The position numbers and the translations under genes were made by a program. A DNA stretch of 36,307 bases from Bradyrhizobium sp. (GTDB lineage Bacteria; Pseudomonadota; Alphaproteobacteria; Rhizobiales; Xanthobacteraceae): assembly GCF_030654605.1 (NCBI RefSeq), contig NZ_JAURXB010000011.1:1-36307 (forward strand), in the 5' to 3' direction. The notes beneath the pieces are model-generated. The model searched no databases. It worked only from the letters and a program-made list of their open reading frames with translations, and was not told where the DNA came from. Positions 1-36,307 of this stretch are shown in pieces. Position 1 is the first letter of the stretch. Every line of letters starts with the position of its first letter.

Positions 1-890
<890 letters not shown>

Positions 891-973
891 TTAGCCCATT
901 TCCCTTGCCGCGACCGGAAGTCTGCCTTCCGCCCGCCGGCTGCTGCATGGGATCTGAAGGTGCCGCGACCGGC

Positions 974-1357
974 CTAATCGAGGATCGCGCTGAGGGTTGC
1001 CGGGGTGTCGATGATGACGGTGCTGCCGCGCACGCCGTACCACACCGCTGCAACGGTCTGCGCCGCGTTGCCCAGGGGTACGCTCACGACCAGTGTCGTC
1101 GGTATGCGGCCGGTGCTTCCCGGATTCTGGTCGTTGTAGGTGAAACTCGCTATCACGGGCGACGCGGTGCCGTTGACCGTAATGCCGAAGGTGCCACCCG
1201 GATAATTGTTTCCCTGCGCGTAGGGCATCGGCACATTCAGGATGACGAGGGCCGACGCGTCGACGCCTTCGGGGATCGTGAGCGTGAGGCCGGGTATCGG
1301 TACGAAGGTGCCGGAATTGGTCTGCTGGGTACCGCTGGTCTGCGCGTACAAGGCCAT
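974..1357 (-). CDS. Hypothetical beta-rich protein, 127 aa
   Basis: I do not recognise this family. The 127 residues have no signal peptide or membrane segment. The protein is rich in Thr, Val, Gly and Pro, with alternating hydrophobic stretches such as LTLTIPEG, TTLVVSVPLG and STVIIDTP, which suggests an all-beta sandwich. There is no cysteine and few charged residues. The ATG at 1357 has a good upstream GGGAGAG ribosome binding site, so translation is likely. It lies upstream of metY in the same direction, with about 160 bp between them, and is probably independent of it. A beta-sandwich surface or tail-like protein is possible, but this is only fold inference from composition. Confidence 0.6.
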   Translation of the reverse strand: MALYAQTSGTQQTNSGTFVPIPGLTLTIPEGVDASALVILNVPMPYAQGNNYPGGTFGITVNGTASPVIASFTYNDQNPGSTGRIPTTLVVSVPLGNAAQTVAAVWYGVRGSTVIIDTPATLSAILD

Positions 1358-1603
1358 GATCGCTCTCCCGTTGCTGTAGACATCTTAGCAACAAGGGGTT
1401 GAGTGAGGCAATATTGAACTTCAGGCAAACCGGCATGCGCGCGGTTCGGAGAGCGGACGCCGGCCTCTTGCGCATTTGCGGCCGCGATGCCCGCCACCTA
1501 TAGTCACACCGTCGAAATCGAACAGGACTGCCCGTTTGGAACGCAAACTTCTTCAAATCGCCATGGCGTTTGCGGGCCCGGCGCCGCTCCGCGCGTTGAC
1601 CCG

Positions 1604-1759
1604 ATGAAGCGCGTCGCGATCTGGGCATTCTACGCCGTCGGCGCGCTCGCGATCGGTTACCTCGCGCTGTACGCCTATGCCGTGTTCACCGGGCAGGACC
1701 TGAAGCCGGGCAAACCGATCCACATTTTCCGCAGGCCGGACGCGCCTGAATATTCGTGA
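1604..1759 (+). CDS. Small single-pass membrane protein, 51 aa
   Basis: This 51-residue ORF starts MKRVAIWAFYAVGALAIGYL. A single hydrophobic segment covers residues 4-27, followed by a polar tail with GQDLKPGKPIHIF and a short acidic end. It resembles conserved small inner-membrane proteins of Bradyrhizobium whose role is unknown. The ATG at 1604 is preferred over an in-frame upstream start at 1487 because the extra N-terminal residues look non-coding. It stands alone between leftward genes and is followed at once by a palindromic repeat region. Function cannot be assigned. Confidence 0.55.
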   Translation: MKRVAIWAFYAVGALAIGYLALYAYAVFTGQDLKPGKPIHIFRRPDAPEYS

Positions 1760-1764
1760 CGCCC

Positions 1765-1922
1765 TCATGTCCCGGACGCGGTGCAGCGTGCTCCCGGCGA
1801 TGCGAAGCATCGTCCGGCACGCTGCTCCGCAGAGCCGGGACCCACGAAGTCCGGCTCCGTATTTGCGATGGACCCCGGATCAGCAGCGCACCGCAAGTGC
1901 GCTGCGCTGCGTCCGGGGAACG
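1765..1922. repeat. Bradyrhizobium-type intergenic palindromic repeat element
   Basis: This non-coding stretch contains nested inverted repeats. GATGCGAAGCATC is self-complementary, GTCCCGGCTCTGCGGAGCAG appears on the minus strand, and a second palindromic half contains GCAGCGCACCGCAAGTGCGC. The wording CCCGGACGCG/CGTCCGGG at both ends is typical of the dispersed palindromic elements common between genes in Bradyrhizobium. It lies between the end of flbD and the end of the small membrane protein gene, so it may also act as a bidirectional terminator. Identification rests on recalled similarity, not on a second copy in this window. Confidence 0.6.
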
Positions 1923-1924
1923 GG

Positions 1925-3304
<1,380 letters not shown>

Positions 3305-3361
3305 GATGTTCTCCTGTTCGTCCGTTCGCGCTCGTTTCGAGCCGTATCGTTATGAGCGCCT

Positions 3362-3712
3362 TCAGGCGCGTTCCGCCTTGATGATTTCAGTCATGGTCAC
3401 GCCGAGTTTGTCTTCGACCAGCACCACTTCGCCGCGCGCCACCAGCCGGTTGTTGACGTAGATATCGATGGCTTCGCCGACGCGGCGATCGAGTTCCAGC
3501 ACGGTGCCGGGCCCGAGCTTCAGCAACTCGCCGACATCCATCTTGGAGCGGCCGAGCACCGCCGAAACCTGGACCGGCACGTCGAATACCGCTTCGAGGT
3601 CGGCGGCAATGCGCGAGGCCTGTTCGTCCTCGAGATAGGCCACGTCATCGACCGGCAGCGCGTCTGCGGAGTTGAGATCGGGAAGCGGAACCTGTGCGTC
3701 GGTGTCACTCAT
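3362..3712 (-). CDS. fliN: Flagellar motor switch protein FliN
   Basis: FliN forms the lower C-ring of the flagellar switch complex on the cytoplasmic side and takes part in CheY binding and export. The product is 116 residues. A variable acidic N-terminal third is followed by a SpoA domain with VPVQVSAVLGRSKMDVGELL, LGPGTVLELDRRVGE and YVNNRLVARGEVVLVEDKLG, which is the canonical FliN signature. The start at 3712 was chosen because its ATG overlaps the fliH stop (ATGA) and gives a normal FliN length; a longer reading in the same frame is only antisense-like extension. It is co-translated with fliH and followed by flbD. Confidence 0.93.
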   Translation of the reverse strand: MSDTDAQVPLPDLNSADALPVDDVAYLEDEQASRIAADLEAVFDVPVQVSAVLGRSKMDVGELLKLGPGTVLELDRRVGEAIDIYVNNRLVARGEVVLVEDKLGVTMTEIIKAERA

Positions 3713-4356
3713 GGGTTGGTCCTCGGTGCCGGATTGCCGGCCTGGTCGCGGGACGCAATGTAGCGCCCGACAAGTTCGTTGATCTTGGCTTCGATCGCCG
3801 CGCGCTCCAGCACCACGCCGCCGTCGGCCCACTCGATCTTGCAATCGCCGGTCGGAATGTCCGGCTCGGCCAGGATGACGAGGCGGCCTTCGAAGCCGCT
3901 TTGTTTCGCCAGCCGCTCGATCCGCTCGCGCGCGGCCTCGTAGAGGGAATCGTTGATCCGGACCACGAGATGCGGCGTCGCCACCAGATGCGAGAAGCAG
4001 TCGCTGACCAGCCCGACGATCTCGCCGAGCGGCTCGCCGGCAATCAGTTCGCTGCACAGCTTGCGCGCCACCGCCACCGCAACGTCGACCGCTTCGGTCT
4101 CCATCCGGGTTTCGATGCCGGCGAAATTCGTCGCGATGCCGCGAATGCCGATGCCAATCTCCTCGAGCGCCAGCGCGGCGCGGCGGTCGCTTTCCGCCTT
4201 CGCCTCGCGCTGTCCGGCATCGAAGCCGTCGCGATAGGCGCGGGCCTCGGCTGCGGCGATCTTCTGCGCGATTTCCGACGGCGTGGCAGGGCGCTCCCGC
4301 GTCTTGTCGGGGGCGCCGAAGTCCATGTCGAACAGGAATTTTGCGGGGGCGGCCAT
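3709..4356 (-). CDS. fliH: Flagellar export regulator FliH
   Basis: FliH is the peripheral stalk-like regulator of the FliI ATPase in flagellar type III export. The 215-residue product starts [17 protein letters not shown]. It has an Ala/Glu-rich central helix of about residues 30-70 and a C-terminal domain with LVVRINDSLYEAARERIERL and GDCKIEWADGGVVLERAAIE, the latter being the conserved FliH/YscL C-terminal signature. The ATG at 4356 shares one base with the fliG stop (TGATG), and the stop overlaps the fliN start by 4 bp, so the three genes are translationally coupled. fliI itself is not in the window. Confidence 0.9.
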   Translation of the reverse strand: MAAPAKFLFDMDFGAPDKTRERPATPSEIAQKIAAAEARAYRDGFDAGQREAKAESDRRAALALEEIGIGIRGIATNFAGIETRMETEAVDVAVAVARKLCSELIAGEPLGEIVGLVSDCFSHLVATPHLVVRINDSLYEAARERIERLAKQSGFEGRLVILAEPDIPTGDCKIEWADGGVVLERAAIEAKINELVGRYIASRDQAGNPAPRTNP

Positions 4357-5438
4357 CAGTACACCAGCTCGTCGTCGGCGCGGTTCTTGGTCAGCATGAT
4401 CTCGCCCTTGGCGGCGAGGTCCTTGGCGAGGTTGACCAGCAGCGCCTGCGCCTCGTCGACGTCGCGCAAGCGCACCGGTCCGAGCGCCGCCATGTCGTCG
4501 AGCAGCATCTTGCCGGCGCGCGACGACATGTTGCCGAGGAAGAAGCCGCGAACGTCCTCGTTGGCGCTTTTCAGCGCGATTCCGAGCTTGTCCTTGTCGA
4601 CATTGCGCATCAGGGTCTGGGCCGAGGCGGCGTCGAGCTTGACGAGGTCGTCGAAGGTGAACATCAGCGCCTTGATGCGTTCGGCGGATTCGCGGTTGTC
4701 CTCTTCCAGCGAAGTGATGAAGCGGGTTTCGGTCTGGCGGTCGAAATTGTTGAAGATTTCGGCCATCACCTCGTGGGCGTCGCGGCGGCGGGTCTGCGAC
4801 AGGTTCGACATGAATTCGGTTCGCAGCGTCTGTTCGACGCGCTCGATCACTTCCTTCTGCACCGCTTCCATCTTCAGCATCCGGCCGATCACGTCCAGCG
4901 CCATGTCCTCGGGCAGGATCGCGAGCACGCGCGCGGCGTGTTCCGGCTTCAGCTTCGACAGCACCACCGCGATGGTCTGCGGGTATTCGTTCTTCAGGTA
5001 GTTGGCGAGCACCTCTTCCTGAACGTTGGAGAGCTTCTCCCACATGTTGCGGCCGGCGGGGCCGCGAATTTCGTCCATGATGCCGGTGACCCGCTCGGAC
5101 GGCAGGTACTGCGTCAGCAGCCGCTCGGTGGCGTCGAAGGTTCCCATCAGCGCTCCGGACGCCGACATCCGCGAGACGAATTCGAGCAGCAGGTCTTCCA
5201 CCACGTCGGCCTCGACGGTGCCGAGCGACGACATATGCATCGACAGTTCGCGCACCTCGTCGTCGTCGAGCAGCGACCAGACCTTGCCGCCATACTGTTC
5301 GCCGAGCGCCAGCATCAGGATCGCGGCCCGCTTCGGACCGCTCAGCTTCGGTCCCTGCGGACGATTGGCCTGACGACTCGCCAGATTGGCGATGACGGTG
5401 GAGATGTCGCTGGCGTTGGTGGTTTGCGGTACGGCCAT
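4356..5438 (-). CDS. fliG: Flagellar motor switch protein FliG
   Basis: FliG links the MS ring (FliF) to the C ring and takes the torque from the stator. The 360 residues match the family length. The N-terminal domain contains [20 protein letters not shown]. The middle domain contains [19 protein letters not shown], the EHPQ-type motif. The C-terminal torque domain has [11 protein letters not shown] and the charged ridge helix [20 protein letters not shown]. The start [10 protein letters not shown] at 5438 lies one base after the fliF stop, which favours it over an in-frame ATG at 5489 inside fliF. Translation is probably coupled to fliF above and to fliH below through a one-base overlap. Confidence 0.95.
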
Positions 5439-5439
5439 G

Positions 5440-7056
5440 TTACTCTGCGGGCTCCGATAGCCACTGGCGAACGATGGTGGCGGTTTCATTGGGGTTTCGT
5501 TCGGCCAGCTCGCCGACGCGATGCACCGACTGGGCGTGCACCTGGCCCTGCACCTGGGCGACGTCGATCAGCTGTGCGGTCGCGTTGGTGAGCAGCGGCT
5601 GGCCGTTGGCGTCGACCGCGTCGCTGCCGTCGGTCAGCGCCGGGAGCGCGCCGTCCTTCGCCGAGGCGACCTCTTCGGAAGCCAGGATGCGCTTGACCAG
5701 CGGGCGGATCACCATGAACAGCACCACGAGGCCGAGCAGCATCATGACGCCGAGCTCGATGACGTACATCACGTCGTCCTTGGTGAATTGCAGCATGCCG
5801 AGCAGGCCGGCCGGCTCTGCCACCGGCGGCACCACCGGCGCTTCGGCGAATTTCAGGTTCACGACCTCCACCTGGTCGCCACGCTTCTGGTCGAAGCCGA
5901 TCGCCGAGCGCACCAGCGTCGCGATGCGGTCGAGCTGTTCCTTGCTGCGCTCCTGGTAGATCTGCTCGCCTTTTTCGTTCTTGGCGTAGCTGCCGTCGAC
6001 CAGCACGGCGACGGAGATGCGGTTGACCCGGCCGACCTCGGTCACTTCGGTCTTGGTGGTGCGGGAAATCTCGTAATTGTTGGTCTCTTCGCTCTTCTTG
6101 CTCTGGTCGCGCGCGACCGCCGCGGCGTCCTTGTTCTGGTTGCCCGGCAGCTCGTTGTTGACGGTGACCTGGCCGCCGTTTTCGGCGGTAGCGGAGGATT
6201 CCTCCCGGGTCTGGCTCGAGCGCAGCACCCGGCCCTCGGGATCGTATTTGTCCGAGGTCTGGGTGATCTTGTTGTAGTCGAAGTCGGCCGAGAGCTGGAC
6301 CCGGGCGCGGCCGGCGCCGACCACCGAGGAAATGATCGCCTCGACCTGGTTGCGCATCCGCTTCTCGAAGGCGGCGCGGCGCTCGTCGCCGATGGCGTTG
6401 TCGGCGTCGCCCTTGGCGCCGTCGGCGAGCAATTGACCGGCTTCATCGACGATCGACACCCGCTGCGGCTTCAGGCCGTTGACGGCGGAGGCGACGACGT
6501 GGCGGATGGCTCTGATCTGCTGCGGCTCGAGCGCCCCGCGCACCCGCACCACGATCGAGGCCGACGGTTCGGGCGTTTCGCGCGAAAACAACGGACGCTC
6601 GGGCAGCACCAGATGGACGCGCGCGGCCTGAATGCGGTCGATGGCGCGGATGGTGCGGGCCAGTTCACCCTCGAGCGCGCGCAGATGGTTGATGTTCTGG
6701 ACGAAGCTGGTGGTGCCGAGCGCGTCGGATTTGTCGAAAATCTCGTAGCCGACCCCGCCGCCCTTGGGCAGGCCACCCTCGGCGAGCTTCATGCGCAGCC
6801 GGGTGACCTTGTCCTTCGGCACCATGATGAGGGCGCCTTCGTTGCGCAGCTCGAAGGGTATGGCCTGGCGTTCCAGATCCTTGATGATCCCCGAGGAGTC
6901 CTCGGTCGAGAGGTCGGTAAACAGGGTGGTCATCTGCGGCGTGGTGACGCGCATGATGACAAAGGCGAAGAAGCCGATCAGCGCGGTTGTCACCGCGACC
7001 ATCGCCAGCAGGCGCGAAGCGCCCAGACCCTTCAGGAAAGCTACCAGACCCTGCAA
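5440..7056 (-). CDS. fliF: Flagellar MS-ring protein FliF
   Basis: FliF builds the inner-membrane MS ring on which the flagellar rod and export gate assemble. From a TTG at 7056 the product is 538 residues. It has an N-terminal membrane helix near residues 18-38 ([16 protein letters not shown]), the YscJ/FliF periplasmic domain with [15 protein letters not shown] and [15 protein letters not shown], and a second membrane helix ([18 protein letters not shown]). A cytoplasmic tail ends in [16 protein letters not shown], the FliG-binding segment. No ATG exists upstream in frame. TTG at 7056 is preceded by GGGGCGGA six bases away, which makes it better than another TTG at 7101. It is the first gene of the block, with a CtrA-like site in its leader. 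Confidence 0.92.
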
Positions 7057-7130
7057 AACCAATCCGCCCCTAGATTCGGCCCCCGGGAGCCGACTGGGCA
7101 ATTATTGCCTATGGGATGGTTTCGATATGG

Positions 7131-7144
7131 TTAACGAAGGTTAA
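7131..7144 (-). promoter_or_regulatory. Putative CtrA-type site upstream of fliF
   Basis: The plus strand reads TTAACGAAGGTTAA. On the minus strand this is TTAACCTTCGTTAA followed by CCAT. The two TTAA half-sites are 6 bp apart, and the second gives TTAACCAT, the preferred CtrA half-site of Caulobacter. It lies about 75 bp before the fliF TTG start. The canonical spacing is 7 bp, so the site is slightly off consensus. The adjacent sciP gene, whose product modulates CtrA, makes CtrA control plausible. Confidence 0.4.
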
Positions 7145-7171
7145 GAGCCGTGGCAAAAGTTCAACATGAAA

Positions 7172-7202
7172 AAAATCGGCTTCGCCAAACGAAGCCGATT
7201 TT
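7172..7202 (-). terminator. Intrinsic terminator after sciP
   Basis: A 13-bp perfect stem AAAATCGGCTTCG / CGAAGCCGATTTT encloses a 5-nt loop. On the minus strand the stem runs into six T residues, the classic rho-independent form. It ends the sciP transcript (stop at 7250) before the fliF promoter region. Confidence 0.85.
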
Positions 7203-7249
7203 CGTCAAATGCCAGATCTTGCCCGGATCCTGCGCGGATCCTGGGCGAT

Positions 7250-7525
7250 TTACTGCCGGTATTGCTGGATACGCGTGGTGCGCAGCCCGGCAAGGCCATG
7301 TTGATCGATGGAAAATTGCCAGGAAAGGAATTCGTCGACCGTCAAGGTGTAGCGGCTGCAAGCCTCTTCGAGGGAGAGCAGGCCGCCGCGAACCGCGGCA
7401 ACGACTTCGGCCTTACGGCGGATAACCCACCGTTTGGTCCCGGGCGCGGGCAGATCCGCAATTGTTAACGGACTGCCGTCAGGCCCGATGACGTATTTTA
7501 CCCTCGGGCGATGGGGTTCTGTCAT
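7250..7525 (-). CDS. sciP: SciP / DUF1153 small CtrA-inhibitor protein
   Basis: In Caulobacter SciP is a small helix-turn-helix protein that binds CtrA-controlled promoters and blocks CtrA-dependent transcription, tuning cell cycle and motility genes. This 91-residue product has the whole DUF1153 signature: RVKYVIGPDGSPLTIADLP, KRWVIRRKAEVVAAVRGGLL, SLEEACSRYTLTVDEFLSWQ and an end reading GLAGLRTTRIQQYRQ. The start MTEPHRPR at 7525 is preferred over an ATG seven codons upstream because it matches the family start. It stands alone between fliF and flgD, with its own terminator and a CtrA-like site in its upstream region. Confidence 0.9.
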   Translation of the reverse strand: MTEPHRPRVKYVIGPDGSPLTIADLPAPGTKRWVIRRKAEVVAAVRGGLLSLEEACSRYTLTVDEFLSWQFSIDQHGLAGLRTTRIQQYRQ

Positions 7526-7583
7526 GGCGTACTCACAAACTCTCAACCACTGAACTCACAATTAGAAACATATGCCTCCCGGC

Positions 7584-7598
7584 TTAAAATTTGCCTAA
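7584..7598 (-). promoter_or_regulatory. Putative CtrA-type site upstream of sciP
   Basis: The plus strand reads TTAAAATTTGCCTAA, i.e. TTAA, 7 bp, CTAA. On the minus strand it is TTAG-N7-TTAA, one mismatch from the CtrA consensus TTAA-N7-TTAA with exact spacing. It lies about 60 bp before the sciP start in an AT-richer stretch. CtrA activation of sciP is known in Caulobacter; here it is inferred. Confidence 0.4.
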
Positions 7599-7660
7599 GC
7601 CCAAGGCTTCAAAAAGCCTTCAATACGAATCTCCTTGAAAATGAACGCCAAATGCCGATC

Positions 7661-7688
7661 GGCCCGGCGTCTGGGGAGACGCCGGGCC
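7661..7688 (-). terminator. Perfect 12-bp hairpin after flgD
   Basis: GGCCCGGCGTCT and AGACGCCGGGCC pair perfectly around a GGGG loop. It lies 67 bp beyond the flgD stop in the direction of transcription. No T-run follows on the minus strand, so it could be a terminator needing other factors or an RNA 3'-end stabiliser. Confidence 0.55.
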
Positions 7689-7754
7689 GGGCAGGGATCG
7701 CGAGTGGAGGTTGGACGGGCGAGGCGCGCAGCTGCGTGAGCGCAGCGGCCGGGC

Positions 7755-8459
7755 TTACGCAGCGGCGGCGGTGCTCGGACGGATCACGCGCCTGATCTGA
7801 TCGGTGGTGTAGTTCGCCCCGCCGATCGAGAGCAGCGGCGGGGTGGCGGTGAGATCGACGGAATCGACGATGCCCTGGATTTCCGTCGCGATGCCGATGT
7901 CCTTGCCGTTCGAATCCTTGGCCGTCGCGGTCAGCTTGTAGGTGCCGGCGGGGTGCTGGGTGCCGTCATTGCCCTTGCCGTCCCACACGAAGCTGGCGTT
8001 GCCCTTGCTCAGCGTAAAGTTGCCGGAATAGACCGTCTGTCCGGTCGAATTCGTGATGGTGATCGCAGCGGTCGCGCTCTTCTCGGCCTTCAGGTTCCAG
8101 GTTGCGGAGCCGTCGAACTTCTGGGTGCTGCCGTCGACGGCGACGGTGTTCCCGACATAGATCAGGGCATTGGTCGATTGCGCGCTCTTTTCGAGCGCGA
8201 GCAGCGCCTTCAGCTGTTCGTTCGACTTGAGTTGCTGCTCGACGCCCGCGAACTGCACCAGTTGCTGGGTAAACTGGTTGGTATCGAGCGGGTCGAGCGG
8301 GTTCTGGTTCTGCAGCTGCGTCGTCAGCAGCGTCAGAAAGGTCTGGAAATTGTCCGCGAGCCCGGTCGACGTCGTCGAGCTGGTGGTGGTAGTGGTCTTG
8401 TCGGTGCTCGACGCCGCTGCCGATACGACCGTCGTCGGCATTGTTGCTTCGACTGCCAT
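7755..8459 (-). CDS. flgD: Flagellar hook-capping protein FlgD
   Basis: FlgD forms the scaffold cap for polymerisation of hook subunits at the growing tip. The 234-residue product has a Ser/Thr-rich N-terminus, then the conserved FlgD block FQTFLTLLTTQLQNQNPLDP with FTQQLVQFAGVEQQLKSNEQ, and an Ig-like FlgD domain with SFVWDGKGNDGTQHPAGTYK. The ATG at 8459 has a strong AGGAGG site (GAGGAGGACACC before the ATG) and is chosen over upstream in-frame starts that run into fliK. It follows fliK by 10 bp, so the two are co-transcribed, which fits hook-length control and capping acting at the same stage. Confidence 0.93.
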   Translation of the reverse strand: MAVEATMPTTVVSAAASSTDKTTTTTSSTTSTGLADNFQTFLTLLTTQLQNQNPLDPLDTNQFTQQLVQFAGVEQQLKSNEQLKALLALEKSAQSTNALIYVGNTVAVDGSTQKFDGSATWNLKAEKSATAAITITNSTGQTVYSGNFTLSKGNASFVWDGKGNDGTQHPAGTYKLTATAKDSNGKDIGIATEIQGIVDSVDLTATPPLLSIGGANYTTDQIRRVIRPSTAAAA

Positions 8460-8469
8460 GGTGTCCTCC

Positions 8470-10086
8470 TCAGACCCTGATATCAACGCCGCTGCTCGAA
8501 CCGAGCATGCGGCCATAGGTGCGTCCCGCGACGACAGCCGGAGCGCTGTCTTCTTCGCTTACGACCAGCCGATGTGCGTTGCGTCCGGATTCGTTGCCGC
8601 CGTCCTGGCCGGATGAAGACTGGTCCCGCAGACTGAACTGCAGGCCGCCATTGCCGGTCGACAGCCCGGCGTCATCGAGCGCGCGCTGCAGCTGGGCGGC
8701 ATCCTGGCGCAACAGCGACAGCGTTTCCGGCTTTTCGACCGTCAGATGCGAAGTTACGACGCCGTTGCGGTCGACGTCGATGCGAACATCGATGCGGCCA
8801 AGCTCGGCCGGATCGAGCCGGATATCGAACCGGCTCTTGCCGCTTTGTGCCGACGCGGCGATCTCGAGCGCGAGCCCGCTCAGGGGCACCGGCGCATCAT
8901 TTGCCGGCGTGGCGATCAGGGATGAACCGGCGCTCGCTGCGGCCGAGCCGGAGTGAAGCTGTGGCTGGATGGTGCCCGCGACCTGCACGCCGGCATCGAT
9001 CGGAGCTTGACCCGCCGGGACGAAATCCTGGGCGCGGCCTGCTGCCTGGGCGCCCGAAGCCGAGGGGGCGGCGGCGCCATCCCCCTTCGCGACGTCGACC
9101 ACGCCGTGCCCGGTCTGGGCTTTGCCGGCTACGGCCGGCGGCTGTGTGCTGGCGGGGGTCGCGGTCGATATCGCCGTGGCCGAGGGATCGGCGCTGACAG
9201 ACGCGGAGTCTGCGGAATCGTCGGATGCCGCGGTGCCGGCCTGGGCCACCGGCGTCTTGACGGGCGTGGCGGCCTTCGGCGTGACCACGGCAGCGGCCAC
9301 TGCCACGCCGGGCGCCGAGCTGGCGTCGGTTGGCGTGGCCGGCTGATCCGCGGACACCGCGATAGCTGCAGTCGTCGCGGCTTTCGCATCGGTCTTGGCG
9401 GCGGGATCGGCGCCCGAGGCGGCCGGCGTGGCTGCGGCGGGATCGATTTTGGTCTGGCCAGATGCCGCGACCGCGGAGGTGGCCGCGGCGATGGCGGCGG
9501 CCGCGATCGCAAGCGGCGCCGTGGCGTTGCCGGATGCCGGCGCAACAGCGGGAGCAGCCGTCGGCGCGGCGGCGGTGGCAATCGGTACCGCAACCGGGTC
9601 CGATGTCGTCGCGGCCGCTGTGTCCTGCGCTGGCGGGGCAGCCTGATCGGCTGCGGAATCGGTGGCTGAGGCCTGGTCGGAAGCCCGATCCTCGGTCGAT
9701 TTCGCGGGCGCGGCCTTTGACTCAGCGGGCTTCGCACCGGCGCGCGGGGACGCATCGGCATCGGCCGCGGTGTCGGCGCGCTTTCTGGCACTGGCGTCGC
9801 GGTCGTCTGAATCGCTCCGCGCCGCCCGGTCGGCAGCGGCGGTGTCGCGCGATCGCCTGGCGTCCGCAGCGTTTGCGTCGTCGTCGGAGCGGCGCTGCGA
9901 GGTGGCTTGGTCCTGCGCGCGCGCGTTATTGTCGGCGCGGGTGTTATTGTTGTCGGCAGGCGCGCTGTTGTCGACCAGCGCCGCGAAACTGTCGTTGCCG
10001 CGCGATTGGTCGGATTTGCCGGACTTCGACGTCACCACGCCCTGGAAGGACAGGTTGGGTACTGGATCTGTTGTCACGCTGGACAC
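8470..10086 (-). CDS. fliK: Flagellar hook-length control protein FliK
   Basis: FliK is the exported molecular ruler that measures the hook and triggers the switch from hook to filament export. The 538-residue product has a long low-complexity central region (about residues 40-370) rich in Ala, Asp, Ser, Thr and Pro. The conserved C-terminal Flg_hook domain contains FDIRLDPAELGRIDVRIDVD, LTVEKPETLSLLRQDAAQLQ and a Gln/Asn-rich end. The start is a GTG at 10086 (SSVTTDPVPN); no ATG precedes it in frame, and another GTG lies three codons later. The low-complexity part produces long antisense readings that are not genes. It is upstream of flgD and probably in the same transcript. Confidence 0.88.
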   Translation of the reverse strand: MSSVTTDPVPNLSFQGVVTSKSGKSDQSRGNDSFAALVDNSAPADNNNTRADNNARAQDQATSQRRSDDDANAADARRSRDTAAADRAARSDSDDRDASARKRADTAADADASPRAGAKPAESKAAPAKSTEDRASDQASATDSAADQAAPPAQDTAAATTSDPVAVPIATAAAPTAAPAVAPASGNATAPLAIAAAAIAAATSAVAASGQTKIDPAAATPAASGADPAAKTDAKAATTAAIAVSADQPATPTDASSAPGVAVAAAVVTPKAATPVKTPVAQAGTAASDDSADSASVSADPSATAISTATPASTQPPAVAGKAQTGHGVVDVAKGDGAAAPSASGAQAAGRAQDFVPAGQAPIDAGVQVAGTIQPQLHSGSAAASAGSSLIATPANDAPVPLSGLALEIAASAQSGKSRFDIRLDPAELGRIDVRIDVDRNGVVTSHLTVEKPETLSLLRQDAAQLQRALDDAGLSTGNGGLQFSLRDQSSSGQDGGNESGRNAHRLVVSEEDSAPAVVAGRTYGRMLGSSSGVDIRV

Positions 10087-10449
10087 GGGCGGCCTTTCGC
10101 GGATGAAGGTGGACAGAGATCAGCAAGGACCGGGCCACCTCGGGTCCAAAATAATATATAGCGATTTCAGGTGGTTAGATGGTCTCAGGATAAATTGCGG
10201 AGGCGGCGCGGCGCCCCCTTTTGTGCCCGGCGGCAAGATTTGCCGTGGCAGGTGAGCAAAACCGCCCGGCGTGATTGCTTCACGGGAATACGGCCTATAT
10301 TAAAGAGCTGCCTGCCCGACGCTTCCGGAAATGCCGATCCGCTTTTCCGGTACCGCTCCCAGGAACTCACTGCAAGACCCTCTAACTGCAAGGCTTTTTC
10401 TTTTGATCGCGAAGCCCTCCCAGCCGCGATCGCATCGATGACCGGAACC
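10087..10449. other. Divergent intergenic region between fliK and mnmA
   Basis: About 360 bp separate the divergently transcribed fliK and mnmA, so promoters for both should lie here. An AT-rich stretch near 10147-10163 (AAAATAATATATAG) stands out against the high G+C and could be part of the fliK promoter. I see no clear sigma-54 -24/-12 element, no terminator and no credible small gene. Confidence 0.5.
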
Positions 10450-11640
10450 ATGCTCAACAGTCTGGACCTGCAAGGCCGTCCCCAGGACACGAGGATCGTG
10501 GTCGCCATGTCGGGCGGCGTCGACTCCTCGGTGACGGCTGCGCTGTTGAAGTCCGAGGGCTACGACGTCGTCGGTATCACGCTGCAGCTCTACGATCATG
10601 GCGCGGCCGCCCATCGCAAGGGCGCCTGCTGCGCCGGTCAGGATATCCACGACGCCCGCAATGTCGCCGAGCGGATCGGCATCCCGCATTACGTGCTCGA
10701 CTACGAAGACCGCTTCCGCGAGTCGGTAATCGACAATTTTGCCGCGAGCTACGCTTCGGGAGAAACACCGGTGCCCTGCATCGAGTGCAACCGATCGGTC
10801 AAGTTCCGCGATCTGCTGGCGACCGCGCGCGAACTCGGCGCCTCGGCGCTCGCCACCGGCCATTATGTCGCCTCGCGCCGCCTCGCCGATGGATCGCGCG
10901 CGCTGGTGTGCGCCGCCGACGCCGATCGCGACCAGAGCTATTTCCTGTTCGCGACCACCCGCGAGCAACTCGACTTCCTGCGCTTTCCGCTCGGCGACAT
11001 GACCAAGCCGCAGGCGCGCGAACTGGCGCGGCGTTTCGATCTCGATGTCGCCGACAAGCAGGACAGCCAGGATATCTGCTTCGTGCCGACGGGGCGCTAT
11101 ACCGACATCATCGGCCGTCTCAGGCCCAATGCGGTCGAGCCCGGTGACATCGTCGATCTCGACGGGCGGGTCATCGGCCGGCATCACGGTATCATTCACT
11201 TCACCGTCGGCCAGCGCCGCGGTCTCGGCATCGCTTCCTCGGCGCCGCTCTATGTGGTGCGGCTCGACGCCGCCAGCCGGCACGTCGTGGTCGGTCCGCG
11301 CGAGGCGCTGCGGATGGATCGCATCCAGCTGCGCGACGTCAACTGGATCGGCGACGGCGTGCTCGAATCCGCGGTCGGCGACGGTCTCGAGATGTTCGTG
11401 CGGGTACGGTCGACCCGCGCGCCGCAGCCGGCGTGGCTGCGTGCGACCGATCGCGGCTATGAAGTCGAACTGGTCGCCGGCGAGGAGGGCGTCTCGCCCG
11501 GCCAGGCCTGCGTGTTCTACGATGCGCCTTCGGGGCAGGCGCGCGTGCTCGGTGGCGGATTCATCAGGAGCGCAACGGCCAAGGTAGCGTCGCGCGAGGC
11601 CGCAGCACCGCGGCCGCTGGTCGAGGCCGTGCGCGGATAG
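10450..11640 (+). CDS. mnmA: tRNA-specific 2-thiouridylase MnmA
   Basis: MnmA puts the 2-thio group on U34 of tRNA-Lys, -Glu and -Gln, using ATP and sulfur passed through persulfide relays. The 396 residues carry the PP-loop [17 protein letters not shown] near the start, the first catalytic Cys in [16 protein letters not shown], and the second in [19 protein letters not shown]. The central [12 protein letters not shown] and the C-terminal beta-barrel with [14 protein letters not shown] are also present. The start [11 protein letters not shown] at 10450 matches the usual alphaproteobacterial N-terminus; an in-frame ATG four codons upstream is possible. It is a housekeeping gene, followed 32 bp later by a methyltransferase gene. 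Confidence 0.96.
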
Positions 11641-11672
11641 CAATTTCAGGCAGAACATTTTCAGGGCGGGGC

Positions 11673-12311
11673 ATGGCTGCAGATATCGACCGCGCAGGGG
11701 TCGCAAAGGCTTATGAGCGCTGGGCACCGGTCTACGACCTGGTATTCGGCAAGGTGTTCGATCACGGCCGGCAATCGACCATCGCCGAAGCCGACAAGAT
11801 CGGCGGACGGATTCTCGATGTCGGCGTCGGCACCGGACTGTCGCTGTCGGATTATTCGTCCACCACGAAGCTGTGCGGCGTCGATATTTCCGAACCGATG
11901 CTGCGCAAGGCGCAAGGCCGCGTGCGCGCGCTCGGACTTCACAACGTCGAGACGCTCGCCGTGATGGACGCCAAGAGCCTGGCCTTCAAGGATTCGTTCT
12001 TCGACGCGGTGGTGGCGCAATATGTCATCACCGCGGTGCCCGATCCGGAAGCGACGCTGGATGATTTCATCCGGGTGCTGAAACCCGGCGGCGAGCTCAT
12101 CCTGGTCAATCACATCGGCGCCGAGAGCGGCCCACGCCGGCTGTTCGAGCTGGCATTCGCGCCGCTGGCGCGCCGGCTCGGCTGGCGGCCGGAATTTGCC
12201 TGGGCGCGACTGGTGAACTGGGCCGCCAGACACGGCGGCGTCACCCTGACCGAGCGCCGCCCGATGCCGCCGATGGGTCATTTCTCGCTGATCCGCTACC
12301 GCAAATCCTGA
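11673..12311 (+). CDS. Class I SAM-dependent methyltransferase, PmtA-like
   Basis: This 212-residue protein has a Rossmann methyltransferase fold. Motif I is ILDVGVGTGLSL near residue 46, the acidic residue that binds SAM ribose follows in CGVDISEPML, and the post-motif region reads IRVLKPGGELILVNHI. The VGVGTGLSL form and the early AYERWAPVYDLVFGKVFDHG are typical of Rhodobacter-type phosphatidylethanolamine N-methyltransferases, which make monomethyl-PE and phosphatidylcholine. This activity is inferred; a ubiquinone-type or other small-molecule methyltransferase cannot be excluded. It has a G-rich ribosome binding site and lies 32 bp after mnmA, possibly in the same transcript. Length is normal. 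Confidence 0.8.
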   Translation: MAADIDRAGVAKAYERWAPVYDLVFGKVFDHGRQSTIAEADKIGGRILDVGVGTGLSLSDYSSTTKLCGVDISEPMLRKAQGRVRALGLHNVETLAVMDAKSLAFKDSFFDAVVAQYVITAVPDPEATLDDFIRVLKPGGELILVNHIGAESGPRRLFELAFAPLARRLGWRPEFAWARLVNWAARHGGVTLTERRPMPPMGHFSLIRYRKS

Positions 12312-12373
12312 AACCTGCGGCGCATTAACCGGGAAAGCCGGGAACCATTCGCGCCCGCGGGCGGTTTTCCCGT

Positions 12374-12715
12374 ATGCGAATGAAATCCACATTCCTGCTC
12401 TCATGCGTGCTGATCGCGGTTTCGAGCCTTGCGGGGGCCCAGGCACCTCCATCGCGGGCGACGCCGCCCGCGCGAACCGCGCCGCCGTCGCCCGATCGCG
12501 CCGTCAATTGTGCCCCGATGCCGTCGCAGCAAGGCACCACCACGGGCCAACGGGCCGAGCCGCTCACCGACAAACTGGCCCGGTCGGACGGGGTATTGTG
12601 TCCGCCCGCCGGCGTCGACCCGGAAATCCGCGCGCCCACCCCCGAAACCGGCAACACCCCGGTGATTCCGCCGCCCGGCAGCCCCGGCGGGGACCCCACG
12701 GTCCGCCCGAAATAA
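12374..12715 (+). CDS. Small secreted Pro-rich protein, 113 aa
   Basis: I do not recognise a function. The product opens with a typical signal peptide (MRMKSTFLLSCVLIAVSSLA, likely cut after GAQA near residue 23). The mature part of about 90 residues is rich in Pro, Thr and Ala and has two cysteines (VNCAPMP and VLCPPAG), which may form a disulfide in the periplasm. It is unstructured in appearance and ends GGDPTVRPK. It lies between the methyltransferase and tRNA-Met and is part of the conserved backbone rather than of the island. Confidence 0.65.
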   Translation: MRMKSTFLLSCVLIAVSSLAGAQAPPSRATPPARTAPPSPDRAVNCAPMPSQQGTTTGQRAEPLTDKLARSDGVLCPPAGVDPEIRAPTPETGNTPVIPPPGSPGGDPTVRPK

Positions 12716-12843
12716 CCCGGCTTTGCAGGCACTTGGCAGATACTTGGGTCATCACGCAGGTTTGCTTGACATGCCCCTGACCGGCTTCTTATATGCCGCG
12801 CGTTCGCGACTGCGGTATCTGGAGAGCCGTACCGGTGAACCGT

Positions 12844-12920
12844 GGCGAGGTAGCTCAGCTGGTTAGAGCACGGGAATCATAATCCTGGGGTCGGGGGTTC
12901 GAGTCCCTCTCTCGCTACCA
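12844..12920 (+). tRNA. tRNA-Met (anticodon CAU)
   Basis: The 77 bases fold as a full cloverleaf with a 7-bp acceptor (GGCGAGG with TCTCGCT, G-U pairs at the ends), D arm GCTC/GAGC, and anticodon stem CGGGA/TCCTG with loop ATCATAA (anticodon CAT). The T arm is GGGGG/CCCTC around TTCGAGT, with an encoded CCA. This is the elongator-type tRNA-Met; a tRNA-Ile2 with modified C34 is less likely. The 3' end lies 119 bp before a tyrosine recombinase gene, a standard arrangement for an integrated element. A duplicate of the tRNA 3' end was not found elsewhere in the window. Confidence 0.95.
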
Positions 12921-13039
12921 ATAGCTGTGGGGGTACCAACTCCCGAAAATCTTCAACGAAATCAACGAATCAGACGCTTTGCCGGGTTTTGCGGCGTACG
13001 CTGTGTCTCATGGTTTGGACACAGTAGGAGTCTGTTCGA

Positions 13040-14989
13040 TTGGGTCGTTCCGCATTCATTTCGCGCCGTGAAGGCAGATATCTGTTTAGAGCGCGCTGGC
13101 CCGCTTGCCTCGCCAAAAATTCCACGTCAGCGTTTCGGATCAGCCTTCGCACGGCCGACTACAAGGTCGCCGCGGCCAGGGCGGCCCGCATAGGCTCGTG
13201 GATGTTAAACGTAAAGGCGGCAGACGATCCGGAGGCAGCACTAAGGGCGTTATGGCCCCGGCTGCAGACGCTGGCCGTTGAGCCGGCCCGGGACGAGGCC
13301 GGCCACGTTGAGCGATCCGCCTTTCAACTCGTGGCCTTTGAAGCCCAGTACCGGGTGCGGCGGCTGGGTCTTAAGCCCAACAACGTGGTGCCGGGCTGGG
13401 ACGAACATTTCGTCGGGCTGGTTCGGGAGAATTCGAAAGCCGCGAACATTCGCGCCAAGGCCGCCACGGTCGAAGGGCAGCTGGAGCGGCGACGCCGGGA
13501 GCTTTTCCATCAAGGGGCCGATCCTGCGGCGACGGCTCGGGTGGCGATTTCACAGCCCGCCTTGGGAAGCCCGCTTGCCAGCCTTCCCGAGACAAAAGGG
13601 GACAAGCGCAGCCCCTTGTCGGCGGTGCTCGCCGCCTTCCTGAAATGGCGCGAAGGCGAGGATGGTGACCGAAGCGCCGGCAATGACATCGCCCCCGTCG
13701 TTCAGTTCGCCATCGACCTGTGGGGCGATCCCTGCCTGCAAGACGTTGGACCCGATCAGATCGTTCAACTCAAGCAGGCGATGCCCGAGATACCCACCCC
13801 AGAGGGCATTCCGGCAAACAAGCGGTCACTTTTCCAGCGCTGGTCGATCGCGAAGGCAACAAACTATTCCATCGTGGATGCCGACGGGAAGACCACCAAA
13901 CTGACGCGGGTATCTGCGTCCACGCTGCGAAAGCGCTATCGCACCGGGTTGAACACGTTCTGGAAGTTTTTGATCGACAACGGGTATGTGCCAGGCCCGG
14001 CCCCCGATTTTTCAAGCAGCTCCAAGAAGAACCCGCCCGCGGTCGAACGCGATGCGTTTCATGAGGGTGAACTGCTGGAGTTTCTGAGCAGACCGCTGTT
14101 CACGGGGTGCGCGAGCATAAGCCGGACCTGGGTCGCGGGCCGCTTCTTTTGCCAGACCTTCTTCTATTGGGCGGTCTTGATCCAGCTGCTGTGCGGCATG
14201 AGACCCGGCGAGATCTCCCAGCTGCGCTGCGTGGATATCGCCTCGCTTTACGATAAGTGGCATTTCCGCTTCGCCAAACGCTCCCTGCTGGCCGAAGGCG
14301 AAGAGGATGGCGACGGCAGCGAAGACGCCGCCGATACGGCGCCCGGCGGCAATGACGCCAAAACCAGGAATGCTTTCCGGTGGATTCCGGTCCATCCGCT
14401 GCTGACCGAACTGGGTCTTCTTCGCCAGCGTGACGCCATCGTGGAGCACTACCTGGCGCGGAAATTTTCGGAAGCAGGTGGCAAGGACAAGCTGACGGCC
14501 ATTCAGATCGCGAAGCTCGCCGATGAAGCAAGTCAACAATGGCTGTTTCCGGATTGGAAGGTCTACGTTCTGCCGACCGGGGAGATTCGCTGGTCGCAGG
14601 CTGCTTCAAAATCCTGGCAGTACGTGAAGTCGAAATTCAAGATGACGCGCGAGGGGCTGGCCCTCTATTCGGCGCGGCATACGTTCAAGGGCTTCATCGA
14701 CGATGTCAAAGGTCTGTCGGATCGATCGCGCAGGGTCGTGATGGGCCACGCGCCGGCGGTCGATACGCCGGGCGGCTACGGCCCGAAAAGCATCACCGAA
14801 GAACAGGCGGACGTCATTCTGCAACTCTCCAATCCGACCATCGACCGTATGTCGGTTATCCTGCTTGATGCCAAACGCAAGGCTGACAGTGGGGAACTCA
14901 AGGTCGTTGAGGCCTGGCGCAACGACGAGCGGACCGGTGACACAAAGCTGCAGGATGCTTTGGAAGAGCGTGCAAAACAGTACCGCTGA
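13040..14989 (+). CDS. Tyrosine recombinase/integrase of the tRNA-Met island, 649 aa
   Basis: This is a large phage-type integrase that probably inserts or excises the island at the tRNA-Met 3' end. The N-terminal 60 residues (RREGRYLFRARWPACLA, then ISLRTADYKVAAARAARIG) resemble the DUF6538 domain found on many long integrases. The catalytic domain shows the first Arg in LLCGMRPGEISQLR (near residue 388), YSARHTFKGF (near 545), the His in VVMGHAPAVDTP (near 568) and a Tyr in GGYGPKS (near 579). The core His of the H-x-x-R box is replaced by Tyr or Ser, which is tolerated in this group. The start is a TTG at 13040 with AGGAG ten bases upstream. At 649 residues it is long for the family because of an extended linker. 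Confidence 0.88.
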   Translation: MGRSAFISRREGRYLFRARWPACLAKNSTSAFRISLRTADYKVAAARAARIGSWMLNVKAADDPEAALRALWPRLQTLAVEPARDEAGHVERSAFQLVAFEAQYRVRRLGLKPNNVVPGWDEHFVGLVRENSKAANIRAKAATVEGQLERRRRELFHQGADPAATARVAISQPALGSPLASLPETKGDKRSPLSAVLAAFLKWREGEDGDRSAGNDIAPVVQFAIDLWGDPCLQDVGPDQIVQLKQAMPEIPTPEGIPANKRSLFQRWSIAKATNYSIVDADGKTTKLTRVSASTLRKRYRTGLNTFWKFLIDNGYVPGPAPDFSSSSKKNPPAVERDAFHEGELLEFLSRPLFTGCASISRTWVAGRFFCQTFFYWAVLIQLLCGMRPGEISQLRCVDIASLYDKWHFRFAKRSLLAEGEEDGDGSEDAADTAPGGNDAKTRNAFRWIPVHPLLTELGLLRQRDAIVEHYLARKFSEAGGKDKLTAIQIAKLADEASQQWLFPDWKVYVLPTGEIRWSQAASKSWQYVKSKFKMTREGLALYSARHTFKGFIDDVKGLSDRSRRVVMGHAPAVDTPGGYGPKSITEEQADVILQLSNPTIDRMSVILLDAKRKADSGELKVVEAWRNDERTGDTKLQDALEERAKQYR

Positions 14990-14990
14990 C

Positions 14991-15305
14991 AGCTCTCAAG
15001 ATCTCGTCCGTGATGCCGGTCAGCTTCGTCACGTCCGGCGGAATGGGGACGGGCCGGATCCCGCAGTTGACCAAACGGCGCCATGGCCGAGACGGACGCT
15101 CCGTCGATCGAGTAAATCGAACGCCAACGCGGCGAGTTCGAGAACCTCGTCCGTCGCCGGATCCAGGCCGGCGGTCCCGACGTCGACGACCCCGTCGCGT
15201 CAGTACTCCTTCGGGAAGAGGAAGCGCCGTCGTCAAGCGCAGTCGCCGAAGGACCCGATATTCGCCGCTCGCCTGGAGTAACCGAGGCGCAGCGTTCGAG
15301 GTCAT
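14991..15305 (-). pseudogene. Frameshifted and truncated 3'-5' exonuclease (DnaQ-like) remnant
   Basis: Pieces of a DEDD exonuclease lie in order but in different frames. The N-terminal piece ASGEYRVLRRLRLTTALPLP EGVLTRRG is followed, in a shifted frame, by VVDVGTAGLDPATDEVLELA (family form: LDVETTGLDPATDEVIEL). A third frame gives the middle piece SIDGASV...GQLRDPARP. The first frame then returns with IPPDVTKLTGITDEIL, the classic motif after the first exonuclease block. At least two indels are needed, the catalytic Glu after the Asp is now Gly, and the C-terminal half is missing where the integrase gene ends at 14989. The gene is therefore dead. It may once have belonged with the nuclease/protease genes beside it. 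Confidence 0.75.
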
Positions 15306-15335
15306 CGATGCGATTGCGGGAGGCCGGAATCATGT

Positions 15336-17507
15336 TCATGGCCGGCTTCCGGAGCCAGCGGGCGTGACGCATTCGGGCGAAGGCTGATCCGGCCCGACAA
15401 TGACGTCGATGTCTTCGGCCGAAAGAAAGCGCCGACGGAGCAAGGCCTCGGCGACGCCGGCGACCTGTGCGCGGTGGCGGCGGACGATGTCCACGGCGCG
15501 TGCCTGCAGCCGCCTCAACGCGTCATTGATCCGCCGGCGCGCCACAGGATCGCGACCTAATTCGCGGTGGGCGCCGTCCGCATCGGCGAGGTAGATCAGT
15601 TCGTCGTCTCCCAATCCGTATGAGCGGTTCATCGCCGCAAGCAAGCGCGTCGCGACCGACAGATCGGAACGCTCGCTGCCACCGGCTCCGATCGAGGCGG
15701 CGCCAAGCAGGACGATCTCCGCCGCGCGCCCCGAAAGCAGACCGACGACCTGCTGCTCGATCCAGTGCCTCGTGACCATGTCGGCGGACTTCTCGATACG
15801 AGTGACGCCGCCGGCACCGTCCCGTCCGCCCATCCGAACCGACTTCACCCGGAGCCCGCAGCAATATGCGGACAGGACGTGCCCTGCCTCGTGCACCGCG
15901 ATCCTGTAGAGCACCTCGGGCGGCAAGTCCGGCTCCGGCAGGGCCGCATCCTTCAGGTCGCCGATCGAAACGTCGCGCCCGGCCTGCCGCGCTTTCCTGC
16001 GCGCGCTGCGTACGGTCTCCATGATCTCCGCTGCCGTGCATCCATCGAGCGGTCCGATCGCGGTGCGCAACTCCTCGTCGGAGAGGCTGCCGCGCACGTG
16101 AAAGCGCAGGATGTTGAGGATGCCATCGGGGCCCGGCGCTGTCACCTCGATAGCTCGTTCGAGCCGCCCGGGCCTGAGGATCGCCGGGTCGACGGCGCCG
16201 ATCCGGTTCGTCGCACCGATCACCACGACGCCCTCACGCCTGCCACTGGTCGCGTCGTCCAACTGCAGCATGAAGTCCTCGATGACGGGCATCCACCAGT
16301 CCCGCCCCCTGGAGTCCAAGGACTCGCGGGACGGCAGCCCGTCGATCTCGTCGAGAAAGAGGATCGAGGGGGCGGCCGCCGCGGCACGCGCGAACAGTTC
16401 GCGCATGCTCTTGATCACACCATCCAGATGGCCGGAACTGGTCGCGAACAGCTCGCCGATGCTGCCGACCACCAGGGTGGCCTCGCATGCCCGCGCGATG
16501 CTCCTTGCGAGAACGCTTTTCCCCATGCCGGGGCCGGAGAAGAAGACGGCTCCGCGGTCCACCGCGCTCCAGCTGAGGACACCCGCACGATAGTCGCGCA
16601 TGTCGCGCGCCAGAGCGAGGCCCCAATCCCTGGCGGCGCCGTACTCGACCGCGGTGGCGAGATCCGGCACGTCGTCGATGCTTCCGACCCCGCCGCGGCC
16701 CTCCGCCGCTGCGGCGATACGCGCTGCGACTTCGCGCGCGCCGGCGTCCGGCCGCATCGCGGCCACGACGTCCTCGAGTTCTAGACGGACCAGGTGGGCG
16801 TCGTCGATGAGCGGCGGAATTTCGTCGTACAGAGCGCGGATGGTTCGACCGACCGCGGACCTGTCGAGCCTCACCTTGATCCGCTGGTCCGCGGCGGCGA
16901 CCAGGGTGGCCGGAAGCACTGCTTCGGGATTGACGGCGATGCCGACGACCGACCGTCCCCCCGCAAGGGCGGACGCCACCTCGTCGTTGCCCACGGACGC
17001 CTTGTGACGGAGGCGCTCGGAGCCATCGCGCGCGAAGCGCAGCCACTCTCTCCCGAACGGGCGCTGCTGGAAGAATTCCGTCACCGGCGCGATCCAATCG
17101 GCGGCCGGAACGGACACCACCAGAGCCAGCGTCGCCCGGCCGCGTAGCCCCTCTTCGATCGTGGGCGTGATCGCCGCGGCCATCGCTGCGGCGACGAGCG
17201 CCTTGCGAGGATCCCGAGGCACGTTGCCGCCGGCACCGGTAACCGGCGATGCGGCAGGATCGCCATCGTCGTCATCCTCGGTCGGTACATCGAGGTCGGC
17301 TTCGCCCTCGTGCTGTTCCTCAGGCGGCAGACTGCGCAGGGCCAGACGGGAGAAGCCGGTGGACCTGCGACCGGCTTCTTCGTCCCGCGGAGCCGATTGA
17401 TTTCCGGTCGTGGTGGCCGGCGCCGATTCCGGAGCCGATTCTTTGCGCAGGGACGTCTGGTTCGGCTCCGCTTCCGGCGTCGGGGGCTGATTGATTTCGT
17501 TCTTCAT
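15336..17507 (-). CDS. Soluble FtsH-like AAA+ ATPase with M41 metalloprotease domain
   Basis: The product has 723 residues. The first 100 or so are disordered and acidic, and residues about 100-310 form an unrecognised domain. The AAA+ module has Walker A GPGMGKS (325-331), Walker B ILFLDEIDG (382-390) and a second-region signature GATNRIGAVDPAILRPGRLE (431-450). A peptidase M41 domain follows, with the zinc site AVHEAGHVLSAY (HEAGH 539-543) and the third ligand Asp in SERSDLSVAT (near 615). These are the hallmarks of FtsH, but no membrane helices are seen, so it is likely a cytoplasmic ATP-driven protease. The ATG at 17507 is chosen over a TTG at 17561. It is probably downstream in one unit with the GIY-YIG gene. 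Its substrate is unknown. Confidence 0.85.
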   Translation of the reverse strand: MKNEINQPPTPEAEPNQTSLRKESAPESAPATTTGNQSAPRDEEAGRRSTGFSRLALRSLPPEEQHEGEADLDVPTEDDDDGDPAASPVTGAGGNVPRDPRKALVAAAMAAAITPTIEEGLRGRATLALVVSVPAADWIAPVTEFFQQRPFGREWLRFARDGSERLRHKASVGNDEVASALAGGRSVVGIAVNPEAVLPATLVAAADQRIKVRLDRSAVGRTIRALYDEIPPLIDDAHLVRLELEDVVAAMRPDAGAREVAARIAAAAEGRGGVGSIDDVPDLATAVEYGAARDWGLALARDMRDYRAGVLSWSAVDRGAVFFSGPGMGKSVLARSIARACEATLVVGSIGELFATSSGHLDGVIKSMRELFARAAAAAPSILFLDEIDGLPSRESLDSRGRDWWMPVIEDFMLQLDDATSGRREGVVVIGATNRIGAVDPAILRPGRLERAIEVTAPGPDGILNILRFHVRGSLSDEELRTAIGPLDGCTAAEIMETVRSARRKARQAGRDVSIGDLKDAALPEPDLPPEVLYRIAVHEAGHVLSAYCCGLRVKSVRMGGRDGAGGVTRIEKSADMVTRHWIEQQVVGLLSGRAAEIVLLGAASIGAGGSERSDLSVATRLLAAMNRSYGLGDDELIYLADADGAHRELGRDPVARRRINDALRRLQARAVDIVRRHRAQVAGVAEALLRRRFLSAEDIDVIVGPDQPSPECVTPAGSGSRP

Positions 17508-17576
17508 GTACCTGCGGTCGCGGCGAGAGGGAAACGAGCGGGGTGACGAGACGGTCGGCAACGGCGCCGGTGGGGA

Positions 17577-17757
17577 TCAGTCATCCGGCAGTTCGACCAC
17601 GAAAGCGGGCTTGAAGGAGCGGGTTTGGCCCGGATAGCCTGCCGGGCTGATGATCAGTCGCGTCCTGCCGTCTGGAGGACTGCTCCTCCATCAGCGTGTT
17701 GTCGGAAATGGCCATGTTGTCGACGATCTCCTGTTGCTGTACTTCGGAAAGCCGCAT
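17577..17757 (-). pseudogene. Small ORF, probably frameshifted
   Basis: From an ATG at 17757 the frame reads MRLSEVQQQEIVDNMAISDN and continues TLMEEQSS, which looks like genuine protein. After that the same frame turns basic and unlikely, ending at 17581. A neighbouring frame instead gives a protein-like end, DGRTRLIISPAGYPGQTRSF followed by KPAFVVELPDD, with a stop at 17577. One indel near 17665 would join the two into a protein of about 60 residues. It lies between the GIY-YIG and AAA/M41 genes in the same direction. It could be a broken accessory gene or a programmed frameshift; no known family is recognised and the ribosome binding site is weak. Confidence 0.4.
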
Positions 17758-17784
17758 CGACTGCGGTCATTCATTCGAGTATCG

Positions 17785-17808
17785 GGAGGGCTCCTTTCGG
17801 AGCCCTCC
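17785..17808. terminator. Perfect 10-bp hairpin between the GIY-YIG and AAA/M41 genes
   Basis: GGAGGGCTCC and GGAGCCCTCC pair around a TTTC loop. No T-run follows on either strand. The position, about 105 bp after the GIY-YIG stop and before the small ORF, suggests an attenuating or RNA-stabilising hairpin inside the leftward unit. Another short palindrome, CCCACCCGTGGG, lies at about 17858-17869, and an 8-codon ORF (MPKIEVID) at 17876-17902 follows the GIY-YIG stop. Otherwise the gap up to 17914 holds nothing I recognise. Confidence 0.45.
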
Positions 17809-17914
17809 GCCTCGCCTCACCACGCCGGAGCGTGGCGCTGCCTCGCCGGGCCACGTTCCCACCCGTGGGATCTCGTCAGTCGATGACCTCGATCTTCGGC
17901 ATGGCTTCTATCCC

Positions 17915-18874
17915 CTATGCCTCCAGCACGAAGGGGCGGGGGTCGATCACCGCCGCCCATTTGGAGCCGGCCACGTGCGCGCCCGTGACGACCTTTGCGG
18001 CGATGGCGGGGGAGGGAAACCAGACGGACACCGTCAAGCGCTGCCGGTCGCTGAGACCCGGGATGCCTGCAAGCACGCCGGCTTCCGCGAGCTCATCGCG
18101 ACGCGTGTGCAGGATCGGGTTGACGCTCTGGTTAACCTCGCGGCGAACCTCCGAGCCGGCCGTCACGACGAAGCCGGTGGCGGCGGCGTAGCCGCGCGCC
18201 CACAGGTCGCCATAGGCGAGCTGGTATTCGGGAGCACCGCCCGGCGTCGCCGTGACGCCGATCTCGATCGGAGCAGCGTCGTCCTCGATGTCGAGGGTCG
18301 GCGTCAGTCCGGCGGCGTCATGCGGTTGCACGAAGGGTTCCGCGGCGCTGCCGCCGTGAAAAGCGACGCAACCGGCGTCGAACAACAGGCGCTCGGCGAT
18401 CATCGCCATCTGGAAGTACGGCGCTGCGTGACGCAGCGGCGGGTCAATAGCCTGAGCCCCGGTGCCCTTCTGCACCCTGACGAGACCTGCGTCCTCCGCC
18501 GCTCGCGTGAGGTGCGCCTGCAAGTAGAGCGCCGCCACCTTGCCGAGCGGGTCGAGCCCGAACTTGGTGATGACGAAGACCTCGGACGCGAACGACTTGC
18601 TCTGATCGACGCTGTGATCATAGAGCCTGCGTCCGATCCGGGTCGTTTCACCCATATAGACACGGCGGAAACCGGCGAGCACGTAGGCGGCCGTCATCAT
18701 GGCGCGAGCCGGCATGATCTCCCGGATCATCGTCATCGGGAAAGCGGTGACGGTGAGACCGGTGAGTTCGTCAATCGCCTCGCGCACGCCGGCGACGTCG
18801 CCATTAGTGCGATGGATGAGGGTAGAACTGGCTCCGGCCGTGGCCGCCGAAGATGTATTACGGAAAAACGACAT
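17915..18874 (-). CDS. GIY-YIG nuclease family protein with C-terminal DUF4357
   Basis: The product has 319 residues. Near residues 63-92 is a GIY-YIG core, AYVLAGFRRVYMGETTRIGR followed by RLYDHSVDQSKSFASEVFV, in which AYV and VYMGET stand for the GIY and YIG strands and Arg is the catalytic base region. The C-terminal 80 residues, with ATGFVVTAGSEVRRE, RRDELAEAGVL and WFPSPAIAAKVVTGAHVAGS, match DUF4357, a domain often joined to GIY-YIG nucleases and methylases. The protein is likely to cut DNA, but its target is unknown. The ATG at 18874 has AGGAAGG nine bases upstream. It lies between two tiny upstream genes and the FtsH-like protease and may be controlled from the GACTAGTC sites further upstream. 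Confidence 0.8.
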   Translation of the reverse strand: MSFFRNTSSAATAGASSTLIHRTNGDVAGVREAIDELTGLTVTAFPMTMIREIMPARAMMTAAYVLAGFRRVYMGETTRIGRRLYDHSVDQSKSFASEVFVITKFGLDPLGKVAALYLQAHLTRAAEDAGLVRVQKGTGAQAIDPPLRHAAPYFQMAMIAERLLFDAGCVAFHGGSAAEPFVQPHDAAGLTPTLDIEDDAAPIEIGVTATPGGAPEYQLAYGDLWARGYAAATGFVVTAGSEVRREVNQSVNPILHTRRDELAEAGVLAGIPGLSDRQRLTVSVWFPSPAIAAKVVTGAHVAGSKWAAVIDPRPFVLEA

Positions 18875-19057
18875 GTAGAGATCCCTTCCTGAGGGATCGG
18901 TGACCAGACCGAATCTCGATCGCACGCCGACCGCATTGCCGGAGGCAAGGCGGTAACGTTCGGCCGAGCCGCAAAGCGGCAAGGACGACTACAACGTGGG
19001 ATCGATGATTGAACGCCGGTGCGTTCAGCGACACCGGCGCGGTCGGATCGACCGATC

Positions 19058-19258
19058 CTAGTTGTTCGGAGTGACGTTGATGAACGACGCGGCCTTCGTG
19101 GCCACAGCGGTGGTGTGCCCGGCCACCGCCAAGGCGGCGCCAGCCACCGAGCGGGTGACGGACAAAGCGCGATGCCGCACGGGGTCATCCACGCAAGTCA
19201 TCGAAGCAGAGGGATGGGAATTGCGCCCCGAATCGGGGCTATAGTGGCGCTTAGCCAT
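19058..19258 (-). CDS. Small protein, 66 aa, upstream of the GIY-YIG gene
   Basis: No family is recognised. The ATG at 19258 has a strong AGGAG site seven bases upstream, which supports real translation. The N-terminal half is polar (KRHYSPDSGRNSHPSA, with one Cys). The C-terminal half is Ala/Val/Thr-rich (VTRSVAGAALAVAGHTTAVA) and could form one amphipathic or membrane helix. It ends in SFINVTPNN, 183 bp before the GIY-YIG start and in the same direction, so it is probably the first or second gene of the unit. Its size and place would fit a small regulator or an antitoxin-like partner, but there is no direct evidence for either. Confidence 0.55.
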   Translation of the reverse strand: MAKRHYSPDSGRNSHPSASMTCVDDPVRHRALSVTRSVAGAALAVAGHTTAVATKAASFINVTPNN

Positions 19259-19392
19259 GACTGACTCCTGTAAAGTCGGTTGTGGTTAGGCTGTCGTCCG
19301 GTGTTCCAGCACCGGGCGGCAGCCGCCTTCGCAAGGGCTGCGACGGCAACGGCCAATATAGGGACGTCTTCCACGGATACCAGCTCCGGCAT
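19198..19392 (-). CDS. Possible small leader ORF, up to 64 aa
   Basis: The ATG at 19392, preceded by GAGAGAG, starts MPELVSVEDVPILAVAVAAL and continues AKAAAARC, a convincing acidic then Ala-rich helix. After about 30 residues the reading becomes basic and overlaps the next gene by 61 bp, so the true gene may end differently. In the adjacent frame the sequence runs PGAGTPDDSLTTTDFTGVSH and stops at 19251, overlapping the downstream ATG by a few bases, as a normal coupled pair would. A single indel between the two halves, or an overlapping gene, would explain this. Upstream of 19392 lies an AT-rich stretch (19425-19445) that could hold the promoter of the leftward unit. Confidence 0.4.
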   Translation of the reverse strand: MPELVSVEDVPILAVAVAALAKAAAARCWNTGRQPNHNRLYRSQSWLSATIAPIRGAIPIPLLR

Positions 19393-19561
19393 CGCTCTCT
19401 CGTGCTCAAGGTTAATAAGGTAGGGAGAATTTTGCTCATTTATTGACAGGCCATCTATGTCGGATTGGACGGCTGGCGGGGCGTGGACTGCGCCTGGTGA
19501 TCACCTTCGTCGGTCACGCCGCTGGCCTGGCCGTACTTTCTGTCGCGCGCGCTGGTTGCCG

Positions 19562-19581
19562 GACTTGTCGTGGGACTAGTC
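19562..19581. promoter_or_regulatory. GACTAGTC operator pair A (one imperfect copy)
   Basis: GACTTGTC (19562-19569) and GACTAGTC (19574-19581) lie 12 bp apart, centre to centre. The second is within the perfect 10-bp palindrome GGACTAGTCC at 19573-19582. The pair is about 180 bp upstream of the leftward small ORF at 19392 that leads the GIY-YIG/protease unit. Confidence 0.55.
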
Positions 19582-19604
19582 CACTCCTTCGGTTCAGTTT
19601 GTTG

Positions 19605-19623
19605 GACTAGTCGTCGACTAGTC
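19605..19623. promoter_or_regulatory. GACTAGTC operator pair B
   Basis: Two exact copies of GACTAGTC (19605-19612 and 19616-19623) are separated by GTC, giving an 11-bp repeat, about one turn of the helix. Fourteen bases later an ATG at 19638 opens a 15-codon ORF (MIAGLVVNKSTRFAP) that stops at 19685. The layout matches the pairs before 20369 and 21015, so a third regulated gene may have been here and been lost. Confidence 0.6.
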
Positions 19624-19685
19624 GGCCCTCTCATCTCATGATTGCTGGATTGGTCGTGAACAAGTCTACTCGCTTTGCACCTTGA

Positions 19686-20200
19686 TCTCCCCGGGAACCA
19701 CAGCGCGAGCAGCCAGCGGCGGCGGCGTCAGTCCGCACAGCGACGCAGCTGACGCGCGACGCCCTCTATGATTAAACGTTATTTTTGGAGAGGCCGTTGA
19801 AGGTAAGCCCGATCTCGCGGGAGTGTCCCTCTCGTCCGGTGCTCTCCCTAGCGGGCGGCCTAACCAGATTGGGTTTTGGGTCAGGCGCTCGTCCCACGCT
19901 GACGGCCGAGCAGGATGACGCCTGTCCCCCTGCGGTCGCATCAACCACGATTGAGCGTGGTCGGCAGGCACCAGGGAAGGGATGCCTGAAGTCAAATGAC
20001 GCCGGTGCCGGTTAGGCCGTTTCCGCGGAGAACGCCGGACAAGAAGGTGATCCCTGCGCCGTGGTGGCAGCCTTGCTTGTCGAAACCTGAGTCCAGAATT
20101 CGGACACCCCAAACCTAAAGACGTTCCAGGCTGAAGCCGCGGTGGCTCCAGACTTACTTAGCGTGCGGTCTCGTTGGGATCGCTCACAAAGAAGGGGGCC
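19686..20200. other. Gene-poor stretch in the island
   Basis: I see no convincing gene here. Longer open readings, such as one on the minus strand ending near 19666 and one on the plus strand at 19785-20015, are basic or proline-rich in character, lack good ribosome binding sites and show no family motif. Their composition suggests eroded sequence. A strong ribosome binding site appears only at the right end, before 20201. Confidence 0.5.
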
Positions 20201-20341
20201 ATGGCTGACCAATCGATCGGCTCGTGCCGTGGGGCTCTCGCGGCGGATCTGCCATTTCTGAGCGCCAAGATCTTGCTAGACGCCCATGCCGGGATCCCTG
20301 CCACGATCTCGATGAACAGCATGCCACTGAGGTGTGACTAG
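20201..20341 (+). CDS. Possible small ORF, 46 aa, before the 99-aa gene
   Basis: The ATG at 20201 is preceded by GAAGGGGG, a strong Shine-Dalgarno-like run. The product starts MADQSIGSCRGALAADLPFL and ends NSMPLRCD, with two cysteines. Its stop TAG lies inside the first repeat of the operator before gene 20369. No family is recognised. It may be a leader peptide or a chance reading; the strong ribosome binding site is the only positive evidence. Confidence 0.35.
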   Translation: MADQSIGSCRGALAADLPFLSAKILLDAHAGIPATISMNSMPLRCD

Positions 20342-20359
20342 ACTAGTCACGGACTAGTC
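20334..20359. promoter_or_regulatory. GACTAGTC operator pair C, directly before gene 20369
   Basis: GACTAGTC occurs at 20341-20348 and 20352-20359, 11 bp apart. A further half copy, GACTAG at 20336, makes the perfect inverted repeat GTGACTAG-A-CTAGTCAC at 20334-20350. The second copy ends nine bases before the ATG at 20369, where a ribosome binding site would normally lie, so a bound protein would block both transcription and translation start. Confidence 0.65.
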
Positions 20360-20368
20360 CAGGTTCCC

Positions 20369-20668
20369 ATGACCGCACACCAGCAAAACCAGTCCCAGGA
20401 AGAGACGGACGAAGAGCCGCTCACCGACCTCTTACGCCGAAAAGGCATGAAGAAGATTTCTGCGTTGATGGCGCCTGACGCTACGAAGGAGTCCAAGCGG
20501 AAAGCGACCGAACGAGCAAGGCGTATGCAGGAGGACGGTGAGACCCAGATCAACTTCATGATGATCGTTGGATGCAAGGCGACGGTTCGCGCGGTCGCCG
20601 CAGCCGTCAGAGATCCCCAGGTCCACTCGGCGATCGCCGCGGTCGCAACCGCCGCGGCCAACTCATAA
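20369..20668 (+). CDS. Small basic protein, 99 aa, possible ribbon-helix-helix regulator
   Basis: I do not recognise a named family. The first 25 residues are polar and acidic (QQNQSQEETDEEPLTDLL). A basic helix follows (KESKRKATERARRMQEDG), then a short beta-like strand (TQINFMMIVG) and two helices (KATVRAVAAAVRDP and VHSAIAAVATAA). The strand-helix-helix pattern after a basic arm resembles ribbon-helix-helix DNA-binding proteins. The C-terminal half can be aligned by eye with residues about 40-100 of the 291-residue product of gene 21015, so the two are probably related. The gene sits directly behind a tandem palindromic operator and has only a weak ribosome binding site. Autoregulation is an inference. 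Confidence 0.6.
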   Translation: MTAHQQNQSQEETDEEPLTDLLRRKGMKKISALMAPDATKESKRKATERARRMQEDGETQINFMMIVGCKATVRAVAAAVRDPQVHSAIAAVATAAANS

Positions 20669-20987
20669 GCTGTAATCGCGCGCAGGTGTGAGGAGTTTCA
20701 GCCAGTACGATAATTAACGCATTTTAACTATGACCGCCTAAAAGGTTTGTCGAAGATAGGGCCGGGAAGTACCTATTCTACGTCCACCGCTCCTGAGAGC
20801 GGGCCGGTCCATGGAGGGACCTGGATCTCGCCGACGCGGCCCTCTCCACTAAGTGGCCCGCAACCGGCACGACGCGCCTCGCGCACCCCAAAAAATTTGA
20901 AAATGCCTTCGGACTTCAATCGATAAGCAGCGCTCAATTTGCGTGATCCGTTGCCCTTCGGTGACAATCCGGCGGCCAAATTAGGGA
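20669..20987. other. Intergenic region between the two related genes
   Basis: About 320 bp lie between gene 20369 and the operator of gene 21015. A leftward open reading of 78 codons (ending at 20773) has no good start or motif and is doubtful. AT-rich stretches at about 20712-20731 and 20887-20900 could hold promoter elements. No terminator with a clear T-run is seen. Confidence 0.4.
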
Positions 20988-21007
20988 GACTAGTCGCACG
21001 ACTAGTC
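20988..21007. promoter_or_regulatory. GACTAGTC operator pair D, directly before gene 21015
   Basis: GACTAGTC at 20988-20995 and 21000-21007 are separated by GCAC (12-bp repeat). The second copy ends seven bases before the ATG at 21015. Only a GGGAG before the first copy could serve as ribosome binding site, and it is too far from the ATG, so the gene may be translated from a leaderless or short-leader message. Confidence 0.65.
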
Positions 21008-21014
21008 AAGTCGA

Positions 21015-21890
21015 ATGGCTGCTTATACGACGGACGGACTTGGTACCGAAGATTCAGGTCATGGAGCCGACACCGGCACCCACACCTTCTCGAAGGAGGA
21101 ACTTGCGAAATTGCGCCTGAGGCGGATCAATGCTTACGTCCATGATGGAAAAGCCCAGGGGTCCAAGGCTGCAAAAGATAAGGCTGCCCAGCGAAAGAAA
21201 AACAACAAAAAGCAATGCAACGTCGAGGTGGTGTCTGAAGAGGTAAGGCAGACCATCCGATCATTGGCGGCAGCGATCAAGGCTGACCACAGCTTACATG
21301 CTGTAATCTCATCATTCGCCTCGGACGGGGAAATGAGGAAAACTGTCCAAGCGGTGGCCGCAGCTGTGGAGACGGATCATAGCATGCACGCTAGGCTCGC
21401 TTCCTTCCTTTCGAATGCGACTGTTCTCGAACTCTGTAAGATTCTATCTGCCTCAGCTGCAGATATCTCTTCGATCGTCGAATTAGCCCGCCGAGGAAAT
21501 TTAACTCTGATCGCGGGAATTTGTGTAGCAAATCCGATGATGCTCGACGTGCTTGAGAGTCTTGCGCCATCGGGCGTTGACGTCCCGCTTGCCGAGATTG
21601 CGCGACGTGAGGATCTGCTCAAGCTGGTGTCCGCTGTCGCAGCCAATCCGAAGCTCGCACATTGCCTCTTTCTCTTGGCGACTGCTGAAGACGAACTGGT
21701 AGAAACCATCAGCAGTATCATCTCCCGTGTTCAAGAGATCAAAGAACAGGGTGGGGAAGCGGCACCGTTGCTGGATATGGCTACCGTTGCATTGTGCCAC
21801 CCCGTGGAGAATCTCCGACTCATGCGGTTGTTAAAAGGCAACGGCTTCCGCGCTCGTGCGCTTCGCTGGATATTGCGCTGTGAGAGGTAG
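21015..21890 (+). CDS. Repeat protein, 291 aa, related to the 99-aa product
   Basis: No family is recognised. After an N-terminal acidic tail (residues 1-25), a basic arm (GSKAAKDKAAQRKKNNKKQ, about 49-67) leads into a strand (CNVEVV) and a helix (SEEVRQTIRSLAAAIKADHS). A second copy follows closely (GEMRKTVQAVAAAVETDHSM). The two units share R-[QK]-T-[IV]-x(3)-AAA-x(2)-DHS-x-HA. Later parts carry weaker Leu/Ala-rich helical units (LAPSGVDVPLAEIARREDLL). The arm-strand-helix section matches the 99-residue neighbour and resembles a ribbon-helix-helix domain, to which a helical repeat domain has been added. Base composition is lower in G+C than the flanks, which points to horizontal origin. A DNA-binding role is an inference. 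Confidence 0.6.
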   Translation: MAAYTTDGLGTEDSGHGADTGTHTFSKEELAKLRLRRINAYVHDGKAQGSKAAKDKAAQRKKNNKKQCNVEVVSEEVRQTIRSLAAAIKADHSLHAVISSFASDGEMRKTVQAVAAAVETDHSMHARLASFLSNATVLELCKILSASAADISSIVELARRGNLTLIAGICVANPMMLDVLESLAPSGVDVPLAEIARREDLLKLVSAVAANPKLAHCLFLLATAEDELVETISSIISRVQEIKEQGGEAAPLLDMATVALCHPVENLRLMRLLKGNGFRARALRWILRCER

Positions 21891-22026
21891 GCGGTGCTCT
21901 CGGATCTGCGTCACCTGCCGCTCATCTAGGCTTGCGTAATGTTCAAAACCCGTATGGCCGGGAGACGTTAGTTTTACTCCGAAAGTCATTCGCGCGGCGG
22001 AACTGGAGGCTCTTCGTCTTTCGGCA

Positions 22027-22350
22027 TTAACCACGGCGTATAGAGGGCAGAAGTTCCCGGTAGGCCTCGCGAGCAGCCTTGAAACGCTCGAACGGAAACT
22101 TAATTGGTACACCTTCCATCGCCGCAGCCAACATCTCGAGGTGAGCTTCCCATCCGGCACACGTTCGAGCGATGTCTTCATTATCGGGGATTCTGAGCGT
22201 CAATGAGAGCCGCGTGCCGCCGTTCACGGCAGCGGCTTCCCATCGGAGCGGACGGTCCGGCTCACCTCGGCTGCTCCATGAACACTCGATCAATCGAGGT
22301 GGATCCACGTCTGTGACGATGCTGTCCACGTTCGTTCCGCTTTCGGGGAA
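22027..22350 (-). pseudogene. SRPBCC (AHSA1-like) domain protein, N-terminally truncated
   Basis: The C-terminal two thirds of an SRPBCC lipid- or ligand-binding domain are clear: IVTDVDPPRLIECSWSS, PLRWEAAAVNGGTRLSLTLR and ARTCAGWEAHLEMLAAAMEG, followed by FPFERFKAAREAYRELL. The usual N-terminal third (basic strand and helix with the VWxALT motif) is missing. Upstream of about 22350 the frame turns into unrelated basic sequence that runs antisense to another gene fragment. The break point therefore lies near 22345-22355. The family has no single function; members include stress and toxin-antitoxin partners. The remnant is probably not functional. Confidence 0.65.
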
Positions 22351-22352
22351 GT

Positions 22353-22445
22353 TGGCCGGGTGACAAGGCGTGGGCGATGTGCCGCGACATCTACCAGATC
22401 TGCGGGTGGAAGACCGAAGCGCATCTGATTCTCCGCGCCGGCTAG
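22353..22445 (+). pseudogene. Orphan 3' gene fragment, 30 codons
   Basis: The plus-strand frame reads WPGDKAWAMCRDIYQICGWK then TEAHLILRAG and stops at 22445. The mix of Trp, Cys, Tyr and charged residues and the sharp stop look like the C-terminus of a real protein. There is no start and upstream sequence belongs to the truncated SRPBCC gene on the other strand. The family is not recognised. It marks the other side of the recombination joint at about 22350. Confidence 0.35.
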
Positions 22446-22748
22446 GCATTGTAGGCGGCCGCTAATGGCGCAAAGCGGTCGTTGGGGATGTCAGATCTCG
22501 CGAGTTCCCGCTAACTGGACTTAGTCCGAACTTTCTCTCGACGGAATGGACCGACTGCATTGCGAGCGCCAATCCAGGCGCGTTAAACTCGTTGTTCTTA
22601 AAATAGCGAGCTTCCGACCGACACATCAGGTGCCAAGCGATCTGCATGAGCCAACGATTTTCTCCTAATTGCTTACTCGCGCGAATGAACCAGAACTGAA
22701 GTCTTAGGCTGGGTCTGCATATCGCGTTGTAAAACAAGGAAAAAGCTG
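22446..22748. other. Non-coding stretch before the tRNA-like remnant
   Basis: About 300 bp with G+C near 50%, lower than the backbone. Open readings here are short, lack ribosome binding sites and show no motif. Nothing identifiable was seen. Confidence 0.45.
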
Positions 22749-22860
22749 GCGCACCCGACACGATTCGAACGTGTGACCTTTGCCTTCGGAGCAAGATAAC
22801 GTACCCGTCCGAAGAGTGCGATAGGGCACGCTATACCACGCTATCCAGCTGAAGCAGCTG
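22749..22860 (-). pseudogene. tRNA-Arg(CCG)-like remnant with an extra insertion
   Basis: On the minus strand the last 45 bases match the 3' part of a tRNA-Arg: anticodon loop CTCCGAA without its 5' stem, then GGCAAAGGTC, T arm ACACG-TTCGAAT-CGTGT and acceptor CGGGTGC plus GCCA. Instead of the normal 5' half there are about 40 extra bases containing small hairpins (CTTCGGA with TCCGAAG, GTGC-CCTATC-GCAC), and then a D-arm-like CAGCTGGATAG. The 5' acceptor strand is absent. A functional tRNA is unlikely. Tyrosine recombinases often use such tRNA 3' ends as attachment sites, and one lies 120-230 bp away, so this is a likely att remnant. Confidence 0.7.
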
Positions 22861-22980
22861 GATATTCTCCACAACAACAGCGACGTTCCTATCCGAAACC
22901 CCGCACCGACTTTCTCCCGCCTGCTTACGCGTTGCTTACTTGGGAGATCGCGCCCGGAACGAAGGAACGTCATTGTCAAG

Positions 22981-24326
22981 ATCACGAAGAGGGTTGTCGA
23001 GGCGGCTGATGCCCGAGAGAAGGACTACTTAATCTGGGACGACGAACTGCTGGCTTTGGACTCCGGGTCTTTAGTTCCGGCAAGCGCAGCTATGTCATCC
23101 AGTACCGAACGAGAGGTCGGTCTCGTCGATACACAATTGGGCTTCACGGAGCCTGGGCACCAGAAACGGCACGCCGAGAAGCAAGGGTGCAACTCGGTCG
23201 GGTCGCTGGGGGTGACGATCCCGTCGAAGATCGCCAGCTCGATCACAAGGCGATCACTGTGAAGGAGCTATGTACCCGCTATCTTGCCGATCTCCAGGCT
23301 GGCCTCCTGGGAAAGGGAGGGCGACCGAAGAAGGCCTCAACGATTGTCACCGACACTGATCGTATTGAGCGTCACATCATTCCGCTCATAGGGACCCGGC
23401 GAGTCAAGTATCTCACCAAGTCCGACATCAATAAGGTCCTCAAGGATATCATGGCTGGTAAGACGCGGGTTTCGGTCAAGACCAAGAAGCTGCGCGGAAA
23501 GGCCATCGTCCGAGGTGGCGCTGGAACGGCCACGCGTACCGTTGGTCTTCTCGGCGGCATTCTTAGCTACTCCGTCGAGGCTGGGATCATCGAGAGCAAC
23601 CCGGCCCATGGCATCCGCAAGCCGAAGGACAACGTGCGAAAGCGTCGGCTCTCTGAAGCGGAGTATCGGATACTGGGTCGGATGCTCAGCGACGCCGCCA
23701 AGCAGGAGAAATACAGCACGATTGTGGACATCATCCGCCAGCTTGCGCTGACCGGCTGCCGGCGTAGCGAGATGATTGCTTTGAAATGGACCGAGGCGGA
23801 TACGGAAGCGAGCTGCTTGCGGCTTGAGGACAGCAAGGAGGGCGAATCTATTCGTCCCATCGGATTGCCTGTCGACGAGTATCTCGAGCGGCGTCGCGCT
23901 GGCGTCATCGGCACGTACGTCTTCCCGGGGCAAGGTGGGGACAATGCGTTTGGCAGCTTCCCGAACCATTGGAAGCACATCTTTGAGGCTTCACCACTCT
24001 CCGACGTGACACCCCACGGCCTACGCCATAGCTTCGCGAGCATCGCCAACGATCTTGGTTTTACTGAGGTGACGATTGCGGCTTTGGTCGGCCATGCCAA
24101 AGGTTCGGTGACGAGCAGATACATCCATACGCTTGACACAGCGCTCATCATGGCCGCGGACACCATCTCGGGCTACATTCAAGGGCTCCTGGATGGCATC
24201 GAGTTCAAGCAAACCGCCTACGCATTCGACCGGGATTCACGCAAAGCCGTCCTGGCTCGTTTCCTGAAGAAAGCCTCAGGCAGCGATCAAAATGGAGCCG
24301 AGGAGGACCGCCGTTTAGCTGCATAG
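22981..24326 (+). pseudogene. DUF4102-type tyrosine recombinase with N-terminal frameshift
   Basis: The N-terminal arm begins ITKRVVEAADAREKDYLIWD DEL. A single missing base at about 23050 then moves the reading into another frame, which continues GFGLRVFSSGKRSYVIQYR, GRSRRYTIGLHGAW and on through the rest of the protein without a break. That arrangement (WDDELPGFGLRVF in intact relatives) is the standard DUF4102/integrase start. Within the second frame the first usable start is a GTG at 23187, giving 379 residues. The catalytic domain is complete: RRSEMIALKW, TPHGLRHSFASIANDLG, LVGHAKGSV and the nucleophile Tyr in SRYIHTLD. Without the arm-binding N-terminus activity is doubtful. It probably used the adjacent tRNA-Arg-like site. 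Confidence 0.75.
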
Positions 24327-24361
24327 TCCCTTTTCGATTTCGTGGAAGTACGGTTCTGTGG

Positions 24362-24378
24362 TCGGATTTTGCATAGAC
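24362..24378 (+). promoter_or_regulatory. TTTTGCATAG element 1 (before 24461)
   Basis: The sequence is TCGGATTTTGCATAGAC. It points at the small secreted protein gene and ends 84 bp before its ATG at 24461. It is one of eight copies with an identical 10-base core. Confidence 0.6.
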
Positions 24379-24460
24379 GACGCCATATCTGCATGGACAT
24401 GATTGGTGAAATCGGTCTCGTCGTGGCCGTAGCGCCGAAACACGAATGAGGATCCATGAG

Positions 24461-24769
24461 ATGCCCATCTCGATTTCAATGATTGTTCTGAGTTCGCAGT
24501 TGGTCATGCCGGTGGCTGACGGTGTGCCGAAGTTCGATATCGCGCGGAGTTGCAAGCTCGACCTTGCTGCCACCGCCGGTCTCTCCGTTGATCAGTCGCT
24601 AAAGAGCTGCATCAAAGACGAGCAGAGGGCAAAGCAACAACTCGCGGGTCAGTGGTCGAAATTCCCTGCCCCGAGCCGGACAAGCTGCGTCTCGCAAGAG
24701 AGCATTGGCGGGACGCCGAGTTACGTCAGTTTACAGACCTGCCTCCAAATCGGACAGTGGGCGCGATAG
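24461..24769 (+). CDS. Small secreted protein, 102 aa
   Basis: The product opens with a short signal peptide (MPISISMIVLSSQLVMPVAD G). The mature part contains FDIARSCKLDLAATAGLSVD, SLKSCIKDEQRAKQQLAGQW, RTSCVSQESIGGTPSYVSL and QTCLQIGQWAR, with four regularly spaced Cys suggesting two disulfides. Similar small periplasmic proteins are frequent in Bradyrhizobium, without a known function. The ATG at 24461 has AGGA in GAGGATCCATGAG as ribosome binding site; an ATG five codons upstream is possible but has none. It is preceded by a TTTTGCATAG element and stops four bases before the convergent DUF2721 gene. Confidence 0.65.
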   Translation: MPISISMIVLSSQLVMPVADGVPKFDIARSCKLDLAATAGLSVDQSLKSCIKDEQRAKQQLAGQWSKFPAPSRTSCVSQESIGGTPSYVSLQTCLQIGQWAR

Positions 24770-24773
24770 CCGC

Positions 24774-25196
24774 TCAGCCGCAGTGATCATATTCGCTCAG
24801 CGCAATCCGGACTTCACGGGCAAAATCTACGAGCGAGACGGTGAAAGCGCCGAGCGAAATCATGAAGAAGATGGCGACCCCGCGTTCGTGCTGTATCTGA
24901 AGGAGCGCCGTTACAAAAGCGACGATTACGAGAAGCGTCACCGAGATACTTGCGATCACTGCCCAAAAGATCGCCCGGTTCATCATCGCTGCGCGCTGCT
25001 TCAGACGCGGCAGATCAGCCTTCAGCCGGCATCGGACCATATCGTCATCGGCGATTCCGTTCAGGACGACCGTCCGGTCAACGATCCGGTTCAGGCGGGA
25101 GATCAGGATGGCGATGAAGGCCCCCAGTGCGCCCAGCAGAAAGGCGGGGGCCGCTGACTGCGAGATGACTTGAGATAGCTGAGTTTCGGATGGCAT
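24774..25196 (-). CDS. DUF2721 family membrane protein, 140 aa
   Basis: The product has three hydrophobic segments: residues 15-33 (APAFLLGALGAFIAILISRL), about 74-98 (AIFWAVIASISVTLLVIVAF) and 107-125 (GVAIFFMISLGAFTVSLVDF). The typical DUF2721 features are SRLNRIVDRTVVL after the first helix and LPRLKQRAAMMNRAIFWAV before the second. It is an inner-membrane protein of unknown function. The ATG at 25196 has only a weak ribosome binding site. A TTTTGCATAG element lies 98 bp upstream. The gene is divergent from the DUF992 gene, so the region 25197-25487 holds two outward-facing promoters. Confidence 0.75.
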   Translation of the reverse strand: MPSETQLSQVISQSAAPAFLLGALGAFIAILISRLNRIVDRTVVLNGIADDDMVRCRLKADLPRLKQRAAMMNRAIFWAVIASISVTLLVIVAFVTALLQIQHERGVAIFFMISLGAFTVSLVDFAREVRIALSEYDHCG

Positions 25197-25292
25197 CTGT
25201 CAACATTGAGCGGGCTTCCGGTTCACGATCAGGCCGCGTCGTTTAGGCCGCCCGACTTGTTCGCCGTCACGTAACGTACCATCCGATGGATC

Positions 25293-25308
25293 GACTATGC
25301 AAAATCGG
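25293..25308 (-). promoter_or_regulatory. TTTTGCATAG element 2 (before DUF2721)
   Basis: On the minus strand the sequence is CCGATTTTGCATAGTC. It points at the DUF2721 gene, with 98 bp between the core and its ATG. It and element 3 face away from each other in the same intergenic region. Confidence 0.65.
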
Positions 25309-25372
25309 CGTCGTCTCCATTGAGCCGTCGATTCATTGGGACAGATAATCAGCGTTGCGCGTCGATCACGGT

Positions 25373-25388
25373 CCGATTTTGCATAGGC
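25373..25388 (+). promoter_or_regulatory. TTTTGCATAG element 3 (before DUF992)
   Basis: The sequence is CCGATTTTGCATAGGC on the plus strand, ending its core 101 bp before the DUF992 ATG at 25488. Confidence 0.65.
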
Positions 25389-25487
25389 AGATGACTACGC
25401 CGGTTCGTATAGCTACTCCCGCGCATCAGCCCGAGTGGGCTGATCTATAACAGCGAGCGGTGTGAGCCTCGCAGGGAGTGATCGATC

Positions 25488-25979
25488 ATGCCCAGCTACC
25501 ATTTCGTTCGGGTAATGAGCCTCGCCGCGACGATACTTCTGGCTCCCGCGTATGCGTCGGCTCAGCAGCCGCCTCCGGGCGTCCAGGCCGGCATGCTGAC
25601 CTGTAACCTTGCTCCGAGCATCGGTCTGATTGTCGCCGAGAGCCAGCGGATGAGTTGCAGATATGCGCCCAACGGGCCGTATCCCCCCCAGAACTATAAC
25701 GGAGTGATGAATACCGTCGGGCTCGAACTCGGGATTACCGCGGGCGGGGTAATGGCGTGGGGCGTGTTTGCTCCGACTCAGGGGACGCCGATCGGGGCGC
25801 TGGCGGGCGAGTATTTCGGCGCCAGCGGCGACATCGCGGTCGGAGTAGGGGTCGGAGCCAACGTTTTGTTTGGCGGCTCCAATCGCACGATTGCCCTGCA
25901 ACCATTATCGGTCGAGGGGCAGGCCGGTTTGAACGTGTCGCTCGGCGTGTCGGGTCTGACGCTGGCTTTGGCGCCCTGA
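25488..25979 (+). CDS. DUF992 family secreted protein, 163 aa
   Basis: The signal peptide covers about residues 1-26 (SLAATILLAPAYASAQ). The mature protein has the DUF992 pattern: GVQAGMLTCNLAPSIGLIVA, a second Cys in RMSCRYAPNG, then GGVMAWGVFAPTQ, GALAGEYFGASGDIAVGVGV and IALQPLSVEGQAGLNVSLGV. The two Cys are conserved and may form a disulfide. The family is restricted mainly to alphaproteobacteria and its function is unknown. The gene stops five bases before the TAXI gene, so the two are very likely co-transcribed from the promoter marked by element 3. Confidence 0.85.
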   Translation: MPSYHFVRVMSLAATILLAPAYASAQQPPPGVQAGMLTCNLAPSIGLIVAESQRMSCRYAPNGPYPPQNYNGVMNTVGLELGITAGGVMAWGVFAPTQGTPIGALAGEYFGASGDIAVGVGVGANVLFGGSNRTIALQPLSVEGQAGLNVSLGVSGLTLALAP

Positions 25980-25984
25980 ACCCG

Positions 25985-27331
25985 ATGGCCAGTCCAGCGA
26001 TAACCCTGTGGCCGCGATGGCTGAGGCTAACGATAGTTGGAGTCGCTACCGCAGCAATCATAAGCGGCGGCTGGCTGTCCTATCGCTACTTCGCCAAACC
26101 AGTTGTTTTGACCGTGGCGGTCGGCTCGGCTGACGGAGAGGCCTTGTCGTTGATCTCCGCAGTGGCGGCGCGCTTGACGACGTCGAATGCCCACGTCCGG
26201 TTGAAGGTAGTAGACACCAATACATCGGCCAAGGCATCGGAACTGCTGGCGGCGCACAAGGCCGATCTCGCCGTCGTTCGCGGCGATACTGGTGGCTTGG
26301 GAGATGCCAGAAGCGTGTTGCTCCTGACCCATGGCGTGGTTCTGCTCATGACGCCTTCGACGGTGAGCGGCGATAGTCTTGGCGACCTTCGCAACACAAA
26401 GATCGGGGTCATTGGAGGGCCCATCAACCGGCCGGCGGTCGAAGCCCTGAAGCAAGTGTACCAGTTTGACCGCGCCAAGATCGAATTCCAGGACGTCGCC
26501 ATCGCGGACGCGACGGCGGCGCTGTCGTCGGGACAGGTTCATGCGTTGCTTGCGGTCGTTCCGCTGACCGAGAAATACCTGGCAAAGGTCAGGCAACTCT
26601 TTCAGAAGGCCGGTGCCAAGGGGTCGGGGCCAAAGCTCATTGAAATCGAATCGGCCGGCGCCGTCGCCAATATCGCGCGATATTACGAGAGCTACGACAT
26701 CCCGAAGGGGACCTTGCGGGGAGCGCCGCCGGCTCCATCCGACGATCTGACGTCACTGCGCGTGTCATACTTTCTTGTCGCCAACAAATCGGTAAGTGCC
26801 GAGGATATTACGGACCTGACGCAATCCCTGGTCGACGTCCGACGGGACCTGTTGTCGCAATACCCGATATTGGCACAGGCCGCTGCGCCGAGTACCGACG
26901 CCAATGCACTGATTCCGATCCATCCGGGCGCAGCGACCTACTACAACGGAAACCAGCAGAGCTTCCTCGATAAATACGACGACAAGCTCTATTACGGGTC
27001 GCTTCTGCTGGGATCGCTGATCTCGATCGTCATTGCTGCATGGCGCTTTGCCGGCTCCGGCAATGGATCGCAAAGCATGGTCGAACCGCTCTACGAGTTG
27101 GGCAATGAGATCAAGGGCGCCAAAAGCGAGGCGGAACTGGACAAAGTCGAAAAACGCATCGATGACATGCTGAAGGCCGAGCTCGCCAGGAACGCGAGCG
27201 GCGAGGGCGCCGACAGTAACGATATGGCCGCGCTCGGTCTGGCAGCCCACAGGCTTCAACACCTGATGAACCATCGCCGGACCCTGCTCCGCAGTGCATC
27301 AGCCGCCCGGGAGCCCGTGGCCGCCCAATGA
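25985..27331 (+). CDS. TAXI-family TRAP solute receptor, membrane-anchored
   Basis: The 448-residue product has an N-terminal membrane anchor (residues 13-32) and a periplasmic TAXI domain: VLTVAVGSADGEALSLISAV, KADLAVVRGDTGGLGDARSV, SGDSLGDLRNTKIGVIGGP and RYYESYDIPKGTLRGAPPAP. A second membrane helix lies near residues 335-356 (YYGSLLLGSLISIVIAAWRF). A cytoplasmic tail with helical, charged sequence (SEAELDKVEKRIDDMLKAEL) follows. Classical TAXI receptors are free periplasmic proteins working with a fused TRAP permease; here both ends are anchored and no permease gene is in the window. That suggests a sensory or scaffold role, which is an inference. It is five bases after the DUF992 gene and convergent with the LssY_C gene. 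Confidence 0.85.
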   Translation: MASPAITLWPRWLRLTIVGVATAAIISGGWLSYRYFAKPVVLTVAVGSADGEALSLISAVAARLTTSNAHVRLKVVDTNTSAKASELLAAHKADLAVVRGDTGGLGDARSVLLLTHGVVLLMTPSTVSGDSLGDLRNTKIGVIGGPINRPAVEALKQVYQFDRAKIEFQDVAIADATAALSSGQVHALLAVVPLTEKYLAKVRQLFQKAGAKGSGPKLIEIESAGAVANIARYYESYDIPKGTLRGAPPAPSDDLTSLRVSYFLVANKSVSAEDITDLTQSLVDVRRDLLSQYPILAQAAAPSTDANALIPIHPGAATYYNGNQQSFLDKYDDKLYYGSLLLGSLISIVIAAWRFAGSGNGSQSMVEPLYELGNEIKGAKSEAELDKVEKRIDDMLKAELARNASGEGADSNDMAALGLAAHRLQHLMNHRRTLLRSASAAREPVAAQ

Positions 27332-27363
27332 TACCTTGCCAGTAAAACGCCGACAGAAAGCTG

Positions 27364-28179
27364 TCAATCGGCGGAAGCGCGCCAGGAAAACACCGCATCC
27401 TTTATTTGAATCAATGCTGGCGCCGGCTGTATCCCTGCGATTTTGTCAGATTTCTCACCGCGTCGAACAAGCCGCGCCAGCCAGATCTCGCCATCCGAGT
27501 AATAGGGGTCGCCCTCGCCATTTCGCCCGTTCAGGGTGGGGCCTATCCCCCTTGCTTGATAAATGCGCGTCACTGTCTGCGCCTGGTTCAGGTCGCTAAT
27601 AAGCCGGTCGCGTTCTTCATCCACATTCGGGGCGATCTTGTGCGTAACCTGGCCGGTGTCGCGGCTAAGGGTGACCCCGCTGTCGAAAGTGGCCGATCCA
27701 AGCCAGACGGGAGCCGCCTCCGCTCCGTTTGAAAGGACCAGCCATAGCCGGACGTGCTGCCGCCGGTCGGCGCTCCTGCCATGCGGTTTTTCAAAGGCCA
27801 GATCTTCGCGGCGTCCGTCGAAGAAGAGCGGGCTGACCGGCGCGTCCTTGTAAGGCCTATCGAGAAGGACGCTGCCGACGATTTCCATGCTCGTCCGCAA
27901 CGTAATCGGATCTGCAGGATACCACCCTGCCACATGAAACGCAGAGACGACGTCTTCGCGGGTTCCGATTAGGCCGACGTTGATGGGATCGCCCGCGATG
28001 CCTTGCGCTGTCGCGGTCAGCATAGTCCGCTTTGAGAGACCGGGTTCGTTCTCGATGCGTGACCATGTAGCCGGCAAGATCAGGTAGCTGACGGCGAGGT
28101 AACAAAGGATTACCGCCAAAAGAACCGCGGTGTACCGATGTCGAAATCCCATACCAATAGTCACTGGTCTACTCCGCAT
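27364..28179 (-). CDS. LssY C-terminal domain protein
   Basis: One N-terminal membrane helix (YTAVLLAVILCYLAVSYLIL) is followed by a periplasmic LssY_C domain with PINVGLIGTREDVVSAFHVA, GWYPADPITLRTSMEIVGS, DLAFEKPHGRSADRRQHVRL and VTHKIAPNVDEERDRLISDL. The domain was named after a Legionella secretion-linked protein; its biochemical role is unknown. Starts at 28182 (GTG), 28179 (ATG) and 28152 (ATG) are possible, none with a good ribosome binding site. It lies about 55 bp after the SphA-like gene in the same direction, so both are probably transcribed from the element upstream of that gene. Confidence 0.8.
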   Translation of the reverse strand: MRSRPVTIGMGFRHRYTAVLLAVILCYLAVSYLILPATWSRIENEPGLSKRTMLTATAQGIAGDPINVGLIGTREDVVSAFHVAGWYPADPITLRTSMEIVGSVLLDRPYKDAPVSPLFFDGRREDLAFEKPHGRSADRRQHVRLWLVLSNGAEAAPVWLGSATFDSGVTLSRDTGQVTHKIAPNVDEERDRLISDLNQAQTVTRIYQARGIGPTLNGRNGEGDPYYSDGEIWLARLVRRGEKSDKIAGIQPAPALIQIKDAVFSWRASAD

Positions 28180-28235
28180 CACAGCGGGCTTGCCGCAAGC
28201 GGGAGATCACCCGATTCCTGCTTGGGCCGATGCCC

Positions 28236-29312
28236 TTACTTGTTCACCATCCGCCGCGTCGGCGTCACGGTGCTGGTCGGCGCCATCGGCGAGATCGAGA
28301 ACGTCACCCAGGTATTCCATCCCGAAGGCCGGTTCTCGGCAGCGAATTCGCCATATCCTTTCAAATTGAGATATCCCTGCATATCTCCAACCGGAAACAG
28401 AAACCCGATTTGCGGTCCAATTCCGGCAACGCGGGACCGGAATCCGCCAAGGATGGGGTTTTGACCGAAGTCGTCGGTGATCTGCTGATAGGCGTATCCG
28501 ACGAAGCCGACGAAAACCTGTTTTGAGAGGAACTGGGAGACGCCCCAGTCAAGGTGGAAATCGATGCCGTTCTGATATTGCGTATCCTGGTTCTTGAAGT
28601 TGTAGGTAAAGCCCGCGACGGCCGAAAACTCTTGCCCTGCCGCCGGATTGAAAAAGGTGTATCCGCCGCCGCCATCGATTGCGCCGTGACCGATACCGAG
28701 ATTGGAGAGGCGATTGGGATCGTAGGCGCCAACCGGGATGTCTCCGGTCACGTAGGTCATGAAATTATGCACGCCGGCGTTCCACTTCAGCGTGGCCTGC
28801 GGATACAGGTCTCCAACCGACGTAAGCGAATCCGCGATGCTTCCCGTCCGTGTCGTCACAAGGGGGCCGACCGCTGTCGTGAGTGTGCCGTCGATGCCGG
28901 TGCTGGCTCGACCGAACAGGCCGGTAACACCTATGGCCAGTTGTCCACCCAGCACGGGTGTAGCGAACGTGTATGTCGGATTAAGCAGCACGAGGTCGGC
29001 CTGAGCATTAAGACTTGCATTCAGGCCGACGTTGACGTTCGCGGGAATCCTGCCGATCTGGATCTGCTTTGCGGCCGCAACACCTCCTGATGCTCCGACC
29101 GAGGTATGATAGTAGACTTCGGCCCAAGACCATCCCGGCACCTGAGGGGTCGCAGCCAGACTGCCGAACCGCCCAGGTAGCCAGTATGACACACCGCTTT
29201 CGTCCGCATAGCCCGCGCCAGACAACGAGCCAAATAACAACATGGCCAGGCCGGCGGAGTGCGCGAGTCGATGGGTAGAGGCCTGTTTGGGGAGATAGCT
29301 CGTCATCTGCAT
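28236..29312 (-). CDS. SphA / Phenol_MetA_deg family outer-membrane protein
   Basis: The 358-residue product has a signal peptide (about residues 1-34, ending LFGSLSGAGYA). The rest consists of alternating amphipathic strands typical of an outer-membrane beta barrel, such as LKWNAGVHNFMTYVTGDIPV, FSAVAGFTYNFKNQDTQYQN and VFVGFVGYAYQQITDDFG. The pattern PVGAYDPNRLSNLGIGHGAI and the GGYTFFNP motif match the Phenol_MetA_deg / SphA group, linked elsewhere with uptake of hydrophobic or aromatic compounds. Transport of such compounds is an inference. The ATG at 29312 has GAGAG upstream; another ATG two codons later is possible. A TTTTGCATAG element ends 59 bp upstream, and the LssY_C gene follows. 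Confidence 0.82.
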   Translation of the reverse strand: MQMTSYLPKQASTHRLAHSAGLAMLLFGSLSGAGYADESGVSYWLPGRFGSLAATPQVPGWSWAEVYYHTSVGASGGVAAAKQIQIGRIPANVNVGLNASLNAQADLVLLNPTYTFATPVLGGQLAIGVTGLFGRASTGIDGTLTTAVGPLVTTRTGSIADSLTSVGDLYPQATLKWNAGVHNFMTYVTGDIPVGAYDPNRLSNLGIGHGAIDGGGGYTFFNPAAGQEFSAVAGFTYNFKNQDTQYQNGIDFHLDWGVSQFLSKQVFVGFVGYAYQQITDDFGQNPILGGFRSRVAGIGPQIGFLFPVGDMQGYLNLKGYGEFAAENRPSGWNTWVTFSISPMAPTSTVTPTRRMVNK

Positions 29313-29369
29313 GTCACTCTCAGTATCGCCGTGCCCAAGGTCGCAATTGAGCATCCGAATGCTGCCAAT

Positions 29370-29385
29370 GACTATGCAAAATCGG
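29370..29385 (-). promoter_or_regulatory. TTTTGCATAG element 4 (before the SphA-like gene)
   Basis: The minus strand reads CCGATTTTGCATAGTC, identical to element 2 over 16 bases. The core ends 59 bp before the ATG at 29312. Confidence 0.65.
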
Positions 29386-29472
29386 TCGCCGATCCACCTC
29401 GCTCCCTGCCTGTGGCTCTAATGTCACGCTCAGGTTGTCGCGGCTCAGGCACAAGATGCGCCGCGCGAATTC

Positions 29473-29922
29473 TCATGCATGAAGGACGGCGTCTTTGTGA
29501 TCACCGGCCCGGACAAAATGTGCAGTTGCACACGAAGCGCGTTGCAGAGTTTGAGAGGGACTTTCGCCAAACGCTCGTCGATACTCAACCGAGAAGCGTC
29601 CCAATTCCAGGAAACCAAAGGCGGTAGCAATTTCTGTCACAGTCGAGAGGCCGCTGTCTGTGTCCATCAGCGCGCGTCTGGCCTTTGCCAATCGCAGCGA
29701 TCGAAGATACCGGCAGGGCGGAAGGCCACGGATGCTGTGAAACGCCTTGCGAAGCGTGCGCTCGCTGACGGATAGCGCGGTACAAAGAGCTGAGATATGC
29801 AGAGGCTCGTCGACTTCGGCGAGCGCCAAAACCTCAGCCCGTTCAACGAGGTCACGGCAGGGGTTAACGGGCAGGGCGCCGGGAGTTTGCGTCCCCGTAT
29901 TGACGGAGAGATAAATTGTCAT
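29473..29922 (-). CDS. Short AraC-family transcriptional regulator, 149 aa
   Basis: From MTIYLSVNTGTQTPGALPVN the product has only 149 residues. They contain two helix-turn-helix motifs of the AraC DNA-binding domain: LHISALCTALSVSERTLRKA and VTEIATAFGFLELGRFSVEY, followed by the end helix RRAFGESPSQTL. The usual N-terminal effector or dimerisation domain (about 150 residues) is absent. The frame is open further upstream but reads like non-coding sequence with many Cys. Similar short AraC proteins occur in Bradyrhizobium, so this may be a complete gene rather than a truncation. It is 160 bp beyond the SphA-like promoter and could control the neighbouring envelope genes. Confidence 0.75.
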   Translation of the reverse strand: MTIYLSVNTGTQTPGALPVNPCRDLVERAEVLALAEVDEPLHISALCTALSVSERTLRKAFHSIRGLPPCRYLRSLRLAKARRALMDTDSGLSTVTEIATAFGFLELGRFSVEYRRAFGESPSQTLQRASCATAHFVRAGDHKDAVLHA

Positions 29923-30407
29923 CGTGGCCCCGCATATCGCCAGAACACGGCAGACGTTCTGCCCGGCGCCCAAACACCACAGCTCGATATCCCGGTATAT
30001 TGCCCTTGAGGGCAACGTGTGGTCGCAGCGGAGATACAACGTGGAATTGCAGCACGGCATTTTCAGAACGGTATGCACTTTGGCTTTCCTGAGCCGAAGC
30101 CTTACAGCGCCAATTTTCGTGCCTCAGTTGGGCGGGGTCGACGGGCAGGGGAGATATGCCAGGGCCTGCCATGTTTTGATGGCGGCCGGCGCGGCATTGT
30201 CGCCAGCCCTGGTACGACGGATTTGCCAGACATTCGTCGAGCGTGCTGGATGCCGAGGCTTGGCATTTAGATAGCTGGTGAAGCCACAGTTGGAATACCC
30301 GGATAGTCATCGCCTTGGAGGCAGAATGGGAATCAGGTCGAAACCTCCGCATATACGCTTGCCGGGCGTTGCATAGTGGCTGGTTTGGCGAGCTTGCTCG
30401 CAATCAC
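29923..30407. other. Gap between the AraC gene and the response regulator gene
   Basis: About 485 bp with no credible gene. Open readings on both strands are short or irregular. A partial element, CGTTGCATAGTG at 30367-30378, resembles the TTTTGCATAG core but lacks two of the T residues and has no gene in front of it, so it is not counted. The upstream signals of the AraC gene should be in the left part. Confidence 0.45.
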
Positions 30408-31055
30408 CTATTGGGGATTTCCGGCATTCGTCGTGGCCGACGGCGCCAACAGTCCGATCCTCTCGGCGACGGAGACGGCCTCCGCAAACGTCTGAACCTG
30501 CAGCTTTTCCATCACCATATGTCGATGCGCCTTGATGGTTCGCTCGGAGGTGCCGAGCTCAAAGGCGATCTGCTTATTCATTTTGCCACGAACCATCAGC
30601 GCAAAGACCTCGCTTTCCCGGGGAGTCAAGGCCGCAATCAGGGATCTGAGCGAATTGAGCTGGTCCTGTTGCTGCTTCGTTACGGCGAAATTGGCGAGCG
30701 CGCGACCTATTGTGTCGAGCAAGGTCTCTCTGGCCACGGGTTTCAGCAGAAAATCTTCGGCGCCGGCCTTGATCGCCCGTACGCTGGTGGGAACGTCACC
30801 CCGGCCGGACATGAAGACGATCGGCCAACGCATTGACAGCTTCGCGAGTTCTTCCTGGAGCTGTAACCCGTTAACCGAGGGCATGTTCACGTCGAGCAGG
30901 ATGCAACCCGGTTTGGCATTCTCAATCGAATGCAGAAAGCAACTCGCGGAATCATAGTCCGCCACCGCATAGCCCGAGAGTTCCAGCACGCGCGAGATCG
31001 CACCCCGAAACGATGCGTCGTCGTCAACAATATGAATTACAGGCTCTGCTGTCAT
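30408..31055 (-). CDS. FixJ-type response regulator with LuxR-family DNA-binding domain
   Basis: The 215-residue product has a receiver domain with the acidic pocket (IHIVDDDASFRG, residues 8-19), the phosphorylated Asp55 in CILLDVNMPS and the Lys in DFLLKPVARE near 105. A FixJ-type LuxR C-terminal HTH follows: ALTPRESEVFALMVRGKMNK, QIAFELGTSERTIKAHRHMV. It resembles the FixJ/TmoT/TodT class, which pairs with PAS-bearing sensor kinases. No kinase gene is in the window, so its signal is unknown. The start at 31055 (MTAEPVIHIV) is preferred over an upstream in-frame start because it is the normal receiver start. It follows the HlyD gene by about 195 bp in the same direction. Confidence 0.88.
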   Translation of the reverse strand: MTAEPVIHIVDDDASFRGAISRVLELSGYAVADYDSASCFLHSIENAKPGCILLDVNMPSVNGLQLQEELAKLSMRWPIVFMSGRGDVPTSVRAIKAGAEDFLLKPVARETLLDTIGRALANFAVTKQQQDQLNSLRSLIAALTPRESEVFALMVRGKMNKQIAFELGTSERTIKAHRHMVMEKLQVQTFAEAVSVAERIGLLAPSATTNAGNPQ

Positions 31056-31250
31056 TCCGGCACTAATCTTCCACTCTACGCAGGGCCTCATTAGGCAACA
31101 TCAGGCTAGGGCAGCCTGAAGTCCTTCAAGCGTTTGGTGCCGGGAGATTAGCCGGGGCGCGCCGAAGCGGTCAACGCGAAGGGCGATCCGCTGCGGGGGG
31201 CCAATATGCAGTTTGTGCCAAGCGTCCTTACCTCAACATCTTTATTGCGG

Positions 31251-32360
31251 TCAGAGGTAAGCCGTATACGAGCTGACCCAGACCAGAATGGACGCAAGCA
31301 GGCCAATAACGCCTGCATTTGCGGCGAATGCGGTGGCGCTGCCGGACATGCCCAGGCGGAGCGAGTCGCGGCTCATTTCCTCCGGAATGGAAATCACCGC
31401 CGGGAAAGCCGACGCGCCACCGATCGCATTGGTCCGCGCCAGCGTTCCGGATGCAGCAATCTGTCCCTGACCTATCCCTTTTGGAATGTCGATGATTTTG
31501 GCGTGATAGACTCGGCCTGGAACATTATCGAACACGATATTGACGGGGACGCCGGCCTTGACGGTCTGAAAGCCGTTCTGCGAAAACATCCCAACAATCG
31601 TAATCTCATTTTCGACGATAAACGACATAACTGATCGCAATTGGGAGGCGCGATCGCCCACGGTCAGGGCCACTGCCGTTGCGTAGCCGTTGGCAGGGGC
31701 GCGGATTGTGGTTTGCGCCAACTCCCAGACGGCGTTCTCCAGTTGCGCCTGCATTTGTGCAACGGTCGTGTTCACTCCGCCGATCTCGGAATTCAGGGCC
31801 AGTTTGGCACTTTGCTGGGTTGCCTTGGCGACATTGAGTTGCGCCCCAACCGTCTCGAACTGCACCTGGGTATCCTGCTCCTTGAACTCGGTGTTGGATC
31901 CGCTGGCGTACAGCTTCTGGATATCGTCCAGGCGTTTCGCGTTGTATTTGTACTGGGCCTCGAGCCCGGCAACGTTCGCGGTCGCTTGATCGTAATTTGC
32001 TTTCAATATTTGTGTCTGCTGTTTCGCTGCGGCGAGCGACGCCTGCAGTTGTGCCACTTTGTACTGGAATGGCGCCGGATCGAGTTGAAACAGGATATCA
32101 CCCGACTTCACGGGGACGTTCGGCTTTACCGGGATGGCGATCACCTGACCGGTTACGTTCGGCGTCACTTCGATCACCCGGCCAGCGACGGTGACCCTTC
32201 CTGAGGGCGTCAAATTATTGAACAGCGCGAGGAATGTCGCGAGAATGAACGCGCCGACAAGTATCGAAATTGTCCCGGACAGCCAACTCCAGCGCACGAG
32301 CTTGAACCTCGAGAATACGGCCCACATCGCAGCGACATAAAGGCACAGGATAATGACCAT
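31251..32360 (-). CDS. HlyD-family membrane fusion protein, YibH-like
   Basis: The 369-residue product starts with two closely spaced hydrophobic segments (MVIILCLYVAAMWAVFSRF and LSGTISILVGAFILATFLAL). The periplasmic adaptor part has GRVIEVTPNVTGQVIAIPV and VKSGDILFQLDPAPF (first lipoyl half), a coiled-coil hairpin of about residues 110-215 rich in Ala, Gln and Leu, and TTIRAPANGYATAV (second lipoyl half). A C-terminal membrane segment ends it (AGVIGLLASILVWVSSYTAY). Such proteins bridge an inner-membrane pump to an outer-membrane channel; no partner pump gene is nearby. The ATG at 32360 is chosen because upstream in-frame sequence lacks coding character and includes the promoter element. 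Confidence 0.85.
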   Translation of the reverse strand: MVIILCLYVAAMWAVFSRFKLVRWSWLSGTISILVGAFILATFLALFNNLTPSGRVTVAGRVIEVTPNVTGQVIAIPVKPNVPVKSGDILFQLDPAPFQYKVAQLQASLAAAKQQTQILKANYDQATANVAGLEAQYKYNAKRLDDIQKLYASGSNTEFKEQDTQVQFETVGAQLNVAKATQQSAKLALNSEIGGVNTTVAQMQAQLENAVWELAQTTIRAPANGYATAVALTVGDRASQLRSVMSFIVENEITIVGMFSQNGFQTVKAGVPVNIVFDNVPGRVYHAKIIDIPKGIGQGQIAASGTLARTNAIGGASAFPAVISIPEEMSRDSLRLGMSGSATAFAANAGVIGLLASILVWVSSYTAYL

Positions 32361-32419
32361 GGCGGAATCCCATCGTTCGGGTACGAGATCGCCATTAGCC
32401 GGCAATCGATCAATGCGCG

Positions 32420-32433
32420 CTATGCAAAATCGG
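32420..32433 (-). promoter_or_regulatory. TTTTGCATAG element 5 (before the HlyD-type gene)
   Basis: The minus strand reads CCGATTTTGCATAG. The core ends 59 bp before the ATG at 32360. It forms a back-to-back pair with element 6 within 65 bp, serving divergent genes. Confidence 0.65.
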
Positions 32434-32468
32434 CGCGATGAAAATCTTCGTACCGAACTGTCGCCGGT

Positions 32469-32484
32469 CGGTTTTTGCATAGTC
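32469..32484 (+). promoter_or_regulatory. TTTTGCATAG element 6 (before DUF2092)
   Basis: The sequence is CGGTTTTTGCATAGTC, with 80 bp between the core and the ATG at 32563. It shares GGTCGGTTTTTGCATAGTC-like sequence with element 8. Confidence 0.65.
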
Positions 32485-32562
32485 GATGCAGCGTGACTTC
32501 TCCATGGTGGCCGGCGAGCGAGACCATTCGCCGGAATCATCGTGATTAGCAAGGAGAGCGTT

Positions 32563-33363
32563 ATGAGGCAGGCGTCGATATGCAAAGCCGGGGCGCTTAG
32601 CCTTGGCGCGGCCGGGCTGGCGCTGGCCCTGGTTGTTTCGAGCATACCACATGCACATGCTCAGGAAGATGGCGCCAGTAAAATTCTCAAGGCCATGTCG
32701 GACTATGTGGCGAGCCAGAAGACCATTTCGGTTACCTACGACTCCGACATCGAAGTCGTCACCTCCACCTTGCAGAAGATTCAGTTCACCAGTTCGGGAC
32801 AGGTGCAACTGAGCCGTCCGGACAAGCTCCGCGCCACGCGCACGGGCGGCTATCGGGACGTCGAAGTCGTGTTCGATGGCAAGCTGGTCACCGTGAACGA
32901 CAAGGATACGAAGAACTACGCCCAGATCGATGCCGGAGGGACCGCCGATCAACTGATCGACGTGCTGCGCGAAAAGAACGGCGTCGTGGCCCCCGGTGCA
33001 GACCTCCTGCTGCCGAACGTGTTCGATGTGATGATGGCGGATGTTGTCGAAGGCGCCGTGATCGGAAAGGGCGTCATCGACGGCGTCGAATGCGACCATT
33101 TGGCATTCCGCAACGTCGAGACCGATTGGCAGATCTGGATCGAGTCCGGCGCCAGGCCCATCCCGCGTAAATATGTGATCACCAGCAAGGGCGTCGGCGA
33201 AGCGCCGCAATACACCCTGCGCATCAAAGAATGGAAGACAGATCTGCCGGCGGACGCGTTTGCCTTCAGGCCAGAACAGTCGGCCAAGAAGCTGGCGCTG
33301 GGTGAACTCGGCGACATCGACGAAGTGCCGTACGGCGTCGCCAACACAGGAGCCAAGAAATGA
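32563..33363 (+). CDS. DUF2092 family exported protein, 266 aa
   Basis: The signal peptide is residues 1-34 (GALSLGAAGLALALVVSS, ending HAHAQ). The mature protein has the DUF2092 pattern: ILKAMSDYVASQKTISVTYD, LQKIQFTSSGQVQLSRPDKL, GYRDVEVVFDGKLVTVNDKD and a later GVECDHLAFRNVETDWQIWI with PIPRKYVITSK. This fold resembles LolA-like lipoprotein carriers, so a role in moving lipids or lipoproteins in the periplasm is possible but not shown. The ATG at 32563 has AAGGAG six bases upstream; a GTG seven codons earlier is less likely. The stop overlaps the next gene's ATG (ATGA), so the two are co-translated. Confidence 0.85.
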   Translation: MRQASICKAGALSLGAAGLALALVVSSIPHAHAQEDGASKILKAMSDYVASQKTISVTYDSDIEVVTSTLQKIQFTSSGQVQLSRPDKLRATRTGGYRDVEVVFDGKLVTVNDKDTKNYAQIDAGGTADQLIDVLREKNGVVAPGADLLLPNVFDVMMADVVEGAVIGKGVIDGVECDHLAFRNVETDWQIWIESGARPIPRKYVITSKGVGEAPQYTLRIKEWKTDLPADAFAFRPEQSAKKLALGELGDIDEVPYGVANTGAKK

Positions 33364-33683
33364 TCCGCATATCGAAAATTCTCGTTCGTCTCTCGACTGT
33401 CGCGATCGTCGGCGCGGCGGTGCTGTTGTGGAACGGGCAGTCACCGCTGGATTCGAGCGCAGCCCTGGTCTCATCGGCCGAGGCGAGAATCGGGCGACCG
33501 CTTACGCCGATGAGCTATGCCGGCGTGGCCCGCCGAACGACGCGCCGCGCCGTTGCGGTGGGCGCGGCGGCGGCGGGAGCTGCCTATGTGGCGCCGGTCG
33601 TGGTGGCGCCTGTGCCGGTTGTTCCGGGGCGTTGCGTGCAGGCCGTCGATCCCTACGGGCGCATTTACACGCGCTGCTATTAG
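33360..33683 (+). CDS. Small exported protein with TPMSYAGVARRT cassette, 107 aa
   Basis: The product has an N-terminal signal or anchor (ILVRLSTVAIVGAAVLLW), a short spacer, and then IGRPLTPMSYAGVARRT followed by a basic and then Ala/Val/Pro-rich segment (RRAVAVGAAAAGAAYVAPVV) and an end with two Cys (RCVQAVDPYGRIYTRCY). The central cassette returns in the 229-residue product at 35545. It is translationally coupled to the DUF2092 gene by a 4-bp overlap. The function is unknown; the Ala/Val stretch after the basic residues could be a membrane-inserting helix. Confidence 0.75.
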   Translation: MIRISKILVRLSTVAIVGAAVLLWNGQSPLDSSAALVSSAEARIGRPLTPMSYAGVARRTTRRAVAVGAAAAGAAYVAPVVVAPVPVVPGRCVQAVDPYGRIYTRCY

Positions 33684-33764
33684 GGCTGGCGCGGGGCGGC
33701 GCGTGTAGTCAGCCGCGATCGACCAATATGTGCGAAGGGTGAACATACAGGCGAGACAGGATTG

Positions 33765-33780
33765 CCCGTTTTGCATAGCC
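33765..33780 (+). promoter_or_regulatory. TTTTGCATAG element 7 (before DUF1254)
   Basis: The sequence is CCCGTTTTGCATAGCC. The core ends 83 bp before the ATG at 33862. Confidence 0.6.
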
Positions 33781-33861
33781 AGCCGTCGCACAGAGCGCCA
33801 AACATTTACCCGTTAACAAACTCGCTTGACCGCAAGCTGCGAACCGAAAGGAATTTTTCTG

Positions 33862-35301
33862 ATGTTTACAAAACGCGATCTGCTTCGTACTGCAGCGCTG
33901 GCTGCGATAACTGTCACGGCAGCGAAAGCTATCCCGGCAAACGCACAGGCCAAAGCGGAATGGCCTGACATCCGCGAGGCCAAGGCGATCGCCGAGGAAG
34001 GCTTTATCTACGGGCTGCCGATCGTAATGAACTACGCGGTCATGTATGAATATTCGGTCGACAAGAACTCGGGACAATTCAAGGCGCCGTTCAATCAGAT
34101 CCATAACGAGGCGAGGGTCTTTACATACAAAGACACGGCCATCATAACCCCCAACAGCGACACGCCGTACTCGCTCTTATGGACCGATCTGCGTGCCGAA
34201 CCGATTGTGCTTTCAGTGCCGGCTGTCGAGAAGACGCGCTATTATTCGGTAATGCTGTGCGACGGTAACACGTTTAACTACGGCTATCTCGGTAGCCGCG
34301 CGACCGGCGGCGAGGCCGGTGACTATATGGTGGTCGGTCCCGATTGGAAGGGCGCCACCCCACCCGGTATCAAGAAGGTCTTTCAGTCCTCGACGCAGTT
34401 TTCGATCGTTGCATACCGTACGCAACTCTTCAATGCTGCAGACATGCCGAATGTCGAGAAGGTCCAAGCGGGCTACAAGGTGCAACCCCTATCCGCCTAT
34501 CTCAAGCAACCCGCACCGGCCGCGGTGCCGGCCATCGACTTTCCCAAAGCCAATGCGGAGTTGGTGAAGAAGAACTTCTTCGAGTACCTCGACTTTGCCT
34601 TGCAGTTCGCCCCGGCCGGTCCGGAGGAAACGCAGATCCGCGCCAAGCTCGCCCGCATTGGCGTCGGGGCCGGCAAAACCTTCGACTTCAAGGATCTTCC
34701 ACTGACGCACAAGATTGAAATCGGGCTGGGAATGAGAGACGGCGAAGAGAAGGTCGTAAAGTATCTTGCCAGCGGACAGAAAGAAGTAAATGGGTGGAAA
34801 ATCGGATCGCTGTTCGGAGACCGCCAATTCTACAGCGGCGACTGGCTGAAGCGCGCTGCTGCCGCCAAGGGCGGCATCTATGGCAACGACGCGGTTGAGG
34901 CCGTCTACCCGTTGACGAAGACGCTCGCCGATGGCGAGGTCCTGGATGGTTCCAAGCACAATTACACCCTTACTTTCCCTGCAGGACAATTGCCGCCGGT
35001 GAACGCGTTCTGGTCGGTGACGATGTACGACGGCAAGACACAGTTGCTGATTGAAAATCCGATCAACCGCTACCTGATCAACTCGCCGATGCTGCCGGGC
35101 ATGAAGAAGAATGCCGATGGGTCGCTGACGCTCTACATCCAGAATAAATCGCCGGACGCCGACAAGCAGGCCAATTGGCTCCCGGCGCCGAATGGAGAAA
35201 TCTATCTCGTCATGCGTCTGTACTGGCCGAGGCCGGAAGCGCCGTCGGTCCTGCCGGTGGGCCAGGGGACGTGGCAGCCGCCTGGTATCAAGCGGGCTTA
35301 A
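33862..35301 (+). CDS. DUF1254/DUF1214 domain exported protein, 479 aa
   Basis: The N-terminus (MFTKRDLLRTAALAAITVTA) is a signal peptide with a KR pair that might be a weak Tat motif. The DUF1254 domain follows (AEEGFIYGLPIVMNYAVMYE, ITPNSDTPYSLLWTDLRAEP, GYLGSRATGGEAGDYMVVGP). The C-terminal DUF1214 domain has PPVNAFWSVTMYDGKTQLLI, ENPINRYLINSPML and YIQNKSPDADKQANWLPAP. Length is normal for these two-domain proteins, whose biochemical role is unknown. The ATG at 33862 has GAAAGG upstream. It is preceded by element 7 and followed by a strong hairpin, so it is likely a single-gene transcript. Confidence 0.88.
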   Translation: MFTKRDLLRTAALAAITVTAAKAIPANAQAKAEWPDIREAKAIAEEGFIYGLPIVMNYAVMYEYSVDKNSGQFKAPFNQIHNEARVFTYKDTAIITPNSDTPYSLLWTDLRAEPIVLSVPAVEKTRYYSVMLCDGNTFNYGYLGSRATGGEAGDYMVVGPDWKGATPPGIKKVFQSSTQFSIVAYRTQLFNAADMPNVEKVQAGYKVQPLSAYLKQPAPAAVPAIDFPKANAELVKKNFFEYLDFALQFAPAGPEETQIRAKLARIGVGAGKTFDFKDLPLTHKIEIGLGMRDGEEKVVKYLASGQKEVNGWKIGSLFGDRQFYSGDWLKRAAAAKGGIYGNDAVEAVYPLTKTLADGEVLDGSKHNYTLTFPAGQLPPVNAFWSVTMYDGKTQLLIENPINRYLINSPMLPGMKKNADGSLTLYIQNKSPDADKQANWLPAPNGEIYLVMRLYWPRPEAPSVLPVGQGTWQPPGIKRA

Positions 35302-35348
35302 TAGCAGGCGCAGATCTCTGGCGCCTGAGTCCACGCCCCGGTTCAAGC

Positions 35349-35392
35349 AAAGCAGACATTCGCATGCCGCGCAGCATGCGAGTGTCTGCTTT
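35349..35392 (+). terminator. 19-bp hairpin terminator after the DUF1254 gene
   Basis: AAAGCAGACATTCGCATGC and GCATGCGAGTGTCTGCTTT pair over 19 bases with one G-U, around the loop CGCGCA. The 3' arm ends in TTT. It lies 47 bp after the stop at 35301 and before the next promoter element. Confidence 0.75.
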
Positions 35393-35439
35393 CGTGCGTC
35401 CGGTAGTGAGGCGGCTCGCTTTATGTCTTCCGGTCGGTT

Positions 35440-35454
35440 GGTTTTTGCATAGTC
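35440..35454 (+). promoter_or_regulatory. TTTTGCATAG element 8 (before 35545)
   Basis: The sequence is GGTTTTTGCATAGTC, with 92 bp between the core and the ATG at 35545. Upstream it carries GGTCGGTT as in element 6. Confidence 0.6.
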
Positions 35455-35544
35455 AGTGCATACCCGCGCGCCCATGGTGCCTGATAGCACGCCCGACTGC
35501 TGATGACATTAGCGATAACCCGAACCCCAACAGGAGAAGTAGAG

Positions 35545-36234
35545 ATGACGAGTGCAAGAATTGTTCAGATGGCCGGGATGCTCGCCGTGGCGGCGATACT
35601 GGGCAGCATGGCAACGGCTGGTGCCCAAACCGCACAGCCGCCGTCCGCGTTGAAAACGATCGGTGCTCCGGCCGCAGCAGCCAAACCCGAGATCGTCCCA
35701 TCGCTGTTCGTGCTCAATTCCCGTGCGGCGACGTTGCAGGGCGAGACGCTGGTGCTGACAGGCATTGCCCCGAGCTCTATCATATTTGCTGACCGGCCGG
35801 TGCGATCCGCCGGCCATCAGCCCACCGCCGACGTCATCGCGGAATGGGGATCTGGCGATGACAGCTTTGCCAAGAATCCTCCGAACGCGACCTTGTCCGT
35901 ATTCGGCAAGGATGGCGCGGTGAAGGACGCAGTCGTGGTGCTGAAGAACCCGAAGCTCGAGGGCGACAAGCTGACGTTTACCGTTCAGACCCTCGAAGGG
36001 GATATTGCCGGCGCGGACGGCGGCGCGGCGCTGTTCATTGACATCATCGGCCGGCCGTTCACGCCGATGTCGTTTGCCGGCGTTGCACGGCGTACGGCAT
36101 TCCGGGGCGCGATGTATGCCGGTGCGGCCACCGCTGCGGCTTATGGCGCGGCTGCGTATGCTGCGCCTTACGCCGCGCCGTATCCGTACGCGCGGCCTGT
36201 GTGCGGCTATTATCCCTATCCGCCTTGCGACTGA
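35545..36234 (+). CDS. Exported protein with TPMSFAGVARRT cassette, 229 aa
   Basis: The signal peptide is about residues 1-27 (GMLAVAAILGSMATAGAQ). Residues 50-160 are a beta-rich domain (LFVLNSRAATLQGETLVLTG, AEWGSGDDSFAKNPPNATLS, VLKNPKLEGDKLTFTVQTLE). The C-terminal part holds IIGRPFTPMSFAGVARRT and then an Ala/Tyr-rich segment (GAATAAAYGAAAYAAPYAAP) with two late Cys (VCGYYPYPPCD). The beta-rich part is not a family I can name. The C-terminal cassette is shared with the 107-residue product at 33360. The ATG at 35545 has AGGAG eight bases upstream and follows promoter element 8. Confidence 0.75.
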   Translation: MTSARIVQMAGMLAVAAILGSMATAGAQTAQPPSALKTIGAPAAAAKPEIVPSLFVLNSRAATLQGETLVLTGIAPSSIIFADRPVRSAGHQPTADVIAEWGSGDDSFAKNPPNATLSVFGKDGAVKDAVVVLKNPKLEGDKLTFTVQTLEGDIAGADGGAALFIDIIGRPFTPMSFAGVARRTAFRGAMYAGAATAAAYGAAAYAAPYAAPYPYARPVCGYYPYPPCD

Positions 36235-36245
36235 AATGAACGAGA

Positions 36246-36273
36246 AGGCGGGAAGCGCGTGCTTCCCCGCTTT
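36246..36273 (+). terminator. Putative terminator after the last gene
   Basis: GGCGGGAAGC and GCTTCCCCGC pair with one bulged base around GCGT, followed by TTTCG. It lies 12 bp after the stop at 36234. Confidence 0.5.
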
Positions 36274-36307
36274 CGATCGATAGGTCACTTTCGAACCACG
36301 ACCTGAC

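Follow-up and report, generated by a model that had tools for sequence, protein, structure and literature searches.

The eight copies of TTTTGCATAG in the window (the whole 36,307-nucleotide stretch of Bradyrhizobium DNA that we analyzed) are probably the cores of class II operators. The small AraC-type protein that would act on them is encoded at 29473-29922 and would control a self-contained local regulon. In this reading, to which comparison of sequences leads us, each element would replace the -35 box of one promoter, and through these sites one AraC protein would activate each of the cluster's eight transcription units (Table 1).

An exact search of both strands found eight copies of TTTTGCATAG, and a one-mismatch search of the window found no others. 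Dinucleotide shuffles of the window contained a mean of 0.02 copies, and 0 of 100 shuffles reached 8. All eight copies are directed at a start codon, with 59–101 bp between core and start (the MetA start used here is ATG 29312, read from the sequence), and two back-to-back pairs (25295/25377 and 32420/32473) lie between divergent genes. The original prediction had described the copies, their direction and spacing, and the back-to-back pairs, and each of these proved correct; the flanking consensus that it proposed, yCGnTTTTGCATAGnC, is exact in only three of the eight copies and has one mismatch in the other five. It had also named random placement in the genome as grounds for rejection. In the whole 5.66-Mb genome we found 8 copies, all within an 11-kb stretch of the window and none elsewhere. 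A reversed control string occurs 4 times in the same genome, and so the striking feature is the clustering of the copies and not their total.

Table 1. Elements, genes and other features of the cluster, with positions in the window
Feature	Position	Strand	Basis
Element 1, before small predicted secreted protein	24360..24378, core 24367-24376	+	exact match
Element 2	25293..25311, core 25295-25304	-	exact match
Element 3	25370..25388, core 25377-25386	+	exact match
Element 4	29370..29388, core 29372-29381	-	exact match
Element 5	32418..32436, core 32420-32429	-	exact match
Element 6	32466..32484, core 32473-32482	+	exact match
Element 7	33762..33780, core 33769-33778	+	exact match
Element 8	35436..35454, core 35443-35452	+	exact match
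Small protein, 107 aa, one-gene unit 1	24446..24769	+	no Pfam family
DUF2721 predicted membrane protein, unit 2	24774..25196	-	PF11026
DUF992 predicted exported protein, unit 3 first gene	25488..25979	+	PF06186
TAXI/NMT1-like solute-binding protein, 448 aa	25985..27331	+	ATG 25985
LssY_C protein	27364..28182	-	PF14067
MetA-pathway-type predicted outer-membrane protein, unit 4 first gene	28236..29312	-	PF13557
AraC-type DNA-binding-domain-only protein, 149 aa, predicted regulator	29473..29922	-	PF12833
Conserved palindrome-like TTGCCCTCAAGGGCAATA upstream of araC	29998..30015	-	sequence comparison
FixJ/NarL-type response regulator, no element of its own	30408..31055	-	profile matches
HlyD/EmrA-like membrane-fusion protein, unit 5	31251..32360	-	profile matches
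DUF2092 predicted periplasmic protein, unit 6 first gene	32563..33363	+	PF09865
107-aa cassette-type protein	33360..33683	+	start overlaps DUF2092 end
DUF1254/DUF1214 predicted exported protein, unit 7	33862..35301	+	PF06863, PF06742
229-aa predicted exported cassette protein, unit 8	35545..36234	+	no Pfam match

The 12-kb cluster, which is adjoined by an integrase gene at 23187-24326, contains eight inferred transcription units that cover all 11 structural genes, each headed by an element that precedes either a single gene or the first of a close same-strand pair. The second genes of such pairs are likely to belong to the same units: the TAXI/NMT1-like gene begins 5 bp after DUF992 (unit 3), the LssY_C gene lies 53 bp downstream of MetA on the same strand (unit 4), and the 107-aa cassette-type gene overlaps DUF2092 (unit 6). 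The araC and response-regulator genes have no element of their own. A hydrophobic stretch is present near the N-terminus of, or inside, each of the eight head gene products (the weakest are those of MetA, DUF1254, and DUF992). The earlier claim that all of them are exported or membrane proteins is borne out to that extent; export itself is predicted from families and hydropathy, and the cluster as a whole is predicted to encode mostly exported or membrane proteins.

Alignment of 168 copies of the element (85 non-redundant) gave a better consensus, KGKCSGWTTTTGCATAGNS, composed of two boxes, CSGW and GCATAG, whose centers are about 9.5–10 bp (roughly one helical turn) apart. The element is asymmetric and directed toward the gene, and likeness among copies ends at about 19 bp, beyond which the flanks differ. 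A search for CSGW-N4-GCATAG found 93 variant-spacer sites (91 distinct), compared with 9 control matches. We found that a -10-like hexamer occurs preferentially at one constant position, 30–35 bases after the first T of the element: A/T at +31 together with T at +35 occurs in 46 of the 85 non-redundant sites (other offsets have a mean of 7.3 and a maximum of 18), a signal equaled in 0 of 2000 shuffles, and the same signal is present in 78 non-redundant variant sites. The hexamers of the window are mostly weak (CATGGT, GCTAAT, AACATT); its eight copies follow the +31/+35 rule fully in four cases, half in three, and not at all in one, and the hexamer of 25295- is placed elsewhere under the scoring used for the -10 search. 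Because the -10-like hexamer lies at a fixed distance, the boxes fall at about -45 and -35, and the conserved part of the element, with a variable middle between the boxes, reaches about -49. By analogy, this would be the class II arrangement known from RamA and other AraC-family activators: a forward site over the -35 region at a fixed distance from the -10, with a center at about -40 if the -10 signal is read correctly.

These features bear on two other explanations of the element. An origin of the copies in mobile or repeated DNA, or by chance, has almost no probability in our estimation. The neighboring integrase gene would suit mobility, but only about 19 bp are alike, the flanks differ, and the orientation and the distances to gene and -10 are fixed; the shuffle expectation speaks against chance, and geometry conserved in many genomes led us to reject both in practice. 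The second explanation, that the element is the -35 region of promoters for an alternative sigma factor that work without an activator, would account for the strict orientation, the invariant core, and the fixed distance to the -10. We consider it very improbable, as a Pfam scan of 18 window proteins found no sigma factor (the response regulator matches a region-4-like model solely in its HTH part), the -10 resembles an ordinary sigma-70 hexamer, and conservation extends to about -49 in two boxes one turn apart with a variable middle. TTTTGCA resembles the sigma-54 -12 box, but the aligned sites show no conserved GG at the place where one would be expected, 12 bases ahead of the GC, and a sigma-54 reading was rejected.

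Across the genus, the element is found together with the subfamily of the local AraC protein. Among 265 genomes of the same genus, CSGNTTTTGCATAGNS is present in 30 of the 31 that encode an ortholog of the AraC protein (at least 54% identity) and in 39 of the 234 that do not (Fisher 2.4e-19), with a total of 192 sites against 16 for the reversed control. The single exception, G202, has one variant site in the stretch that was read. In 21 loci with both the AraC ortholog and the response regulator (the window included), a site precedes the HlyD gene in 19 of 19 cases, at 69–73 bp, and the gene for the 229-aa cassette protein in 16 of 16. At such loci the corresponding counts are 5/5 for DUF2092, 17/19 for orthologs of the small 107-aa protein (24446..24769), 10/19 for DUF2721, and just 10/34 for DUF1254. 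No site lies upstream of araC (0/21, counting the 21 short araC genes and leaving out full-length relatives, in which the start was taken inside the longer gene) or of the response-regulator gene (0/21). Across the genus, the same element stands before orthologous genes even where the clusters are rearranged. By contrast, in stretches where we found neither regulator, only 1 of 20 HlyD homologs has a site, and in that case (L073) the adjoining stretch of the same genome, L072, contains an AraC gene at a distance of about 19 kb; the AraC ortholog is absent from 13 of the 14 genomes of such loci that were searched. Together, the rearranged clusters, the fixed -10 distance, and the co-occurrence with AraC support the predicted directional, promoter-type activator site at the head of a local regulon for predicted envelope or exported proteins.

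The 149-aa AraC protein has no sensor domain. It exceeds the Pfam cut-offs for HTH_18 (75.1 bits; cut-off 33.6) and HTH_AraC (30.7; cut-off 26.6), and its AlphaFold2 model (mean pLDDT 82) has seven helices (residues 21-35, 43-50, 54-65, 69-87, 95-101, 107-118, and 122-141) that form two HTH units. The recognition-helix residues (S/A)ERTLR and ELGRF(S/A)..YR are common to DNA-binding-domain-only and full-length AraC relatives; a more distant AraC group has other residues there. Full-length relatives whose recognition helices are similar also occur beside sites at loci in which our search found no FixJ-type regulator. These relatives, and the occurrence of some sites with no listed AraC relative nearby, would fit an alternative in which the true regulator is another AraC-family protein encoded elsewhere, with the local one binding to a minor extent or in competition. 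We regard this as improbable: among the scored candidates of the source genome (the best 14 of 20), the local protein is its own sole match at E<=1e-20. An unselected test of proximity to AraC is provided by the sites in ortholog-less genomes (63 listed of 69), of which 38 have A/T at -1, and of those 38 just 19 have a listed AraC relative within 15 kb. The full-length-AraC loci were mostly picked for having sites near an AraC relative, and spacer counts by AraC class are therefore biased.

The original prediction had offered the FixJ-type protein as a second candidate regulator, and the alternative that this response regulator (30408-31055), and not the AraC protein, binds the element seems unlikely, though less so than the other alternatives. 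It occurs in the same clusters as the sites, and no element precedes either its gene or araC; an ortholog of the response regulator (at least 65% identity) is found in 23 genomes, all of which also have sites and the AraC ortholog. Because the two proteins co-occur in most such clusters, co-occurrence within clusters cannot separate them. However, at 29 site loci (short-AraC loci without the ortholog, and full-length-AraC loci), a search for the response regulator gave no match at E<=1e-8 in 26 and matches of 38–46% identity in 3. Locus L161 carries an 82%-identical AraC protein and sites with no response regulator nearby, although an ortholog is encoded elsewhere in that genome. NarL/FixJ-type dimers usually use inverted repeats, whereas the element is asymmetric, with two boxes one turn apart. 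As many site loci have AraC relatives but no FixJ-type gene that we could find, the comparison favors the AraC protein over its neighbor.

The response regulator may instead bind the separate palindrome-like TTGCCCTCAAGGGCAATA upstream of araC, a better candidate for it than the element. In all 22 loci with both genes, araC is preceded on its own strand by the response-regulator gene, whose product scores 180.9 bits against the NCBIfam FixJ model (cut-off 255), and by this profile it is FixJ-like and not FixJ. The palindrome at first appeared specific to response-regulator loci, an impression contradicted by its presence at loci where no response regulator was found (L179, L180, and L182) and at unrelated places in other genomes (the palindrome count covers 34 short araC genes). 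Its role thus stays a lead.

Under the favored reading, a single AraC DNA-binding domain would occupy both boxes, at about -45 and -35, with its two HTH units and would touch sigma-70 region 4, in the manner of RamA at a class II promoter. Because the protein lacks a sensor domain, the amount of AraC protein itself would determine its output, perhaps by way of the FixJ-type response regulator encoded directly upstream. We also put forward, as a speculation, a two-tier cassette in which the response regulator acts on TTGCCCYNAAGGRCAATA before araC and the AraC protein then fires identical class II promoters. The operator might then serve as an entry ticket for envelope genes joining or leaving the cluster, and paralogous AraC proteins with CSGW-N4-GCATAG operators, varying in the four middle bases, might form insulated local regulons across Bradyrhizobium.

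All matches listed in the literature for TTTTGCATAG were, by title, unrelated to the AraC subfamily, and a search on GCATAG, AraC, and binding site gave, by title, nothing on the subfamily described here; MarA-type regulons in Salmonella appeared among its titles. For Bradyrhizobium AraC with DUF1254, the matching source has an NnrR table with a DUF1254 gene and an AraC gene in separate lines, and no literature was found on Bradyrhizobium, DUF992, and DUF2092 in any pair. We found no earlier description of the element or of the AraC regulon in this literature; the mechanism itself is classical. If the reading is correct, eleven genes, many of which encode domains of unknown function (among them DUF992, DUF1254, DUF2092, DUF2721, and LssY_C), would gain a regulator together with a promoter architecture and a signal path open to testing, and an AraC subfamily of Bradyrhizobium would gain an operator grammar that can be reused. 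As site presence follows the regulator across rearranged clusters, the cluster would be a clean natural case of regulon-operator co-evolution.

Several known systems resemble the one proposed here. Among NCBIfam models, AndR and EutR are closest to the AraC domain (E 1.6e-27 and 3.9e-22), but the window protein lacks their N-terminal part (the matches begin at model positions 217 and 237) and stays below their cut-offs (97 of 350 and 78.8 of 319 bits). The best PDB match is 3mn2, the structure of a probable AraC family regulator (residues 35-129, E 4.9e-14). XylS, acting at Pm, likewise uses two short boxes, which its recognition helices 3 and 6 read (PMC5481539). It differs in its tandem half-sites, TGCA-N6-GGNTA, and in its induction by benzoates; GGNTA occurs 6 bp after TGCA in 0 of the 168 sites (6 with at most one mismatch), and the XylS half-site was rejected. 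The enterobacterial proteins MarA, SoxS, Rob, and RamA share a sensor-less AraC DNA-binding domain and an asymmetric forward site centered near -40 with boxes near -35 and -45, positions that are inferred for the element: RamA contacts a class II promoter around -35 and -45 (PMC8811837), and class II marboxes lie in forward orientation and overlap the -35 (PMC12052159). The DNA sequence differs, apart from a loose reverse-strand likeness above the level of shuffles. The marbox GCANNWWNTGNNAAA is exact in 0 of the 168 sites and has 3–7 mismatches when anchored on the GCA of the element; unanchored, with at most two mismatches, it matches 8/168 forward and 56/168 reverse (5 and 4 in shuffled sites). 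The AraC protein is also below the NCBIfam cut-offs for RamA (26.3 of 180 bits) and SoxS (24.6 of 174 bits). MarA-type regulons are scattered over the genome, whereas the targets proposed here are confined to one cluster.

The original prediction held that eight exact copies of a directional element lie in the cluster, each pointing toward a start codon, and an exact search of the window recovered all eight copies of TTTTGCATAG at the claimed places (five on the plus strand and three on the minus strand). No further copy was found in the window with one mismatch allowed, and the expectation in the shuffled window was 0.02, versus 8 observed. Every copy is directed at a start codon 59-101 bp ahead of it, the start of MetA being taken as 29312, as read from the sequence. 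The window is one complete contig of a 5.66-Mb genome, and in a scan of that whole genome the window's eight copies of TTTTGCATAG were the only ones; a reversed control string occurred four times.

Judged by the spacing between genes, each element stands before one of eight units, which together cover all 11 structural genes; the genes within one unit are probably co-transcribed. The araC-like and FixJ-like regulatory genes have no element of their own.

The element recurs in relatives: in same-genus genomes the cluster is reordered and reoriented, and the element is kept at the same genes. We counted sites in the A1R class, which comprises 21 loci (window included) that hold both an AraC ortholog and the response regulator; starts were estimated from tblastn, identical coding stretches were counted once, and genes at stretch edges were omitted. 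No site was found upstream of araC (0/21) or of the response-regulator gene (0/21). Stretches in which the search found neither regulator contain 20 HlyD homologs, of which 1 had a site, and this lone exception (locus L073) continues locus L072, which has an AraC gene about 19 kb off. A second HlyD copy (locus L081) has no site, although its genome has an AraC ortholog elsewhere. Locus L091 encodes a 65%-identical HlyD and a 229-aa-type protein; its record name, Mycobacterium sp. KBS0706, is perhaps wrong, or the contig may be foreign.

Units headed by the element in the window, and sites upstream of the corresponding genes in A1R loci
First gene	Second gene	Gap	Site upstream of first gene	Site upstream of second gene
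Small protein			17/19	
DUF2721			10/19	
DUF992	TAXI	5 bp	7/10	1/19
MetA-type predicted outer-membrane protein	LssY_C	53 bp	13/18	0/8
HlyD			19/19 (69-73 bp from start)	
DUF2092	107-aa protein	overlapping	5/5	0/5
DUF1254/DUF1214			10/34	
229-aa protein			16/16	

In an alignment of 168 distinct copies, conservation begins 7 bases ahead of the core and ends 2 bases past it (KGKCSGWTTTTGCATAGNS). Variation among relatives falls in the four middle bases (ATTT, TTCT, AACT, AATC etc.), with CSGW and GCATAG constant and their centres 9.5-10 bases apart; such variant sites number 93 (91 distinct), versus 9 reversed-control matches in about 1 Mb.

An ortholog of the window's AraC protein (at least 54% identity) is present in 31 of 265 same-genus genomes, and CSGNTTTTGCATAGNS occurs in 30 of these 31 (the exception is G202) versus 39 of the 234 without the ortholog (Fisher 2.4e-19). 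Site totals were 123 in the 31 ortholog genomes and 69 in the other 234, and the control gave 16 across all 265. In ortholog-less genomes, among the sites and relatives listed, 19 of 38 sites with A/T at -1 (offsets are counted from the core's first T) lie within 15 kb of an AraC relative, as does 1 of 25 with G/C at -1. CGGCTTTTGCATAGTC with C at -1 recurs in at least 14 same-genus genomes (e.g., G035:C283:3193 and G017:C1:3857223) and may reflect conservation of a coding position, not an operator. Three full-length AraC relatives share just 47-48% identity with the window protein in their DNA-binding domains; the recognition-helix residues (S/A)ERTLR and ELGRF(S/A)..YR are common to both, whereas another, more distant AraC group at the same loci has different residues there. 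Because a FixJ-like gene was found in just 1 of 17 loci with full-length relatives only (45% identity), AraC is favoured over the response regulator. The AraC protein's length of 149 aa, which rests on a start conserved across several orthologs, implies that it has no N-terminal sensor domain, and its AlphaFold2 model shows seven helices in a two-HTH fold (mean pLDDT 82).

The response regulator may instead act one tier higher. In all 22 loci that have the two genes, its gene precedes araC on the same strand, the aligned parts being about 142-1307 bp apart, and an 18-bp near-palindrome, TTGCCCYNAAGGRCAATA, precedes 28 of 34 short araC genes (three or fewer mismatches). Within the genome, only the copy in the window is perfect, and at two or fewer mismatches none was found anywhere in the 17 loci with full-length relatives only. 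The near-palindrome may be the response regulator's site. In two loci with no adjoining araC (L189 and L191) it lies within about 60 bp past the point where the alignment of the response-regulator gene ends, but it also precedes some araC genes without a nearby response regulator. In genome G178 (L161 and L191), the araC and response-regulator orthologs are about 1.6 Mb apart, each adjoining its own element(s), so there the regulator would need to act in trans.

Window coordinates of regulatory and neighbouring features
Feature	Position	Strand	Remark
tRNA-Met, then 649-aa DUF6538 protein	12844-14989		
741-aa AAA + peptidase M41 protein (FtsH-like)	15336-17561	-	outside cluster
Phage-type integrase gene	23187-24326		directly precedes cluster
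araC-like gene	29473-29922	-	
Near-palindrome TTGCCCTCAAGGGCAATA	29998-30015	-	upstream of araC
FixJ-like gene	30408-31055	-	

The integrase beside the cluster possibly marks an island edge. In locus L070, a 43-residue piece of it (84% identity) is located at a distance of about 3 kb from the cluster. We take the tRNA-Met/DUF6538 layout to recall integration at a tRNA gene.

Two positions past the core show a strong base preference. Among 85 non-redundant sites, +31 is A/T in 68 and +35 is T in 53; both hold in 46, whereas other offsets average 7.3 and reach 18 at most, and the shuffles gave 0 of 2000. The same signal is present in 78 non-redundant variant sites. In the window, both positions agree in four of eight copies, one in three, and neither in one. 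Taking +35 as promoter position -7 would put the start of the core at -42, the box centres at about -45 and -35, and the centre of the site at about -40.

Literature searches on the element string, on GCATAG with AraC, and on Bradyrhizobium with AraC and DUF1254 or with DUF992 and DUF2092 brought up no earlier description. The predicted system would comprise one sensor-less regulator and eight identical operators within about 12 kb, with no others in the genome. It quite probably works through an AraC-family protein that activates class II promoters, an ordinary mechanism in an unusually clean, self-contained form. In 56 of 168 copies the reverse strand of the element comes within two mismatches of the marbox, versus 4 of 168 shuffled; this likeness may be no more than a common GCAAAA. 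The MarA class II site, as described in PMC12052159, is forward-oriented and overlaps -35. The box placing predicted here, at about -45 and -35, is the same as that which PMC8811837 describes at a class II promoter bound by RamA.
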